The notes under the pieces were generated by a model. It worked only from the letters and a program-made list of their open reading frames with translations, was not told the origin of the DNA and did not search any database. Made by a program: the position numbers and the translations under genes. From Polynucleobacter sp. Tro8-14-1 (GTDB taxonomy: Bacteria; Pseudomonadota; Gammaproteobacteria; Burkholderiales; Burkholderiaceae), in assembly GCF_018881655.1 (NCBI RefSeq), contig NZ_JACVPX010000001.1:1-64000 (forward strand): DNA of 64,000 nt, written 5' to 3'. This document shows positions 1 through 64,000 of the stretch, piece by piece. The stretch's first letter is position 1, and the number at the start of each line of letters is the position of its first letter.

Positions 1-29
1 TGAATCGCTACCACTTCTATAGACACTTT
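1..29 (+). repeat. IS3 left terminal inverted repeat
   Basis: Begins TGAATCGCTACCA and ends with TAGACACTTT. It matches the reverse complement of 1207-1235, with mismatches only in the middle and at the innermost base. Confidence 0.9.
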
Positions 30-63
30 CTAGCCTAATATTTAGTCTATTAGGAGGTGTGTA

Positions 64-345
64 ATGAGTACAAGAAGACGGTTTACTGAAGAGTTCAAGT
101 TAGAGGCAGTCAAGCAAGTCGTTGAGCGAGGATTTGGGGTTCGAGATGTGGCTGCTAGGCTGGGCACCTCACCCCATAGTCTGTATGCCTGGATTAATAA
201 ATATGGTATTCCAGCCGAGCAGCGCTTAGTTCAAGATGATCAATTAGCTAAGCTTAAAAGACTGGAGGCGGAGCTGCGGCGGGTTACCGAAGAGCGCGAC
301 ATCCTAAAAAAGGCCGCCGCGTACTTTGCCAAGGAGTCCGGTTAA
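64..345 (+). CDS. IS3-family transposase OrfA (HTH subunit)
   Basis: A 93-residue N-terminal transposase subunit that binds the element ends. Residues about 5-45 form a helix-turn-helix (EAVKQVVERG then TSPHSLYAWINKYG) and residues about 60-90 a leucine-zipper-like coiled coil ending in the family hallmark ILKKAAAYFAKES. The start is supported by an AGGAGG ribosome binding site at 52-57. The stop at 343-345 lies downstream of a -1 slippery site, so a share of ribosomes should continue into orfB to make the full transposase. Confidence 0.93.
   Translation: MSTRRRFTEEFKLEAVKQVVERGFGVRDVAARLGTSPHSLYAWINKYGIPAEQRLVQDDQLAKLKRLEAELRRVTEERDILKKAAAYFAKESG
306..312 (+). promoter_or_regulatory. Programmed -1 frameshift site A AAA AAG
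   Basis: The heptamer A AAA AAG lies exactly in the orfA reading phase (CTA AAA AAG). A slip of one base back enters the orfB phase at 312, which is open from there to 1217. This is the standard IS3-family route to the OrfAB fusion transposase. Confidence 0.85.
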
Positions 346-392
346 AGTACGCCTTCATCAAAAAGCACCAGCATGAGCATGCCATCCGCACG

Positions 393-1217
393 ATGTGCAA
401 GGTTTTGCGAGTCCACCACAGTGGCTATTACGCTTGGCTTAAAGAGCCGCTCTCGTCTCGAGCGTATGAGAACCAGATGATCGTAGGTCAAATTAAGCAA
501 GCGTGGCTGGCAAGCGGCACCATCTATGGTTATCGCAAGATCCATGATGACCTGCAAGATCTGGGGATTGCTTGTGGAGAGCAACGGGTGTATCGATTGA
601 TGAAGGCACAGGGCCTGCGTTCCCAAACAGGCTACAAGCGTAAACCACGGCACCATACTGGTAAGCCTCATGTGGCAGCCCCCAATCACTTGGGTCAGCA
701 GTTTGATGTTTTAGAACCTAATGAGACCTGGGTAACGGACATTACTTATATCCGCACGCATGAGGGTTGGCTGTACTTGGCGGTGGTCTTGGATTTATTC
801 TCCCGCCAGATTGTAGGCTGGTCGATGCAAGGTCAAATGGATAAGGAGTTGGTGGTCAGCGCCTTGCTGATGGCTTTATGGAAACGAAAACCCAAGCAGA
901 CAGTGATGATCCACTCGGATCAAGGCAGTCAATTTTCTAGTTACGAGTGGCAAGCGTTCTTAAAAGAACATAACCTCAAACAAAGCATGAGTCGGCGCGG
1001 AAACTGCCATGACAATGCCGTAGTGGAGAGCTTTTTCCAACTACTCAAGCGGGAGCGGATTAAACGTAAAACCTATGCCAGCAGAGCAAAAGCAAGAGAA
1101 GATATTTTTGATTACATCGAAATGTTTTACAACCCGGTTAGACGCCATAGTTACAACAATGGACTTTCTCCGGTAAGATTTGAAGAGCAGTACCAAGCGA
1201 GGTTGGGAAGTGTCTAA
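393..1217 (+). CDS. IS3-family transposase OrfB (DDE catalytic subunit)
   Basis: Catalytic part of the transposase, normally made as an OrfAB fusion from 64 to 1217 by the -1 frameshift at 306-312. The first ATG is at 393, but the frame is open upstream to the slip site (KYAFIKKHQHEHAIRT precedes it). An HTH_21 region is followed by the rve integrase core with its DDE triad: D in ETWVTDITY, D in MIHSDQGSQF and E in NAVVESFF. The length is normal for the family and there is no internal stop. Confidence 0.94.
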   Translation: MCKVLRVHHSGYYAWLKEPLSSRAYENQMIVGQIKQAWLASGTIYGYRKIHDDLQDLGIACGEQRVYRLMKAQGLRSQTGYKRKPRHHTGKPHVAAPNHLGQQFDVLEPNETWVTDITYIRTHEGWLYLAVVLDLFSRQIVGWSMQGQMDKELVVSALLMALWKRKPKQTVMIHSDQGSQFSSYEWQAFLKEHNLKQSMSRRGNCHDNAVVESFFQLLKRERIKRKTYASRAKAREDIFDYIEMFYNPVRRHSYNNGLSPVRFEEQYQARLGSV

Positions 1218-1235
1218 GATATTGGTAGCGATTCA
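1207..1235 (-). repeat. IS3 right terminal inverted repeat
   Basis: Its reverse complement starts TGAATCGCTACCA, identical to the left end over the first 13 bases, and shares TAGACACTT further in. The last three bases supply the in-frame stop codon that ends the broken recombinase read from the other side. Confidence 0.9.
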
Positions 1236-2075
1236 GTATCTAGGGCCCGTTTTGCCTGATACCCAAATTCTTAAGTAACGCTGCTCACCTATCCAATGCC
1301 ATTGCAAGGCTTTCCAGCGAATGGGCATACTTTCAGTTCCTTGTCTTATGCCCGTTCCCAGCAAGAACTCCACATAGACGCGGCAAAGTCTACGCATATG
1401 GTTACTGCGTTGATTACGGCCAAAACGCTCCCAATCTTGCATGTATTCCAGTAGATGCTTGATCTCTAGTTGATTAAATGCAGGCCTAATTTCTGCCCTA
1501 TCGGCAGCGACCTCCAATAAGGGAATGGTGCGATTTCGATGGATTAAACCCTGATCCCTGGCTCGTTCAATTACTCGCTTATAAAGCCCCGCATGACGCC
1601 TTTGGGTATAAGTCTTGGGATTCTTACCCATCCGAGATATGCGCCACGCCACGTAGTCATCTACTAGCTCTTGGGTTATGTCATTGATCTGACAATCGCC
1701 AAAGAATGGGATCAGGTACTTGGTATAGATATGAATATAGTCCGCATGTGTGCGTTTATTAGGATTGGCTTGGACTACTCGGGCAGCTGCAGCCAACTCT
1801 TGCGTGGCTAGTTGACGAAAGGTACGGGTCTTAATGGCTAGATCACTGGCTAGCTTGACCTTGACTGTTTCATAGACGGCAATGGCTTGGGTAGTGGCTT
1901 CGGCTAACTGGTCAGAGCCTGTACTGGCGGAATGCCAAGCTCCAGTTGATAACTTAAAACGGCATTGCCATTGGTGGCTATTAGGTCTCTTATAGAGAGT
2001 CAGAAGACCGTCAAGGAGTTTGATGGATTCTTGATCAAGAGTAGTAGTGGAAAATAATAGCGATAAATTATTCAT
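1233..2075 (-). pseudogene. Tyrosine recombinase (phage-type integrase), 3' half cut off by the IS3 element
   Basis: The reading frame starts at 2075 and gives 280 residues: an N-terminal arm (about 1-90), a SAM-like core-binding domain (about 95-185, with YTKYLIPFFGD and ELVDDYVAWRISRMGK), and the start of the catalytic domain. The first catalytic arginine is visible in LLGTGIRQGTE. The box containing HxxR and the nucleophile tyrosine is absent because the insertion sequence joins right after ISGKTGPRY-like sequence and provides a TGA from its terminal repeat. The remainder probably lies left of the window. As it stands the protein should be inactive. It probably once mobilised an island carrying some of the genes to its right. 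Confidence 0.85.
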
Positions 2076-2076
2076 A

Positions 2077-2104
2077 ACAAGTGTCTCGAAAAGCGATACT
2101 TGTT
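2077..2104. repeat. Imperfect palindrome upstream of the broken recombinase
   Basis: AACAAGT at 2077-2083 is repeated in inverted form (ACTTGTT) at 2098-2104, with partial dyad symmetry between. It starts 2 bases before the recombinase start codon on the minus strand, so it could be an operator or a leader hairpin. There is no direct evidence of function. Confidence 0.4.
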
Positions 2105-2233
2105 AGCTTAATTTCAGAATTACGTTTGTGCGACCTGAATTATTTAGAGTCCGTTAAACCAACGGTACAGCGTCAGGGCTGCGATAGACTGTTGCTGATC
2201 ACAAAGCAATCAATTGCCCTAAAGTTAGTTAAC

Positions 2234-3943
2234 TTAAAAAATAAATTTATCTAACTGTGGACCAATAAATAAATCCTTACCATTCTTAATGGTCTTCACA
2301 ATCTGAATATCCTTAATTTCCATTGGGTCTACTTTCATTGGATTGCGATCAAGAATCACCATGTCCGCAAGTTTTCCAGCTGTAATAGTGCCCTTTGATG
2401 CTTCTTCTTTGTACTGATATGCAGGCACAGCAGTAAAACCACGCAGAGCGGTATATGGATCTATGCGTTGAGCAGGTCCTAAGGTGCTCCCTCCATAGGT
2501 CTTGCGATTAACCGCAGTCCAAATCGTAAATAATGCACTTGGCCCTGATGATGGCGTGTCATTATGCAGTCCAAATTGCATATCTTTTGCTTTGGCCAAA
2601 TTGAGCGGAACCATATTGCTAGCCCTCTCGTCCCCTAAAATCTGTCTATACACATCGCCATACATCCAAATGTGGTTAGGCATAAATTGGGGCAGGATTT
2701 TATTCGCCTTGTATTGGTCAAGCTGATCATCACGAACAAAGAATGAATGTGAGATTACTGATCTGCGATCTTCAGAAATTCCCGTTTCTTTTATTGCCTT
2801 GGTAATTCCAGAAAGCGCCATATCTATACCAGCATCCCCATTGGAATAACCAAAGTACTGGATATTTTTTTCGTAAGCTAGCTTTGCGTACTTATAAACC
2901 AAATCCTGAGAAGCAACAGCCATCCCGCGCCATTCTTTTGGAAATCCTGTGGTGTCGTTATAAGGCTTGGTGAAATAGGCCAAACGTAATTGTGGTGCAC
3001 CATCTGTAGAGACCAATATTCCAGCAACCTTAAAGCCGCCATCACCCTTGGTATAGACTCCAAAAGGATAATTTTTATTAGTTTCAAGTAATTGATCAAC
3101 CACATCATAGGTGGGCAGCGCAATCAGATCTAAGCTGATCACATTACGATCAACTGCTTGGCGCATATTACTAATATCTTGAATCGTAGTTTCATAACTT
3201 TGCGCAGTAGTGTATCCATTTGAGACATAGATCTGTTGGGCTTTGCGATAAGTTTCCATCATTAAATCTTGAGAGTACTTACCGAATACCTTCGCTGTTG
3301 CCTCGAAATTAGGATCGCCAATTAACTCACCAGTAAGTTTTCCTGTCTTTGGATCAACGGGCAGAATGCCTTGTGTCACTTTAGTGGCTTTGGTAAATCC
3401 TAGCTTCTTTAGCCCCGCAGTATTCACAATCCCGGTCAGGGTAGAAATATTATTAACAAATACTGGTTGATTAGGAAATGCTGCATCTAACTGAGCAATG
3501 GTTAAAGGGCCGTCGGCAAGAAAAGCGTCTGCATACTCTGCGCCAATAATCCAACCGTTAAATGGTCTTGCTTCTGCTTTCAAGCGGTCTATTAACTGCT
3601 TAGTAGTTTTCGGTGGATTTTTTGAAAAGTACCCCAAATTGACAGCGAGAGTGTTCTGAGCAATCAGAGTAAAGTGGCCCCAGGCATCTATAAACCCTGG
3701 CAATAAAGTTTGACCTTTTAAATCCTGCATTACTGGATTAGCGCCGGCTCCATTTAAAGCGTCTCGCAGATTACCGACATAAGCGATCTTCTTGCCCTTC
3801 ACTACGACTGCTTCAACATACTGTGGCTTATCACTCTCCATCGTCAAGATATCACCATTGAAATAAATCACTGCATTATCGGCAAAGACCGGGGCTGCTA
3901 GCGAAAGAAAAACTGCAGAGAAAATAATTTTGAGGATACGCAT
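2234..3943 (-). CDS. Exported amidohydrolase of the YtcJ/AepA-like (amidohydrolase_3) family
   Basis: A 569-residue protein with a cleavable signal peptide (MRILKIIFSAVFLSLAAPVFA), so it is probably periplasmic. The TIM-barrel metal-dependent hydrolase fold is suggested by VVVKGKKIAYVG near the N-terminus, LLPGFIDAWGHF (about residues 79-90), VISHSFFVRDDQL (about 383-395) and a late GLHNDTPSSGP motif. The C-terminal composite barrel carries GKLADMVILDRNP. In most relatives the first metal motif reads D-x-H-x-H. Here the first histidine is Trp (DAWGHF), which may change metal binding. The substrate cannot be read from sequence. It is followed by the disrupted recombinase and preceded by an amide hydrolase gene with its own terminator. 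Confidence 0.82.
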   Translation of the reverse strand: MRILKIIFSAVFLSLAAPVFADNAVIYFNGDILTMESDKPQYVEAVVVKGKKIAYVGNLRDALNGAGANPVMQDLKGQTLLPGFIDAWGHFTLIAQNTLAVNLGYFSKNPPKTTKQLIDRLKAEARPFNGWIIGAEYADAFLADGPLTIAQLDAAFPNQPVFVNNISTLTGIVNTAGLKKLGFTKATKVTQGILPVDPKTGKLTGELIGDPNFEATAKVFGKYSQDLMMETYRKAQQIYVSNGYTTAQSYETTIQDISNMRQAVDRNVISLDLIALPTYDVVDQLLETNKNYPFGVYTKGDGGFKVAGILVSTDGAPQLRLAYFTKPYNDTTGFPKEWRGMAVASQDLVYKYAKLAYEKNIQYFGYSNGDAGIDMALSGITKAIKETGISEDRRSVISHSFFVRDDQLDQYKANKILPQFMPNHIWMYGDVYRQILGDERASNMVPLNLAKAKDMQFGLHNDTPSSGPSALFTIWTAVNRKTYGGSTLGPAQRIDPYTALRGFTAVPAYQYKEEASKGTITAGKLADMVILDRNPMKVDPMEIKDIQIVKTIKNGKDLFIGPQLDKFIF

Positions 3944-4004
3944 AAATGGCCGAGGTATTAAGGTTTTGAAATTTTAATGAACAAATAAACCTAGTTTGAT
4001 GCAC

Positions 4005-4034
4005 TAAAAAATAAACCACCCAAAGGCGGTTTAT
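4005..4034 (-). terminator. Rho-independent terminator of the linear amide hydrolase gene
   Basis: A hairpin formed by ATAAACC (4011-4017) and GGTTTAT (4028-4034), with two more inner pairs, is followed on the minus strand by a U-rich run (A-run at 4005-4010). It lies just after the stop codon of the gene ending at 4043. Confidence 0.8.
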
Positions 4035-4042
4035 CTACTAAT

Positions 4043-5164
4043 TTATTTTAAGAGTTCTGCTGTCAAATCGTTTTGTGGGTAAGGTAATTTATCCACTAAC
4101 CAGCTTTTCGTTTTTCCAGATTTAAACATTTGGTTCAAATCAATCTCGATAAAGTTGGTACGACTTGCATAATTAGCAATCTTCATCTTGTTGTTTTTTA
4201 AATCCTTCAGATTGATCCACTGCGTGTAATCAGAGACTACCTGCTTGCCATCAATAGATCTTGCAACTCCCATAGGAATGTCCACATTATCTAAAATATG
4301 ACCCGTTAACGCAACAGCATCAATGCTATTGCTAGGCTGATAGGCAAGCTGTCTGAGATAAGCAGCTCTGACAAAACGCGATGGTGGCGTGTAATCCGCT
4401 GGTAAGCCAATCAAACCACCGCCCTGTCCTAACTCAGTTACATTAACTTTGCCAACAGTTACAGAGGGGGTAGCAGTTGCTGTGAGTGACAAATAGTTGC
4501 GTACGTTATTCAGGTGCCAATCATAGGTTGGAGCATTGGTTAAGACGCCTGCAAGATTATTGTGGATAACCATTTGTCCTTTTACAAACTCAATCACGAT
4601 ACTCTCACCACTTCGATCAGTTAAAACAAAATGCAACCATGGTGGGGTTGGTAAACCCTTCACCTCACTTGGATCAAACCAAACTTTATATTTAGGTAAT
4701 TCATTACGCAGCTCTTTGACTGTAGCAAACATCCCCAAAATAAAGCCGCCTAAATTGAGAATCGAAACGTAGTTTTTGTCTTGCGGGCTGACTGTCTGGT
4801 ATTCAGTAAAGCCTGGCAAGAAGTTTCCACTAATCGCAAGACCAGCTTCATTTTGACCCTCTAAGTAGGCAGGTGGTCCTGGTAGGATGGCTGGTGAGAT
4901 ACCTGCAAATCCATATTTACTCGACAAACTGCTTGCAGGTAATTTCATTGAACTAGGCGCAGTTAAGGCGATAGCTGTACCTTTGGGATTGACGGTTAAT
5001 TGCCACTTCATATCAAAAGCCCACTCCATTGTTCTACCCGCAACAACAGAGCCATCTTTTGCAGTGATATTCACAGCAGTACATGCCTCACTCAAAAAGG
5101 GGGCAAATACTAAGCTTAGCGAGAGTGATGTAGCAATAATTTTATGAGTGATGATTTGTTTCAT
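4043..5164 (-). CDS. Linear amide C-N hydrolase (choloylglycine hydrolase / penicillin V acylase family)
   Basis: A 373-residue Ntn-type amidase. A signal peptide ends just before Cys28 (FLSEACTAV), which would become the N-terminal nucleophile after cleavage, as in Gram-negative penicillin V acylases. Other family positions are visible: Arg44 in GRTMEW (with Glu where bile salt hydrolases have Asp), the Asn in VLTNAPTYDW and the Arg in PSRFVRAAYL. The protein is probably periplasmic and cleaves an amide. Some Gram-negative members act on N-acyl homoserine lactones, but the substrate here is unknown. The start at 5164 has an AAGGA-like site upstream. A terminator follows the gene. Confidence 0.85.
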   Translation of the reverse strand: MKQIITHKIIATSLSLSLVFAPFLSEACTAVNITAKDGSVVAGRTMEWAFDMKWQLTVNPKGTAIALTAPSSMKLPASSLSSKYGFAGISPAILPGPPAYLEGQNEAGLAISGNFLPGFTEYQTVSPQDKNYVSILNLGGFILGMFATVKELRNELPKYKVWFDPSEVKGLPTPPWLHFVLTDRSGESIVIEFVKGQMVIHNNLAGVLTNAPTYDWHLNNVRNYLSLTATATPSVTVGKVNVTELGQGGGLIGLPADYTPPSRFVRAAYLRQLAYQPSNSIDAVALTGHILDNVDIPMGVARSIDGKQVVSDYTQWINLKDLKNNKMKIANYASRTNFIEIDLNQMFKSGKTKSWLVDKLPYPQNDLTAELLK

Positions 5165-5210
5165 ATGAATCCTTATATAAAGTCTGGTGTCAGCCTTCTA
5201 ACGCTTTTGT

Positions 5211-6041
5211 TTATTTCAAAATGACTAAAGTTGCTGTGGCACGAGCACCCCATCCTGACGGACCACCTGGAGTATTACTAATGTAATACATAGGGCCAGC
5301 GGCAAACTGCAAAGGCACGCCATCAAATACCATTAATTTCGATACGCCGACATATAAGGGGTTGGAAGTACGATGCGTGTCGTAGTTATATTGCGCCTCC
5401 ATATTCACGGTATAAGTAAATGCGTCCTTGTTGGTGAAAGCGACAAACGGTTGGCCATATAAATTGTTTTGCGTGCCAAAGCTTGGATTGCCACCTACAC
5501 TCCAAGACTGATAACCTAGCAATCCATAAGTCCAGGGACCATGACGATTGAGAACTACACCCGTCACACCAGCACCAGTTTGTTGTGAGCCAAACTTGCC
5601 GCTATTGCCCGAGGGAGATACAGCATAGGGACCCACCCCCCAGATCCAAGATGAATTGGTGTTAGGTGCATAGAACGATTCCACCGTAACACTAGCAATG
5701 CCATAACCCGAAAATGATTGTCCATTCGCAGCCTGAACACTGACCTCTCTTACACCGGCAACAATCGGGCGAACAATAAAAGTATCTCCGCCACCAAGAT
5801 CAAATGGGGTTACCGGCTGAAAGAGCGAGGTCTGCTCTGAACCCGCCTGATTTTTACCGACACCACGACTAAATTCGTATTGCAGCGGTACCGAAATCAT
5901 ATTGGCAATCGGGTTGGCTAGTTTTTTAGCAATGCCGACCTTATCCACACCCCCATCAGGAGCGCTACTGCTTTGAGCAGCTACTAGGCTAGACAATGTA
6001 GTCGCTGTGATAACGACAAGAATACGTTTGAATGTTTTCAT
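5211..6041 (-). CDS. Predicted outer-membrane beta-barrel protein (transporter-like)
   Basis: A 276-residue exported protein with a signal peptide ending around VAAQS. The segment AKKLANPIANMISVPLQYEF is typical of a family of outer-membrane barrels often annotated as putative transporter. The rest alternates hydrophobic and polar residues rich in Gly, Tyr, Phe and Asn, as in barrel strands, and ends with a hydrophobic strand (ARATATLVILK). It sits 18 bp downstream of another barrel gene on the same strand, so the two are probably co-transcribed. The cargo is unknown. Confidence 0.75.
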   Translation of the reverse strand: MKTFKRILVVITATTLSSLVAAQSSSAPDGGVDKVGIAKKLANPIANMISVPLQYEFSRGVGKNQAGSEQTSLFQPVTPFDLGGGDTFIVRPIVAGVREVSVQAANGQSFSGYGIASVTVESFYAPNTNSSWIWGVGPYAVSPSGNSGKFGSQQTGAGVTGVVLNRHGPWTYGLLGYQSWSVGGNPSFGTQNNLYGQPFVAFTNKDAFTYTVNMEAQYNYDTHRTSNPLYVGVSKLMVFDGVPLQFAAGPMYYISNTPGGPSGWGARATATLVILK

Positions 6042-6059
6042 GGGATCAGTGATTCAGAA

Positions 6060-6869
6060 TCAAAATTTAAAGGTAATGGCAGCTTGCGGACCCTTCATAG
6101 TTGTTTTTTGCAGAAGGCCATTACTATTCATGTCGTAGTACAGGGCGCGATAGGCTAAGGAGACGTCTATCCACTTATCAAAAGTCTTGCCTACACCAAT
6201 CATTCCTTGCCATGTCATATTGGTTGTGCCGCCACCCCCACCTATATCGGCATATAACGGGATATACCAAGTAGAGTCAGCCAAGCGATATCTGCCTTTG
6301 AGCCCAACAATTGGGTCTACAGTTGAGGTTGATTTCGAGTCACTGGCATGTAATGAAGTTCCATCCAAAACCAAACCAAGGGTGGCAGTAATCGCAATAC
6401 TTCTTACGCCAACCAATCCGTCAAAGTAGGCATCTTTATTATTTATAACGGTATATGTTGCAGCGCCAGTAAGAATGGTCTGCTGCAAAGTTGCGCTAGT
6501 GGCAAACCTTGCTGGAACCGCTCCTTGAGCTGTTGGTGCCGTAGTACTGATAGTTTGATTCTGTTGCAATGTAGCGGAGACTAAATCCCCCATGATCCCC
6601 CAATTACCATAGTGAGCCTCTGCAGCAATCATTCCACCAGCTTTAAGATCGCCAAGAACATTGCTAGATGACAAAACTGCTGTATTCAAATATTTGTCAT
6701 TAAAAAATAATGTTGAGCTAATTCCAGGTGACCATAAATATGGGGTTACCTCAAAACGCCATTGATCAGAGACTTTTGGAATTGGGGATCCATCTGATTG
6801 CGCTTGGGCTAGCGACATAAGAAGGGCAACACATCCAGCCAAAGTTAATTTCAGGGCTTTGTGAAACAT
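6060..6869 (-). CDS. Predicted outer-membrane beta-barrel protein, hypothetical
   Basis: A 269-residue protein with a signal peptide (LAGCVALLMSLAQA) and a mature start WRFEVTPYLWSPGIS, a pattern seen at the first strand of many hypothetical outer-membrane proteins. It ends in the terminal-strand signature AAITFKF with a C-terminal Phe, which suits recognition by the barrel assembly machinery. It is the first gene of a likely two-gene unit with the barrel protein at 5211-6041. No specific function is assigned. Confidence 0.7.
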   Translation of the reverse strand: MFHKALKLTLAGCVALLMSLAQAQSDGSPIPKVSDQWRFEVTPYLWSPGISSTLFFNDKYLNTAVLSSSNVLGDLKAGGMIAAEAHYGNWGIMGDLVSATLQQNQTISTTAPTAQGAVPARFATSATLQQTILTGAATYTVINNKDAYFDGLVGVRSIAITATLGLVLDGTSLHASDSKSTSTVDPIVGLKGRYRLADSTWYIPLYADIGGGGGTTNMTWQGMIGVGKTFDKWIDVSLAYRALYYDMNSNGLLQKTTMKGPQAAITFKF

Positions 6870-7208
6870 TTTTGTTAATCTTTATTTAAAGTGGTTGTAT
6901 TGAAAGTAGCTACTGAATTCAAAAAAACCCGCCACGGCGGGTTTTTTTGATGTGTACGACTATAGATTACAAGGTGTTTTTATAAATCTATCCGGACTAT
7001 ACCGCACGAAATGAAGTCTTTTTTGCTGAAAACATTACTAATATACAAAAATAATAATGTACTTTTATTAGCAATTTTTATAACCTCTGGGAACGCACGG
7101 TTTTGGTGCCCAAGACTGCTATTGGCCGATCTCTGCCGGTCAAATCTCTAAAAAATTACTTGATTTGAATGGCCGCAATTAATCTGAAAGCTGTCGATGG
7201 GTAACGAA
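6870..7208. other. Gene-poor flank between the barrel genes and the Tn7-like element
   Basis: These 339 bases hold a strong bidirectional terminator (6921-6948) and an AT-rich stretch (about 7020-7080). They probably also contain one end of the Tn7-like element, because tnsD stops at 7209 and no transposon gene lies further left. Short open frames on both strands around 7090-7160 cannot be identified. No clear TnsB-site repeat series or tRNA was found. Confidence 0.5.
6921..6948. terminator. Bidirectional rho-independent terminator with no adjacent gene end
   Basis: A7-CCCGCC-AC-GGCGGG-T7 forms a strong GC stem flanked by A and T tracts, so it can act in both directions. It lies upstream of the barrel gene start at 6869 and 261 bp beyond the tnsD stop, so no gene ends close to it. 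Confidence 0.88.
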
Positions 7209-8927
7209 CTAGCTTTGCTTATATGTAAGCGCCGATGTGATCGCAGACTTGGTAAGTGGTAATCGCTCTAATTTGGCTAGCTTAGCCTTCAAGTCAGGCA
7301 ATCGTTGATAAATCATCCAGAGCAATATTCTTTTGCATGGATTCTCTTCAAATAATTGGAGCGCTGTTTCTTTAACTTGCTGCGCCAGGGTTTCGTCCCG
7401 AGCATCCCAATCAACATTTGAATGATTTTGGCGGGGAGCTTTACTTAATTTAGCCGATTCCTCTATAAGCCATTCACGGTTGTGTCGATACAGCCACATG
7501 AATGTGGCCGGCTCTAGAACTCTCACTGCCTTCACTCCAAGATTTGGGTTATTTCTAATGACGACTTGCCAAGCTTCACGATGACTTTCTTGAGCATTTC
7601 TAAATCGCGCCTGATGCCATGCTTCCGAAAGGCCAATTTCAGTGCTTAGTAATTTGTTAACTGTTGTAATTGAAATATCGTGAGTTGCGGTGATGACTTT
7701 TTTATCATCCCCGTTCTTTAACGCCCTGATCATTTCGCCTCTAATCTCAGGAGTCATTTTGCTTGGGCGGGTGGGAACTTTAATTCCTGCTTTGGTTGCC
7801 CATGCCGCTGCCGTTGCGAAATCAATTTCCAAATCCTTGGCGGCACCAGTAATAGTCCGTCCCTCTTTAGTCAAAAGGTTGATCAACTTAGTTTTCTTGG
7901 GATTATCTGCCGTGATCTTTGGCGGTGATAAATCGGGTTTGATTGAAATGTCTTCCGCGAAGTTCTCATACGCATGGATGAATTGATCCCAGCCGCCATA
8001 AAGCCAATTTATCCAAACCAGATGGCGCAACGGGTGCGTCCCCGTTCGAGGCGCAATCATCTTTCTGGCAAAAGTAATCGCCTCATCTACGGTGTTCGGC
8101 AATGCCCTAAGTTCTGGAGTAACGCGCAGCACCTGTGTGTACTGTGAAAATTGAACCCCCAACCCCTTTGGCTTGATTTGTAACCCAGACTCTTTAAGAA
8201 GCCCCCGATCTCTTAGTCGAGCCAAATAGCATTGCTGTAGCCGAGTTGGGTCAAATAAGAAGGACTCCGGAAGGGTTGCTATAGAAATTGATGACTGGGC
8301 TAACTTCAAAAGTGACGCATTAACCTGGGGTTGGCTTGGCTCGACTGAAGCAAATGGTGATTCAAGTTCATTTAGGTTGGGTAGGCACCAGAAAAATCTC
8401 TCAACACCAGTGGATTTGATGCTCGAAGTAAGTAACCACTCACTGTGAATTGGGCAAATCCATACTCCTGGCAGCTGATGACTTCTATGCCAATACGCCA
8501 CACGATGATTTTGCACGTCCTCGCCTAAGCATTTAGGGCAAGCTTTAAGAGGGTGATTGGCTCTAAACCGACTAGTAAGTATTCCTAGATTCCACTTTAA
8601 ATACCCTATGCCCTCACCCCGCATTGCTGCAATCGCCGAAGTTTTTATGTGTTCTTGAGCGAGGGGTAAATAGAAGGGGAGGATGGAATGGCGATAAATA
8701 ATTTCATCTGGACCGCCCAATACACCATCTGCGGCAGCAGCTAAATAGTCAATGCGAGAGGGAAAATCATGCGCCAATCCTTGGAGCTTGTGCCCAAATA
8801 ATTGCTGGCAAGTGCTGGAGGGTTTGTAGTTTTTGGAGAGATGGTGGTGCCTGGAGCAAATGCTAAATAGAGTTTCATCTGGAAGCCAGCGTAAGTTGAT
8901 GGCAACAGAATCATCAAAATGATTCAT
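7209..8927 (-). CDS. tnsD: TnsD-type target-site selector of a Tn7-like transposon
   Basis: A 572-residue TniQ-family protein. The N-terminal half carries the TniQ zinc finger with Cys130-x2-Cys133 (ACPKCLGED) and Cys158-x2-His161 (WICPIHSEWLL), joined by the family string YWHRSHQLPG. The C-terminal half (about 345-572) has repeated helix-turn-helix-like segments and the TnsD signature FMWLYRHNREWL followed by WDARDETLAQQV. In Tn7 this protein binds a fixed chromosomal site and recruits TnsC. The site recognised here is not evident. It is the last gene of a minus-strand unit with the membrane protein (8 bp upstream) and the XRE regulator. Confidence 0.9.
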   Translation of the reverse strand: MNHFDDSVAINLRWLPDETLFSICSRHHHLSKNYKPSSTCQQLFGHKLQGLAHDFPSRIDYLAAAADGVLGGPDEIIYRHSILPFYLPLAQEHIKTSAIAAMRGEGIGYLKWNLGILTSRFRANHPLKACPKCLGEDVQNHRVAYWHRSHQLPGVWICPIHSEWLLTSSIKSTGVERFFWCLPNLNELESPFASVEPSQPQVNASLLKLAQSSISIATLPESFLFDPTRLQQCYLARLRDRGLLKESGLQIKPKGLGVQFSQYTQVLRVTPELRALPNTVDEAITFARKMIAPRTGTHPLRHLVWINWLYGGWDQFIHAYENFAEDISIKPDLSPPKITADNPKKTKLINLLTKEGRTITGAAKDLEIDFATAAAWATKAGIKVPTRPSKMTPEIRGEMIRALKNGDDKKVITATHDISITTVNKLLSTEIGLSEAWHQARFRNAQESHREAWQVVIRNNPNLGVKAVRVLEPATFMWLYRHNREWLIEESAKLSKAPRQNHSNVDWDARDETLAQQVKETALQLFEENPCKRILLWMIYQRLPDLKAKLAKLERLPLTKSAITSALTYKQS

Positions 8928-8935
8928 GGGTTAAA

Positions 8936-9316
8936 TTATTTCTTTTTTGATGGCTCCCCAACTTTTGGAACCAAATGCAGTCCCTCCATTTTTTTATCGG
9001 CAGGTATTTTATGGGGGCCCATCACTACTTTAATTGGGTTAATGCCCGATCTATCCATGCACACACAGGCGCACAAAAATAACCCCATTCCACCAAGAAT
9101 TAATATCCCCTTTAGCGCTACATCTATTGAGCCATCTTGTTTTACTAGCGGCAACCAAAATGCAGTCAATATGAAGATGGCGGCTAAGATAAAACAGCCA
9201 ATACTCCTTTTGAAATGCAGGTCAAAGTTAGGCTTGGGTTGTAACGGTTTCTGTGGACTGATGCCCTTAAACGCGGCTTCTATTGTATTTTTAACAAATC
9301 TTAAGTGATCGGTCAT
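8936..9316 (-). CDS. Small membrane protein with two predicted transmembrane helices
   Basis: A 126-residue protein I do not recognise. Residues about 38-56 (IGCFILAAIFILTAFWLPL) and about 69-86 (GILILGGMGLFLCACVC) are hydrophobic enough to span the membrane. The N-terminal region is basic and proline-rich and the C-terminus ends in lysines (PSKKK). It lies 9 bp after the XRE regulator and 8 bp before tnsD, so it is probably co-transcribed with both. It could be cargo or a transposon accessory protein. The sequence does not decide. Confidence 0.7.
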   Translation of the reverse strand: MTDHLRFVKNTIEAAFKGISPQKPLQPKPNFDLHFKRSIGCFILAAIFILTAFWLPLVKQDGSIDVALKGILILGGMGLFLCACVCMDRSGINPIKVVMGPHKIPADKKMEGLHLVPKVGEPSKKK

Positions 9317-9325
9317 GGCATTGGG

Positions 9326-9730
9326 CTATGCAGCCATAGCAAGGGTTAGGGTATTGTTAATAAGTGATGGGCTGATCTCGTTGGCATCTATAAAGTGCTC
9401 ATAAAGCATCTTGACTACCCACTCTTCTCTTTCGGGAGGCAATTCGATTCCCTTGGACAGGCACCCAGCTCTAATTGCACGAGAAATCATCATAAGCATT
9501 TCCCAATCAATTGCTTTGGCATTAGTGGTGACATCCGTCTGACCTGTAATTAAAAACTTCACATCAAAATGAAGGGTGTCTGCCAGAATGGCCAGGGCTT
9601 TGTTATCCATATTAGCCTTGCCTGTTTCATACATAGCAACAGCCGAGCGCCCAATGTTAAGTACATTGGCCACATCTGCTTGTGTCAGGCCTAGCCTCTT
9701 CCGCTCTTTTGATAAACGTTCGCCGAACAT
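9326..9730 (-). CDS. XRE-family helix-turn-helix transcriptional regulator
   Basis: A 134-residue protein whose N-terminal HTH_3 domain (about 3-60) reads ERLSKERKRLGLTQADVA then GRSAVAMYETGKANMD, typical of Cro/CI-type repressors. The C-terminal half is helical and of unknown role. It is divergent from the gp16-like gene and first in the unit leading to tnsD. By position it probably represses its own unit, the divergent gene, or both. Two TTGACA copies lie in the shared upstream region. Confidence 0.85.
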   Translation of the reverse strand: MFGERLSKERKRLGLTQADVANVLNIGRSAVAMYETGKANMDNKALAILADTLHFDVKFLITGQTDVTTNAKAIDWEMLMMISRAIRAGCLSKGIELPPEREEWVVKMLYEHFIDANEISPSLINNTLTLAMAA

Positions 9731-9758
9731 AAATAAGTTCTTAGTTGTGAGAGTCTTG

Positions 9759-9764
9759 ATTATA
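9759..9764 (-). promoter_or_regulatory. Candidate -10 box for the XRE-membrane protein-tnsD unit
   Basis: TATAAT on the minus strand, 29 bases upstream of the XRE start codon at 9730. A good -35 box is not obvious at normal spacing, so activation or overlap with operators is possible. On the plus strand, TTGACA occurs at 9776-9781 and again at 9794-9799, an 18-bp-spaced direct repeat that may be operator half-sites or a -35 element. Confidence 0.45.
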
Positions 9765-9802
9765 GGTCTTAAATATTGACATAGTGATTAATTTTGACAA
9801 AA

Positions 9803-10096
9803 ATGAGAGACATGACAACATTAACACCCAAGCAGGCAAAAGACTGGTTTGATAGGCACGGCGTATCGGTATCTGATTGGGCTCGGGCGCACCACTTTTC
9901 GCCTTCAGTTGTCTTTTCTTTGTTGGCCGGGCGCTGCACGGGCAAACGTGGTCAGGCTCATCTTGCTGCGGTGGCGTTGGGGCTAAAACTAGGAGCCTCT
10001 CCATATGAGGCATCGCCACTTGAGTTTGAGCCTAAGTTTCCCGTAGGTGATGTATTGATTCAAAAAAGGAGCCAAAACAATGTAAGGCAAAAGTAA
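9803..10096 (+). CDS. Small DNA-binding protein resembling BcepMu gp16
   Basis: About 97 residues. The core TPKQAKDWFDRHGVSVSDWA, HHFSPSVVFSLLAGR then KRGQAHLAAVALGLK matches the layout of the phage BcepMu gp16 family, a short helix-turn-helix group found in Mu-like phages and mobile elements. The start is uncertain: ATG at 9803 or 9812, or TTG at 9794, none with a convincing ribosome binding site. It is divergent from the XRE regulator and followed by a terminator, so it is probably a separate regulatory switch gene rather than part of the tnsABC operon. Confidence 0.78.
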   Translation: MRDMTTLTPKQAKDWFDRHGVSVSDWARAHHFSPSVVFSLLAGRCTGKRGQAHLAAVALGLKLGASPYEASPLEFEPKFPVGDVLIQKRSQNNVRQK

Positions 10097-10130
10097 GTTT
10101 TAGGGCTTTTAAAGGGGCTCATAAAGCACA

Positions 10131-10166
10131 AAACCCAAAAACCTCGGCAAAGGAATTTGGGTTTTT
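10131..10166 (+). terminator. Rho-independent terminator after the gp16-like gene
   Basis: AAACCCAAA (10131-10139) pairs with TTTGGGTTT (10156-10164) and is followed by more T residues. It separates the gp16-like gene from tnsABC, so tnsA needs its own promoter in 10167-10315. Confidence 0.75.
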
Positions 10167-10237
10167 AAAGGTAGTGCGAGTCAAGAATGCACCTGACTTG
10201 TCTCCACTATCTCGAAAAACAACGCTGTTGTCAAGCG

Positions 10238-10257
10238 ATTGGATAAGTGCGTCCAAT
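10238..10257. promoter_or_regulatory. Dyad upstream of tnsA, candidate operator or TnsB-related site
   Basis: ATTGGA (10238-10243) and TCCAAT (10252-10257) form a perfect 6-bp dyad with an 8-bp spacer, 58 bases before the tnsA start. A second short dyad, TGCCC-TCCT-GGGCA, lies at 10281-10294. Either could be a regulator site. No convincing -10/-35 pair was found. Confidence 0.35.
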
Positions 10258-10315
10258 TTTTACTAAATTAATCGCGGAATTGCCCTCCTGGGCATATAGA
10301 TAGAGGAGTTATTGA

Positions 10316-11296
10316 ATGGGAAATAGCACCCGTCCAGGCGCAGCGCGCCTAAAGGAAATATTACGTAGACAGAGCCCACCTAGATGTGGGAAAGAGTATG
10401 AACCCGCAATAAAAGCATTTAGAGAGGAGGCTCCATCCATAAGTTGGGTCTCACGGGTTTATTGGAATTTACTCGATCGAAAAGTCCATTTTTTATCCCG
10501 GGTTGAACAGGCGGCTGGTTTTTTGGCCATGAGTAGCCCTCAAATTTGGGAGCTGCAAGAACAACGTATGTTGCCGGTAATAGATAGCCCTCATCCGCTA
10601 TCGTATTTCGGCAAAGAGAGTGATCGCCTTTTGCCAAGATTGCCCGGGACATTGGAGGTGGCAGAGAAGTTGGGGCTAATCAAACATCACCCGTTAATCA
10701 AGGTGCCAAATAAAGATGGATCAGTTGATGAGATTTTATTTCCTTGGATTGGAGATCTCCTTTTATATCTTAAAGATAGTCAGGGTTGTTACTGTGTCAA
10801 TTGGACTATTAAAGGAGTTAAGGATAACTTTGAAAACTCAAACTTAAATTCACTCAAGGGAAAAACTTTCAATCGAAATGATGAAAAATCCTGGGCTCGG
10901 CATGTAATTGAAGAGTCGATGTATGCGGCAGCGGGAATTCGAACGGTGCGTATTACAGGTGAGGATTTGAATGTAGACATTAACAATAACTTAAGACAGC
11001 TTTGGCTTTGGCATCACCGAGAAACAAAGTTAAGTTCGGCGGAAGCGCAAGAGATTATTGGTGAGTTCGCAATAGCCATGATTAAGGAGGTGCCACCGAT
11101 TGAAACAGTTTTATATCTTCACGCAGAGTTTGGATTTGAGATAGACGATATTAAAGCCGTACTGTATCAAGCAATTTCAAAGCGATTTCTAAAGGTAGAT
11201 TTGACTTGGCCTATTATTTTGAGCGAACCCCTAAATAGAGAAGTTTTCAATATATGGGATAGGACGGCGCACCTATTTGCAAGGAGCTCATCATGA
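10316..11296 (+). CDS. tnsA: TnsA-type endonuclease of a Tn7-like transposon
   Basis: A 326-residue restriction-like endonuclease that in Tn7 cuts the 5' strands so that the element moves by cut-and-paste. The catalytic pattern is recognisable: Glu64 in LSRVEQAAG, Asp147 in PWIGDLLLYL, and Lys166 in NWTIKGVK. Tn7 TnsA has Gln-x-Lys at the last site, whereas here it is Thr164-Ile-Lys166. The C-terminal part (about 200-326) is helical, as in the TnsA C-terminal domain that contacts TnsC. The start has an AGAGGAG site at 10302-10308. It overlaps tnsB by 4 bp (ATGA). Confidence 0.88.
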   Translation: MGNSTRPGAARLKEILRRQSPPRCGKEYEPAIKAFREEAPSISWVSRVYWNLLDRKVHFLSRVEQAAGFLAMSSPQIWELQEQRMLPVIDSPHPLSYFGKESDRLLPRLPGTLEVAEKLGLIKHHPLIKVPNKDGSVDEILFPWIGDLLLYLKDSQGCYCVNWTIKGVKDNFENSNLNSLKGKTFNRNDEKSWARHVIEESMYAAAGIRTVRITGEDLNVDINNNLRQLWLWHHRETKLSSAEAQEIIGEFAIAMIKEVPPIETVLYLHAEFGFEIDDIKAVLYQAISKRFLKVDLTWPIILSEPLNREVFNIWDRTAHLFARSSS

Positions 11297-13371
11297 GCTT
11301 GGGATTTCAAATGGGAACACAACTGATAGCGAGTGAAGGCTATCGGATGCTAGAAAAAAACATCACCTATTATTTTCTTCGTAGCTATTCAAAATGTGGT
11401 GCGTCGAGTGCCTATGTTCAGCTGTCTCATTTCACAGAAAAAGAGGGGGATAAAAATTCTCCTATGCCAATTCCATTCTTGATCGTGATGAATCGCGATG
11501 AATTTGAGAGCGGAGTTCGGATGAGCAAAATTAGTCGATGTGAAGTTCAGAGATCGATGCCCCCCTGGTTAAGTCATCTAGAAGGCAAAAATCTTAAGCA
11601 GCTCAACTCCGAAAAAGGGATGGAAACGCCGCATGAAGAAAGAATTTTGGCTAGACTAAAAATTATTGAACCATTAATAGCGGACTGGCGAAACTTGCTG
11701 GAAAAAGATGATCCAGATTATGAAATAAACCAATATGCTAAAAAATGCCGACCAGTCCAAAAAGGGTCTCGAGTCCGGCTTTGGTTTTATCTCTATTTAG
11801 TATTTGGTCAAAACCCCGACGTTCTTCATTACCGCACTAAAAACCTTGGAACGTGGTTAAGGGGGGAATCGCGGTCTCACGTTAAGCGAGGGGCTCCATC
11901 CATTACCCATGGAAAAGAGCATGGTTATAACGCAGATTCTGACATGATCGAGAGGATGTTAAAAGGCTACGCCAGAGAAGTGGGGCTTGGAATTGAGTTA
12001 ACGACTATCTATGTTCGAGTTTTGACCAAAAATTTTGGCTGCAAGGTAAAGAATGCAAAAGATGGGCTCAAAGAGTACTTTCATCCGATGGGACACCCAT
12101 ATCCATCTATGCGAATGTTTCGGTATTACATAGACAAAGAATTCGGAAAATACCAGGTTCAAGAAAGGCTTAAGGGCAATGTGCTTGCACGCAGAAAAAA
12201 TAAGCCACATCAAGGATCCTTTTCATCGGCTGTGTGCAATATTGGCGAACATGTTGAAGGTGATGCATACGTAGTGGAAGAGGTCCCTAGGGGAAGTATT
12301 GAAGGAAGCAGCCTAGGGAATCTATTCGTGGCCCGATATGTCGATGGCATGATTAGTCTTCGTCTAGGAATTGGATTTTCAATGGGCGCTGAAAGAGCAA
12401 GCGCCTACAGGATGGCAAAATTTTGTTGCGCGATTTCAAAAGTTAAATTTTGCCAATTATTTGGAATCACCATTACGGAAGATCAATGGCCAAGCATTGG
12501 GATTCCTCCTCACCTCATAGAAGATCGAGGTGTAGGCAGCACTCAAAAAGCAAAATCAAGTCTTAAGATTGGCGAAAGCGTCATAGACGAAATGCCGCCT
12601 TCGGGAATGGGGCAATCCAAGCCAACAGTCGAGTCTGGAAATCCGTATGAACGAAAAAATGAAGATAGAGCAAGTCATTTTCAATCAGATCTAAGGCTCT
12701 TTCAGTTGACTGTGCGAGAAATCCTTCGAGTTATTGCAGAAAATGATACCGCCAAGATCCTGGCTAAGTTGCCCCCAGATGTCATGTTTGACATTAACAG
12801 AGCAACCCCAAAATCGGTATTTAATCGACTTAATGCACTCGGAAGAAATGATTTAATACAAATTTCATATGAAGATGCTGTAAGAAGTTTTCTTGATCCA
12901 ATCGAGGTGGTATTAAAAAAAGATGGGGTCTACTTTAAGAATCAACTGTATTCATCCCCGACGCTTATTGAATTGGGATTTCTGGATCGAAACTGCTCTT
13001 TTGTAAATCAAAAATTGAGTGGTTACATGATGGCAGTCAATCTTCGGCATATTTGGGTTGACATAGGTGGGATTTTAATTGAGCTAATGATCGCTTGGAA
13101 AACTAGATCAGGCAAGAATGCTGGACAAATTTGCCTTCAAGAATTGGAGATGATGGAGCAAAAAAGAAAAGAGCTTACAAGGGCTACCGAACACCATCGT
13201 CTGGCTGGGATTGGCGAAATGGAGATGCAATTTTCTGAAGAGACGGGGTTACAGTGGAATGCAGGCTCACGGAAAAAGGGCCGGGCAAAAAGAAAAACAA
13301 AAATTGCAATTCAAGAAAATAAAGAAGCAATTTTCATAAGCCATGGGACGGGCGGGGGTGATGAGGAATGA
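11293..13371 (+). CDS. tnsB: TnsB-type DDE transposase of a Tn7-like transposon
   Basis: A 692-residue transposase that binds the element ends and performs 3'-end cleavage and strand transfer. The RNase H-like core contains Asp324 (HVEGDAYVV), Asp411 (PHLIEDRGVG) and Glu447 (SKPTVESGN), giving a DD(35)E spacing that matches Mu/TnsB enzymes. The segment GFSMGAERASAYRMA between the aspartates is typical. N-terminal DNA-binding regions occupy about 1-300. The C-terminal tail is basic (SRKKGRAKRKTK), which suits TnsC or DNA contact. It is translationally coupled on both sides, to tnsA and tnsC, by ATGA overlaps. Confidence 0.93.
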   Translation: MSLGFQMGTQLIASEGYRMLEKNITYYFLRSYSKCGASSAYVQLSHFTEKEGDKNSPMPIPFLIVMNRDEFESGVRMSKISRCEVQRSMPPWLSHLEGKNLKQLNSEKGMETPHEERILARLKIIEPLIADWRNLLEKDDPDYEINQYAKKCRPVQKGSRVRLWFYLYLVFGQNPDVLHYRTKNLGTWLRGESRSHVKRGAPSITHGKEHGYNADSDMIERMLKGYAREVGLGIELTTIYVRVLTKNFGCKVKNAKDGLKEYFHPMGHPYPSMRMFRYYIDKEFGKYQVQERLKGNVLARRKNKPHQGSFSSAVCNIGEHVEGDAYVVEEVPRGSIEGSSLGNLFVARYVDGMISLRLGIGFSMGAERASAYRMAKFCCAISKVKFCQLFGITITEDQWPSIGIPPHLIEDRGVGSTQKAKSSLKIGESVIDEMPPSGMGQSKPTVESGNPYERKNEDRASHFQSDLRLFQLTVREILRVIAENDTAKILAKLPPDVMFDINRATPKSVFNRLNALGRNDLIQISYEDAVRSFLDPIEVVLKKDGVYFKNQLYSSPTLIELGFLDRNCSFVNQKLSGYMMAVNLRHIWVDIGGILIELMIAWKTRSGKNAGQICLQELEMMEQKRKELTRATEHHRLAGIGEMEMQFSEETGLQWNAGSRKKGRAKRKTKIAIQENKEAIFISHGTGGGDEE

Positions 13372-14696
13372 ATCCTTGGATAAACCAGTATGCAATTTTT
13401 AAATCGCTAGAGGAGATAAAGAAAAAATCCAAAATTAAAGCTGTGTCATTAAGAAATTTAGAGCAGCAAGTAATTTCAGTGGCATGTGCTCAATTACAGC
13501 AAGGCCTTGAAAGTGTTTTTGTCCCCACTTCGCAAGTTTGCGAGATCATTCAAACGGTCGGTATGGCTGCTTACGCACATTCTCTAAAAGAATATCCGAA
13601 CAATAAGGTATTTCTAGAGCGCGTGTATGACCCTCCAGCAATCACTAATTTTTATGTGCCGTTTTTGCTAACGGGTCCCGCTGGAACCGGGAAGTCACAA
13701 CTAATGAAGGCAATTGAGAGGCTTCTTACAAAAGGCTTAATTATAAAAACTGATCCTAGTCATATATTCCCGCTGGTGGGGGTAAAGAGGGTTACAGTGA
13801 ATCAACGAAGGTCTATAAATCAACTGCTTCTATCGCTTGTGGAATCTGAAATTTCAGAAAGTGGTTTAAAGATAAAAAATTCAGATATTGCGGCTTTATG
13901 CCCCCAAGTTCTTTATAGGTCAGGGTGTAGTTTATTAATGATTGATGAGTTGCAATTTATGTCGCAAAGTAGTGCTAATACATTATTAGCTCAATCACTT
14001 ATGGCCCTAAGTTATATAGGATTGCCGTTTATGGTGAATGCAAATTACAGTGTTTGCCATAAATTAATGAGTAGAAAGCAAGAGGAAAAACAGCGGCTCT
14101 TAACCAATCCAATAATGATGTTTCCCGATATTTCTGGTTCTGCTGATTGGTTGGAGGTTTTAAAGGAATACCAAGTAGTGGTGCAGTATTGCTATTCATT
14201 TAACTTAGTCAATCATGAGGAAAAGTTGTGGAGCTACTGTGCGGGACTGAAGAGAGTGTTAATTAAACTTCTAGTAAAAAGCTATGAGCTAGTAAGAAAG
14301 AAGGGGGTGTTTTTAGTTACCGAATTAGATGTGGAAAAAGCCTATTTATCTTTGGGATTTTCCGTTGATCGAGGCGACGTCGAATTGATCATTTCATCTG
14401 GTAGCACCGGACCGGCTGGCCGTCTCGATTTAACACCGCCGTTTGCAATTCCACTAACAATAAAAGAAGAGTATGAGCGTGGGCTTAAACGGGCTCGGGC
14501 AACAAAAGCAATGGAGGCGGCGATCGATGCTTCATTAACTCTTCAAGAAAGAAGGGCATTAGATAGCATTAAAGAGCAAGATTCGATTGAAAGTCGCAAT
14601 CCAATTCCAATAAAACAAAAAGTTAATCGTAAGTCAAAGCCCAGCCCAGATACCTTGCGTGAAAACTTTACTAAATTTATGGGTAACAAAAATTAA
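13368..14696 (+). CDS. tnsC: TnsC-type AAA+ ATPase of a Tn7-like transposon
   Basis: A 442-residue AAA+ ATPase that links the target selectors (TnsD/TniQ) to the transposase. Walker A is GPAGTGKS (103-110) and Walker B is SLLMIDELQ (188-196), with a sensor-like MVNAN near 223. The C-terminal region is charged (KQKVNRKSKPSPD), as in TnsC tails that bind TnsA/TnsB. It is third in the tnsABC operon and ends 28 bp before the convergent tniQ stop, with no obvious terminator between them, so antisense read-through is possible. Confidence 0.92.
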   Translation: MNPWINQYAIFKSLEEIKKKSKIKAVSLRNLEQQVISVACAQLQQGLESVFVPTSQVCEIIQTVGMAAYAHSLKEYPNNKVFLERVYDPPAITNFYVPFLLTGPAGTGKSQLMKAIERLLTKGLIIKTDPSHIFPLVGVKRVTVNQRRSINQLLLSLVESEISESGLKIKNSDIAALCPQVLYRSGCSLLMIDELQFMSQSSANTLLAQSLMALSYIGLPFMVNANYSVCHKLMSRKQEEKQRLLTNPIMMFPDISGSADWLEVLKEYQVVVQYCYSFNLVNHEEKLWSYCAGLKRVLIKLLVKSYELVRKKGVFLVTELDVEKAYLSLGFSVDRGDVELIISSGSTGPAGRLDLTPPFAIPLTIKEEYERGLKRARATKAMEAAIDASLTLQERRALDSIKEQDSIESRNPIPIKQKVNRKSKPSPDTLRENFTKFMGNKN

Positions 14697-14724
14697 GGCG
14701 GTAAATGGATAATTTGCGATGCTA

Positions 14725-15648
14725 TCAAATCACCTCTTTTAGCAATTTTTTAGTTGATAAATTTGAAAATATTCTTAATGCCTCATCAGTTGATTTGCTG
14801 ATAAAAAGCGAAAACATAACTAAAAGAGTTGATTGGAACTGCTCTAGACTTTTTTGCCTAACCAAGCCATCTAAGGGTCCGAAATATTCATTCGGTTGTT
14901 TTGTATGAAACCTTGGCACAATCTCCTTTAGAAAACTTTTCGGATATTGTGCGAATATAAGATCGCTAAAGTAAATCGTATCCTGCCTATATATGGATTT
15001 GTGCGACGTGAATCTATTAAGTTTTTTATCTAAAGATATTCGCACCAACCCAGAATTTTCTTTTATGGGCGTTTCTAGTATTGTTTGCAATGCTTCAACT
15101 AGGATGTGTACTGTTTTTGATTTTTTCAATTCCTCAGCTTGCGGGGCAAATGTAAACTTATTTTGACGATGCCAGAAATCTGGACGGAAATCGAAAACGT
15201 CACTCCTGGGGACATGTACAAGTAAATTTTTATGATGCTTTTCGCACCAATGTAGTCCTGGTATTTGATGCGATCTACGCCAATAACTAAATCCCCAAAA
15301 GTTTAAATCTTCATCGATGCAGTGACCGCAGAAGTAGCCACCCTTCCTTAATGGCATCATTCCTCTTTTTCGTAATATTTGCGGGGATAAGAGGGGTAAA
15401 AATTCAGAATCTTCTGGTATTACTGCATGAGATAAGGGTAGCAACGAATGTAGGGATACATATTGAATTAATGGCATTTTTAGTAAGTTAGCTGTTGTAG
15501 CTATAAACGACGGGGGGTGATCTGCGTCATTAGTTCGATAGATTTGATGCGCTTTACTGGTGGAGTGGTCTTTCAGCTGCTTTAAGAGCCTTAATCTACC
15601 CGCATGCCCACGACAAAATTCATCTGCCATGGGTTTTGCAATAAACAT
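14725..15648 (-). CDS. tniQ: Short TniQ-family target selector, convergent with tnsC
   Basis: A 307-residue TniQ protein. The zinc finger is Cys107-x2-Cys110 (YFCGHCIDED) and Cys135-x2-His138 (HWCEKHHKNL), joined by FSYWRRSHQIPG, the same layout as the TnsD protein in this element. It lacks most of the long C-terminal DNA-binding part of TnsD. In other Tn7-like elements a short TniQ next to a long TnsD can serve a second targeting route. Here there are no Cas proteins for it to work with. The opposite strand to tnsABC suggests separate regulation. The gene is AT-rich. Confidence 0.9.
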   Translation of the reverse strand: MFIAKPMADEFCRGHAGRLRLLKQLKDHSTSKAHQIYRTNDADHPPSFIATTANLLKMPLIQYVSLHSLLPLSHAVIPEDSEFLPLLSPQILRKRGMMPLRKGGYFCGHCIDEDLNFWGFSYWRRSHQIPGLHWCEKHHKNLLVHVPRSDVFDFRPDFWHRQNKFTFAPQAEELKKSKTVHILVEALQTILETPIKENSGLVRISLDKKLNRFTSHKSIYRQDTIYFSDLIFAQYPKSFLKEIVPRFHTKQPNEYFGPLDGLVRQKSLEQFQSTLLVMFSLFISKSTDEALRIFSNLSTKKLLKEVI

Positions 15649-15656
15649 ATTGATTC

Positions 15657-15696
15657 CTTAAGATGTAATGGAGGTGAATTCCACGAAAATCTTAAG
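15657..15696. repeat. Inverted repeat CTTAAGAT/ATCTTAAG upstream of tniQ
   Basis: A perfect 8-bp inverted repeat with a 24-bp spacer, starting 9 bases before the tniQ start codon on the minus strand. It could be an operator for tniQ or part of the transposon end. No choice can be made from sequence alone. Confidence 0.45.
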
Positions 15697-15741
15697 AGAA
15701 AAAAGGCTATGATTTACGGACTAACTTTTAATAAATTTTAT

Positions 15742-15762
15742 AGCTCTGCGAAATCAAGAGCT
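15742..15762. repeat. Inverted repeat AGCTCT/AGAGCT in the tniQ-efflux intergenic region
   Basis: A perfect 6-bp dyad with a 9-bp spacer, roughly midway between tniQ and the efflux operon. It is a possible regulator site for either direction. The dyad is short, so chance is not excluded. Confidence 0.3.
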
Positions 15763-15836
15763 TAGACCCTTAATGCAAGACAGGCCTTATTGTCAGTGTT
15801 CACTCGCCTAAAGTTGTGGACAAAATTCAGTAGATA

Positions 15837-15862
15837 AATCAGGGCTTTACGAAGTCCTGATT
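15837..15862 (+). promoter_or_regulatory. Hairpin ahead of the RND efflux operon
   Basis: AATCAGGGCTT (15837-15847) pairs with AAGTCCTGATT (15852-15862) across a TACG loop, with one G-T pair. There is no long T run after it. It may be a regulator site or a weak terminator guarding the operon from read-through. Confidence 0.5.
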
Positions 15863-15901
15863 GGATTTCTGTGGTCAAATAACTCTTGTAAAAGAGGATA
15901 T

Positions 15902-17452
15902 TTGTTGCAACCTATGTTTCTGTCGATGCCCCGTCTTTCAGGTTTGAAATTGCTTCCGCTGATTTGTGCGCTAGCTCTCTCTGCATGCGCGGTCGGCCCA
16001 GACTTTAAGCAACCCGAGGCGCCCAAGACCTCTTCTTATACAGAAGCCCCTGTAGCTAAGAAACTCACCACGGCACCTGGAGTGCCAGGCGGAACAGATC
16101 AAGAGTTTGTAGAAGGCGCAGATATAGAGGCGCAATGGTGGGAGCTTTATAAATCTCCTGAGCTTGATGCGTTGATTAAAAGAGCGCTTGAGCAAAATCC
16201 AAATTTAGGTGCAGCTGATGCAGCATTGCGTGCTGCCCAAGAGAATGTCAATGCACAGATTGGTGGCCAGTACTTTCCAGCAATTGGTGTGGGTGCAAAT
16301 GCCATAAGACAGAAACAGCCCTCAGCCGTCTATGGCATGAACTACGGCTCTGACACTTATAACCTCTACAACGCCACAGTTAATGTGACTTATAAGTTGG
16401 ATGTGTTTGGTGGGGCTCGTAGAGCGGTTGAAGGTGCGCGCGCTCAAGCAGAGGTTGCGCAGTTTCAATTAGAGGGTGCTTATCTTTCGTTAACGGCTAA
16501 CGTAGTGACGAGCGCCGTTAAAGAGGCTGCGTTACGTGCACAGATGCAAGCCACAGAAGAAATTCTGAAAGCCCAAACGAATCTTGCTGAAGTAACTGAG
16601 AAGCAGTTAATCATTGGTACGGTTTCAAGGGTGGATGTCACTTCACAGCGAACTTTAGTATCGAATTCTCAAGTCGATCTCTTTAACTACGAAAGAAACC
16701 TCGCATTTGCTCGCAATCAATTAGCAGTGCTAGTGGGAGAGATTCCGAGCAACGCTAATATTGCAAAGTTTGATTTGGCCAATTTGCATTTGCCAGAGAA
16801 GCTGCCTCTATCGGTGCCTTCCAGCCTGGTGCGGCAACGTCCTGATGTTCGGGCGGCTGAAGCCCAGTTAAAAGCTCAAAATGCTTTCGTTGGTGTTGCA
16901 ACGGCGAACTTATTGCCACAATTTAATATCACGGGATCTATTGGTGCAGCCGCACTGACATCTAACGGGCTATTTGGACCGAACTCTGCATTATGGTCCC
17001 TTGGTGGCGGTATCTTGCAGCCACTGTTTCAGGGTGGTCAGCTGTTGGCGCAACGTCGTGGGGCCATTGCCAACTATGAGCAAGCTGCATTTCAATATCA
17101 GGCAACCGTCTTAAACGCATTCCAAGAAGTAGCCAATGCATTACGCGCACTAGAGACTGGTGCGCAAGCACTCAAAGCAGCATCGGACGCAGAGCGTTAT
17201 GCCTACGAAACTCTGGACTTAGTGCAGCAACAGTACAAACTCGGTACAGCTAGTTATTTAGCAGTGCTCTATTACCAAAATCAGTATCAGCAAGCAAAAG
17301 TGAAATCTGTTGCAGCACAAGCAACTCGCTTCTCAGATACGGCAGCTTTATTTGCAGCATTAGGGGGTGGCTGGTGGAATCGTGAGGGCCCTGCTTTTAA
17401 ACCAAAAGACATAGCGAACAAAGATCAAAATGAAACTTCTGGAACAAATTAA
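15902..17452 (+). CDS. Outer-membrane factor lipoprotein of an RND efflux pump (NodT family)
   Basis: A TolC-like outer-membrane channel of 516 residues. The N-terminal lipobox LALSACAVGPDF marks it as a lipoprotein of the NodT/OprM type. Paired OEP repeats follow, with typical strings such as WWELYKSPELDALIKRAL and PSSLVRQRPDVRAAEAQL. The start is uncertain: TTG at 15902 has a GAGGA site upstream, while ATG at 15914 or 15926 would still keep the whole signal. It is first in a three-gene pump operon and overlaps the adaptor gene by 23 bp. Confidence 0.92.
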   Translation: MLQPMFLSMPRLSGLKLLPLICALALSACAVGPDFKQPEAPKTSSYTEAPVAKKLTTAPGVPGGTDQEFVEGADIEAQWWELYKSPELDALIKRALEQNPNLGAADAALRAAQENVNAQIGGQYFPAIGVGANAIRQKQPSAVYGMNYGSDTYNLYNATVNVTYKLDVFGGARRAVEGARAQAEVAQFQLEGAYLSLTANVVTSAVKEAALRAQMQATEEILKAQTNLAEVTEKQLIIGTVSRVDVTSQRTLVSNSQVDLFNYERNLAFARNQLAVLVGEIPSNANIAKFDLANLHLPEKLPLSVPSSLVRQRPDVRAAEAQLKAQNAFVGVATANLLPQFNITGSIGAAALTSNGLFGPNSALWSLGGGILQPLFQGGQLLAQRRGAIANYEQAAFQYQATVLNAFQEVANALRALETGAQALKAASDAERYAYETLDLVQQQYKLGTASYLAVLYYQNQYQQAKVKSVAAQATRFSDTAALFAALGGGWWNREGPAFKPKDIANKDQNETSGTN

Positions 17453-18761
17453 GAACAAGCTCGTTGCTTTGGTTCTTGCCTTATGGGCATGGCTGCAACG
17501 TAAAGCAATTGAATGGAAATTGCGTGAGAGAGCAATTGCGCTTTGGGAAAAGACCAAAGCCTTTTGGGCGCGCATGGGTCAGAAATGGCGTGGTACCAAG
17601 GCCCATGAAAAGCTCATGGCAATGGAGCCCTTGCAGCGTCGTATGACCATCATGCTTTGTGGCGTATTTTTATTATTGGGTTTGATCTTCGCTTTCAATC
17701 AATTCAAGACTTTCATGATTAAGCATTTCATCGCGGGCATGGGCTTACCTCCTGCAACGGTATCTACCATGGTGATTGCTAATGCAGAATGGCAGCCTAA
17801 GTTAACCAGCGTAGGTAATGTCCGTGCATTTAGGGGTGTTGAGCTCAGTACTGAGATTGGTGGCTTGGTTCAGACTGTGCCGATTAAGTCAGGTCAAGAC
17901 GTTAAAGAGGGCGAACTCCTCATTAAGTTAAATGATGCATCTGATGTAGCTCAGCTGAACTCTTTAAAGGCAATGTCTGATCTCGCAAAAGTCATCAATG
18001 AGCGCGATAGACAGCAGTTGGCCATTCAGGCAATTAGTAAGAACGTATTTGATACGAGCGCCGCTGATTCCAAATCAAAACAAGCTCAGGTTGAGCAGCA
18101 AACTGCTTTAGTAGCCAAGAAAAATCTCAAAGCGCCATTTAGTGGTCGTGTGGGCATTGTTTCTATTAACCCAGGACAGTATGTAAATCCTGGCGATAAG
18201 TTGCTAACACTACAAACCTTGGATCCTATTTTTGTGGATTTCAACTTGCCGCAAAATAATGCCGAGCTCATTCAGGTTGGGCAAGAAGTTGAAGTCACTA
18301 CCGATGCATTTAAGGATGCGAGCTTTGTAGGAAAGATTACGGCTGTTAGTCCAAAGGTCGATACCAATACACGTAATATTCAAGTCGAGGCGCAACTCGC
18401 TAATCCGGATAAGAAAATTCTGCCAGGCATGTTTGCTAATGTGAATATCAAGCTGGGCGATCAAGTGAAATACCTGACCCTACCCCAGACGGCAGTTACC
18501 TATAACCCGTATGGCTCGACCATCTTTATTGCAAAACCTACTGGCAAGAAAGATAAGCAAGGCAATCCAGCTCTTGAGGCACAACAGGTATTTGTAACGA
18601 CTGGATTAACTCGTGGTGATCAAGTGGCCATTTTGAAGGGTGTTGATGAAGGCGCAACGGTGGTTACTAGTGGCCAGCTCAAGCTCAAGAATGGCACGCC
18701 ACTAATTATTAATAACAAGGTGCAGCCAGCTAATTCACCTGATCCAAAGCCGCAGGAATAA
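17430..18761 (+). CDS. Periplasmic adaptor subunit of an RND efflux pump
   Basis: A 443-residue membrane fusion protein. Unusually, about 70 basic, tryptophan-rich residues (LALWAWLQRKAIEWKLRER) precede the membrane anchor (about 71-95, MTIMLCGVFLLLGLIFAF). The lipoyl/barrel-sandwich part contains VPIKSGQDVKEGELLIKLND and LKAPFSGRVGIV, and is followed by the beta-barrel domain with SPKVDTNTRNIQVEAQL. A later start at 17643 (MTIMLCG) would give a more usual length, but the frame is open from 17430. The gene sits between the outer-membrane factor and the permease. In this complex it connects the two. Confidence 0.9.
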   Translation: MKLLEQIKNKLVALVLALWAWLQRKAIEWKLRERAIALWEKTKAFWARMGQKWRGTKAHEKLMAMEPLQRRMTIMLCGVFLLLGLIFAFNQFKTFMIKHFIAGMGLPPATVSTMVIANAEWQPKLTSVGNVRAFRGVELSTEIGGLVQTVPIKSGQDVKEGELLIKLNDASDVAQLNSLKAMSDLAKVINERDRQQLAIQAISKNVFDTSAADSKSKQAQVEQQTALVAKKNLKAPFSGRVGIVSINPGQYVNPGDKLLTLQTLDPIFVDFNLPQNNAELIQVGQEVEVTTDAFKDASFVGKITAVSPKVDTNTRNIQVEAQLANPDKKILPGMFANVNIKLGDQVKYLTLPQTAVTYNPYGSTIFIAKPTGKKDKQGNPALEAQQVFVTTGLTRGDQVAILKGVDEGATVVTSGQLKLKNGTPLIINNKVQPANSPDPKPQE

Positions 18762-18768
18762 ATAGCAG

Positions 18769-21700
18769 ATGAATTGGACTGACATATTCATCCGTAGGCC
18801 AGTGCTCTCCATGGTGGTGAGTGCGCTCGTATTGATTTTTGGTCTGAAGGCAATTGGTTCTTTGCCTGTAAATCAATATCCGCAAACGCAAAATGCGATT
18901 GTGACCATCACTACGGCTTACTATGGTGCTGACCCTGAAACGATTGCTGGGTTTATTACTCAGCCTCTTGAGGCATCTATAGCTCAGGCGCAAGGTATTG
19001 ATTACTTATCTTCTGCCAGCGTGAGTGGAGTCTCCACCATTACTGCAACTTTGAAGTTGAACTATGACTCAAACGCTGCATTAACGCAGATACAGACTCA
19101 AATTAGTGCGGTAAAAAATCAGTTGCCACCGCAGGCACAACAACCTATTTTGACAGTGCAGGTAGGGCAATCTACTGCTGCGATGTATATGGGTTTCTAC
19201 AGCGATGACATCGCCAACAATGCTATTACCGACTATCTATTACGAGTTGTAAAGCCAAAGCTGGACTCTGTTGAGGGGGTTCAGAATGCAGAGATTACTG
19301 GTGGACGTAAATTTGCCTTGCGCGCCTGGTTGGATCGAGAGAAGATGGCCGGTCTTGGTGTGGGCGCAGATGATGTTTATAACGCAATGTCAGCAAACAA
19401 TTACTTGTCTGCAGTTGGAAGCACCAAAGGCGAGATGGTCTCGGTTGACTTGGTTGCTGGCACCGACTTGCATACCCTGGATGAGTTTCGCAAGTTAGTC
19501 ATTAAAAAAGATGGCGTGAATATTGTGTACTTAGACCAAGTGGCCAATGTCACTATGGGTTCTGAGGACTACAACACGAACGTTGCCTTCAGCGGTAAGA
19601 GGTCAGTATTTATTGCTATTAAGGTTGCGCCGCAGGCTAACCTATTAGATGTAGCGCAGCGTGTGCGGGATGTTGTGCCAGATATTCAGAAGCAATTACC
19701 CATTGGCATGACGGGCAAGATTGTTTATGACTCTACCAAATTTATTACTAGCTCTATTGATGAAGTGGTGTCTACTTTAATAGAGGCCTTGGTGATTGTG
19801 ACTGTGGTGATCTACCTCTTCTTGGGTAGCGCTCGTGCGGTTGCTGTTCCAGTAATTGCAATGCCTTTATCGCTCATTGGTACTTTCTTCCTCATGCAAG
19901 TGCTGGGTTATTCGATTAACTTGCTTACCCTTCTCGCTCTGGTCTTGGCAATTGGATTGGTGGTGGACGATGCCATCATCGTGGTGGAAAACGTTGACCG
20001 CCACATGAAAGAAGGCAAGTCACCACTAGAGGCATCTTTAATTGCTGCCCGCGAATTAGGTGGACCTATTTTGGCAATGACGGTAGTGCTGATTGCGGTG
20101 TATATCCCGATTGGCTTTCAGGGCGGTTTGACGGGTGCGCTGTTTACTGAGTTTGCCTTTACTTTGGCTAGTGCAGTAGCGGTTTCAGGCTTAATTGCCT
20201 TAACACTCTCGCCCATGATGTGTTCTCGCATCTTTACAGAAGAGCAAGAGGCTTCACCTTTTGTACAAAAGATTGATCGTATTTTTGAGAAGGTACATCA
20301 CAGCTATCAAACCACTTTGCGTGATTTGCTAAGCACTTGGCAGGTCATCATCGTGATGGGTGTCATCTTGCTGGGGGGCGTAGCTTATTTGTATTCAACG
20401 GCGCGTGCTGAATTAGCGCCAACAGAAGATCAGGGTATTGTTTTGATGCAAGCATCAGGGCCTCCCAATAGTACTGTGACGCAAATGCAGACTTATGCAG
20501 ATCAAATCTACGCAATTGCAGCTGCAGAACCAGAATACGAACAGGCTTTCCAGATCACGAGCCCAACTTCGAGCTTTGGCGGTATCTTGCTGAAAGACTG
20601 GGGTGAGCGCAGTCGTAACGCAACCAAGTTCCAAGAAGATATGCAGCAAAAATGGAACTCCATTGCAGGTGCACGCGTTGCCGCCTTTCAGTTTCCAGCC
20701 CTACCTGGAGCACAAGGCTTGCCTGTGCAGGTTGTTATCAATACAACAGAATCTTATGCAGCGCTAAACGAAGTTTCCCAAGCAGTGCTTGATAAAGCGC
20801 GCCGTAGTGGTAATTTCTTCTTCGTGGATTCTGATCTCAAGATTGATAAGCCACAAGATGTTTTAGAGATTGATCGAGAAAAAGTCGCTGCCTTAGGCAT
20901 GACTCAGCAACAGGTCGGTTCAGCCTTATCTGCTGCTTTAGGCGGTGGATATGTGAATTACTTCTCAGTGGCTGGACGCTCTTATCGTGTGATTCCACAA
21001 GTGAAGCAAGTAGATCGTCTCAATCCAGATCAAATATTGGATTACTACATCCGTACGCCAAGTGGCGCGATGGTTCAAGCGCGCACTATCGCAACGATTA
21101 AACAAAGAGTGGTGCCGCAGTCTATTAATCACTTCCAGCAATTGAATTCAGCAACGATCTCGGGTGTAAGCACACCATTTATTTCGCAAGCGGATTTATT
21201 GGAGTTTATGCGTCAGACTCTGAAAGAGGTTGCCCCTAATGGTTACACCATGGACTATGCAGGGCCATCACGCCAATTTATGGCTGAATCGGGCGGCTTC
21301 TTAGTCACCATGTTCTTTGCGATTCTGATTGTGTTCTTGGTGCTCGCAGCACAATTTGAAAGTTTCCGGGATCCGATTGTGATTTTGGTTTCTGTGCCGC
21401 TAGCCTTATTTGGTGCCTTGATCTTTATTAATCTGGGATTCACGACCTTAAACGTTTATACCCAAGTTGGCCTGGTCACACTCATGGGCTTAATTAGTAA
21501 GCACGGTATTTTGATCGTGGAGTTTGCGAATGAGCTTCAGGAGGCGGGCCGCAGTAAGCTTGATGCTATCGTTGAAGCAAGTAGCGTCCGTTTGCGCCCG
21601 ATTTTGATGACAACTGCAGCAATGGTTTTAGGCGTATTGCCTCTGGTGATTGCTTCTGGGGCGGGTGCCGCAGGACGCAAATCCATGGGCATTGTGATTT

Positions 21701-21804
21701 TCACTGGCCTATCAATTGGTACACTGTTTACACTCTTTGTAGTGCCAGCAATGTACTTATTTATTGGCGCTGATCACCACGCCAAGAAATTTAAGCAGCA
21801 GTAA
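18769..21804 (+). CDS. RND multidrug efflux permease, inner-membrane (HAE1 type)
   Basis: A 1011-residue proton-driven pump. The first helix is followed by the large periplasmic loop with YPQTQNAIVTITTAYYGADP. Helix 4 carries the proton-relay Asp pair in GLVVDDAIIVVENVDRHM. The second half repeats the layout (SKHGILIVEFANEL and RLRPILMTTAAMVLGVLP). The length matches AcrB/MdtB relatives. The substrates cannot be predicted from sequence. It is third in the pump operon, 7 bp after the adaptor, and is followed by a convergent gene. Confidence 0.95.
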   Translation: MNWTDIFIRRPVLSMVVSALVLIFGLKAIGSLPVNQYPQTQNAIVTITTAYYGADPETIAGFITQPLEASIAQAQGIDYLSSASVSGVSTITATLKLNYDSNAALTQIQTQISAVKNQLPPQAQQPILTVQVGQSTAAMYMGFYSDDIANNAITDYLLRVVKPKLDSVEGVQNAEITGGRKFALRAWLDREKMAGLGVGADDVYNAMSANNYLSAVGSTKGEMVSVDLVAGTDLHTLDEFRKLVIKKDGVNIVYLDQVANVTMGSEDYNTNVAFSGKRSVFIAIKVAPQANLLDVAQRVRDVVPDIQKQLPIGMTGKIVYDSTKFITSSIDEVVSTLIEALVIVTVVIYLFLGSARAVAVPVIAMPLSLIGTFFLMQVLGYSINLLTLLALVLAIGLVVDDAIIVVENVDRHMKEGKSPLEASLIAARELGGPILAMTVVLIAVYIPIGFQGGLTGALFTEFAFTLASAVAVSGLIALTLSPMMCSRIFTEEQEASPFVQKIDRIFEKVHHSYQTTLRDLLSTWQVIIVMGVILLGGVAYLYSTARAELAPTEDQGIVLMQASGPPNSTVTQMQTYADQIYAIAAAEPEYEQAFQITSPTSSFGGILLKDWGERSRNATKFQEDMQQKWNSIAGARVAAFQFPALPGAQGLPVQVVINTTESYAALNEVSQAVLDKARRSGNFFFVDSDLKIDKPQDVLEIDREKVAALGMTQQQVGSALSAALGGGYVNYFSVAGRSYRVIPQVKQVDRLNPDQILDYYIRTPSGAMVQARTIATIKQRVVPQSINHFQQLNSATISGVSTPFISQADLLEFMRQTLKEVAPNGYTMDYAGPSRQFMAESGGFLVTMFFAILIVFLVLAAQFESFRDPIVILVSVPLALFGALIFINLGFTTLNVYTQVGLVTLMGLISKHGILIVEFANELQEAGRSKLDAIVEASSVRLRPILMTTAAMVLGVLPLVIASGAGAAGRKSMGIVIFTGLSIGTLFTLFVVPAMYLFIGADHHAKKFKQQ

Positions 21805-21823
21805 AAAATGAAAGACAGAAAAA

Positions 21824-22486
21824 CTATTTAACGATATTGAGTTCTTTTTCAACAATATCGTTAAAGCAAGTTTCATTTTCTAGGCGTTGCATCCAGGTAT
21901 CGATATTCTTAAGGGGTGCACGCTCGCCAGTGTGCTGTGGGAAGGTCTGATTTAGAAGAATCCAACGACTGACACACAGGGCTAGAACAATATCTCCAGT
22001 CTGAAATTGATTTCCTGCGCAATAGCTTTGTTTGGATAAGGTTTGATCTAGCAATCCAAGTAGCCGATTTGTTTCTTGATATCCCTTGAGAATCGAGTCG
22101 TATTTACGTTCTGACTCTGGTGTTCTAGTGAGACCAAGAAATGCAATGCGCAGTGCTGGCCACATCGTGCCCAATTGCCAATCCATCCATTTCTCAGATT
22201 CGTACTGAGTCTTAATTTCTGCTGTAAAGCGCCCAGCCTGATCATGCAGACGGGCTAAATAGCGCATGATGGTATTGGATTCCCAAAGCACCACTTCACC
22301 ATCTTCCAGTGTAGGTACCAAGCCATTTGGGTTGAGATTTAAAAACTCTGGAGTGTTATTGACTCCAAATTGCAGGCCAGCATCGATGCGCTCAAAGTCT
22401 TTGCCTTCTTTGAGTCCAAGCTCAGCAAGGCACCACAATACTTTTTGAACGTTAATCGAACTTTTTCGACCCCATAAACGCATCAT
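21824..22486 (-). CDS. Glutathione S-transferase family protein
   Basis: A 220-residue cytosolic GST-fold protein. The N-terminal thioredoxin-like domain has the glutathione-binding region LWGRKSSINVQKVLW and GLVPTLEDGEVVLWESNTI (cis-Pro, then Glu-Ser). The C-terminal domain is helical with LDQTLSKQSYCAGNQF and TGDIVLAL. The start is the first of two adjacent ATGs. It ends 20 bp from the convergent permease gene and lies downstream of the flavin reductase gene. It may use glutathione in detoxification, with substrate unknown. Confidence 0.9.
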   Translation of the reverse strand: MMRLWGRKSSINVQKVLWCLAELGLKEGKDFERIDAGLQFGVNNTPEFLNLNPNGLVPTLEDGEVVLWESNTIMRYLARLHDQAGRFTAEIKTQYESEKWMDWQLGTMWPALRIAFLGLTRTPESERKYDSILKGYQETNRLLGLLDQTLSKQSYCAGNQFQTGDIVLALCVSRWILLNQTFPQHTGERAPLKNIDTWMQRLENETCFNDIVEKELNIVK

Positions 22487-22514
22487 GGTATTTCCTTACA
22501 AAGATGATTTGGTA

Positions 22515-23015
22515 TTAGCTGGCTTTAGTTTCTGTGAAATCGAGACCAACAAATTGGCTGCGCGCAAAAATGAGGGGCTCTCGCTCGGGATGATTTTTTA
22601 AGTTAATCACTTTGGCAACAATGATGTTGTGATCACCACCTATGTGAACACAAACAGTTTCACATTCGTAATAAGCTACACAATGATCAATCTGCGTAAG
22701 TCCGCTAGCCGCAAGCTTGTGATCAATTCCCTTAAATTGATCGGTCTTCACATTAGCGAAATGCATTGCCAAATTCTCTTGAGAGCGCTCTAGCACATGA
22801 ATCAGATGTTTCTTGCCAAGCTCAACCCAAGGCATGAGTCTTGAATGCTTCTTGAGACTCCAAAGAATGAGTGGTGGCTCGAGTGAGACAGTGTTGAAGG
22901 AGCTAATCGTAATGCCGTGAGAATTATTTTCCTCATCCAAGCAAGTGATAACAGTGACCCCAGTTGCAAATGATGCGAAACCTTTGCGCAGCTCTTGTGA
23001 GGTAAACGGGGTCAT
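22515..23015 (-). CDS. Flavin reductase-like protein (FMN-binding split barrel)
   Basis: A 166-residue protein of the flavin reductase family. It starts LRKGFASFATGVTVITC, continues with GITISSFNTVSLEPPLILWSL, the FMN-binding part of the split barrel, and contains HCVAYYECETVCVHIGGDHNIIV in sections typical of the family. It may supply reduced flavin to a partner monooxygenase, but no such partner is adjacent. It lies 28 bp upstream of the GST gene on the same strand. Confidence 0.88.
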   Translation of the reverse strand: MTPFTSQELRKGFASFATGVTVITCLDEENNSHGITISSFNTVSLEPPLILWSLKKHSRLMPWVELGKKHLIHVLERSQENLAMHFANVKTDQFKGIDHKLAASGLTQIDHCVAYYECETVCVHIGGDHNIIVAKVINLKNHPEREPLIFARSQFVGLDFTETKAS

Positions 23016-23025
23016 TAGTCTTTAC

Positions 23026-23322
23026 TTATTTAGCTTCAGCTTTTGCTGTAGCGGTCAGTGTTGTGCCGGGAATAGGAATCAAAATTTCATTCTCTTCGGC
23101 TTTTACGCATCTGAAGCGATATTCATTGCCTGCCTTGGATAGAAAGCTGGCGCCTTCATAGAAATCATCTTTACAGGTCTTGGTGGCGAAATCCATAACA
23201 TCCTGCGGTGCTGCGCTAGAGGTGATCAGGCGCATATTGCCCATGGACATATTAATTTGGGTGGAATAGCAGCCAGACAGCGCCAAGCCAGAAATCGTAG
23301 TTAATAGTAGAATTTTTTTCAT
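23026..23322 (-). CDS. Small lipoprotein, hypothetical
   Basis: Begins MKKILLLTTISGLALSGCYS, a lipoprotein signal with lipobox ALSGC, so the mature protein of about 80 residues should be lipid-anchored. The start at 23322 was chosen because GGAGG lies six bases upstream on the minus strand and the signal peptide begins here. Upstream in-frame starts are unlikely. Three more cysteines are present, and the C-terminus is Ala- and Lys-rich. No function is recognised. Confidence 0.75.
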   Translation of the reverse strand: MKKILLLTTISGLALSGCYSTQINMSMGNMRLITSSAAPQDVMDFATKTCKDDFYEGASFLSKAGNEYRFRCVKAEENEILIPIPGTTLTATAKAEAK

Positions 23323-23409
23323 GGAAACCTCCATAATCAGCAATGCTCGTTAGGATAAACCTATTAAGCAATTGCTGTGGGGAAATACCTCGTTCTAAAA
23401 GGAAGAGAC

Positions 23410-24393
23410 ATGTTTAAAGCAATATTGGTAAATAAGGATGATCAAGGGTATCGCGCAGAATTAGCCCAAGTGGATGAGGCCAGCCTCCCAGAGGGCGATG
23501 TTCGCGTAAAGGTCCTGTATTCCACTCTCAATTACAAGGATGGCCTGGCTATCACCGGCAAAGGACCAGTGGTTCGTAGCTTTCCAATGGTGCCGGGAAT
23601 CGATTTTGCTGGTGAAGTGATGGAAAGCACCAGTTCCGACTTCAAGACTGGCGACATGGTGCTTCTTAACGGCTGGGGAGTTGGGGAAGGGCATTGGGGC
23701 GGCTTAGGACAGCAGGCCCGTGTGAAGGCCGATTGGTTGATTCCGCTACCCAAGGGATTTACTGCTAAACAAGCATTAGCCATTGGCACCGCAGGTTATA
23801 CCGCTATGCTCTGCGTCATGGCACTACAAAAGCATGGGCTTAAGCCAAGTGATGGTGAGATTTTGGTCACTGGTGCTGCAGGCGGCGTTGGCAGCTTTGC
23901 CATCACACTTCTCAGCAAGCTAGGTTTTACTGTTGTCGCGAGTACCGGCCGTATGGCTGAAGCGGATTACCTGAAAAAATTGGGTGCAACTGAAGTAATT
24001 GATCGCGCCACCTTATCTGCTCCTGGCAAGCCATTAGCAAAAGAGCGTTGGGCTGCAGTGGTTGATAGTGTGGGTAGTCATACCCTGGCTAATGCGTGCG
24101 CGCAGACCAAGAGCGATGGTGCTGTAGCTGCTTGTGGCTTGGCTCAGGGCATGGATTTTCCTTCAAGTGTTGCACCATTTATTTTGCGCGGCGTTACTTT
24201 GTACGGCATTAATAGTGTGACTGTGCCGCGTGCAAAACGCATTGCTGCTTATGAGCAATTGAGTCAGTTGGTGGATCTGAAGACCTTAGATGAAATCTCT
24301 CATGAGATCACGCTTGAGGAGTCAATCAAATACGCGCAAGAATTAATGGCGGGTAACGTACGTGGACGTTTGATTGTCGACGTCAATAAATAA
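23410..24393 (+). CDS. acuI: Zinc-free MDR-family reductase, acrylyl-CoA reductase (AcuI/YhdH) type
   Basis: About 327 residues. A GroES-like N-terminal domain has YSTLNYKDGLAITGKGPVV and FPMVPGIDFAGEV, and a Rossmann domain carries VTGAAGGVGSFAITLL. This is the hallmark pattern of the YhdH/AcuI quinone-oxidoreductase group, which reduces acrylyl-CoA with NADPH. The start at 23410 (MFKAILVNKD) is preceded by AGGAAGAG and matches the usual N-terminus. An upstream GTG frame exists but lacks a good site. The physiological substrate is inferred from family only. Confidence 0.88.
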   Translation: MFKAILVNKDDQGYRAELAQVDEASLPEGDVRVKVLYSTLNYKDGLAITGKGPVVRSFPMVPGIDFAGEVMESTSSDFKTGDMVLLNGWGVGEGHWGGLGQQARVKADWLIPLPKGFTAKQALAIGTAGYTAMLCVMALQKHGLKPSDGEILVTGAAGGVGSFAITLLSKLGFTVVASTGRMAEADYLKKLGATEVIDRATLSAPGKPLAKERWAAVVDSVGSHTLANACAQTKSDGAVAACGLAQGMDFPSSVAPFILRGVTLYGINSVTVPRAKRIAAYEQLSQLVDLKTLDEISHEITLEESIKYAQELMAGNVRGRLIVDVNK

Positions 24394-24413
24394 AAAAGAA
24401 GTAAAGATTGGTA

Positions 24414-24590
24414 TTACTGCGGTGCTTGGGGTTTGCGACTTGGAAGTTGTGTCCAAACCTCAAGCTTCTCAGGATTCGTGAGATCTGACCAATCAGCAAT
24501 TTCAGTCAAGGTACGATAGCAGCCACGACAGTAACCATTTTCAGGATTAATGTCACACCAATTAATGCAAGGCGATGGAACTGTTGTCAA
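24414..24590 (-). CDS. DUF1289 small cysteine-rich protein
   Basis: A 58-residue protein read by eye: it contains PCINWCDIN, GYCRGCYRTLTEIADW and EKLEVW. This is the DUF1289 layout, with four cysteines that may bind a metal or iron-sulfur cluster. The only usable start in the frame is TTG at 24588-24590, because an in-frame stop lies eight codons further up. It is convergent with the acuI-type gene and divergent from the hydrolase gene at 24632. Its function is unknown in the family. Confidence 0.8.
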   Translation of the reverse strand: MTTVPSPCINWCDINPENGYCRGCYRTLTEIADWSDLTNPEKLEVWTQLPSRKPQAPQ

Positions 24591-24631
24591 AGCAAACCTA
24601 GAAGTAAAAAATCAATCAATAACACTAAGCC

Positions 24632-25717
24632 ATGAATACTCAAAACAAAGCAAGTGCTGAAGCTGCAATTCATTATCCCTTAGGAGACGATCTTCCGGAA
24701 GTGGGTAGCAGCTTAGAGGTTGCGCCAGGTGTTCGCTGGATCAGAATGCGCCTGCCCTTTGCTTTAGATCACATCAATCTTTGGCTGCTACGCGATGAAA
24801 TTGATGGCGTTGCGGGTTGGACGATTGTGGACTGCGGTATTGCTAATGAAGAGACAAGAAACTCTTGGGAGCAAGTGTTTGCTACTCAGCTTGAAGGCTT
24901 ACCAGTCTTGCGCGTGATAGTGACGCATATGCATCCTGACCATGTGGGTCTATCCCAATGGCTCTGTGAAAAATGGAAGGTCCCTATGTGGATTTCCATG
25001 ACAGATTACTTAACTGCTCAATGGTTAAGTTGCAAAGAGGGTGGTGCTGCAGTTGGTTCACGCGCTGGCAGTGGCGGTTCTGCAGATCACTTTCAAAGAC
25101 ATGGTTTAACGGGCTCAGAAGATTTAGAAAAAATTCGCGGGCGCTCCAATTACTACAGCAATATGGTTCCTGGAGTGCCGCGTCAATATCGCCGCATTAT
25201 TGATGGCGAATTGATTTCAATAGGTGGTCGTACCTGGCAAGTCATTATGGGCTATGGGCATGCGCCTGAGCATGCTTCACTATTTTGTAAAGATCTTGGA
25301 GTGTTGATTTCTGGAGACATGTTGTTGCCTCGCATCTCTACCAATGTAAGTGTCTATGATGCAGATCCAGATGCAGATCCGCTAGGCTTATATCTTGATT
25401 CTATTGAAAAATATTTAGTATTGCCTGAGGATGCATTGGTACTTCCTTCACATGGCAAACCATTTACTGGAATTAGGCCGCGTGTTGCGCAACTCAAAGC
25501 GCATCATGATGATCGCTTGGCGGATACTTTGGCCGCATGTAAAAAACCGGCACATGCCAGAGAGATTGTGCCGGTCTTGTTTAAACGTGAATTAGATATT
25601 CATCAACTCACATTTGCAATGGGTGAGGCTATTGCTCATCTGAATTACCTACTTCGTCGAGGAAAGTTGCGTCGCCAGCTTTGCGAGGACGGCGTGTTGC
25701 GGTTTTCCGTGGCTTAG
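24632..25717 (+). CDS. Metallo-beta-lactamase-fold hydrolase
   Basis: A 361-residue MBL-fold protein with the metal motif His99-Met-His101-Pro-Asp103-His104 (VTHMHPDHVG). Later ligands include GHAPEHASLF, LISGDMLLP and LPSHGKPF. The C-terminal winged-helix-like region (REIVPVLFKRELDIH) is as in the LACTB2-like/hydroxyacylglutathione hydrolase groups. It is probably cytosolic, since no signal peptide is present. The substrate is unknown. Its last 89 bases overlap phaM on the other strand. Confidence 0.88.
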   Translation: MNTQNKASAEAAIHYPLGDDLPEVGSSLEVAPGVRWIRMRLPFALDHINLWLLRDEIDGVAGWTIVDCGIANEETRNSWEQVFATQLEGLPVLRVIVTHMHPDHVGLSQWLCEKWKVPMWISMTDYLTAQWLSCKEGGAAVGSRAGSGGSADHFQRHGLTGSEDLEKIRGRSNYYSNMVPGVPRQYRRIIDGELISIGGRTWQVIMGYGHAPEHASLFCKDLGVLISGDMLLPRISTNVSVYDADPDADPLGLYLDSIEKYLVLPEDALVLPSHGKPFTGIRPRVAQLKAHHDDRLADTLAACKKPAHAREIVPVLFKRELDIHQLTFAMGEAIAHLNYLLRRGKLRRQLCEDGVLRFSVA

Positions 25718-26087
25718 CGCTAGTCGTTTTAGTCTTGGATTCTTCCTTTGGGGCGCTTGTTGAGCTAGCTGCAGAGCTAGCTGCTGAGACAGCATCACCA
25801 AAGGATTTGAGCGCCATCATGGTGGCATGCTGAACTTCAAGACCCTGAATAGTCGATTTGAGGATGTTGAGGTTCAAATTAAGCCAGTTTTCAACGCTTT
25901 TCAGGTCTTTAATACGCTTTTCAAGCTCATCTACATCCAAGCCAGGAAAAGCTGAAGCGAAGCCACCGGCAGCCTTAGAGGCGTCTGCCGTGAAGGGAAA
26001 CTGCCCAGCCTGACCTGCGGCACCTTGTCCCCACATGGTTTTAAACATATCTAGGCTTTGATTGAATTCTGGAATGGTTCCAAACAT
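25629..26087 (-). CDS. phaM: PhaM-type polyhydroxybutyrate granule-associated protein
   Basis: About 152 residues. The N-terminus MFGTIPEFNQSLDMFKTMWG, a mid coiled-coil region (LDVDELEKRIKDLKSVENWL, then LNLNILKSTIQGLEVQHA), and an Ala/Ser-rich linker leading to a basic histone-like tail (AKPRKTATRRPRKAGD) are the layout of PhaM. PhaM activates PHB synthase and ties granules to the nucleoid. The start at 26087 fits the family N-terminus and has GGAG upstream; an ATG 12 codons upstream is also open. The 3' end overlaps the hydrolase gene by 89 bp, and the gene is divergent from metH. Confidence 0.85.
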   Translation of the reverse strand: MFGTIPEFNQSLDMFKTMWGQGAAGQAGQFPFTADASKAAGGFASAFPGLDVDELEKRIKDLKSVENWLNLNLNILKSTIQGLEVQHATMMALKSFGDAVSAASSAASSTSAPKEESKTKTTSAKPRKTATRRPRKAGDATFLDEVGNSDEQ

Positions 26088-26161
26088 AGGGGCTCCGGGG
26101 TAAATGAAAAGTGGCTTTTCCAATAGAATAAGGGATTCTAGAGATTAACCCCGGTTTAACA

Positions 26162-27226
26162 ATGCAATCTAATGGTTTGTCCCAGCCCTATACCCGTGGT
26201 CAAAAGCTTCCCGAGCTTTTGAAGCAGCGCATCCTCATTTTGGATGGCGCCATGGGCACCATGATTCAGCAATACAAGTTAACTGAAGCCGACTATCGCG
26301 GTTTGCCGGGAAATACCCGATTTGCCGATCATCCTGGCGATATCAAAGGTAACAATGAGCTCTTAGTTTTGACTCAGCCGCAAATTATTAGCAAGATCCA
26401 TGAGCAATATTTGGATGCTGGCGCAGACATTATTGAGACCAATACTTTTGGTGCAACCTCAGTGGCGCAAGAGGACTACAAAATGGCTGGCTTGGCTCGT
26501 GAGATGAATGAAGTCTCTGCCAAATTAGCGCGCGCAGCTTGTGAAAAATATAGCACCCCAGAAAGACCGCGTTTTGCTGCGGGCGCGATTGGTCCTACAC
26601 CAAAGACGGCAAGTATTTCACCAGATGTTAATGATCCAGGTGCGCGCAATGTAACCTTTGATGCATTGCGTGCTTCGTATCGTGAGCAGATTGAAGGATT
26701 GTTTGCGGGTGGCGTCGACTTATTTTTAGTTGAAACCATTTTTGATACGCTCAATGCCAAAGCGGCACTCTTTGCCCTCGATGAATTTTTTGAAGAGACC
26801 GGTGAGCGTTTGCCGGTAATGATTTCTGGAACGGTGACAGATGCTTCAGGACGAATTTTGTCTGGGCAAACTGTTGAGGCCTTCTGGAATAGCTTGCGTC
26901 ACATTAAGCCCCTGACCTTTGGTTTGAACTGTGCATTAGGTGCTGCTTTAATGCGCCCTTATATTGCAGAGCTAGCAAGAATTTGCGATGCCGCAGTGTC
27001 TTGTTACCCCAATGCGGGCTTGCCTAACCCGATGAGTGATACGGGCTTTGATGAGACACCAGAAATCACTTCTAGCCTAGTAGATGGTTTTGCTAAAGAT
27101 GGCTTGGTCAATTTAGTAGGTGGCTGCTGCGGCACAACACCTGATCACATTCGCGCAATTGCTAATGCGGTTGCCAAACGGAAGCCACGGGCTTTCTATC
27201 GCGAGAATGCGGAGGTATCAGCATGA
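26162..27226 (+). CDS. metH: Methionine synthase part 1: homocysteine-binding domain
   Basis: A 354-residue homocysteine S-methyltransferase module corresponding to the N-terminal quarter of MetH. It starts [20 protein letters not shown]. Zinc-binding cysteines are visible in [10 protein letters not shown] and [13 protein letters not shown]. The rest of MetH is encoded by the next gene, which overlaps by 4 bp (ATGA), so the two chains are probably made together and assemble. This split is known in Burkholderiales. The region of 74 bp shared with phaM carries a CCGGGGT/ACCCCGG dyad. Confidence 0.92.
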
Positions 27227-29973
27227 GCAAGATAGAGAAAAAAGCGATGCCAGCGATGAAGCTTTCTGGTCTTGAGCCATTTAATGTTACCGCGGATGTT
27301 GGCTTCGTCAACATTGGTGAGCGCACGAACGTCACGGGATCTAAGGCATTTTCCAGAATGATTTTGAATAATCAATTTGATGAAGCGCTCGTAGTGGCGC
27401 GTCAGCAGGTTGAGAATGGCGCACAGGTCATCGACATCAATATGGATGAAGCGATGTTGGATTCTGAGGCGGCGATGACACGCTTCCTCAACTTAATCGC
27501 TTCTGAGCCTGATATTGCTCGTGTTCCCATCATGATCGACTCCTCCAAGTGGAGCGTGATTGAAGCGGGTCTGAAGTGTATTCAAGGTAAGCCAATTGTG
27601 AACTCGATCTCCTTAAAAGAGGGTGAGGAGTCCTTCAGAAAGCAAGCGCGTTTAATCCGTCGTTATGGTGCTGCCTCAGTGGTGATGGCTTTTGACGAGG
27701 TAGGGCAAGCTGATACCTTTAAGCGTAAGACAGAAATCTGTCAGCGCTGCTATGAGATCTTGGTAAACGAGATTGGCTTCCCAGCAGAAGACATTATTTT
27801 TGATCCGAATATTTTTGCAATCGCTACTGGTATTGAAGAGCACGACAACTATGCGGTCGACTTTATTAATGCCACCCGCTGGATTAAAGAAAACCTACCG
27901 GGTGCTAAGGTTAGCGGCGGCGTTTCCAATGTGAGCTTCTCATTCCGCGGTAATGATCGTGTGCGCGAAGCGATTCATACGGTGTTCTTGTATCACGCCA
28001 TTCAGGCTGGCATGGACATGGGTATTGTGAACGCTGGTCAGTTGGGTGTTTACGCTGATTTGGATCCTGAGTTGCGTGAGCGTGTTGAGGACGTTGTTCT
28101 CAATCGCTTTAAAGAAAAAGATGGCAAAACACCTACCGAGCGTTTGCTCGATATTGCTGATCAATTTAAGGGCGGTGGCGCTAAGCAAGTAGAAAATCTG
28201 GTATGGCGCGAAGCCCCAGTACGCGAGCGTCTAACGCATGCCCTAGTGCATGGCATCACCACCTTTATCGAAGAAGACACCGAAGAGTTGCGCGCAGAAA
28301 TTATGGGCGCTGGCGGCAGACCTATTGAGGTCATTGAAGGCCCTCTGATGGATGGTATGAATGTCGTGGGCGACTTGTTTGGTGCGGGCAAGATGTTCTT
28401 GCCTCAGGTAGTCAAAAGCGCCCGCGTGATGAAACAAGCGGTTGCCATCTTGATTCCGTACATCGAAGAAGAAAAGCGCCAACATATTGCGGCAGGCGGT
28501 GAAGCCAAAGCTAAGGGCAAGATTGTCATGGCAACCGTGAAGGGCGACGTGCACGATATCGGTAAAAATATTGTGACTGTTGTTCTGCAATGTAACAACT
28601 TTGAAGTAGCCAATATGGGTGTGATGGTTCCTTGTGCAGAGATTCTCAAGCGTGCCAAAGAAGAGAATGCAGATATTGTTGGTTTATCTGGATTGATTAC
28701 ACCTTCGCTAGAAGAAATGACTTATGTTGCGCAAGAGATGCAACGTGATGATTGGTTCCGTGAACGTCAAATTCCGCTGATGATTGGTGGCGCAACAACT
28801 TCACGTGTTCACACAGCGGTGAAGATTGCCCCACACTACGATGGCCCTGTGGTGTATGTGCCTGACGCATCTCGTTCAGTTTCAGTGGCTTCTAGCCTGC
28901 TTTCGGATGAGAGCGCTAAGAAATTTATTCAAGATTTGCGTGACGACTATGTACGCATTCGTGAACAGCACGCCAATAAGAAAGCGGCGCCAACAATTTC
29001 TTTAGAGGCAGCGCGCAAGAACCGCGAGATGATCGACTGGTCTGCTTATGTTCCAGAGAAGCCGAAGTTCATTGGCCGTCGCGTATTTAAAAACTTTGCA
29101 CTGAGCGATATTGCTAAATATATTGACTGGACACCATTCTTTCAGACTTGGGACTTAGCAGGCAAATTCCCCGCAATCCTGGATGATGAAATTGTTGGTG
29201 TGGAAGCTCGCAAAGTATTTGCTGACGCTCAAGCCTTACTTGATAAGTTGATTAAGGGGCAATGGCTACAAGCCGATGCAGTAGTGGCTTTCTATCCTGC
29301 TAATACCGTTGGCGATGATATCGTTTTGTATAGCGATGAAGCACGCGAGCATCCTTTATTCGTGTGGCACAACTTGCGTCAACAATCCGAGCGTCCAGTT
29401 GTAGAGGGTGTACGCAGACCTAATCGTTGTCTGGCTGATTACGTTGCGCCAAAAGATTCTGGCGTTGCTGATTACCTGGGTTGTTTTGCAGTGACCACCG
29501 GTCATGGTGTTGAAAAGAAAGTGGCTGAGTTTCAGGCAAAGCACGATGACTACAGCGCCATTATGTTGAAGGCCTTGGCTGACAGATTAGCTGAAGCTTT
29601 TGCTGAGCTGATGCACCATCGAGTGCGTACAGACTTATGGGGCTATGCAACAGATGAGATTTTGTCAAACGATCAAATGATCAATGAAGAATACCGCGGT
29701 ATTCGTCCGGCACCTGGTTACCCAGCCTGCCCTGCACATGAAGTTAAAGAGGATTTATTACGAGTCATTGGCTCTGAAGATATTGGCATGACTCTGACCG
29801 AGTCAATGGCCATGAATCCAGCTTCAAGCGTGAGCGGTTTCTATCTTGCCCATCCGGATGCGCGCTACTTTAATGTGGGCAAGCTATCCGATGATCAGGT
29901 TGAAGACTTGGCTAAGCGCCGTGGGCAAAGTATTGAGGACACCCGTCGCCAGCTAGCGAGCTTGCTTGATTAA
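27223..29973 (+). CDS. metH: Methionine synthase part 2: folate-, cobalamin- and SAM-binding domains
   Basis: A 916-residue chain with the remaining three MetH modules. The pterin-binding barrel begins with [12 protein letters not shown] and includes [10 protein letters not shown]. The cobalamin domain has [10 protein letters not shown], whose His coordinates cobalt, and [13 protein letters not shown]. The C-terminal activation domain has [13 protein letters not shown] for S-adenosylmethionine. It makes methionine from homocysteine with methyltetrahydrofolate together with the upstream chain. No cobalamin riboswitch was seen ahead of the pair. Confidence 0.95.
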
Positions 29974-30287
29974 ACGCCCCACATAACGGGCTCGTCTTTG
30001 GCTTTGGACTGCTTCATGAGCTCTAGGAGCGGGTAGGCTCGCTGCCCAAGGCGATCGGCCAGCTTAGGCTTCTCAGCGCCCTTCTCGGACTCGTCATTTG
30101 CTTTAGCCCGCTCCTCAAGATCTTTGAGGATGGCAGTTTCTAGGGCAGTGATGAGGTCAGGAAGTTGCTCAACGGTCAAAATTCCGCGAGGCTCCAGGGG
30201 GCGCCCCAAAATATCAAAAATTCGTTTAGTCAGATCCGCCAGCATGATGACATCTGGACCAGCCTTTGAGCGAAATTGATAGATCAT
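29970..30287 (-). CDS. DUF1840 protein
   Basis: A 105-residue protein matching the DUF1840 pattern: it starts [19 protein letters not shown], continues with [19 protein letters not shown], has a charged linker and ends in [19 protein letters not shown]. No function is known. Its stop overlaps the metH stop by 4 bp on the opposite strand, and it is divergent from argS, with 35 bp between the start codons. Confidence 0.85.
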
Positions 30288-30322
30288 TTCGATAGCTTAC
30301 CACCTGATAAACTCACTTATCT

Positions 30323-32050
30323 ATGTTGTTAACCAATAAAAATCGTTTAATTGAAATGCTGAGTGCTGCACTTGCAGGCTTGGCTCAGGAGCGCGACCTA
30401 GGGGAGGCTCCTACCCCCCGTTTGGAGCGTCCCAAGGCTGTTGACCATGGTGATGTCGCTTGTAATATCGCCCTTCAGCTAGCAAAGGCTTGGAAGCTGA
30501 ACCCGCGTGAGCTGGCACAGGCTTTGGTAGAGCGCTTGCAGCAGCAAGTAGGCTTTAATGAGCTGATTGCATCCTGTGACATCGCTGGCCCTGGCTTCAT
30601 TAATTTCCGCCTTAGCAATGCTGCTAAGACTGCTGTAGTTCAGGAGATCCTTTCTGCGGGAGCTCATTTTGGCGAGTCTGTGCAGGACGGTCGGTCTGCG
30701 CCAAGCGCCATGATTGAGTTTGTCTCCGCTAATCCAACCGGCCCATTGCATGTAGGTCACGGTAGACAAGCAGCGCTGGGCGATGCCTTAGCTAATCTAT
30801 TGGCTACCCAGGGAATCAAAGTTCATCGTGAGTTTTATTACAACGATGCCGGTGTGCAGATTGCGAATTTAGCCTTGTCTGTTCAAGCACGCTTACAGGG
30901 TTTGAAGCCAGGTGATGCCAAGTGGCCTGAGCAGGCATATAACGGTGAATATATTGCGGAGATTGCTAGCGCATTTAAATCTTCTCCAGAATTTAAAGAT
31001 GATCTTGAAGCTATTCGCCAATTTGCGGTTGCTTATTTGCGTAATGAACAAGACATTGATTTAAAAACTTTTGGCGTGAAATTTGATTGCTATTACTTAG
31101 AGTCCTCTCTATATACCGACGGTAGTGTTGCACAAATTGTTGGCGACTTACAAAGCATTGGCAAGACCTATGAATCCGAAGGCGCGCTCTGGTTGAAGAG
31201 TACGGATGATGGTGACGATAAAGATCGCGTGATGCGTAAGTCAGATGGTAGCTTTACCTACTTTGTGCCTGATGTGGCGTATCACACCAGCAAGTGGAAT
31301 CGCGGCTTTCAGAAAGTGATTAATGTGCAGGGTAGCGACCACCACGGCACCATTGCCCGTGTACGCTCGGGCCTGCAAGGTGTAGCGCAGAAGCGCGGCT
31401 GGGATATTCCTAAAACGTATCCAGAATATGTGCTGCATAAGATGGTTACGGTTATGCGCCATGGTGAAGAAGTCAAAATTTCTAAGCGTGCGGGCTCATA
31501 TGTCACTGTGCGTGATTTGGTTGAATGGTCTGGTGGCGTTACTCCAGAGATGACGCCTGAAGAGCGGGAGTTAGCTTTGCAACGTGGTCGCGATGCTGTG
31601 CGCTTTTTCTTGATCTCACGTAAAGCAGATACTGAATTTGTTTTTGATATTGATTTAGCCTTGCAGCAAAATGATGAGAACCCAGTGTTCTACGTTCAGT
31701 ATGCGCATGCAAGAATTAATTCAATCTTGCAGCAGTGGGGTGGTCAAATATCGGATTTGGCTGCGGCCGATTTATCGCTCTTACAAAGTAAAGCATCGGA
31801 TCATTTACTGCGTCGTTTGGCAGAATACCCAGAAGTTCTGACCGCTGCTGCCGAAGAATTAGCGCCGCATGCCTTGGCTTTTTACCTGCGTGACTTAGCG
31901 GGCGATTTCCATGCCTTCTATAACGCGGATCGCGTCTTGGTTGACGATCAAAACTTAAAGCAAGCGCGTCTTGCATTGCTATTAGCAGCCCGCCAAGTTC
32001 TGCAAAATGGCTTAAAAGTACTCGGGGTATCGGCGCCAATAAAGATGTAA
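30323..32050 (+). CDS. argS: Arginyl-tRNA synthetase
   Basis: A 575-residue class I aminoacyl-tRNA synthetase. The N-terminal Add1 domain contains [13 protein letters not shown] and GPGFINFRL. The class I signature is HVGH in [14 protein letters not shown]. The KMSKS-equivalent is KISKRAG, and the anticodon-binding domain includes [15 protein letters not shown] and FYNADRVL near the C-terminus. It charges tRNA-Arg in translation. It appears monocistronic or is the first gene before the SPOR protein gene 35 bp downstream. Confidence 0.96.
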
Positions 32051-32085
32051 TGGCGAGGTATGAAGTGAAGATGTAAGATGAGGAA

Positions 32086-32673
32086 ATGATGAAAATACCG
32101 AATCAACAAAACTCCCAATACGGCGGCACTATTCTCGGCTTTATTTTGGGTTTAGGCGTCGGTCTTGGAATCGCCTTTGTCATTGCCTTTTATCTTTCTA
32201 AAAATACCCCTCAAGAAAGACCGGGGATGCGTGCCCCTAGTCTGCCTTTGACTATTAAACCTTCTGCGGCACCTGCTGAAGGTGAAGCGGGCTCTCCTGC
32301 TGAACCAGTTGATTTAAATAAGCCGCTCCAGGGTAAATCACCCGCCCCTGCATCACCCGATCCGATTGGAGATTTGGTAAATGGCAAGAAAACTGCTGAT
32401 AAGCCAGCGGACGCATCCCCTGCAAGCAAATCAGACTCCATTTATTTCTTGCAAGTGGGCGCGTTTACAAAGCGTGCTGATGCAGATGCGCAAAAAGCGA
32501 ATTTAGCAATCCAGGGAATTCAGGCTCAGCTTAGCGAAGTTACGAGTGATGGCAATACCCTCTGGCGCGTGCGGGTAGGTCCATATAACAGCGTTGAAGA
32601 GAGCAACTCAGTGCGAGACAAATTGAGTAGCATTGGCATTAAACCAACTTTAATCAAATCCAGTAAATCATGA
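32086..32673 (+). CDS. SPOR-domain cell-envelope protein
   Basis: A 195-residue protein with a short N-terminal tail, one membrane helix (about 14-37, ILGFILGLGVGLGIAFVIAF), a Pro/Ala/Lys-rich periplasmic linker, and a C-terminal SPOR domain (YFLQVGAFTKRADADAQKA and LWRVRVGPYNS). SPOR domains bind denuded peptidoglycan at the septum, so a role in division is inferred, as for FtsN-like proteins. GAGGAA precedes the start. It overlaps dsbA by 4 bp. Confidence 0.9.
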   Translation: MMKIPNQQNSQYGGTILGFILGLGVGLGIAFVIAFYLSKNTPQERPGMRAPSLPLTIKPSAAPAEGEAGSPAEPVDLNKPLQGKSPAPASPDPIGDLVNGKKTADKPADASPASKSDSIYFLQVGAFTKRADADAQKANLAIQGIQAQLSEVTSDGNTLWRVRVGPYNSVEESNSVRDKLSSIGIKPTLIKSSKS

Positions 32674-33317
32674 TTTCATTCAGCAAAAGATTCATTACTT
32701 TATTAGCACTGCTTTCTTTAAGTGGCTTTGTTAGTGCACAAACTCAAAAAATCGAAGAAGGCTTTGATTACCGCATATTGCCAGTTGCACAGCCGGTCGA
32801 AACCAAGGGAAAAGTAGAGGTTATTGAATTCTTTTGGTACGGCTGCCCGCATTGCTACGACTTTGAGCCAGAGCTCAGTAGCTGGGTAAAGCGCCAGCCT
32901 AAGGATGTTGTCTTCAAAAGAGTCCCCGTAGCTTTCCGTGATGACTTCTTGCCCCATAGCCAAATGTATTACGCGCTCGAATCGATGGGCAAAGCTGATG
33001 CTCTAAACGAAAAAGTCATGTACGCAATACATAAAGAAAATAAGCACCTCTTGACGGAGACGGAGATCGCGGATTGGGTCGCATCTCAAGGGGTTGATCG
33101 TAATACTTTCTTAGCAACTTATCGTTCTTTTGCGGTAGTTTCTAAAGCGCGTGCCGCTAAGCAATTAACCGAAGCCTATCGTATTGATGGAGTGCCGACG
33201 ATTGTGATGCAGGGTAAGTATGTGACATCACCATCCATTGCTGGATCTAAAGCTAAAGCAATTGCAGTAATGGATTATCTAGAAGAGAAAATTCGTAAAG
33301 ACAAGTACAAGCAGTAA
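32670..33317 (+). CDS. dsbA: Periplasmic thiol:disulfide oxidoreductase DsbA
   Basis: A 215-residue exported protein with a signal peptide (LLALLSLSGFVSA). The active site is Cys59-Pro-His-Cys62 in WYGCPHCYDFEP, the classic DsbA motif, followed by a helical insertion and the cis-Pro loop DGVPTIVMQ. It introduces disulfides into periplasmic proteins. It is translationally coupled to the SPOR protein and ends at a hairpin shared with the convergent SDR gene. Confidence 0.95.
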   Translation: MISFSKRFITLLALLSLSGFVSAQTQKIEEGFDYRILPVAQPVETKGKVEVIEFFWYGCPHCYDFEPELSSWVKRQPKDVVFKRVPVAFRDDFLPHSQMYYALESMGKADALNEKVMYAIHKENKHLLTETEIADWVASQGVDRNTFLATYRSFAVVSKARAAKQLTEAYRIDGVPTIVMQGKYVTSPSIAGSKAKAIAVMDYLEEKIRKDKYKQ

Positions 33318-33347
33318 CTTAAAAATAGGTTGCTGCGTAATGCTTTA

Positions 33348-33376
33348 GCGCCGCTTAAATTTTGACGAAGCGGCGC
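33348..33376. terminator. Hairpin between dsbA and the SDR gene, likely terminator
   Basis: GCGCCGCTT (33348-33356) pairs perfectly with AAGCGGCGC (33368-33376). It overlaps the last codons of the convergent SDR gene. There is no long T run after it in the dsbA direction, so termination strength is uncertain. Confidence 0.5.
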
Positions 33377-34131
33377 ACAATCCAAAAGTAGATTGGGTAA
33401 GGCAAGATTCTCAGAAACTTTAAGAATCTTGTGAATCGCTTGGGGAAGTGAATATCGAATTCCCCCTTCTGAATACCGGTCAATATCTCGCTGGCTGCTT
33501 CCTCGGCACTAATTAAAGCTGGCATTTCAAAGTCATTTTTTGCAGTAGCCTCAGTAGCCACAAATCCTGGCGAGATCATGTGCACGCTGACTCCTGTCGG
33601 CAGCAAGTCGTAATATAAGTTCTCGCAAAAGTTAATGATGGCAGCTTTACTTGGGCCATATGCCAAAGCTTTTGGCAGGCCGCTATACCCTGCAACGCTA
33701 CCCACGATGGCAATATGTCCCGAGTGAGCCTTTAGCATCTCTGGCGTCACTAATGCAACTGCTCTCATAGGCCCCAGAAGATTTGCATCGATTGTTTTTT
33801 CAGCAATCTTGAAATCAAAATAAGCTGCTCGCAATGGGGTGTATACGCCCGATACAAAGAGCAGGAGATCAATTCCGTCCCAGGCGTTCAAAATTGTTTT
33901 ATAGCCATCCTGGAGTTGCGCATCATCGGTAACGTCGATAGGAATGACTAGGCTTTGTTCAATCGTTCCAGTGAGGGCAATTTCATTTAATCGTTCAGCT
34001 CTTCGACTGGAAAGTGCTACTTTAGCGCCCTTGAGAAGAAGGGTTTTCGCACAAGCTTCGCCAATGCCGCTGGATGCGCCTATGACCCAGACTCTTTTGC
34101 CTGAAAAGTGGTCTATTCCGCTTTGTTTCAT
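33355..34131 (-). CDS. Short-chain dehydrogenase/reductase
   Basis: A 258-residue Rossmann-fold oxidoreductase with the cofactor motif VIGASSGIGEACAKTLL (about 13-29), the Ser of VGSVAGYSGL and the catalytic Tyr-x3-Lys in AYGPSKAAI. The C-terminus is hydrophobic (ILPYPIYFWIVRRFV), which suggests membrane contact. It is the last of five coupled genes. In similar operons the SDR is thought to act on membrane lipids, though the exact substrate is not established here. Confidence 0.88.
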   Translation of the reverse strand: MKQSGIDHFSGKRVWVIGASSGIGEACAKTLLLKGAKVALSSRRAERLNEIALTGTIEQSLVIPIDVTDDAQLQDGYKTILNAWDGIDLLLFVSGVYTPLRAAYFDFKIAEKTIDANLLGPMRAVALVTPEMLKAHSGHIAIVGSVAGYSGLPKALAYGPSKAAIINFCENLYYDLLPTGVSVHMISPGFVATEATAKNDFEMPALISAEEAASEILTGIQKGEFDIHFPKRFTRFLKFLRILPYPIYFWIVRRFVKI

Positions 34132-35423
34132 GTGCCTAGTGCATCAGAAGATGCTGGTGATGGTTGATGACTCAGAGTGAATTGCACTACGTCGATATTA
34201 TGCTCAGTAAAGCCGGCGGCGCAATACATGAGGTAGAAGTTCCAAAGGCGTATGAATGCTTCATCAAAGCCAAGTTGACGTACTTCTTGCAGTTTTTGAT
34301 TAAAGCTATCGCGCCACAAGCAAAGAGTTCTTGCGTAATCTCCGCCAAAGGCGAACTCGTCATCAATTCGCAATCCAGCTTTAGCAGCGCTTGCTTTAAA
34401 GCTTGCTCTAGAGGGCAGCATACCTCCAGGAAATACATACTGTTGAATAAAGTCAGTGTTGCGTCTGTAGCGATCAAAGAGATCTTCGGCAATTACAATC
34501 GTCTGAATGCAAGCTTTGCCGCCCGCTTTTAGACAGTGGGCAATCGTTTCAAAATACTCTGGCCAATGTTTCTCACCAACTGCTTCAAACATTTCGACGG
34601 AAGCAATGCCATCAAATTTTTCTTGGCAATCGCGATAGTCTTGAAGGCGCACTTCAAATCCAGGAGGGTTAGCAATTTGACCTTGCACTGCTAGTAAACG
34701 TTTCTCTGCAAATGCTTTTTGCTCTGTAGATAGAGTTAGGCCAGTAATGGCTCTCTTATTACGAAGAGATTCCTCCATAACGCCACCCCAGCCACAACCA
34801 ATTTCAAGTATGTGCTCCCCTGGCGCCGTCTTTAAGGAATCTAGAATGCGTCCAATCTTTGCACGCTGTGCATCAGCTAGGACTTGCTGACTGCCTTCAG
34901 AAAACCAGGCGCTCGAGTAGCTCATCGTGGGATCAAGCCATAGCGTATAAAAAGCATTGCCTAGGTCATAATGCGCATGAATATTCTTGCGGCTTCCCGC
35001 TTTGCTGTTATCTCGCAACCAGTGTTTTAGACGGTAAAAAATTGATCCATACCAATTGCCGTAAATGGCTTTTTCTAAAATAGTTCGGTTGCGTATGGCT
35101 AACTCAAGCAGTGCTTTGAGGTCTGGAGTATTCCATTTGCCTTGAATATAGCTCTCGGCAAAACCAATATCTCCATGGGACATGATCTCTTTAAATACAG
35201 ACCACTCTAAGATATGAATTTCAGCATGCAATTGATCACTTTGAATGCCAAACTCCCGCTTCTCGCCATTGGGAAGGGTGAGTTTTAAATGACCACTGCT
35301 TAGCTTTGTCAGGAGGGTTAGGAGTGCCTTAGCCTTAATTTGGTGTTGCGGCGAAGCGCTATCTCGTCCTTGTGGACGAGAAAAATTGAGTCTGGAGAGA
35401 AGGGATTGTCCTGGGCGATTCAT
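34128..35423 (-). CDS. Cyclopropane-fatty-acyl-phospholipid synthase-like methyltransferase
   Basis: A 431-residue CFA-synthase-family enzyme. An N-terminal substrate-binding domain (SHGDIGFAESYIQGKWNTPD split over 160-185 in motif terms) is followed by NIHAHYDLGNAFYTLWLD and the SAM motif ILEIGCGWGGVME. Later motifs include IASVEMFEAVGEKHW and QQYVFPGGMLPS, all typical of CFA synthases. It methylates the double bond of phospholipid acyl chains or a related site. It overlaps DUF1365 and the SDR gene by 4 bp on either side. Confidence 0.92.
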   Translation of the reverse strand: MNRPGQSLLSRLNFSRPQGRDSASPQHQIKAKALLTLLTKLSSGHLKLTLPNGEKREFGIQSDQLHAEIHILEWSVFKEIMSHGDIGFAESYIQGKWNTPDLKALLELAIRNRTILEKAIYGNWYGSIFYRLKHWLRDNSKAGSRKNIHAHYDLGNAFYTLWLDPTMSYSSAWFSEGSQQVLADAQRAKIGRILDSLKTAPGEHILEIGCGWGGVMEESLRNKRAITGLTLSTEQKAFAEKRLLAVQGQIANPPGFEVRLQDYRDCQEKFDGIASVEMFEAVGEKHWPEYFETIAHCLKAGGKACIQTIVIAEDLFDRYRRNTDFIQQYVFPGGMLPSRASFKASAAKAGLRIDDEFAFGGDYARTLCLWRDSFNQKLQEVRQLGFDEAFIRLWNFYLMYCAAGFTEHNIDVVQFTLSHQPSPASSDALGT

Positions 35424-36208
35424 CTGCTAACTTCAAGTTCTGGTGGTTTAGGCTTTGAGTGAAAGGGTACACCTTTTACCCACAATTTCAATGCTTGCCA
35501 ATGTATTCGGAAAATGACACCCAAGCTCATTAATGGGTAGCGTAGTAGTGCCAGCATGATATTGGCGCGACTGAGTGGGCGGCTGGTGCCGCTAATGCTG
35601 GTGTTGATGAGGGGTTGGCCGTCCTCATGAAGCTCAATGCGACAGACATTATTCTTACCACTACTACTATCTTGCGGAAATAAGAAGCGGAAATGGTAAT
35701 CGCCACGTACCGCACAAAATGGTGAAACGTGAAATACCTTTTTACTACTGAGTGTTTCGCCCGAGTGCAATGCTTCACCCGAATCTTTGTGAAGTAAATA
35801 GCAATGACGCTCACCAAAGGTATTGTTAACTTCAGCCAGTACCGCCTGTACTTTGCCATCGGCGCGCGTACAGATCCAAAAGCTCACGGGATTAAAAACA
35901 TAGCCCAATACCCTTGGAAAAGTCTGAAGCCAAATTTCTCCATCGACATGTTGCACATGATTGTCTGCAAGAATCTTTTCGATCCAAGCAAGGCTATTGG
36001 ATTCTCCTAAGCCATGGTCATTATCAAAAAATGCACAAAGACCCCAGCGGTTATCGCTTAAGCCGTTTTGATTCAGTAAATTCGGGTTGGCATTGCGAGT
36101 ACGCATAGGGATGGAGATGGTGAAAACCCCATAACCAAAGGCATTCTTAGCCGGCCTTAAGCGCTGGTGTTTTACTACTCCAAAGTTAATCTTGGCGCCT
36201 GACATCAA
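35420..36208 (-). CDS. DUF1365 protein
   Basis: A 262-residue DUF1365 protein recognised from VLGYVFNPVSFWICTRADG, AEVNNTFGERHCYLL, KVFHVSPFCAVRGDYHF and the closing INTSISGTSRPLSRANI. The family is nearly always found beside the FAD oxidoreductase and CFA-like methyltransferase, as here, so it is probably part of one lipid-modifying pathway. The biochemical role is unknown. It starts directly at the end of the FAD oxidoreductase gene. Confidence 0.9.
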   Translation of the reverse strand: MMSGAKINFGVVKHQRLRPAKNAFGYGVFTISIPMRTRNANPNLLNQNGLSDNRWGLCAFFDNDHGLGESNSLAWIEKILADNHVQHVDGEIWLQTFPRVLGYVFNPVSFWICTRADGKVQAVLAEVNNTFGERHCYLLHKDSGEALHSGETLSSKKVFHVSPFCAVRGDYHFRFLFPQDSSSGKNNVCRIELHEDGQPLINTSISGTSRPLSRANIMLALLRYPLMSLGVIFRIHWQALKLWVKGVPFHSKPKPPELEVSR

Positions 36209-37585
36209 CTACACATCTTGTTTGGTTTTGATCGGTTGACGAATGCTTTCAATTAAAGCTTCTGCCACTAATTCTCCGGAGCGTAAACCATCTTCATGAA
36301 ACCCAAATCCCGTCCAGGCGCCGCAATACCAAATAGAGGATGTGCCCTGAATTAGGGGTAGCTCCTTCTGGGCTTGAATCGCACTCATATCAAAGACAGG
36401 GTGTGAATAGTGAATCTCTTGATGTACAAGTTTTGGATCTGGCTCTTCCGAGGGATTTAAGCTCACAATAATTTGGGTGTCTTGAAGTTGAACTGGTAGA
36501 TGTTGCAGACGATTAATTAAGTAGTTAACGCTGACATGTTGTTTTGTATTGGGTTTAGCGCCGGATTTAGCGGTGTAATTCCACGCAGCCCAGCAACGTT
36601 TTGCATCTGGCAAGAAACGAATATCGGTATGTAATATTGCTCGATTCTTTTGGTATGGAACTGATGCCAGGATATTTCTTGATTGTTGGTCAATGCCATG
36701 AACTAAATCTAATGTTTGGTCGCTGTGACAAGCCATGATGACTTCATCGAAATGGGCCGAGCCAGCCTGACTGATAACCTCAACTGGCCCGACATCATGA
36801 CCTGTATTCACCCTCAGGACACAGTCCCTTTTAATGGCCACCCCATGCGTTTCTAGTGCTGTCACAAGGCGCTTTACATATTCTCGTGAGCCACCCTTGA
36901 TAGTCAACCATTGCGGGCGATTTTGGATTTGCAAAAGGCCGTGGTTATGGCAAAAGCGCACCATGGTTTGAATAGGGAACTCGAGCATCTGTTCGACTGA
37001 ACAAGACCAGATGGCGCCGATCATGGGTAGAAAGTAATTCTCTTTAAAGCTTTGGCTAAAGCGATGACGTTTTAAAAAATCGGCAATTTTTTCATCAGGC
37101 TCTTTGTATTGATGACCAGCTTCAATTTGGTCATGTGCTAACTGAGTGGCCAAACGATTAAAACGCATGATGTCATAAGCCATTCTCCAAAATGATGGAG
37201 ATAGGAGATTGGATCTTTGTCCAAAAAAAGAATTGATGTCGTTACCAGCCCATTCAATCTTTTTCCCCGCCCCAGATTTACTGGCGGTATCAATCGATAC
37301 AGAAAAAGACATTTCTGAGGGGGCTACTGGCGCTTGAATTTCTTCGAATAAACGAACGAGCCGTGGATAAGTCTTACGGTTAAATACCAAGAAACCAGTG
37401 TCTACACCGTGTGTGATTTCATTTCCACCGATATTGCAAGTGATATCAACAGTATTGCTGTGGCCACCAATGTGATCGCCAGCTTCATACAAGGTGATTT
37501 CAAATTCAGGATGTTGTCTTAAGGCGTAGGCACAGCCTAACCCAGAGATGCCTGCGCCAATAATGGCAATTCTTTTTTTACTCAC
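36209..37585 (-). CDS. FAD-dependent amine oxidase-type oxidoreductase
   Basis: A 458-residue flavoprotein of the NAD/FAD amine-oxidase family. The dinucleotide-binding motif is RIAIIGAGISGLGCAYAL (about 4-21), followed by LYEAGDHIGGHSNTVDI. The C-terminal FAD contact is IWYCGAWTGFGFHEDGLRSG. It is the second gene of the coupled operon and overlaps the peroxidase gene by 4 bp. In related operons it is proposed to oxidise or desaturate methylated fatty acyl chains; that is inference here. Confidence 0.9.
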   Translation of the reverse strand: MSKKRIAIIGAGISGLGCAYALRQHPEFEITLYEAGDHIGGHSNTVDITCNIGGNEITHGVDTGFLVFNRKTYPRLVRLFEEIQAPVAPSEMSFSVSIDTASKSGAGKKIEWAGNDINSFFGQRSNLLSPSFWRMAYDIMRFNRLATQLAHDQIEAGHQYKEPDEKIADFLKRHRFSQSFKENYFLPMIGAIWSCSVEQMLEFPIQTMVRFCHNHGLLQIQNRPQWLTIKGGSREYVKRLVTALETHGVAIKRDCVLRVNTGHDVGPVEVISQAGSAHFDEVIMACHSDQTLDLVHGIDQQSRNILASVPYQKNRAILHTDIRFLPDAKRCWAAWNYTAKSGAKPNTKQHVSVNYLINRLQHLPVQLQDTQIIVSLNPSEEPDPKLVHQEIHYSHPVFDMSAIQAQKELPLIQGTSSIWYCGAWTGFGFHEDGLRSGELVAEALIESIRQPIKTKQDV

Positions 37586-38151
37586 TGAGCTTTTTCTCCT
37601 AAAAGCTTTTCAATTTCATTTATAACGCTGGTGCTCGTGGGTTTAGTAACGCTTCCAAACGAATCAACCACATTACCATTTCGATCGATTAAATATTTAT
37701 AAAAATTCCATTTTGGAGTTGTGCCAGTTTTAGCAATCAACATCTTAAATAGGGGGTTTGGGTTACTGCCAGAAACCGTGCTCTTAGCAAACATTGGAAA
37801 TTTCACGTCATAGGTGTTCTTGCAGAAATCGGCAATCTCTTTATTGCTACCAGGTTCCTGTTGTCCAAAGTCATTAGAAGGAAAGCCCAGAATGACAAAG
37901 CCTTGATCTTTATATTTGGCGTAAATCTTCTCAAGACCTTCATATTGGCTGGTAAAGCCGCAAAAGCTGGCTGTATTGACTACCAATATGACTTTCCCTT
38001 GATATTGGCAAAGGTTTTGCGGCGCTTCATCCTGCAAGCGAGGAAAAGTATGGGAGAGCAGGGGGCTGCAAGTCGGCGCAGCATTGGCAAGCTGAAATCC
38101 AGATAAGAATGCAATTAGCCCAAATAGGCAGTTCATTACAAAACGGGGCAT
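37582..38151 (-). CDS. Glutathione peroxidase family protein, exported
   Basis: A 189-residue protein with a probable signal peptide (CLFGLIAFLSGFQLANA). The peroxidatic Cys64 is in VNTASFCGFTSQY, with the tetrad partners Gln (FPSNDFGQQEPG) and Trp (TPKWNFYKYL). Cys replaces selenocysteine, so it is more likely thioredoxin- or glutaredoxin-linked. The export signal is notable, since many bacterial homologues are cytosolic. It is first in the five-gene operon, so it may protect membrane lipids. Confidence 0.88.
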   Translation of the reverse strand: MPRFVMNCLFGLIAFLSGFQLANAAPTCSPLLSHTFPRLQDEAPQNLCQYQGKVILVVNTASFCGFTSQYEGLEKIYAKYKDQGFVILGFPSNDFGQQEPGSNKEIADFCKNTYDVKFPMFAKSTVSGSNPNPLFKMLIAKTGTTPKWNFYKYLIDRNGNVVDSFGSVTKPTSTSVINEIEKLLGEKAQ

Positions 38152-38243
38152 ATTGCACCTTTTTTATTCACGAGTGAGAAGCCAAGTCTAAGACATTCTG
38201 GGTAATATCGCTGGCCTCGCAAGATTGCCATTAATATTGGGTT

Positions 38244-38732
38244 ATGAGTCATTTGCCACCCCCTTCTTTTGAAGCAAAAGTCTGCTCACCAGAACAGCTT
38301 GCTACTCGCCTGGAAAATCTTCCTAGACCATTGGTCTTTACTAATGGAGTCTTCGATATCCTGCACCGTGGCCATGCCAGTTATTTGGCCCAGGCTCGTG
38401 CCCTAGGGGCTAGCTTGGTGGTGGGCGTGAATTCTGATGCCTCAGTGAAGATGTTGGGTAAAGGCGATGACAGACCCATTAATGCAGAGGCTGATCGCCA
38501 GGCTTTATTGGCTGCATTAGAAAGCGTGGATATGACTGTGTTGTTTACCGAACAAACACCAGTCAATTTGATTGAAAAAATTCGTCCTGATATTTACGTC
38601 AAGGGTGGTGATTACGATATCGACACTTTGGCAGAAACCCATTTGGTAAAAAGTTGGGGTGGTAAAGCAGTTGCGATACCTTTCCTATATGAGCGATCAA
38701 CTACAAGCCTGTTGGGTAAGATCCGCTCTTAG
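38244..38732 (+). CDS. rfaE2: D-glycero-beta-D-manno-heptose 1-phosphate adenylyltransferase
   Basis: A 162-residue nucleotidyltransferase equivalent to the C-terminal domain of HldE. The HxGH motif is His41-Arg-Gly-His44 in FTNGVFDILHRGHASYL, and the second part has YVKGGDYDIDTL and a closing ERSTTSLLGKI. It makes ADP-heptose for the lipopolysaccharide core. The kinase half would be encoded elsewhere. It overlaps the convergent coaX stop by 4 bp. Confidence 0.93.
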   Translation: MSHLPPPSFEAKVCSPEQLATRLENLPRPLVFTNGVFDILHRGHASYLAQARALGASLVVGVNSDASVKMLGKGDDRPINAEADRQALLAALESVDMTVLFTEQTPVNLIEKIRPDIYVKGGDYDIDTLAETHLVKSWGGKAVAIPFLYERSTTSLLGKIRS

Positions 38733-39538
38733 AGGTTTTGCAGTAACCACGCCCAGATACCGCGAAGTACTAATCCTTCAGTTACTTCCACGGATTGCTT
38801 GATTGGTAAATTAGTTTTTGTAATTTCTTGCGCTAGGACTTTGGCGTTGCCGCCATCAAGCCAAATTTTTTCGATGGGAAAATTTAACTCTTTTGCATGT
38901 TGTATGCCATAGAGGATTGCACCAATTTGCGCCGCATCACATCCTCCGATAATTGCGTCATTGGTAGAGCATCCAAATCCATGATGTTCCGCACGCTTCG
39001 CCAAGCCTAACTGTGCAGTATTACTTGCCAGACTTTCTTGCATTAATCCTAAGCCAGGCAAAATCCATCCGCCGTAATGTACGCCGTTAGAACCCAATAA
39101 GTCGATGGTGGTGGCAGTACCGGCATTCACAATCAAGGTGTTTTTATTTGATAAGGCGCGTGCCCCAATCAGAGCGGCCCAGCGGTCAGCGCCGAGCTTG
39201 CTGGGATCTTGATATAGGCTGCGCATTCCTGTGAAAGCGCTATCACCCTTAAGCTGCTTCCAATGGAGGTCACTCCATTGCGGAAATAGTGATTTGAGAT
39301 TGGTAATCGCTTCTTGGCCAGCAACGCATGTAAAGCCAATAGCTGCAGGCTTCGGTAATGTTTTAGAAATATAGTCCGCCAACTCGGCTCGATGCTCTGC
39401 TGATTGCAAAGACTTACTGCTAATAGAGCCTGAGTATGCCCACAACTTTTTTTGTTGAGCGCTAGGATTTTGAGTTGACTCCACAGCCGCCCATTTCAGG
39501 CGCGTATTACCAACGTCAAAAAATAAATAAAGGCTCAT
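38729..39538 (-). CDS. coaX: Type III pantothenate kinase
   Basis: A 269-residue ASKHA-fold kinase for the first step of coenzyme A synthesis. The N-terminal phosphate-binding motif is FFDVGNTRLKWA. Core motifs are LGADRWAALIGA, NAGTATTIDLLG and GGWILPGLGLM, and the late adenosine motif is IWLDGGNAKVL. These are the signature elements of CoaX. It overlaps birA by 4 bp (ATGA), so the two are co-translated. Confidence 0.95.
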   Translation of the reverse strand: MSLYLFFDVGNTRLKWAAVESTQNPSAQQKKLWAYSGSISSKSLQSAEHRAELADYISKTLPKPAAIGFTCVAGQEAITNLKSLFPQWSDLHWKQLKGDSAFTGMRSLYQDPSKLGADRWAALIGARALSNKNTLIVNAGTATTIDLLGSNGVHYGGWILPGLGLMQESLASNTAQLGLAKRAEHHGFGCSTNDAIIGGCDAAQIGAILYGIQHAKELNFPIEKIWLDGGNAKVLAQEITKTNLPIKQSVEVTEGLVLRGIWAWLLQNL

Positions 39539-40320
39539 GATTGAATCCGCAAAGAAACATCACCTGCATAAATGGCGATGGTTTTGTTTTCTTGTTGCAA
39601 TAGTAATGCCCCTGTCTCATCCACACCTTTTGCAATTCCATGAATAGGATCTTTACCAGCGCCAGAAATGCATACAGATTGCTCTCGATAGGCATCCCAG
39701 CCCATCCAGCGTTCTTTGTAGGACTTAAATCCATGCAGGTCAAATTCGGCAAGACTGTGTTCGAGTGAAGCAATCAGTTTGAGCCAGAGATATTCTGTAT
39801 CAGGGAGTGATTTTGTCAGTTGAGCAAGTGAACCCACTTTCAGGCCCGTATCTAGATTTGCTTCAATTGCTTCTGGATTGCGCAAGTTAATACCAACCCC
39901 AATAATCATCCAAGTAGGATCACCCGCTTTTGCTTGGCCGCCCTCAATCAGGATGCCGCCAAGTTTACGGTTGTTTAGTAATAAGTCATTGGGCCATTTC
40001 AGTTGCAGGCCAGCCTCTTGAAGGGCTTTCTCACTTAGATTGCAAGCTTGTGCAATACCTTCTATCACTGCAAGGCCAACTAATAAGCTGAGTCCGCTGA
40101 GTTCGGCCGGAGTTCTTTTAAATGAAAATGCGAGAGAGAAGCAAAGAGAGTCCTCGGGGTTGGCTAGCCATGCTCGGCCTGCCCTGCCTTTGCCCGCAGT
40201 TTGTTTGTGGGCAATCCGAGCCACCGGATCAATGAGTTCCCCTGCACGCCAGCGACTCATCAGATCGTCATTGGTGGATCTAGTCTCGGTAACGCGCTCA
40301 AGGATGCAATTTGCAGTCAT
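39535..40320 (-). CDS. birA: Biotin--[acetyl-CoA-carboxylase] ligase
   Basis: A 261-residue biotin protein ligase without the N-terminal DNA-binding domain of E. coli BirA, so it is unlikely to act as a repressor. The nucleotide/biotin site is GKGRAGRAWLANPEDSLCF, with LKWPNDLLLNNRKLGGILIE and IGVGINLRNP following. It attaches biotin to the carboxyl carrier protein. It is the first gene of a birA-coaX unit and divergent from the VanZ gene. Confidence 0.94.
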   Translation of the reverse strand: MTANCILERVTETRSTNDDLMSRWRAGELIDPVARIAHKQTAGKGRAGRAWLANPEDSLCFSLAFSFKRTPAELSGLSLLVGLAVIEGIAQACNLSEKALQEAGLQLKWPNDLLLNNRKLGGILIEGGQAKAGDPTWMIIGVGINLRNPEAIEANLDTGLKVGSLAQLTKSLPDTEYLWLKLIASLEHSLAEFDLHGFKSYKERWMGWDAYREQSVCISGAGKDPIHGIAKGVDETGALLLQQENKTIAIYAGDVSLRIQS

Positions 40321-40357
40321 TCCGCCATTGTAGAAAGGTCTGACCTAGAATTGTGGG

Positions 40358-41452
40358 ATGGATCAAAAAGATCAACGACCTCGGAAGCTAGTATGGCCAC
40401 TACAGGCTATGCCTTTAGCGAGGGCTATGAGCTTAAGCTACGCGCTTTTGATCATCTATGTAAGCCTAAACCCCTTTGACTTTGATTTTCAGAATGGGAT
40501 CTCTGCTTGGGCGTGGTTGGATGCTCCCTTGCCACGTTTTATGACTTTATTTGATGTATCGGTCAATATCTTGGCTTATATTCCCTTTGGATTTTTGGTA
40601 GTGTTTGCTGCCTATCCTCGTTGGCGTAACTACGTAGCTCTTGGAATGGCCCTTAGCTTGAGTGCTGGCCTGGCACTAGGTGTAGAAACTTTGCAGTCTT
40701 GGCTGCCTACTCGCATACCGAGTCAGATGGACTGGTGGGCCAATATATTGGGAGGACTGTTAGGCGGCTTATTAGCGATTCCTCTAGGGCCACAATGGCT
40801 TTCTGGAAGCGCAATTCGTCGGCGCTTTGATCAATGGTTTGGCCTTAATTGGGCAGCGTGTGCCCTGTTCTTATTGTTTCCCTGGTCACAAATTTATCCA
40901 CAAAGCTCTTGGCTTGGCACAGGTGTATGGGGCCATGCCATATTTGGCTCGGTCGATTGGGGTACTGTGGTGATTAATCAGGTTATTCAAGAGGCGGCAA
41001 TCACCTCGCTATGCTGGCTTGGAGTGGCCTTGTTGCTATCTCTAGGATTGCGCACTAAAGCCCCCCAGTGGCGCATTCTCAATGGACTGCTTGGTCTAAC
41101 CGTGATGGTGAAGATTCTATTTACCGCCCTTCAATTTGGCGCTGAGTTTAGTTTGATCTGGCTTACGGCTGGAGCTCTATGGGGAATGGTAATAGGCGGC
41201 ATCTTATTAAGATGGACGTTAAAGCTCAAGCAAATGACTAAGTTTTGGTTAGCTTTGATTTGCTTGCTGGGAACCACAATAGCGGTCAATGTTTTGCCTG
41301 ACAATCCATATTTCATTCTGACGCTCAGACACTGGTATCAAGGGCGCTTATTGCACTTTAATGAGTTGATGCAATGGGTTTCCGTAGTATGGTTACCTCT
41401 GGCACTGATTTGGATGGTTCGAAGTGCCGTGGAATTTAAACCGAAACATTGA
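40358..41452 (+). CDS. VanZ-like family membrane protein
   Basis: A 364-residue polytopic protein with about nine hydrophobic segments. The VanZ-like domain lies in the first 140 residues: SYALLIIYVSLNPFDF, SVNILAYIPFGFLVVF, and VETLQSWLPTRIPSQMDWW followed by NILGGLLGGL. The remainder is further membrane helices. The biological role of stand-alone VanZ proteins is not settled. Its coding frame ends 16 bp before the ferredoxin start. Confidence 0.82.
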   Translation: MDQKDQRPRKLVWPLQAMPLARAMSLSYALLIIYVSLNPFDFDFQNGISAWAWLDAPLPRFMTLFDVSVNILAYIPFGFLVVFAAYPRWRNYVALGMALSLSAGLALGVETLQSWLPTRIPSQMDWWANILGGLLGGLLAIPLGPQWLSGSAIRRRFDQWFGLNWAACALFLLFPWSQIYPQSSWLGTGVWGHAIFGSVDWGTVVINQVIQEAAITSLCWLGVALLLSLGLRTKAPQWRILNGLLGLTVMVKILFTALQFGAEFSLIWLTAGALWGMVIGGILLRWTLKLKQMTKFWLALICLLGTTIAVNVLPDNPYFILTLRHWYQGRLLHFNELMQWVSVVWLPLALIWMVRSAVEFKPKH

Positions 41453-41468
41453 TGAATATAATTTTCCT

Positions 41469-41777
41469 ATGAGTTTTTCACACCACCTATTTTTTTGTCT
41501 CAATCAGCGTGCCAATGGTGAAGATTGTTGCGATCAACATAATGCTTTTGCTTTGTTTGACTACGCCAAGAAAAGAGTGAAAGAGCTTGGTCTTGCGGGC
41601 CCAGGAAAAATTCGGGTGAATAAGGCGGGATGCTTGGATCGCTGTGCTGACGGTCCTGTCATGGTTGTCTACCCAGAGGGTATTTGGTACACCATGGTTG
41701 ATGTAGATGATGTTGAAGAAATTATCCAGTCCCATTTAATCGAAGGTCGTCCAGTAGAGCGCTTGCAATTAGCCTAG
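41469..41777 (+). CDS. Thioredoxin-like [2Fe-2S] ferredoxin family protein
   Basis: A 102-residue protein starting MSFSHHLFFCLNQRANGEDC. Cysteines in this segment and in NKAGCLDRCADGPVMVVYPE give the pattern of thioredoxin-fold 2Fe-2S ferredoxins. An upstream frame opening exists, but ATG at 41469 matches the family N-terminus. It is probably an electron carrier; the partner is unknown. It lies 26 bp before the alpha/beta hydrolase gene and appears co-transcribed. Confidence 0.88.
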   Translation: MSFSHHLFFCLNQRANGEDCCDQHNAFALFDYAKKRVKELGLAGPGKIRVNKAGCLDRCADGPVMVVYPEGIWYTMVDVDDVEEIIQSHLIEGRPVERLQLA

Positions 41778-41803
41778 CCATTACAGAGAGTTGAAAGTTT
41801 TTT

Positions 41804-42517
41804 ATGAATAGCCGTACAAAAGTAATTCAGATTGAAGGCATTGTCGGATCAATGGAAATGTCTATTGATCTGCCGGATGAATTAAAAAATGATCCTGCAT
41901 TTGCTGTGCGTGGCTTGGCCCTCGTGGCACATCCCCATCCATTGATGGGTGGCACGATGGATAACAAGGTGGCCCAAACTATGGCGCGTGCTTTTAACCA
42001 GTTGGGTTACGTCAGCGTGCGCCCAAACTTTCGCGGTGTAGGTGGAACTGAGGGTGTTCATGACGACGGTGTTGGTGAGTTAGAGGACTTGCTACATGTA
42101 ACCGATTGGATGCGAACACCATCAAGTTGGAGTCAATTTGAAGCAACGGCGAATCATTCCTGGACAAGGGAGGCGAATACGCTGCCGCTAGTAGTTTCAG
42201 GTTTTTCTTTTGGAAGCTTTGTTGGTAGTCACTTAGTGCAACGGCTTTCAGAATTAGGTCGTCCAGCTGAGCGCCTAGTGATGGTGGGTAGTGCTGCAGG
42301 CAAATGGACTCTGGCCCCAGTGCCTGCCGATACGATTTTGATTCATGGGGAACTGGATGAAACCATTCCCTTGATTGATGTTTTAGATTGGGCGCGTCCG
42401 CAAGAGTTGACTGTGCAAGTAGTGCCTGGCGCAGATCACTTTTTCCATCGCCGCCTACATTGCATTCGCAACATCATTACTGGCGCGTGGTTAGGCATGC
42501 CAGATCATCGTAAGTAA
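41804..42517 (+). CDS. Alpha/beta hydrolase
   Basis: A 237-residue alpha/beta-hydrolase of the type with an oxyanion motif HPHPLMGGTMDNKV. The nucleophile elbow is GFSFGSFVGS (Ser in G-F-S-F-G). The acid is in HGELDETIPL and the catalytic His in PGADHFFHRRL. Short proteins of this pattern are widespread, with unknown substrates. It is in a run with the ferredoxin upstream and ybeD-lipB-lipA downstream. Confidence 0.88.
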   Translation: MNSRTKVIQIEGIVGSMEMSIDLPDELKNDPAFAVRGLALVAHPHPLMGGTMDNKVAQTMARAFNQLGYVSVRPNFRGVGGTEGVHDDGVGELEDLLHVTDWMRTPSSWSQFEATANHSWTREANTLPLVVSGFSFGSFVGSHLVQRLSELGRPAERLVMVGSAAGKWTLAPVPADTILIHGELDETIPLIDVLDWARPQELTVQVVPGADHFFHRRLHCIRNIITGAWLGMPDHRK

Positions 42518-42536
42518 TTAGAAATAGAAAGACTAT

Positions 42537-42803
42537 ATGGCCGAAGAAAAATCATTAATCGAGTACCCATCATTATTTCCTATCAAGGTCATGGGTAAAG
42601 CAAACCCAGAATATCTTCCAGCGATAGTGCATATTGCCAAACAATTTGATCCTACGTTTGATGAGAGTAAGGTCGAGCAGCGTCCTTCTAAGGATGGAAA
42701 TTATTTAGGCATTACTTTGCCAATTACTGCGACTAGCCGTGAACAGTTAGATGAGTTGTATAGAACCTTGTCCACTCATCCATTAGTTAGTGTTGTTCTG
42801 TAA
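42537..42803 (+). CDS. ybeD: YbeD-family protein (DUF493)
   Basis: An 88-residue DUF493 protein: it has IEYPSLFPIKVMGKANPEY near the N-terminus, then VEQRPSKDGNYLGITLPITA and a closing LYRTLSTHPLVSVVL. This is an ACT-like fold known from E. coli YbeD, where it also precedes lipB. The function is unknown; the conserved linkage suggests a role near lipoate metabolism. It lies 8 bp before lipB. Confidence 0.92.
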   Translation: MAEEKSLIEYPSLFPIKVMGKANPEYLPAIVHIAKQFDPTFDESKVEQRPSKDGNYLGITLPITATSREQLDELYRTLSTHPLVSVVL

Positions 42804-42811
42804 TTGAATTC

Positions 42812-43456
42812 ATGCCAGCTTTAGTAAAACAACTGGGCTTAGCAGATTACGCCTCTACATATGAGGCGATGAAACTTTTTACTAAAGAGCGTACTAGCGA
42901 AACGCCTGATGAAATTTGGGTCCTAGAGCATCCCCCTGTTTTCACTTTAGGTTTGGCAGGTGATGCGGGTAACTTGCATACACCCAGCAATCAAATTCCA
43001 CTCGTGCAAGTAGATCGGGGTGGAGAGATTACCTATCACGGGCCAGGCCAAATCGTGGTTTATCTTTTGCTAGATCTAAAGCGTCTAGGGATCTTTGTAA
43101 AAGAATTGGTCTCTCGTATAGAGCAGGCGCTGATAGATACGTTGTCAGATTTTGGGATTAAGGCTGAAAGGCATCCGGGGGCTCCAGGAATTTATGTCTC
43201 TCAGCAGTCAGGAGTGCCCTCAGAATGGATTGGCGCTAAGGTGGCTGCCTTGGGCCTCAAAGTCTCCAAAAGCTGCTCCTATCATGGCCTAGCCCTGAAT
43301 GTCGCTACCGACTTAGGGGCATTTCAGCGTATCCACCCCTGTGGGTATGAGGGTTTAAAGACGGTCGACATGCAAACCCTTGGGATCAAGGACAATATAG
43401 ACACTATTAGCCAAAGGCTTTTGCAGCACTTACAAAAGCAACTGATGCCATCATGA
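42812..43456 (+). CDS. lipB: Octanoyl-[acyl-carrier-protein]:protein octanoyltransferase
   Basis: A 214-residue enzyme that transfers octanoate from ACP to lipoyl domains. It has [37 protein letters not shown], and the catalytic Lys/Cys pair in [14 protein letters not shown] and [11 protein letters not shown]. The length and motif order are normal for LipB. It overlaps lipA by 4 bp, so octanoyl transfer and sulfur insertion are co-expressed. Confidence 0.95.
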
Positions 43457-44463
43457 CCACAAATAAGCCTAACACCAAGACACCTATCGAGGCGCGCCAA
43501 GACCTCAATTACGACGCGTCACGTAAACAAAAATCGAGCGAGAAGACTGCGCGCATTCCGATCAAAATTATTCCTTTAACAGAGGTATTGAAAAAGCCTG
43601 ACTGGATTCGGGTGAAGGCCGCATCTAATAATTCTCGCTTTTCTGAAATCAAAAAGATTTTGCGCGAGAACGAGTTAGTTACTGTCTGTGAAGAGGCCAG
43701 CTGCCCCAATATTGGCGAATGCTTTGGCAAAGGAACTGCCACTTTCATGATCATGGGTGACAAGTGCACCCGTCGTTGTCCGTTTTGTGACGTAGGCCAT
43801 GGCAGACCAGATCCTCTGGATGAGAAAGAGCCTGCTAATTTAGCGCGCACTATTGCCGCTCTCAAACTGAACTATGTGGTGATTACAAGCGTAGATCGTG
43901 ATGATCTTCGTGATGGTGGCGCAATGCACTATGTTGATTGTATTTCTCAATCACGCGGACTCTCCCCAAATACCCGAATTGAAGTGTTGGTGCCAGATTT
44001 CCGTGGTCGTCTAGATAAAGCGTTGGATATTTTTGCTGAGCATGCGCCTAGTGGTTTGCCTGATGTGATGAATCACAACCTCGAAACAGTGCCACGTTTA
44101 TATAAACAGGCTAGACCGGGTGCAGATTATTTGCATTCTTTAAAGCTCTTGAAAGATTTTAAAGAGCGCTTTCCTCATGTCCCTACTAAAAGCGGTTTGA
44201 TGGTGGGCCTTGGTGAAACAGATGAAGAAATCTTAGATGTGATGCGCGATATGCGTGAGCACAATATCGACATGCTCACTATTGGTCAGTATCTCGCCCC
44301 GTCAGGACATCATCTACCTGTTACGCGTTACGTTCATCCCGACGTCTTTAAGATGTTTGAAGAAAAGGCTTATGAAATGGGCTTTTCTCATGCGGCTGTA
44401 GGCGCTATGGTGCGCTCAAGCTATCACGCAGATCAACAAGCGCATGGAGCAGGGGTTGTTTAG
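43453..44463 (+). CDS. lipA: Lipoyl synthase
   Basis: A 336-residue radical SAM enzyme that inserts sulfur into octanoyl groups. The auxiliary cluster motif is [12 protein letters not shown], and the radical SAM cluster motif is CTRRCPFC followed by [12 protein letters not shown]. The C-terminal SSYHADQQA supplies the conserved serine. The N-terminal 40 residues are a charged extension. It overlaps the next lipoprotein gene by 20 bp. Confidence 0.96.
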
Positions 44464-45040
44464 ACTGGTTTCTAAGGCCGCTACCTTACTAGCGACCTTC
44501 ATTTTTCTCATTGCATGTAGTCCTAAATTAGATTGGCGTACAGTCCAAGCGCCGCAAGAAAGATATACCGCTTTATTTCCTGGCAAACCAGATAAGTTAG
44601 AGCGCCGCATTCCTTATCTTGATCAAGAACTTTTACAGACACTTGAAGCGGTAAAAATTGATGATGATATTTACTCGGTCAGCACTATCCAGTTGCCGGC
44701 CAATCAAAGTGCCTCACTAAGCAAGTTACTTTCGCAATTACAGGCTAACTTAATTGATAGGGCAAAAGCATCTGGTGGCGATGTCACTGTTGAGGATGCT
44801 TTTTATAAAACAACAGATCGACAGCGTTTACCGATCAAAGATTATTTTCTGGATTTGAAATCCAACGGTAAATCACAGCAACTCATGCGCGTTCGTTGGA
44901 TTAATCGAGTTGCACCGAATGGTGATATCTGGGTTTATCAAATATCAGTCCTGCATATGAATGCAGGCACGGAGAATGCAAAAACTTTATTGTCTAAAGA
45001 AGAGTGTGAAAACTTCTTTAGTGATTTTTCTCCAGAGTAG
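44444..45040 (+). CDS. Predicted lipoprotein, hypothetical
   Basis: A 198-residue protein whose first 26 residues form a lipoprotein signal with the lipobox [11 protein letters not shown]. The mature part is soluble and mixed alpha/beta ([32 protein letters not shown]). It is not recognised as a named family. The start ATG lies inside lipA (20-bp overlap), which suggests translational coupling. It ends 21 bp from the convergent ubiK. Confidence 0.72.
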
Positions 45041-45061
45041 TCTGAAGAGAAGATCATTTAA

Positions 45062-45316
45062 TTATTGTTTTTCTAGGGCAGCAACTTTAGCTTCAAGCGC
45101 TTCTAACTTTTCACGTGTCTTAGCAAGCACTTTGCTTTGAAGATCAAATTCTTCGCGCGTTACTAAATCCATTTTCTGAAATCCTTGATTCATCATGGCG
45201 CGTACATTCTTTTCAATTTCTTGAGCTGGCGAATTGCGAATGGCATCACCAACCTTGTTTTGCATATCGTTCGCGATACGTTGGATTTGCTCGAGGATTT
45301 CGCCTGGTTTTTGCAT
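45062..45316 (-). CDS. ubiK: UbiK-type accessory factor (BMFP family)
   Basis: An 84-residue protein: MQKPGEILEQIQRIANDMQ, a central EFDLQSKVLAKTREKLEALE and a coiled-coil C-terminus, the layout of the BMFP/UbiK family. UbiK assists ubiquinone biosynthesis in the cytosol under oxygen. It is convergent with the lipoprotein gene and divergent from the torF-glnK-amtB group. Confidence 0.9.
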   Translation of the reverse strand: MQKPGEILEQIQRIANDMQNKVGDAIRNSPAQEIEKNVRAMMNQGFQKMDLVTREEFDLQSKVLAKTREKLEALEAKVAALEKQ

Positions 45317-45438
45317 GATGAGGGTTCGCAGTTCTATTGAGAGTTGCAGAAAAGATACACATTTGTATTTTAAGTTGTATGCGTAAAACTGCCCAAAAAG
45401 GGGTTAAAACCCGAAAAATGCCCCATATTCACTCATTC

Positions 45439-45456
45439 GGTGCAATATTTAGCACC
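45439..45456. promoter_or_regulatory. Palindrome ahead of torF-glnK-amtB
   Basis: GGTGC-AATATTTA-GCACC, a perfect 5-bp dyad in the long intergenic region before torF. The half-sites are the mirror order of the usual NtrC site (GCAC...GTGC), so it is not a standard NtrC box. A second dyad, GGGTT-AA-AACCC, lies nearby at about 45400. No clear sigma-54 GG/GC promoter was found. Confidence 0.35.
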
Positions 45457-45580
45457 AAAAAAGAGCATTTGCCTTATTTAGGGGATTTGTGACAAGGCCA
45501 TGAACCCCTGGGGATTCAATATCACCCCATGCAATAAGCATTCAACCCATTTTTTTATTACAACCAGTAAGGAGTAGTTC

Positions 45581-46525
45581 ATGAAAACTTTGCAAAAGAC
45601 AGCAATCTCTGCGGCAGCAGTAGCTTTGTTGGCAGGCCTTTCAACTGCAGCATTCGCAGCTGACGAGCCAGCAGCACCAGAAGTAAGCCCAATCACTGCT
45701 AACGTAACTGTTGCAAGCAACTATATCTATCGTGGTTTGACACAAACCAATAACAAGCCAGCGATTCAAGGTGGCTTTGACTACGCGCATGAGAGCGGTT
45801 TCTATGTAGGTAACTGGAACTCAAATATTAGCTGGATCAGCGACCAATACGGTGGTGGTGGTTCTAAGCCTGGAAGCGGCACTGGCGCTGTTACAGCTCC
45901 AATCGAAATGGACTTCTATGCTGGTTTCAAGAAAGAGTTGATCGGCGAAGGTTTTGCCTCTGACTTTGGTGTGTTGCAGTACTACTACCCAGTTTCAGGC
46001 ATGGTTTCTAATGCGCCGACTGGAACTCAAATTCAAGGTAACCCAACTTATCGTCAAGCTTCAGGCTCATCCCCAAGTACAACGGAAGTTTATGCGGCAC
46101 AAAACTTTACTGCTGGTCCTGTAACTGGTTTCTTCAAATTCTCATATGCCTTGAGTAACCTCTTCGGTATCTATAACTCTAAAGGTTCTTTTTACCCAGA
46201 TTTGACAGCAAACTATGACACTGGTTTCTACGGAGTTGGCTTGGTTGGTCACGTTGGCTACCAGTATGTTCCAAACAATACTGTTTCTTCTGTAGCCCAG
46301 CTTGCTGCTAATGGCAATCCTGCTAGCATGGCTGGTACATACAACTTAAGCTATGCTGACTGGAAGTTTGGTTTCACTAAAGACTTTGGTGGTGGCTTGT
46401 CAGGTACCGCTTACTACACTGGTACTTCTGTAGCTAAGACAGGCGGTAACTACATGTACACAACTCCTAACGGCGGCAACGCTGGTCGTGCTAACGCAGT
46501 TGTAGCTTTGACAAAAACTTTCTAA
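45581..46525 (+). CDS. TorF family outer-membrane protein
   Basis: A 314-residue exported protein with a signal peptide (AAAVALLAGLSTAAFA). The mature start PITANVTVASNYIYRGLTQT is the signature of the TorF/Gcw-type family of predicted outer-membrane barrels, and the protein ends in a Phe (ALTKTF). AAGGAG precedes the start. It is 24 bp before glnK and probably co-transcribed with it. A role in nitrogen-compound passage is inferred only from this linkage. Confidence 0.85.
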   Translation: MKTLQKTAISAAAVALLAGLSTAAFAADEPAAPEVSPITANVTVASNYIYRGLTQTNNKPAIQGGFDYAHESGFYVGNWNSNISWISDQYGGGGSKPGSGTGAVTAPIEMDFYAGFKKELIGEGFASDFGVLQYYYPVSGMVSNAPTGTQIQGNPTYRQASGSSPSTTEVYAAQNFTAGPVTGFFKFSYALSNLFGIYNSKGSFYPDLTANYDTGFYGVGLVGHVGYQYVPNNTVSSVAQLAANGNPASMAGTYNLSYADWKFGFTKDFGGGLSGTAYYTGTSVAKTGGNYMYTTPNGGNAGRANAVVALTKTF

Positions 46526-46537
46526 TTTCCACTCTGA

Positions 46538-46888
<351 letters not shown>

Positions 46889-46901
46889 AGAGAGGTTCAA
46901 A

Positions 46902-48386
46902 ATGTTAACTTGGATGAAACGACTCGTTGCTGGTGGTGCTATGGCTTTGGCTATTGGCGCTACTGGTGTAATGGTTACTTCGCCAGCGCATGCTGATGAA
47001 GTAAAAAAACCAGCTGTAACAGCTCCTGCTGCTACTCCTGCTGCTGCAGAACCTGCTCCTGTTCTTTGCTCTGAAAAGTGCAATAAAGGTGACACTGCTT
47101 GGATGATGGTCTGTACAGCATTAGTGCTGTTGATGACTCTTCCTGGCTTGGCGTTGTTCTACGGCGGTTTGACACGTAGCAAGAACATCTTGTCTATCTG
47201 TATGCAATGTTTCATGGTCTTCTCTTTGATTTCAGTGCTATGGGCGATTTATGGCTATAGCTTTGCATTCACGGAAGGCGGAGCATTCATCGGTGGATTA
47301 GATCGCCTCTTCTTGGGCGGTATGAATCCAGACTCAGTAGCAGCAACCTTTAGTAAGGGTGTTGTGATTCCTGAGTATGTATTTATGGCTTTCCAAGCGG
47401 TGTTCGCAACTATTACTTGCTGCTTGATCATTGGTTCTTTTGCTGAGCGCGCTAAGTTCTCTGCAATCTTGGTATTCATGGTGATTTGGTTCACTTTGAG
47501 CTACCTGCCAATCGCTCACATGGTTTGGTTCTGGCCTGGTCCAGATGACATCAAAGATGCTGCATCACTCGAAGCGATTACTGCTCGTGCTGGTTGGTTG
47601 TGGCAAAAAGGTGTTCTCGACTTTGCTGGCGGTACCGTTGTGCATATCAATGCTGCGATCGCTGGTTTGGTTGGTTCCTTTGTTATCGGCAAGCGTTTGG
47701 GCTACGGCAAAGAAGCAATGAAGCCACATAACTTAGTTTATGTAATGTCTGGCGCTGCTCTCTTGTGGTTCGGCTGGTTTGGTTTCAATGCTGGTTCAGC
47801 CCTTGAAGCAAACGGTAGCGCTGCCTTGGCATTCGTGAATACTTATTTAGCTACCGCTGCTGCTGTATTGGGTTGGTCAGTTGCTGAGTGGGTTCTCAAA
47901 GGTAAGCCATCGATGTTAGGTGCTGCATCTGGTTGCGTAGCTGGTTTAGTTGCAATTACTCCTGCTGCTGGTTTCGTTGGCCCAATGGGTGCAATCGTAA
48001 TCGGTGTTATCGCTGGCGTAATCTGCCTCTGGGGTGTTACTGGTCTCAAGAAGATTTTGGGTTCAGATGACAGCTTGGACGTGTTTGGTGTTCATGGCGT
48101 AGGTGGTATTACTGGCGCATTGTTGACTGGTGTATTCGCTGACCCAGCTTTGGGTGGAACAGGTATCTGGGATTATGTAGCTAATGCAGTTGCTCCCGAT
48201 TACTCTGTTGCTAGCCAATTATGGATCCAGGCTCAAGGTGTGATTACCACTGTAATTTGGTCTGGCGTAGTTTCTTTTGTAGCCTTCAAATTGATCGATA
48301 TCGTGATTGGTTTGCGCGTTAAGGAAGAAGAAGAGCGCGAAGGCTTGGACATCAGCTCACACGGTGAGACTGCTTACGAGTCTTAA
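46902..48386 (+). CDS. amtB: Ammonium transporter
   Basis: About 494 residues with a cleavable signal (ALAIGATGVMVTSPAHA), a short linker rich in Ala and Pro, and eleven predicted membrane segments. Family motifs include WMMVCTALVLLMTLPGLALF, DFAGGTVVHINAAIAGL and DVFGVHGVGGITGALLTG, with the twin-His pore residues. The start at 46902 has an AGAGAGG site, and the longer open frame inside glnK is not used. It is followed by a strong terminator at 48439-48470. Confidence 0.96.
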   Translation: MLTWMKRLVAGGAMALAIGATGVMVTSPAHADEVKKPAVTAPAATPAAAEPAPVLCSEKCNKGDTAWMMVCTALVLLMTLPGLALFYGGLTRSKNILSICMQCFMVFSLISVLWAIYGYSFAFTEGGAFIGGLDRLFLGGMNPDSVAATFSKGVVIPEYVFMAFQAVFATITCCLIIGSFAERAKFSAILVFMVIWFTLSYLPIAHMVWFWPGPDDIKDAASLEAITARAGWLWQKGVLDFAGGTVVHINAAIAGLVGSFVIGKRLGYGKEAMKPHNLVYVMSGAALLWFGWFGFNAGSALEANGSAALAFVNTYLATAAAVLGWSVAEWVLKGKPSMLGAASGCVAGLVAITPAAGFVGPMGAIVIGVIAGVICLWGVTGLKKILGSDDSLDVFGVHGVGGITGALLTGVFADPALGGTGIWDYVANAVAPDYSVASQLWIQAQGVITTVIWSGVVSFVAFKLIDIVIGLRVKEEEEREGLDISSHGETAYES

Positions 48387-48438
48387 TCAGTAGATTTACC
48401 CCTCACTGGGCGGCCCTAGTTGGCTGCCTAGTTTTAAG

Positions 48439-48470
48439 CGCGGGATCCTCGGATCCCGCGTCTTTCTTTT
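48439..48470 (+). terminator. Rho-independent terminator after amtB
   Basis: CGCGGGATCC-TC-GGATCCCGCG is a perfect 10-bp stem followed by TCTTTCTTTT. It closes the torF-glnK-amtB unit ahead of gshA. Confidence 0.9.
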
Positions 48471-48490
48471 AATAATCTTACAATGGTGGA

Positions 48491-49789
48491 ATGGTTCCAC
48501 ATCTCATTACTGCACTCACCGGCCCTTTGCTCGAATTAGAGTCAAAGGTTCTAGAAGCGACCCCAACCATTGAGCGTTGGTTCAGGCTGGAATGGCAAGA
48601 ACATACCCCGCCTTTCTACTGTTCTGTCGATTTACGCAATTCTGGCTTTAAGTTAGCTCCAGTTGATACCAATCTTTTCCCTGGAGGGTTTAATAACCTT
48701 TCGCCGCAGATGTTGCCGCTTGCTGTTCAGGCTGCCATGGCTGCCATTGAGAAGATTTGCCCTGAGGCCAAAAACTTATTGCTGATACCAGAACGACATA
48801 CACGCAATACTTTCTATTTGCAGAACATTGCGCGCTTGTCTTCGATTTTGCGTCAAGCTGGCTTAAATGTTCGACTAGGTACTTTCTCTGAAGAAATTAA
48901 GAAGCCAACCTGGATTGATTTACCCGATGGCAATCGCTTGTTGATGGAGCCACTTTCTCGATTAGGTCTCAAGAAACAACGTTTAGGGTTAAAAGATTTT
49001 GATCCTTGCTCGATCCTGTTAAATAACGACTTATCCGCAGGCATTCCTCCGATTCTGGAGAATATCTATGAGCAGTACTTGCTGCCGGGCTTACATGCTG
49101 GTTGGCATGTTCGTCGTAAATCAAATCACTTTGCCGCCTATGAAGAGGTGGCAAAGAAATTTGCCAAAGTTGTAGATATCGATCCATGGATGATCAACCC
49201 TTACTTTGCTAGTTGCTCCAATATTAATTTCCATGAGCGTAAGGGCGAAGACGAACTTCAAACTGCCGTAGAGCAAGTCTTGAAAAAGACAGCTAAGAAG
49301 TATCGTGAATACGGTATTAAAGAGAAGCCTTATGTCGTAGTAAAAGCTGATGCTGGTACTTATGGCATGGGTGTGATGGTAGTCAATGATCCCGCGCAGT
49401 TAAAGGGCTTGAATCGTAAAGACCGCAACAAGATGAGTGTGGTCAAGGAAGGCCTTGAGGTCAGTGATGTATTGATTCAGGAGGGTGTGTATACCTTCGA
49501 GAAGGTCAATGAAGCGGTTGCTGAGCCCGTGGTGTACATGATTGATCGCTATGTCATTGGCGGCTTCTATCGTGTTCATACTGACCGCGGTCCGGATGAG
49601 AATCTCAATGCTCCCGGCATGCATTTTGTACCTCTAGCCTTTGAGCAAAACTCGATGCCTGATCTAGGGGCTAAGCCAGGTAGCGCCGCTCCAAATCGCT
49701 TCTATCTATATGGTGTAGTTGCTCGCTTAGCGCTGCTTGCTGCATCATTGGAGCTAGAGCGAACTGATCCCAATGCTGAAGTTGCATAA
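48491..49789 (+). CDS. gshA: Glutamate--cysteine ligase (short proteobacterial type)
   Basis: A 432-residue enzyme matching the gshA type found in beta-proteobacteria rather than E. coli GshA. It has PPFYCSVDLRNSGFKLAPVD, NNLSPQMLPLAVQAAM, VVKADAGTYGMGVMVV and a late VIGGFYRVHTDRGPDEN, with ATP-grasp-like features. It makes gamma-glutamylcysteine, and gshB follows 28 bp later, completing glutathione synthesis. Confidence 0.93.
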   Translation: MVPHLITALTGPLLELESKVLEATPTIERWFRLEWQEHTPPFYCSVDLRNSGFKLAPVDTNLFPGGFNNLSPQMLPLAVQAAMAAIEKICPEAKNLLLIPERHTRNTFYLQNIARLSSILRQAGLNVRLGTFSEEIKKPTWIDLPDGNRLLMEPLSRLGLKKQRLGLKDFDPCSILLNNDLSAGIPPILENIYEQYLLPGLHAGWHVRRKSNHFAAYEEVAKKFAKVVDIDPWMINPYFASCSNINFHERKGEDELQTAVEQVLKKTAKKYREYGIKEKPYVVVKADAGTYGMGVMVVNDPAQLKGLNRKDRNKMSVVKEGLEVSDVLIQEGVYTFEKVNEAVAEPVVYMIDRYVIGGFYRVHTDRGPDENLNAPGMHFVPLAFEQNSMPDLGAKPGSAAPNRFYLYGVVARLALLAASLELERTDPNAEVA

Positions 49790-49817
49790 ATAAATTACCA
49801 ATCTCTCAATAGAAATA

Positions 49818-50759
49818 ATGAACCTTCTTTTTATTGCAGATCCCCTTGAATCTTTTAAGGTTCAAAAAGACTCCACGCTAGCAATGATGCGTGTAGCGCA
49901 AGAGGCAGGCCACCATTTGTGGTTTTGTCAAAGTCGCAATGTGTTGTGGAGAGATGATTTCGTAGTAGCTGATTGCCAATCTTTAGTGGTTAAGCCCAGC
50001 TCCACGAACTGGTTTGAGTTGGGTGAGATTGAGTCTCGAACACTCAAGTCTTTTTCTGCTGTGCTCATGCGCACAGACCCTCCTTTCGATATTGAATATC
50101 TCAATACCACTTGGTTGTTATCGGCCGCAGTACGTCAGGGCGCGAAAGTATTTAACGAGCCAAGCGCTGTTCGAGATCATTCAGAAAAACTATCTATTAC
50201 AGAGTTTCCAGAACTGATTCCGCCTACCTTGGTCACGCGTGAATTAGCTGCGGTAGAGCTTTTTCATCAGGAGCATCGCGATATCGTGATTAAGCCTTTA
50301 GATGGCATGGGCGGCATGGGTGTATTTAGGGTTGGGGCTGATGGACTCAACCTTGCTAGCATTGTAGAAACGCTTGGCGAGAATGGCGCAAGAACCCTGA
50401 TGGTTCAGCGTTTTCTGCCAGAAATTGCCCAGGGCGACAAACGGGTGCTTTTAATTGGCGGAGAGGTAGTGCCATTTGCGCTAGCTCGCATTCCGCAGGG
50501 TAGCGAAATTCGGGGTAATTTGGCTGCCGGTGGCAAAGGCGTAGCGATGCCTTTAACCGAGACCGAAAAAGGGATTGCTGAAAAATTAGCCCCTGTTTTA
50601 AATCAGCGTGGATTATTCTTGGTAGGGTTGGATTTAATTGGTGGTTATCTCACCGAAATTAATGTGACGAGCCCTACTTGTTTTGTTGAAATTACTGACC
50701 AAAGCAACTTTAATGTTGCGCAATTTTGGTTGGCAGCGCTAGAGAAAGCATTGGCATAA
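49818..50759 (+). CDS. gshB: Glutathione synthetase
   Basis: A 313-residue ATP-grasp enzyme. It begins NLLFIADPLESFKVQKDST, has VLMRTDPPFDIEYL and the ATP-grasp motifs VIKPLDGMGGMGVFRV and IRGNLAAGGKGVAMP, and ends with LIGGYLTEINVTSPT, the GshB signature. It adds glycine to gamma-glutamylcysteine. It is immediately followed by the PTS IIA gene (2-bp gap). Confidence 0.96.
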   Translation: MNLLFIADPLESFKVQKDSTLAMMRVAQEAGHHLWFCQSRNVLWRDDFVVADCQSLVVKPSSTNWFELGEIESRTLKSFSAVLMRTDPPFDIEYLNTTWLLSAAVRQGAKVFNEPSAVRDHSEKLSITEFPELIPPTLVTRELAAVELFHQEHRDIVIKPLDGMGGMGVFRVGADGLNLASIVETLGENGARTLMVQRFLPEIAQGDKRVLLIGGEVVPFALARIPQGSEIRGNLAAGGKGVAMPLTETEKGIAEKLAPVLNQRGLFLVGLDLIGGYLTEINVTSPTCFVEITDQSNFNVAQFWLAALEKALA

Positions 50760-50761
50760 AT

Positions 50762-51184
50762 ATGGTTGGAATTGTCATCGTTGCTCACACACCGGTTGCC
50801 AGCGCAATGCTGGGGTTTGCTGAGCATACTTTTGGTGTATTGCCTGAGCGTGTTCGAGCAGTGGATATCCCTCCTCATGAAGATACCAAGGCAAGCTTTG
50901 ATCGCGTGATGAAGGCGGCTTATGGTGTGAACAAAGGCAACGGCGTCTTAATCCTGACAGATGTTATGGGTGCAACTCCTGCTAATGTGGCCTCAAAGTT
51001 AGAGGCCTTGGGTCCTTTATCGGGATTGAATGCGCCTGTAATTGTGTTGGCGGGATTAAACCTTCCTATGCTGATGCGTTGCATTTCTCATCGCGGAGAA
51101 AATCTGGAAGACTTGGCGCAAAAAGCCCTTGCTGGTGGACAGAATGGCATCTTGCGCTTAGGTGCAAAAGTAAATCAAGAATAG
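50762..51184 (+). CDS. PTS IIA component, mannose/fructose type
   Basis: A 140-residue EIIA-Man-fold protein with the phosphorylation site His9 in VGIVIVAHTPVASAML and typical GVLILTDVMGATPANVASKL. No IIB, IIC or IID genes accompany it. With HPr and EI just downstream, this is the incomplete PTS common in beta-proteobacteria, thought to be regulatory rather than for sugar uptake. Confidence 0.92.
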   Translation: MVGIVIVAHTPVASAMLGFAEHTFGVLPERVRAVDIPPHEDTKASFDRVMKAAYGVNKGNGVLILTDVMGATPANVASKLEALGPLSGLNAPVIVLAGLNLPMLMRCISHRGENLEDLAQKALAGGQNGILRLGAKVNQE

Positions 51185-51201
51185 ATAAGGGCCAGCACAC
51201 T

Positions 51202-51471
51202 ATGCCTTCGGTAGAAATCGAAATCATCAATAAATTAGGCTTGCATGCGCGCGCATCTGCCAAGCTATCTCAATTAGCCGCTCAGTTTCCCTGTGAAATA
51301 TTTCTGTCACGTAATGGGCGTCAAATTAATGCGAAGAGCATTATGGGTGTGATGATGTTGGCGGCCGGTATCGGCAGCACTGTGACCCTTGAGACTGTGG
51401 GCGAAAAGGCGGATGAAGCTATGCAGGCACTCACCGCCTTAATTAATGACCGATTTGGTGAGGGTGAGTAA
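51202..51471 (+). CDS. ptsH: Phosphocarrier protein HPr
   Basis: An 89-residue protein with the phosphorylated His15 in KLGLHARASAKL and the regulatory Ser46 in INAKSIMGVMML, the target of HPr kinase. The start at 51202 matches the family; the longer open frame upstream lies inside the IIA gene. It passes phosphate from EI to IIA. Confidence 0.95.
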   Translation: MPSVEIEIINKLGLHARASAKLSQLAAQFPCEIFLSRNGRQINAKSIMGVMMLAAGIGSTVTLETVGEKADEAMQALTALINDRFGEGE

Positions 51472-51476
51472 ATAGT

Positions 51477-53228
51477 ATGACTTTTGCATTACACGGAATT
51501 CCAGTATCGAAAGGCATTGCCATTGGCAAGGCGGTACTGATTTCTCGTGCAGCATTAGAAGTCAGCCATCACCTGATTGAGGCTGGTAAAGAAGAGGCTG
51601 AAGCACAAAAGCTATTAGACGCATTTGATCAGGTTCGCCTAGAGCTTGAGCAATTGCGCCAAGGATTGCCAAAAGATGCCCCGCAAGAGATGGCGGCATT
51701 CTTAGACGTGCACGGCATGATATTGGCGGACCCAGCATTGGCTGAGAAGCCCATTAAACTCATTCGCACGCAACGATTAAATGCAGCATGGGCCTTAACT
51801 ACTGAGTTGAATGATCTGTTGGAGCAATTTGCAGACATTGAGGATGCGTATTTAAAGGAACGCGCCAACGATATTCGTCAGGTTGCTGAACGCGTGATTA
51901 AGGCATTAAATGCCCAGAAAAAAGATCCATTAAACGATGCCGATTTTTTGCCAACCAGTGATATCGGCGTTGAGTCCATCATCGTTGCCCACGATATTGC
52001 TCCGCATGACATGCTGCGTTTTAAAGAGCATGCTTTTACCGGATTTGTAACGGATCTGGGTGGTAAAACTTCCCATACGGCTATCGTGGCGCGCAGCATG
52101 GAAATACCCGCAGTAGTTGGTGTGCGCCATGCCAGCGAAATGATTCGTCATGGTGATTGGTTGGTGCTAGATGGCGATCGAGGAGTTGTAGTAGTTGCCC
52201 CAGATGAGCAGCTACTAGCCGAATATCGCAAACTACAAGCTCAGGTTCTCAAAGAAGCTCGCAAGCTCCAACAGTTAAAGCATGCAAAAACAGAAACAGC
52301 CGACCGTGTTGAGATTGAGTTGTTTGCCAATATTGAATTGCCAGAAGATGCTATTCAGGCGGTGAAGTTGGGTGCTGTAGGGGTTGGTTTATTCCGCTCT
52401 GAATTTTTATTCATGGACCGTAAGCAGGCTTTGCCAGATGAAGAGCAGCAATACCAAGAATATCGTCGCGTAGTCGATTTAATGCATGGCTTACCTGTCA
52501 ACATCAGAACGATTGACGTTGGTGCAGATAAGGCATTGGGCGGCGGTGGCGATATTTCTCAAACAGGCACATCACCATTGGGCTTGCGGGCAATCCGCTG
52601 GTCTTTAACGGAGCCTGAAATCTTTTTAACGCAGCTCAGAGCAATCCTGCGTGCATCAGCACATGGTCAAGCGCGCATCATGATTCCAATGTTGGCTCAT
52701 GCTAAAGAGATTGATGAAACATTTAGACTGATTGAAAAAGCGAAACAACAATTGCATCAGCGTGGCAAAGCATTTAATCCGAATATTCAAGTTGGTGCAA
52801 TGATTGAGATTCCGGCCGCTGCTTTAGTCTTGCCTTTGTTTATTAATCGATTCGATTTTCTTTCTATTGGAACGAATGATTTAATTCAGTACACACTAGC
52901 GATTGATCGTGCAGATCATGCAGTTGCCCATTTATATGACCCATTACATCCAGCGATATTGAATTTATTAGCCAATATCATTGAGCAAGCTAAACGTGCT
53001 AATGTGCCTGTGGCTGTTTGTGGCGAGATGGCTGGTGATCCTGCATTAACGAAGTTATTGCTTGCCTTGGGTTTAACGGATTTCTCAATGCACTTCAGCC
53101 AGTTATTGCTGGTCAAGCGGGAAATTCTTCAGGCCAATGTCGGCTTGTTAAAAGCCCGCGTTGCTAGAGTCTTGAAGGCATACGAGCCAGAAGAGCAGGC
53201 AAAGGCTCTAGAGCGACTGCTGTCTTAA
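51477..53228 (+). CDS. ptsI: Phosphoenolpyruvate--protein phosphotransferase (Enzyme I)
   Basis: A 583-residue EI. The N-terminal domain carries the active His200 in DLGGKTSHTAIVARS. The C-terminal PEP-binding barrel has VGLFRSEFLFMDR, NIRTIDVGADKAL, GAMIEIPAAAL and the catalytic Cys region PVAVCGEMAGDP. It starts the phospho-relay to HPr and IIA encoded just upstream. It is the last gene of the gsh-pts run. Confidence 0.96.
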   Translation: MTFALHGIPVSKGIAIGKAVLISRAALEVSHHLIEAGKEEAEAQKLLDAFDQVRLELEQLRQGLPKDAPQEMAAFLDVHGMILADPALAEKPIKLIRTQRLNAAWALTTELNDLLEQFADIEDAYLKERANDIRQVAERVIKALNAQKKDPLNDADFLPTSDIGVESIIVAHDIAPHDMLRFKEHAFTGFVTDLGGKTSHTAIVARSMEIPAVVGVRHASEMIRHGDWLVLDGDRGVVVVAPDEQLLAEYRKLQAQVLKEARKLQQLKHAKTETADRVEIELFANIELPEDAIQAVKLGAVGVGLFRSEFLFMDRKQALPDEEQQYQEYRRVVDLMHGLPVNIRTIDVGADKALGGGGDISQTGTSPLGLRAIRWSLTEPEIFLTQLRAILRASAHGQARIMIPMLAHAKEIDETFRLIEKAKQQLHQRGKAFNPNIQVGAMIEIPAAALVLPLFINRFDFLSIGTNDLIQYTLAIDRADHAVAHLYDPLHPAILNLLANIIEQAKRANVPVAVCGEMAGDPALTKLLLALGLTDFSMHFSQLLLVKREILQANVGLLKARVARVLKAYEPEEQAKALERLLS

Positions 53229-53244
53229 TTATTTATTGCGCTGC

Positions 53245-53997
53245 CTAGTGGGCTGAGCCGCATACCGAACACTCGGAATTACGGCTAATACGGATTTCAT
53301 CGATTTGGGTCGTACGCCCATTCCAAAGCAACATACGGCCCACCAAAGGCTCTCCAAAACCAATTAATACCTGCAGGGCTTGAGCGGCTTGCATGGCTCC
53401 AATGATCCCTACTAGAGGCGAGAAGATGCCCATGCTGGAGCAACTGACTTCTTCAAATACTTCATCTGGAGAAAAGATGCAGGCATAGCATGGTGAGCTT
53501 GGATTTCGCAGATCAAAGACGCTCACTTGACCATCGAACTTGAGAGCTGAGCCTGAAACCAATGGAATTTGATGTTTAACGCAGGCAGCATTAATAAGGT
53601 GTCTGGTTGAAAAGTTATCTGTGCAATCGAGCACAACATCAACGCTTGGCAGCAGTTCATCTAATAGCGAAGCTGTGGCTTTAGCCTGAATGGTTTCAAT
53701 CTGAATGCTGGAGTTAAGGCATTGTAAAAATTCTTTTCCTGAAGCAACTTTGCTTTTGCCAACGCTACTTTCGGTATGCATGATTTGACGCTGCAAATTG
53801 GTGAGCTCTATATCATCATGATCTACTAGGGTGATGTGTCCCACTCCGGCAGCGGCTAAATAGGGGGCGGCAGCACTACCTAAGCCGCCGGCGCCGATGA
53901 CTAATGCATGTGATTGGAGAAGCTTCTCTTGGCCAGCAACATCAATCTCGTCAAGCAGCAAGTGCCTTGAGTATCGAAGTAACTGCTCGTCATTCAT
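53245..53997 (-). CDS. ThiF/MoeB-family E1-like adenylyltransferase
   Basis: A 250-residue E1-like enzyme. It has YSRHLLLDEIDVAGQEKLL, the nucleotide motif VIGAGGLGSAAAPYLAAAG, LTNLQRQIMH, and DCTDNFSTRHLIN. Two CxxC pairs (PCYACIF and CSVCGS) form the zinc site. It adenylates the C-terminus of a sulfur carrier (MoaD- or ThiS-type). It is the last gene of a gpmA-ctpA-moeB unit on the minus strand. Confidence 0.9.
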   Translation of the reverse strand: MNDEQLLRYSRHLLLDEIDVAGQEKLLQSHALVIGAGGLGSAAAPYLAAAGVGHITLVDHDDIELTNLQRQIMHTESSVGKSKVASGKEFLQCLNSSIQIETIQAKATASLLDELLPSVDVVLDCTDNFSTRHLINAACVKHQIPLVSGSALKFDGQVSVFDLRNPSSPCYACIFSPDEVFEEVSCSSMGIFSPLVGIIGAMQAAQALQVLIGFGEPLVGRMLLWNGRTTQIDEIRISRNSECSVCGSAH

Positions 53998-54021
53998 GTG
54001 CCAGCCGCAGAGATTAAAAGA

Positions 54022-55455
54022 TTATTCGAGTTTGGATGAGGAGCGCTTCACGGGCTGGCCATTAATAAAGGCTACTGCCTGAGAAAGCATGAAGTCATCT
54101 GCACTGCCTAGCTCAGGCGGTTTCTTATTCTTATCTTTCTCTTTTTCTTCAGGAGTCTTCTTGGCATTTTTCTCTTCAATGCGCTGCAACTCTTCGAGGC
54201 GACGTTGTTCGCGATCTTTAATCAGATTATCTTCAGCAGACTGCTTATTGCGTAAGTGTTTCTCGCTATCGATCTCACGAGTGATTAAGACATCATCTGG
54301 ATCACCATCTTTGTTTTGGTCTACTGGGATATCTGGTTTCACACCAAAAGCCTGAATCGACTTACCACTTGGGGTGTAGTAATAAGCGGTAGTAATCTTC
54401 AGTGCTGAATCATTGGTCAGGGGGCGAACGGTTTGGACAGAGCCCTTACCAAAGGTCGTTTTTCCAATAATGGTTGCGCGTTTATAGTCCTGGAGTGCGC
54501 CAGCCACAATCTCAGAGGCTGAGGCGGAATAAGCGTTTACCAAGACCACCATAGGTAATTTCTTAAATATCGCTGGAACACCCGCCAAAGGGTCGCCAGA
54601 CTCATTTAGGCGATACATCGCTGGCGTTGCATTAAATACCTGTTTTGAATCTGGGGACTGGCCTTTAGTGGAGACAATAACTGCGTCAGCAGGCAAGAAT
54701 GCTGCAGCCACACCTACGGCTCCTTGCAATAGACCGCCGCCATTGTTGCGCAGATCAAGAATGATGCCTTTGAGTTTTGGATCTTGATTGGCAATATCGG
54801 TTAATTTCTTAGCAAGATCAGGAACGGTGCGCTCCTGAAAGCTGGTGATGCGTACCCAAGCAATATCGTTATCCAGAATTTTTGTTTTGACTGATTGAAC
54901 TTTAATCTCTGCGCGAGTGATTGTGACCGGAAAGCTACGCTCTTCACTCTTACGAAATACCGTCAAAGTAATTTTGGTTCCAGGTTCGCCGCGCATAGTG
55001 CGTACCGCTTTGTCTAGAGACATACCGCGTACAGGTTTGTCATCAAGGCGTGTAATGAGGTCTCCGGCTTGAAGACCCGCGCGAGCAGCAGGACTATCTT
55101 CAATTGGATTGAGTACTTTCACTACACCATCTTCAGAAGTGATTTCAATACCAAGTCCAGCAAACTTTCCAGAGGTCATCTCTTGCATTTCTGCAAAATC
55201 TTTTTTATCTAAGAAAGTGGAATGAGGATCAAGACTACTGACCATTCCTTTAACAGCATCCGTTAATAGTTGCTTGTCTTCAATAGGCTCAACGTATTCG
55301 CGCTTAATTTGGGCAAAGACATTGGAGAGCGTGCGAAGCTCATCCAGCGGTAGCTGAGGGCTTTGCTGGGCGGTCGCGGAGAGCTGTATCGTGGCTGCTA
55401 CGCCGGCGATAAGGCCAACGGCTATCAGGGCGAAATTCTTTAGAAATTGGCGCAT
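54022..55455 (-). CDS. ctpA: S41-family C-terminal processing peptidase
   Basis: A 477-residue periplasmic protease. It has a signal/anchor (FALIAVGLIAGVAATIQL), a PDZ domain (GLGIEITSEDGVVKVLNP and SPAARAGLQAGDLITRLDD), and the S41 core with the catalytic Ser in NAYSASASEIVAGAL and Lys in KTTFGKGSVQ. The C-terminal part is highly charged (EEKNAKKTPEEKEKDKNKK). It trims or degrades envelope proteins. It lies 12 bp after gpmA. Confidence 0.93.
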   Translation of the reverse strand: MRQFLKNFALIAVGLIAGVAATIQLSATAQQSPQLPLDELRTLSNVFAQIKREYVEPIEDKQLLTDAVKGMVSSLDPHSTFLDKKDFAEMQEMTSGKFAGLGIEITSEDGVVKVLNPIEDSPAARAGLQAGDLITRLDDKPVRGMSLDKAVRTMRGEPGTKITLTVFRKSEERSFPVTITRAEIKVQSVKTKILDNDIAWVRITSFQERTVPDLAKKLTDIANQDPKLKGIILDLRNNGGGLLQGAVGVAAAFLPADAVIVSTKGQSPDSKQVFNATPAMYRLNESGDPLAGVPAIFKKLPMVVLVNAYSASASEIVAGALQDYKRATIIGKTTFGKGSVQTVRPLTNDSALKITTAYYYTPSGKSIQAFGVKPDIPVDQNKDGDPDDVLITREIDSEKHLRNKQSAEDNLIKDREQRRLEELQRIEEKNAKKTPEEKEKDKNKKPPELGSADDFMLSQAVAFINGQPVKRSSSKLE

Positions 55456-55467
55456 ATCTCTTTTGCT

Positions 55468-56157
55468 TTAATCCAAATAAAAGTGTTGAATGGGTTTGAG
55501 GTTGTCGTCTAAGTCATAAACAAGTGGCACACCATTAGGTACATTCACTTCCATGATGGCTTCATCAGACATTTGATCTAAATACTTAATGAGTGAGCGA
55601 ATGCTGTTGCCGTGTGCTACTAGTAAAACGCGTTTGCCAGCTTTGAGTGCGGGTGCAATAGATTCATTCCACAAGGGTAATACTCGATCAACGTTATCTT
55701 TCAGGCATTCACCCAAGGGAATATCGGAAGGATTGAGCTTTGAGTAACGGAGGTCATTTTTTGGGTGACGCTCATCATCATGCTCAAGTAGCGGCGGACG
55801 TACATCATAGGAGCGACGCCAAATATGAACTTGTTCATCGCCATATTTAGCTGCGGTTTCAGCTTTATTCAATCCGGTGAGTGCGCCATAGTGACGTTCA
55901 TTTAAGCGCCAGCTATGGACAACAGGGAGCCACATTAAATCCATGGCATCTTGAACGTGCCAAAGAGTGCGAATGGCACGCCTTAAAACGGAGGTATAGG
56001 CAATATCAAATTCATAGCCTGCTTTTTTGAGGTTTTCACCTGCTGCGATGGCCTGTTCTGCGCCTTTAGGGGTTAAGTCGACATCCGCCCAGCCAGTGAA
56101 GCGGTTTTCAAGGTTCCAGGCGGATTCGCCATGACGAATAAGGACAAGTTGTTTCAT
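55468..56157 (-). CDS. gpmA: 2,3-bisphosphoglycerate-dependent phosphoglycerate mutase
   Basis: A 229-residue histidine phosphatase-fold enzyme of glycolysis. The catalytic His is in [20 protein letters not shown], the second in [12 protein letters not shown], and [19 protein letters not shown] is typical of GpmA. It is the first gene of a minus-strand unit and divergent from the rhodanese gene, with only 19 bp between the starts. Confidence 0.95.
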
Positions 56158-56176
56158 AGAGCCATTCTATAATCTG

Positions 56177-56593
56177 GTGATGAACTTTCTTACGCAAATT
56201 GATAATTTAGCGCTTATTGCCCTGCTGTTGGTTTCAGGCATAGCGCTTTTCCTACCCTCATTATCTACGCTTATTGGCGGGAAAGGCTTAACGCCTACTG
56301 AAGCGACGATTTGGATTAATCGTCGCAAAGCCTATGTCTTGGACCTGCGCTCGGAGGAGGCTTTCAAATCAGGGCATTTACCTGGCGCCAAATTCGCCAA
56401 TGCTGCTGGCTTAACTGCAGCCATTGAAAAGCTCAAGTTAGACCGCAAGCACCCAGTGGTCTTGGTTTGTGAAACGGGCTCCCAGTCACGCAAACTCGTA
56501 GCCGAAGCTCAAAAACTAGGCTTTGCCGAAGTAGGCGCTTTAGATGGCGGCGTGCTGGCTTGGAAAGCAGCAGCCCTACCTTTAGTGAAGTAA
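56177..56593 (+). CDS. Rhodanese-like domain membrane protein
   Basis: A 138-residue protein with an N-terminal membrane helix (about 11-29, LALIALLLVSGIALFLPSL) and a rhodanese domain. The catalytic Cys98 begins the loop CETGSQSR. It probably transfers sulfane sulfur near the membrane. It sits 10 bp before grxC in the conserved rhodanese-grxC-secB order seen in many proteobacteria. Confidence 0.9.
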   Translation: MMNFLTQIDNLALIALLLVSGIALFLPSLSTLIGGKGLTPTEATIWINRRKAYVLDLRSEEAFKSGHLPGAKFANAAGLTAAIEKLKLDRKHPVVLVCETGSQSRKLVAEAQKLGFAEVGALDGGVLAWKAAALPLVK

Positions 56594-56603
56594 GGAGAAA
56601 TCG

Positions 56604-56858
56604 ATGCCTCCAGTAACAATGTATAGCACCCAAGTTTGCCCTTACTGCGTCATGGCGGAAAAGTTGCTGACTAAAAAAGGCGTTGCTAATCTCGAAAAGA
56701 TTTTGATTGATCGTGATCCGGCCCAGCGCGAAATAATGATGACACGCACTGGCCGCCGCACTGTTCCACAAATCTATATAGGTGACACGCATGTTGGTGG
56801 TTATGACGACTTAGTGGCATTAGATCGGGCTGGAAAGCTTGATCCCTTATTAGCTTAA
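56604..56858 (+). CDS. grxC: Glutaredoxin 3
   Basis: An 84-residue glutaredoxin with the dithiol active site Cys12-Pro-Tyr-Cys15 in [16 protein letters not shown], the TVPQIYIGD cis-Pro loop and the [10 protein letters not shown] motif. It reduces disulfides with glutathione, whose synthesis genes are 6 kb away in this window. It lies between the rhodanese gene and secB. Confidence 0.95.
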
Positions 56859-56886
56859 TAGATTAAACATACAAAGAAAGTTAGCA

Positions 56887-57399
56887 ATGACTGAAAAATC
56901 CCCAGCACCCCAGGCAAGTGCCGAGCAAGCTAAAGAACCTGGATTTCATATTCAGCGAATTTACTTAAAAGATGTATCTCTTGAGCAACCAAATGCTCCG
57001 CAGATTTTGTTGGTTGCATCTGAGCCACAAGTGCATGTTGAGATTGATATCTCCGTTGCACCCTTAAGTGAAGGTATCTTTGAGGTAGCCCTAAGCTCCA
57101 CTGTGACTGCGAAAGTCGACACCAAAGTTCTGTTCTTGGTGGAAGCAAAACAAGCCGGCATTTTTGAATTTAGTAATATTCCGGTTGAGCAAATTGATCC
57201 CATGCTTGGCATTGCTTGCCCAACGATTTTGTATCCGTATTTGCGTTCAAATATCGCCGACATTATTAGTCGCGCAGGCTTCCAGCCAATTCATTTGAAT
57301 GAGATTAATTTCCACGGCATGTATGAACATCGTTTGATGCAAGCTCAACAAGAAGCTGCCGCTAAGGATGGCGCTGCCGCTGAGAGCAAGCCTCACTAA
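56887..57399 (+). CDS. secB: Protein-export chaperone SecB
   Basis: A 170-residue SecB. It has [40 protein letters not shown] and the strongly conserved [18 protein letters not shown] and [18 protein letters not shown]. It keeps preproteins unfolded and delivers them to SecA. It is co-directional with grxC and gpsA. Confidence 0.95.
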
Positions 57400-57423
57400 G
57401 CTCAACGAGCGAGCCCACAGATC

Positions 57424-58446
57424 ATGAAAGTGACACTGCTCGGTGCTGGCGCCTGGGGAACAGCGATGGCTGCGCAAGCAGCTCGCTTTCTCCAAGAGGG
57501 TGATGTTGTTTTATGGTCTCGTAGCAAACAACAGTTAAAAGGAATTGAAGAGAGCGCTGAAAATCGCGCTTATCTTTCAGGGATTCAGTTGCCTAGAGGC
57601 CTCAAGTTTGAGGGCGACTTCTCTACTGCTATCAAAAAACTTTCTAGTGATGATTTATTAGTCATTGCTACACCGATGTCGGGGCTTTCAGAAACAATCG
57701 CCCAAGCTTTAAAGATTGCTGAGCACCCACTCAATATTATTTGGCTCTGCAAAGGTCTTGAGCCGAATACCGCCTTATTGCCCCACCAGGTTGTAGAGCG
57801 TGAGAGCAAGATACATTCTCATGGAATAACGCATTCATATGGCGCCTTATCTGGCCCAAGCTTTGCGCGTGAGGTTGGTGAAGGTATGCCTTGCGCTTTA
57901 ACCGTTGCTAGCAAATCTCCTAAGTTATGTGAAGCAGTGCAGACCGCTTTCCATCACGGCAATATGCGCGTGTATTCAAGCGATGATTTAATTGGTGTGG
58001 AATTGGGCGGGGCAATTAAGAATGTCTTGGCGATTGCTGCAGGTATTGGTGATGGCTTGGATTTGGGTTTGAACGCTCGCGCTGCTGTTCTCACGCGCGG
58101 TTTAGCAGAGATGATGCGCATTGTGAAGGCTGCCGGTGGCAAATCTGAAACTTGTATGGGCTTAACTGGTGTTGGAGATTTAATCTTGACTGCCACTGGT
58201 GACCTTTCTCGCAATCGTCGCGTTGGTCTTGAGCTTGCTGCTGGTAAGTCTCTACCTGAGGTTCTTGCAAGTCTTGGTCACGTTGCCGAGGGTGTGCTTT
58301 GTGCCGAGGCGGTTGGCGATTTGGCAAAACGCCTAGGAGTTGACATGCCGATTACTGCGATGATGGGTGAAGTGCTCTCCGGAAAATTGAAGCCGCATGA
58401 TGCTGTTAAAAAACTCATGGGGCGCGATCCTAAAATAGAATCGTAA
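57424..58446 (+). CDS. gpsA: Glycerol-3-phosphate dehydrogenase [NAD(P)+]
   Basis: A 340-residue enzyme that makes sn-glycerol 3-phosphate for phospholipids. The cofactor motif is VTLLGAGAWGTAMAAQ. Later come GALSGPSFAREVGEGMPCAL, the catalytic Lys in GVELGGAIKNVLAIAAG, and GLTGVGDLILTATGDLSRNR. It is last in the grxC-secB-gpsA run and ends 22 bp from the convergent trmL. Confidence 0.95.
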   Translation: MKVTLLGAGAWGTAMAAQAARFLQEGDVVLWSRSKQQLKGIEESAENRAYLSGIQLPRGLKFEGDFSTAIKKLSSDDLLVIATPMSGLSETIAQALKIAEHPLNIIWLCKGLEPNTALLPHQVVERESKIHSHGITHSYGALSGPSFAREVGEGMPCALTVASKSPKLCEAVQTAFHHGNMRVYSSDDLIGVELGGAIKNVLAIAAGIGDGLDLGLNARAAVLTRGLAEMMRIVKAAGGKSETCMGLTGVGDLILTATGDLSRNRRVGLELAAGKSLPEVLASLGHVAEGVLCAEAVGDLAKRLGVDMPITAMMGEVLSGKLKPHDAVKKLMGRDPKIES

Positions 58447-58458
58447 TTACAGTATTTG

Positions 58459-58477
58459 GGTCAATTTGTTATTGACC
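58459..58477. terminator. Hairpin between gpsA and trmL, possible terminator
   Basis: GGTCAAT (58459-58465) and ATTGACC (58471-58477) form a perfect 7-bp stem with a 5-base loop between converging genes. There is no T run in either direction, so it is weak evidence. Confidence 0.4.
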
Positions 58478-58939
58478 GCCAGCAAGGCCATTCTGCCGCC
58501 ATGCTTCATACACGACAATTGCTACAGTATTTGATAAGTTCAGACTACGACTGCTATCTTGCATCGCCAGACGCATGCGATTCTCATTCGGAATCGAGTC
58601 TCTGACTTCATCCGTAATGCCTTTGGTTTCAGAGCCAAATATAAAGTAATCATCGGGCGCGTATTTGCCTTCATGAAACTTTCCTGAGCCCTTGGTAGTC
58701 AATGCAAAGAGATGCTGAGAATCGGGTTGCTCATCCTTTAAAAACTGCGCCCAATTTTTGTGGACTTTGACGCGTGCAAACTCGTGATAGTCCAAGCCCG
58801 CTCTACGCAACTTAGCATCTTCCATTGGAAATCCAAGCGGCTCAATTAAATGCAGCTTGGCGCCAGTGTTTGCACACAAACGAATAATGTTTCCAGTGTT
58901 AGGTGGAATCTCGGGTTCGAATAAAACAATATTAAACAT
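58469..58939 (-). CDS. trmL: tRNA (cytidine(34)-2'-O)-methyltransferase
   Basis: A 156-residue SPOUT methyltransferase. It has VLFEPEIPPNTGNIIRLCAN, LHLIEPLGFPMEDAKLRRAG, and the knot region with FIFGSETKGI, RLAMQDSSRSLNLSNTVAI and VYEAWRQ. It methylates the wobble base of tRNA-Leu isoacceptors. It lies 10 bp after the comF gene. Confidence 0.93.
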   Translation of the reverse strand: MFNIVLFEPEIPPNTGNIIRLCANTGAKLHLIEPLGFPMEDAKLRRAGLDYHEFARVKVHKNWAQFLKDEQPDSQHLFALTTKGSGKFHEGKYAPDDYFIFGSETKGITDEVRDSIPNENRMRLAMQDSSRSLNLSNTVAIVVYEAWRQNGLAGGQ

Positions 58940-58949
58940 ACGGCACTCT

Positions 58950-59681
58950 TTAGATTGGTCGCGCAGCTCGAAGTACTACCCAATTAATTACGCGAGATAC
59001 ACCATTGTCCTTCAGAACGCGCGCAATTTCATTAAGAGTTGCGCCACTTGTCATCACATCATCAAACACAATCACAGTCTTGTTTGTGAGCTGCTTAATA
59101 TAACGCTCTTCAAGGTAAAACATTCCCTGAATGGCTAGTTGGCGATTGCTTAAGGTGCTGCCGGCCTGGTGCTCTGCATAATGATGGCGCTGCAGCATAT
59201 AAGGTGATTTTTGAATATACCCTCCACACCGAATCCGTTTAGCAATTTCCCAACTTTGATTGAAACCACGCTGTGCTAACTTCTCAATGCTGAGCGGCAC
59301 TGGCAGTAAATAATCAGCAGAGATAGCTTCAAGCTCCTTACTGAGAAGTAAGTTCCATGTTCTGCCAAGAGCATTAGCAAACGCAATACGTTTTTGATAC
59401 TTCAATTCATGCAGTGGAGTTTGTAGCAATCCATCATAGCGATCCAGGCAATAGGTTTCATCAAAGTATGGTTGAGAGATTTGGCATTGCGCACAATGTT
59501 GCTTCGCAATTTCTGTTGCCTGAAGTGCTATGCCACATTGATAGCTCAATAAGCCACCATCTCGTAATTGATTGAGACAGCGATCGCATAGAGATGATTT
59601 TTGAAACTCCCCACAAGCAATGCAGGCTGTTGGCAAAAGCTGCTCACAAATAGTTTGAAAAATGTTCTCTGGAAATCGCAT
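58950..59681 (-). CDS. comF: ComF-family phosphoribosyltransferase-like protein
   Basis: About 243 residues. An N-terminal zinc-binding part has CIACGEFQKSSLCDRCL and a second pair CAQC. The PRT domain has LLPVPLSIEKLAQRGFNQSW and VIVFDDVMTSGATLNEIA, with the PRPP-type loop. The family is linked to DNA uptake during competence. The start at 59681 was chosen because the longer frame with a TTG start would overlap the bioC-like gene start. Confidence 0.9.
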   Translation of the reverse strand: MRFPENIFQTICEQLLPTACIACGEFQKSSLCDRCLNQLRDGGLLSYQCGIALQATEIAKQHCAQCQISQPYFDETYCLDRYDGLLQTPLHELKYQKRIAFANALGRTWNLLLSKELEAISADYLLPVPLSIEKLAQRGFNQSWEIAKRIRCGGYIQKSPYMLQRHHYAEHQAGSTLSNRQLAIQGMFYLEERYIKQLTNKTVIVFDDVMTSGATLNEIARVLKDNGVSRVINWVVLRAARPI

Positions 59682-59704
59682 GGGGCGCTGAGTATACTGA
59701 GCCA

Positions 59705-60502
59705 ATGACCCAGCCCCTTAGATGGTTACAAGACGAAATTGCAGATCGCATGCTGCAGAAATTAGACATCGTTAAGCTTGATGTAAAAGACATCTTAGTG
59801 GTGCCCGATTTTGCTGGTAAGCATTTGGATACGCTCGCTAAGCGCTATCCAAATGCGCGCATTTTTAGCATCGCCGAAAACGGTGTTTCAGGATTTCAAA
59901 TGTGGCGTGCTAAAGCACTTAGTAATTGGCGATCCTTATTTGCTAGCAACACTAGCTCCTTTGCGCGTTATATCTCGTCTGGAAGATTTGATATTCCCGA
60001 CAATTCTGTTGATTTAGTGTTCAGCGATCTTTTACTGCACGACTTGCCTGATCCGAAGCATTTTTTGCAAGAGTGTTGGCGCGTACTGCGCGAGGGCGGC
60101 TTAATCACATTTAGCTATTTAGGGCCCGATACCGGAAAAGAATTGCGCGCCTTGGAACTCCCGGAAGTAAAACTTAAGAATTTATTGAGTCCCTGGGATA
60201 TGCACGATATGGGAGATGCTTTGCTGGGTGAGCGGTTTTCTGATCCCGTAATGGACATGGAGTACCTCACTTTGGACTATGAGAAGCCAGCCTTGCTGTT
60301 AGCAGACATTTGTGCGCTGAAATTGATGCATTCCACCCCTCCTGAAGTCACTGAAAAAGAGGTTTTGCCGCAAAAAATCACCTTAGAGGTGGTTTATGGG
60401 CATGCATGGGCACTCGGAAAGCACCTCGCAAAGGCAAAGGACAACGTCGCCTACATTGACCTAAATCAAATTGGGCACAAGACTAGGTCAGATTCTGCCT
60501 AA
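59705..60502 (+). CDS. bioC: BioC-like malonyl-ACP O-methyltransferase
   Basis: A 265-residue class I methyltransferase recognised as BioC-like from the tail half: DLVFSDLLLHDLPDPKHFLQ (in two parts), CWRVLREGGLITFSYLGPDTG and KELRAL. BioC methylates malonyl-ACP to start biotin synthesis. The SAM motif I, normally D-x-G-x-G, is replaced by ILVVPDFAGKHLD, which may weaken or alter SAM binding. It is divergent from comF, and a biotin ligase (birA) is elsewhere in the window. Confidence 0.78.
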   Translation: MTQPLRWLQDEIADRMLQKLDIVKLDVKDILVVPDFAGKHLDTLAKRYPNARIFSIAENGVSGFQMWRAKALSNWRSLFASNTSSFARYISSGRFDIPDNSVDLVFSDLLLHDLPDPKHFLQECWRVLREGGLITFSYLGPDTGKELRALELPEVKLKNLLSPWDMHDMGDALLGERFSDPVMDMEYLTLDYEKPALLLADICALKLMHSTPPEVTEKEVLPQKITLEVVYGHAWALGKHLAKAKDNVAYIDLNQIGHKTRSDSA

Positions 60503-60564
60503 GTGTAAGTGCTTACTATCATTTAAACCTCGACCAAGATTGGTTCAAGCTGGGTTAACCCTGT

Positions 60565-60593
60565 TTGTTGTTGCGCCTAATTAACCCTATAAT
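60565..60593 (+). promoter_or_regulatory. Candidate sigma-70 promoter of the cox operon
   Basis: -35 TTGTTG (60565-60570) and -10 TATAAT (60588-60593) with a 17-bp spacer. The predicted start of transcription is near 60600, right before the short open frame at 60603 and about 80 bases ahead of coxB. Confidence 0.55.
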
Positions 60594-60602
60594 CACGGCT
60601 GG

Positions 60603-60680
60603 ATGTATTGGCTTGAGACCGTTTTTTGGGCATTTTGTGGCATTTTTGCTGCTTTGCTCACGACAATAAACAGAGAATAA
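60603..60680 (+). CDS. Possible 25-residue membrane peptide upstream of coxB
   Basis: An ATG-to-TAA frame of 25 codons encoding a mostly hydrophobic peptide (MYWLETVFWAFCGIFAALL and then TTINRE). It ends one base before the coxB start. No ribosome binding site is visible, but the predicted transcript start is about three bases before its ATG, so it could be translated as a leaderless message. It may be a real small subunit or a leader that sets coxB translation, or it may be chance. No known family is claimed. Confidence 0.35.
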   Translation: MYWLETVFWAFCGIFAALLTTINRE

Positions 60681-60681
60681 G

Positions 60682-61839
60682 ATGAATTTATTTGGAAAAG
60701 TCACTAGGGCTTCGCTCTATTTCGCAGTTGCTTTTGGCACTGCTTTTGCTCATGCAGCAGAGAACATGCCCGGTGGCCCAGCTGTTAATCAGCTGAATTT
60801 CGCGCCTCCTGCTACCAAAATCATGCAAGAGATTCATTGGTTGCATTGGATGATGTTGGTCATTTGCGCAGTGATTTTTATTGGTGTTTTTGGAGTGATG
60901 TTCTATTCCATCTTGAAGCACCGTAAATCATTAGGTCACAAATCAGCATCTTTCCATGAGAGCACGACTGTTGAAATCATTTGGACAGTTGTTCCACTGC
61001 TGATCGTTATCGGCATGGCATTGCCAGCAACAAAAACTGTTGTGGCGATGAAAGACACTACTAACTCCGACATCACTATTAAGACCACTGGTTATCAGTG
61101 GAAGTGGGGTTACGACTACATCAAGGGTGAGGGTGAAGGCATCAATTTTATTTCCACTTTGGCAACATCACGTGAAGCAATCAATAACTTAGCACCTAAG
61201 TCTGATACTTATTTGATGGAAGTGGATAACGAATTAGTTGTGCCGGTTGGCAAGAAAATTCGTTTGATCACTACTGCTAATGACGTCATTCATTCTTGGA
61301 CTATCCCAGCGTTTGGCGTAAAGCAAGATGCGATCCCTGGTTTTGTGCGTGACACTTGGTTTAGAGCCGACAGGATTGGTACATTCCGCGGTCAGTGTTC
61401 TGAGCTATGCGGTGCAGAGCATGCCTTTATGCCTATCGTTGTCCGAGTAGTTTCACAAGAGGACTACACCAAATGGGTGACTGAGAAGAAACAAGCAATG
61501 GGCGCTGGTGGCGATGACCCTTCTAAGGTTTACACCTTGGATGAGCAAAAAGAACGCGGTGCCAAAGTTTACGCTGCTAACTGTGCAGCTTGTCACCAGC
61601 CAAACGGCAAAGGCGCAGGCGCATTCCCAGCATTGGATGGCAGCAAAGTAGTGAATGGTCCAAAAGAGGGTCAGTTCAATATCTTGCTCAACGGTAAAAA
61701 TGCAATGCCGAAGTGGGGAGGTGTACTTTCTGATGCCGACATTGCTGCTGTAATTACTTATACCCGTAACTCCTGGGGTAACAAGACAGGTGAAGTGATT
61801 CAGACGCAAGAAATTATGACCGCACATGGCGGTAAGTAA
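60682..61839 (+). CDS. coxB: Cytochrome c oxidase subunit II with fused cytochrome c domain
   Basis: A 385-residue protein with a signal peptide, two membrane helices (about 53-75 and 96-115), the cupredoxin domain with the copper A ligands in GQCSELCGAEHAFM, and a C-terminal cytochrome c domain with CAACHQPNGKG. The caa3-type fusion means electrons pass from the haem to copper A. It is first of the cox operon, preceded by a candidate promoter. Confidence 0.96.
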   Translation: MNLFGKVTRASLYFAVAFGTAFAHAAENMPGGPAVNQLNFAPPATKIMQEIHWLHWMMLVICAVIFIGVFGVMFYSILKHRKSLGHKSASFHESTTVEIIWTVVPLLIVIGMALPATKTVVAMKDTTNSDITIKTTGYQWKWGYDYIKGEGEGINFISTLATSREAINNLAPKSDTYLMEVDNELVVPVGKKIRLITTANDVIHSWTIPAFGVKQDAIPGFVRDTWFRADRIGTFRGQCSELCGAEHAFMPIVVRVVSQEDYTKWVTEKKQAMGAGGDDPSKVYTLDEQKERGAKVYAANCAACHQPNGKGAGAFPALDGSKVVNGPKEGQFNILLNGKNAMPKWGGVLSDADIAAVITYTRNSWGNKTGEVIQTQEIMTAHGGK

Positions 61840-61882
61840 TCCAGATTAACTAATACAGATAAAAACGAAACCGGAGTAATCC

Positions 61883-63502
61883 ATGAGTACAGTCTCTACT
61901 ACCCACGATCACGCACACGACCACGCGCATGATGATCATATGCCACACGGATGGCGTCGTTGGTTGTTTGCAACCAACCACAAAGATATTGGCACGATGT
62001 ATTTGCTCTTCTCATTCATCAGCCTATTGGCTGGTGGCACGATGGCTTTGGGTATTCGCCTGGAATTATTCCAGCCTGGTTTGCAATTCTTCCGCCCTGA
62101 GTTCTTTAATCAGCTAACAACTATGCATGGCTTGGTAATGGTATTCGGTGCGATCATGCCGGCATTCGTTGGTTTCGCTAACTGGATGGTGCCTTTGCAA
62201 ATTGGTGCATCCGATATGGCATTTGCTCGTATGAACAACTTTAGCTTCTGGATTCTTCCAGTGGCTGCAACCTTGTTATTGAGCTCATTCCTTGTCCCTG
62301 GTGGTGCTCCAGCAGGCGGTTGGACTATGTATGCTCCGCTGACCTCACAAATGGGTCCTGGCATGGACATGGCAATTTTTGCCCTCCACTTATTGGGCGC
62401 TTCTTCCATTATGGGTTCGATCAATATCATCGTGACCATCTTGAATATGCGCGCTCCGGGCATGACTTTGATGAAGATGCCAATGTTCTGCTGGACTTGG
62501 TTGATTACTGCTTATTTGTTGATTGCTGTGATGCCTGTACTGGCTGGTGCGATCACGATGACTTTGACTGATCGTCACTTTGGCACTTCATTCTTCTCTG
62601 CAGTTGGCGGTGGCGACCCAATCATGTTCCAGCATATTTTCTGGTTCTTTGGTCACCCAGAGGTTTACATCATGATTCTTCCAGCATTTGGAATCGTGAG
62701 TGAAATTATTCCTGCTTTCTCCAGAAAAACATTGTTTGGTTACAGCTCAATGGTTTATGCAACCGCATCTATTGCGATCTTGTCATTCATCGTTTGGGCT
62801 CACCACATGTTTGCAACTGGTATGCCTGTTACTGGCCAGCTGTTCTTCATGTACGCAACTATGTTGATCGCTGTTCCAACTGGTGTAAAGATTTTTAACT
62901 GGGTAGCAACAATGTGGAAAGGTTCGATGACTTTCGAAACTCCAATGTTGTGGGCTATTGGTTTCATCTTCGTATTTACGATGGGTGGCTTTACTGGTTT
63001 GATCTTAGCAATGGCGCCAATTGATATCGGTTTGCAAGATACCTACTATGTTGTGGCTCACTTCCACTATGTACTGGTAGCAGGTTCATTGTTTGCCATG
63101 TTCGCCGGTTTCTACTACTGGTGCCCCAAGTGGACAGGTCGCATGGCTAGTGAAACTCGCGGCAAGATCCACTTCTGGACTTCCATGATTTTCTTTAACA
63201 TCACATTCTTCCCGATGCATTTCTTGGGTTTAGCTGGTATGCCACGTCGCTATGCCGACTATCCAACCCAGTTTGCTGATTTCAATTTAATCGCTTCGAT
63301 CGGTGCATTGGGCTTTGGCTTGTCGCAGGTCTATTTCTTGTTCTTCGTCGTGCTTCCTGCATACCGCGGCCAAGGTGAAAAAGCACCAATGAAGCCATGG
63401 GATGGAGCTAAAGGCTTGGAGTGGATTATTCCTTCTCCAGCACCGCATCATACTTTTGAAACTCCACCTAGTGCTGAGCAAATGCATGAAGCCGGAATTT
63501 AA
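61883..63502 (+). CDS. coxA: Cytochrome c oxidase subunit I
   Basis: A 539-residue 12-helix haem-copper oxidase subunit. It has NQLTTMHGLVMVFGAIMPAF (low-spin haem His), WFFGHPEVYIMILPAFG (the copper B/Tyr cross-link site), IVWAHHMFATGMP and VVAHFHYVLV (further haem/copper His). The first 22 residues contain seven histidines (HDHAHDHAHDDHMPH), an unusual His-rich tail. GGAG precedes the start. It is the catalytic subunit reducing oxygen to water. Confidence 0.97.
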   Translation: MSTVSTTHDHAHDHAHDDHMPHGWRRWLFATNHKDIGTMYLLFSFISLLAGGTMALGIRLELFQPGLQFFRPEFFNQLTTMHGLVMVFGAIMPAFVGFANWMVPLQIGASDMAFARMNNFSFWILPVAATLLLSSFLVPGGAPAGGWTMYAPLTSQMGPGMDMAIFALHLLGASSIMGSINIIVTILNMRAPGMTLMKMPMFCWTWLITAYLLIAVMPVLAGAITMTLTDRHFGTSFFSAVGGGDPIMFQHIFWFFGHPEVYIMILPAFGIVSEIIPAFSRKTLFGYSSMVYATASIAILSFIVWAHHMFATGMPVTGQLFFMYATMLIAVPTGVKIFNWVATMWKGSMTFETPMLWAIGFIFVFTMGGFTGLILAMAPIDIGLQDTYYVVAHFHYVLVAGSLFAMFAGFYYWCPKWTGRMASETRGKIHFWTSMIFFNITFFPMHFLGLAGMPRRYADYPTQFADFNLIASIGALGFGLSQVYFLFFVVLPAYRGQGEKAPMKPWDGAKGLEWIIPSPAPHHTFETPPSAEQMHEAGI

Positions 63503-63617
63503 TTCATCAGAGAAACAAGCCCTTGCTGCGAAAAATCGCAGGATGGGCTTCATTCTTTTGAGTGTGTCACTGATATTTTTTATTGGTATTGTGATTAAAC
63601 GGAGTATGTTGGGTTAA
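63486..63617 (+). CDS. Cytochrome oxidase small assembly protein
   Basis: A 43-residue protein with a short polar N-terminus (MKPEFNSSEKQALAAKNRR) and one membrane helix (MGFILLSVSLIFFIGIVIK). It starts inside coxA (17-bp overlap) in another frame. This type of short protein is known between coxA and cox11 in beta-proteobacteria. It is probably needed for oxidase assembly. Confidence 0.8.
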   Translation: MKPEFNSSEKQALAAKNRRMGFILLSVSLIFFIGIVIKRSMLG

Positions 63618-63624
63618 TCCCGCA

Positions 63625-64000
63625 ATGACGATGGTTTCAACTCAATCACTAAATCGCCAGATTTTATTAAAGCTCTTAATTGCAGCGGTAATGATGTTTG
63701 GATTTGGTTACGCACTAGTCCCAATGTATAAAGCCTTGTGTGAAGCTACCGGGATTAATGTTGTAACGAGCAAAAATGACTATGGCGTTAGAGCTTTCAG
63801 CCCAAATAGGGTTGGTAATACCCAGGTTAACTATGCTCGCACGGTGATGGTTGAGTTTGACTCCAATAGCCGTGGCCCGTTTACTTTCAAACCCGTAAAG
63901 AATTTTTTAGAAGTGCATCCTGGTGAAATGACTGAGATTGTTTATGAAGTCACCAATAATCAGAATCGCCAAGTGCGAGCACAGGCAATACCAAGTTATG
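63625..64000 (+). CDS. ctaG: Cytochrome c oxidase assembly protein CtaG/Cox11, partial at window edge
   Basis: The frame opens at ATG 63625 (or ATG 63631) and is still open at 64000, giving at least 125 residues. One membrane helix (LLIAAVMMFGFGYALVPMYK) is followed by LCEATGINV and VEFDSNSRGPFTFKPVK, then LEVHPGEMTEIVYEVTN, all typical of Cox11, which delivers copper to the oxidase copper B site. The C-terminal part with the copper-binding cysteines lies beyond the window. Confidence 0.92.
   Translation, partial: MTMVSTQSLNRQILLKLLIAAVMMFGFGYALVPMYKALCEATGINVVTSKNDYGVRAFSPNRVGNTQVNYARTVMVEFDSNSRGPFTFKPVKNFLEVHPGEMTEIVYEVTNNQNRQVRAQAIPSY

Follow-up and report, generated by a model that had tools for sequence, protein, structure and literature searches.

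The 64,000-nucleotide stretch of DNA that was analyzed (the window) carries the core genes of a Tn7-like transposon together with regulators, cargo, and an IS3-family element (Table 1). The frames of tnsA, tnsB, and tnsC, described in the first-pass annotation as a complete set with coupled starts, are open where it placed them and overlap at 11293/11296 (tnsA/tnsB) and 13368/13371 (tnsB/tnsC). Its two selectors, a 572-residue TnsD and a 307-residue TniQ on the opposite strand facing tnsC, are frames at the positions given and have Pfam matches, and its description of a non-classic gene order, with tnsD behind an XRE/gp16-like module, agrees with our finding of no single tnsABCDE operon.

Table 1 Coordinates of the transposon genes and neighboring features in the window.
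Feature	Position	Strand	Remarks
IS3-family element	64..1217	+	contig begins at IS edge
Cargo	2234..6869	-	amidohydrolase, choloylglycine-hydrolase-family protein, two proteins without Pfam match
tnsD, 572 aa, glmS-type selector	7209..8927	-	TniQ core and Pfam TnsD C-terminal region
126-aa protein, function unassigned	8936..9316	-	between xre and tnsD; no family match above cut-off
XRE-type repressor-like protein	9326..9730	-	first gene of apparent xre-orf126-tnsD operon
BcepMu-gp16-like HTH protein	9794..10096	+	TIGR04111 1.4e-20; upstream of tnsA, divergent from xre
tnsA, 326 aa, endonuclease	10316..11296	+	profile and fold match; conserved residues
tnsB, 692 aa, DDE transposase	11293..13371	+	match to Tn7 TnsB; conserved residues
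tnsC, 442 aa, AAA+ regulator	13368..14696	+	Pfam and profile
Short tniQ, 307 aa	14725..15648	-	TnsD-core-like, without TnsD's C-terminal half; convergent with tnsC
glmS-distal transposon end	15719..15801	-	two TnsB-like sites, 15779-15792 and 15719-15732, ~60 bp apart; terminus ~15,801
Host flank	15801..15901	+	directly 3' of glmS in 4 of 6 related genomes displayed
tolC-like gene	15902-17452		beyond host flank; name is our own reading

The window TnsA matches Tn7 TnsA by profile (2.6e-11) and by fold (Foldseek, 1t0f_B, E 6.8e-13), and E82, D147, and K166, which we take by analogy with Tn7 TnsA to be the catalytic residues, are invariant in all 37 aligned sequences. Neither TnsA nor TnsB of the window matched a Pfam family at the cut-off (TnsA gave one chance-level match, 0.077); the Pfam TnsA models matched 0 of 37 lineage TnsA proteins, in contrast to four of four other Tn7-like TnsA. 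TnsB matches its Tn7 counterpart at 2.1e-11 by sequence and 1.1e-15 by profile, with D324/D411/E447 invariant in 8/8 aligned proteins. Its Pfam gap was rejected as a special sign, as the R721 Tn7 TnsB reached only 0.0082 with rve and the control TnsB L139 had no match. The best match of TnsC is Tn7 TnsC (2.9e-8), many other AAA and ABC proteins also matching weakly.

Extent of the element and its glmS landing site

This Tn7-like transposon measures at least ~23 kb and resides in attTn7; a copy of IS3 inside it breaks the assembly. The range assigned to it by the first-pass annotation, 7209..15648, holds real genes but covers the core only. Confinement to this range is ruled out, as both ends lie outside it: distally the element stops at ~15,801, while leftward it runs past the window onto another contig. 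The sequence after position 15,801 abuts glmS in four of the six relatives displayed; the other two (G035 and G013) lack glmS at the matching flank. In the window genome itself, glmS lies on contig C11, which carries the proximal transposon end and is terminated by the same IS3; the matching inverted end there lies 22 bp beyond the stop codon of glmS. The paired inverted ends carry repeated TnsB-like sites, to which TnsB would bind, and show an imperfect direct repeat (ATTCG/ACTCG, with one mismatch and the ends offset by one base, where a 5-bp target duplication is expected). Contigs C11 and C5 are unjoined in the assembly and the same IS3 is also present on other contig ends, both of which count against reading the parts as a single element.

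With TnsA, TnsB, TnsC, two selectors, and paired inverted ends all found, the original identification as a Tn7-like transposon stands, and tnsD and tniQ both lie within the transposon ends. The absence of CRISPR-Cas that it had reported also held over the material available: no CRISPR-like array was found in either assembled part of the element, where the only close three-copy repeat lies within a 1105-aa gene, and a Pfam scan of the window element's nine cargo proteins gave no Cas family (three of the nine matched nothing at all). The cargo block at 2125-6785 recurs at another place in genome G004 with 91% identity.

Two selectors across the lineage

The element has both of its ends, a glmS insertion site, Tn7-related TnsA, TnsB, and TnsC, and two diverged selectors that are kept together across its lineage. 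A genome scan placed 61 loci in this TnsABC lineage, most of them from Pseudomonas and Burkholderiales, and in 39 of them the long TnsD and the short TniQ were both found. The TnsB tree gives a support of 0 to the exact branch that sets the lineage apart, and a branch with a support of 99 also takes in three fragment-like outside sequences. The 572-aa protein of the window matches TnsD (5.8e-54) and TniQ (4.8e-15) in Pfam and the 307-aa protein matches TniQ (2.6e-6); these are the only two matches to PF06527 in the whole genome, and their sizes are those by which dual TniQ-TnsD loci are recognized (one above 400 aa, one much shorter). TniQ and TnsD occupy separate groups in the selector tree, the window TnsD falling in a 48-sequence TnsD clade (SH-aLRT 99); the node uniting the short TniQs has an SH-aLRT of only 90, and the window TniQ is a long branch in what is a quick tree prone to long-branch joins.

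The type of TnsD follows the landing site, one clade being found at glmS and another at an amtB-like gene: among verified sites, the first clade has 21 glmS and 0 amtB insertions, and the second 0 and 4. The short TniQ accompanies both, in 22/22 verified glmS loci and in five of six amtB loci (one, L124, loosely placed in the tree). The first TnsB-like site begins 27-36 bp past the glmS stop codon in 17/17 cases (the window and 16 loci whose fetched stretch includes glmS), and a further six glmS and six amtB junctions were read. The amtB landing site is apparently new to the literature. In many loci, glmS-distal ends were sought and not found, and the targets of L087 and L123 were not found from their shared borders. 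Two copies lie on plasmids, with no glmS in the fetched stretch; their inverted ends were sought and not found. Homologs of the gp16-like protein occur in other loci of the lineage.

Possible roles of the short TniQ

In seven pairs tested, the dN/dS of tniQ was 0.14-0.29; judged by these ratios, the short TniQ is under purifying selection. The best PDB match of its structural model is E. coli TnsD(1-318) (TM 0.59-0.61, rmsd 6-7 Å), and the short TniQ family profile matches the E. coli TnsD chain at 3.4e-15 versus 0.0017 or worse for other TniQ chains. It is very improbable that the protein is left over from a CRISPR-associated pathway that has been lost: it has the size of the CAST adaptor class in the available text of Faure et al. 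(PMC10293859), but its dN/dS, its conservation in both Pseudomonas and betaproteobacterial clades, the preference of its profile for the Tn7 TnsD core over other TniQ chains, and the lack of a cas gene among the nine cargo proteins of the window element all argue against it.

A partner for TniQ was looked for among conserved neighbors and this candidate was rejected, as no cluster beyond the core qualified among the top 45 clusters obtained across the lineage. The non-core clusters comprised xre/gp16 and further HTH regulators, along with short frames lying antisense to the core and glmS-adjacent genes (the latter two assigned by reading of coordinates); a few other clusters occur in at most seven loci, e.g., a gene we read as Sir2-like, and a 302-aa gene common to six loci had no Pfam match. 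Searches with Tn7 TnsE found no match, either with tblastn over 63 loci (control record 93%) or with phmmer over the frames of the window and the C11 part, and the TnsE model PF18623 matched nothing in the window genome, a model that was silent in control genomes too. TnsE can diverge beyond detection. According to the available text of a 2024 review, nearly all elements that target glmS or comM have TnsE homologs (PMC11406308).

Two targeting routes are plausible, and for the long TnsD the home site, glmS, is clear. The reading we favor, and hold to be somewhat better than even, is that of a Tn7-like transposon in attTn7 whose TnsD homes to glmS while TniQ serves a second, CRISPR-free pathway. 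TnsC would switch on a heteromeric TnsAB transposase, and the long TnsD would bind the 3' end of glmS via its C-terminal domain, directing insertion ~22 bp past the stop codon by analogy with Tn7. The short TniQ probably reads no specific DNA site by itself, because it appears to keep only the TnsC-facing core of TnsD; in the second pathway it would most likely replace TnsE and bridge TnsC to another DNA-bound factor, supplied by the host or a plasmid and not encoded as a conserved neighbor. The xre/gp16 pair ahead of tnsABC probably times the production of selector and transposase, as in a temperate phage. We infer this second pathway, and with it what the short TniQ would target, from the absence of a partner and from the two plasmid copies only; in one of these, L030, tniQ is truncated and the tnsC frame is split.

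The same absence of a partner gene in the neighbor clustering would also fit a single pathway, in which the short TniQ is no second selector but joins the TnsD-TnsC complex at the home site as a structural or stoichiometric component. The retention of TniQ alongside both TnsD types agrees with this, as does its structural model, whose nearest match is the TnsD core from a structure with TnsC; we nevertheless regard it as unlikely. Classic Tn7 homes with TnsABC and TnsD, and eight loci showed TnsD without TniQ, although seven of these are cut by contig ends and L107 alone has full flanks. Furthermore, in the available account of CAST I-D, TnsD homing is lowered by the small TniQ (PMC10293859).

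Alternatively, the short TniQ may be a regulator that holds homing back by competing with TnsD for TnsC: in the same text (PMC10293859), the presence of TniQ took CyCAST homing from 0.008% down to 0.0006%, and in five of the nine loci with an xre homolog (window counted) the gene behind xre is tniQ. In CyCAST, however, TniQ may lower homing as a side effect of a pathway of its own, and we consider a regulator improbable.

Extending the two-pathway reading, we propose tentatively, at a little short of even chances, that a core-only TniQ replaced TnsE in a widespread Tn7 lineage, borrowing an unencoded host or plasmid DNA-bound factor to enter mobile DNA, and that the home site can be exchanged from glmS to amtB by a swap of TnsD while TniQ stays. 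The lineage offers a natural comparison set (the same TnsABC and a single conserved orphan TniQ, combined with two TnsD types that differ in landing site) that makes orphan TniQ targeting directly testable, and the amtB site, if it holds up, would be an additional home site for protein-guided insertion.

Comparison with known systems

Tn7 itself (TnsABCDE, e.g., the R721 record L138) shares with the window element homologs of TnsA, TnsB, TnsC, and TnsD and insertion adjacent to glmS. Against PDB sequences, the TnsA, TnsB, TnsC, and short TniQ profiles all match Tn7 proteins best, and the glmS-side end has closely packed TnsB-like sites, resembling the Tn7 right end. Unlike Tn7, the element has an extra TniQ and no Tn7-type TnsE that we could find, tnsD stands in a separate operon, TnsA of the lineage is unmatched by Pfam TnsA models, and the core genes lie near the glmS-distal end. 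Tn6022 is also a Tn7-like element carrying a short TniQ, but the window element inserts beside glmS, not in comM, and no TnsF was seen among the neighboring genes inspected. CAST I-B1 (AvCAST, Tn7743) likewise combines a short TniQ with a glmS-homing TnsD in the available review text (PMC11406308), whereas Cas genes or a CRISPR array were not found in the assembled parts of the window element.

A well-described element with the same layout, which would have spoken against the first-pass annotation, was found only in part. No description of the lineage, its two-selector layout, or the amtB site was found in the literature searched, in which subscription papers were thinly covered. The tnsABCD genes of Pseudomonas putida KT2440 are similar, with locus numbers PP_5404-5407 that put tnsD beside tnsA, and a second selector is unnamed for KT2440 and W619 in the available text (PMC3056050); judged by description, these genes perhaps belong to the same lineage. 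In the available text of Faure et al. (2023; PMC10293859), loci that have both TniQ and TnsD but no Cas form a known class, sharing one long and one short TniQ-family protein with no identifiable partner, and numerous short TniQs without an identifiable partner are noted there. The glmS/amtB split and the xre/gp16 module are not among the features described in that text, in whose main body neither amtB nor Pseudomonas occurs. The window element belongs to a lineage of its own, in which the orphan TniQ is conserved, within the known class of dual TniQ-TnsD loci without Cas.

Core genes and distribution of the lineage

When the window sequence was checked, the reading frames of the first-pass annotation were found in the same places, and both the gene layout and the presence of two target selectors that it had proposed were confirmed. 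The 572-residue protein matches the Pfam families TnsD (5.8e-54) and TniQ (4.8e-15), TniQ (2.6e-6) is the sole family matched by the 307-residue protein, and the gene upstream of tnsA encodes a BcepMu gp16-type HTH protein (1.4e-20). Window TnsA and TnsB reached no Pfam family at its cut-off. Among 37 lineage TnsA members, none matched any family at 0.01, compared with all four control TnsA proteins of other Tn7-like elements; none of eight further lineage TnsB proteins matched either, a contrast of little meaning because the TnsB of the R721 Tn7 control reaches rve at just 0.0082 and another control has no match. Lineage profiles of TnsA, TnsB, TnsC, and the short TniQ each returned a Tn7 protein as the top solved-structure match. 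The TnsA fold is also Tn7-like (model pLDDT 92; Foldseek E 6.8e-13), and residues E82/D147/K166 of TnsA and D324/D411/E447 of TnsB are unchanged in 37/37 and 8/8 sequences, respectively. The element is a real Tn7-like transposon in attTn7, belonging to a distinct lineage.

An eight-sequence TnsB alignment run against GTDB genomes identified 61 loci, mainly in Pseudomonas and Burkholderiales. TnsB searches of 151 genomes drawn from the genus gave no match besides the window's own genome; the family draw gave matches in 26 of 299 genomes at E<=0.001, and in six of the 26, counting the window's own genome, the match was 1e-74 or better. In the TnsB tree (80 rows), one label change separates the 63 lineage rows, with support of 0 for the exact branch and of 99 for a branch that also includes three long, fragment-like outside rows.

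Insertion next to glmS and amtB-like genes

The window is the beginning of contig C5. Sequence to the right of approximately position 15801 has some match in 31 of the 61 related genomes searched. Six relatives were displayed: four (G004, G007, G019, G024) have the 3' end of glmS directly before this sequence, and two (G035, G013) carry other sequence, not glmS, at that flank. The glmS of the window's own genome was located on contig C11, where TGATTACTGACAATAAGGCC... begins 22 bases past the stop codon and pairs with TGAACACTGACAATAAGGCC (reverse complement) at the window end of the element. The 5-base junction sequences, ATTCG and ACTCG, differ by one mismatch, so that a target duplication is graded as probable only. 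C11 stops 8.4 kb past the glmS-side end, within an IS3 copy that also opens C5; because this IS3 sits at other contig ends too (six matches in the genome, every one at a contig end), we infer the C11–C5 join and a minimum total length of ~23 kb. Judged by the arrangement in relatives, all DNA from glmS to the tolC-like gene is inserted.

The cargo contains two tyrosine-integrase pieces, the first an N-terminal-type fragment truncated at the IS3 and the second a 207-residue protein with a Pfam Phage_integrase domain. The cargo block encoding an amidohydrolase and a choloylglycine hydrolase has a counterpart of 91% identity at another place in a related genome that gave no match to window TnsB. 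In locus L070, a 1105-residue cargo protein adjoining glmS, which we take to be autotransporter-like, has a passenger-associated repeat match below the cut-off.

Across the lineage, glmS lay within the fetched stretch in 16 of 61 loci; in all 16, as in the window, the first TnsB-like site begins 27–36 bp past the glmS stop. By pattern search the second site begins exactly 20 bp further in 13 of 17, and a separate scan found the 20-bp spacing in L101, L115, and L128. We located glmS in 34 of 35 further genomes, all except that of L087, and read six additional junctions of the same kind. In six other loci glmS is on the same contig, 10–60 kb from the stretch, and in L084 ~230 kb away; these, and loci with glmS on another contig or unsettled, were excluded from the site counts.

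Five TnsD proteins (L081, L083, L084, L085, L124) form a second clade (support 100) and do not adjoin glmS. In four of these loci the element end, with its tandem TnsB-like sites, starts at most ~30 bp past the stop of what is presumably an amtB-like ammonium-transporter gene, as it also does in L090 and L136; in L083, amtB lies on a different contig, with no such end there. The amtB search covered whole genomes for eight loci and fetched stretches for 63. Among loci for which both site and TnsD are known, clade 1 has 21 glmS and no amtB cases and clade 2 none and four (Fisher 8e-5, for related, non-independent loci), and a TniQ is present in 22/22 glmS and 5/6 amtB cases (L124 loosely placed). 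In these comparisons the home site thus tracks TnsD, and TniQ persists through the switch of site; the amtB-like gene is apparently an unreported home site. In two loci, transposon ends lie head to head a few bases apart, as would be expected had another element of this kind inserted there too.

Coordinates of features in the window and in related loci
Feature	Locus	Position
amtB-like junction	L090	2240-2300
amtB-like junction	L136	8643-8700
amtB-like junction	L169	
amtB-like junction	L170	
amtB-like junction	L171	
amtB-like junction	L172	
Head-to-head ends	L081	17600-17700
Head-to-head ends	L116	19540-19620
TnsD-clade/TniQ sizes reversed	L087	6974-8062
TnsD-clade/TniQ sizes reversed	L123	6941-8062
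TnsD-clade/TniQ sizes reversed	L120	13369-14373
TnsD-clade/TniQ sizes reversed	L121	13423-14520
Tyrosine-integrase piece	window	1233-2075
Tyrosine-integrase piece	L070	11457-12080
Partly repeated elsewhere in own genome (contig C16)	window	2000-2210
Amidohydrolase/choloylglycine-hydrolase block	window	2125-6785
Amidohydrolase/choloylglycine-hydrolase block	L062	7527-12171
1105-residue cargo protein	L070	8024-11341
Lineage tnsB, first	NZ_CP087161.1	86898-90094
Lineage tnsB, second	NZ_CP087161.1	126710-128719

The two selectors and their partners

Long TnsD-clade and short TniQ-clade proteins occur together in 39 of 61 loci (42 with three loosely placed rows): 37 (40 with the loose rows) within the fetched stretches and two, L092 and L095, previously counted as TnsD-only, in which later-fetched DNA between the stretch and glmS contains a TniQ homologue. 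By tree placement within fetched stretches, the other loci comprise eight TnsD-only, four TniQ-only, and seven with neither; a contig end shortens the stretch in seven of the TnsD-only loci, all except L107. In the TniQ-family tree (103 rows, four fragments or short frames excluded), window TnsD falls within a 48-row clade and window TniQ within a 22-row clade (support 99 each); the node uniting the short TniQs has support of 90, with window TniQ a long branch and a program warning of long-branch joins. Values of dN/dS were 0.14–0.29 for tniQ (seven pairs) and close to these, 0.15–0.24, for tnsD (six pairs); some of the pairs approach dS saturation. Searched with an AlphaFold model (pLDDT 85), the short TniQ had a single match below 0.001, E. 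coli TnsD(1-318) (TM 0.59–0.61, rmsd 6–7 Å), followed by a chain of an I-B CAST Cascade-TniQ-TnsC entry (TM 0.45); a VcCascade-TniQ entry chain matched poorly (0.22). Four loci have a TnsD-clade protein of just 335–374 residues and a longer TniQ (408–453 residues). The lineage has a conserved second, core-only TniQ, whose role we infer.

Gene clusters read across the lineage revealed none conserved besides the core genes. The Tn7 TnsE search gave no match in 63 loci (93% for the control record), and PF18623 (TnsE) matched neither the window's own genome nor the control genomes. The xre gene lies upstream of tnsD in the window (via the 126-residue gene), L115, L119, and L124, and upstream of tniQ in L081, L083, L084, L085, and L090; it is positioned opposite the gp16 gene where one was found and opposite tnsA elsewhere. 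We read this as a phage-like switch that would act on a selector to one side and on the transposase to the other.

Among 72,556 plasmid records, strong relatives were found in two, both from Pseudomonas (L030 and L031), and 133 others gave weak matches only. Neither fetched plasmid stretch contains glmS. Both selectors are open frames in L031; in L030 tniQ is truncated and the tnsC frame split. These two copies, thin evidence as they are, fit off-home moves without TnsE. The Pseudomonas plasmid NZ_CP087161.1 carries lineage tnsB twice, one match being split in two with an annotated IS5-family transposase inside.

Comparison with known Tn7-like elements

The search of Benler 2021 used Pfam models including PF08721/PF08722 and PF00665, plus CAST alignments, and may for that reason have under-sampled this lineage. 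The tnsABCD element of P. putida KT2440 (PMC3056050) may be a member. Faure et al. 2023 (PMC10293859) report 998 dual TniQ-TnsD loci of repeated origin, and therefore this kind of element is already known; they also report many short TniQs without an identifiable partner. In a 2024 review (PMC11406308), the I-B1 CAST is listed with a glmS-targeting TnsD plus a TniQ, and TnsE is described as almost universal in glmS-targeting elements, a pattern from which the present lineage appears to depart.
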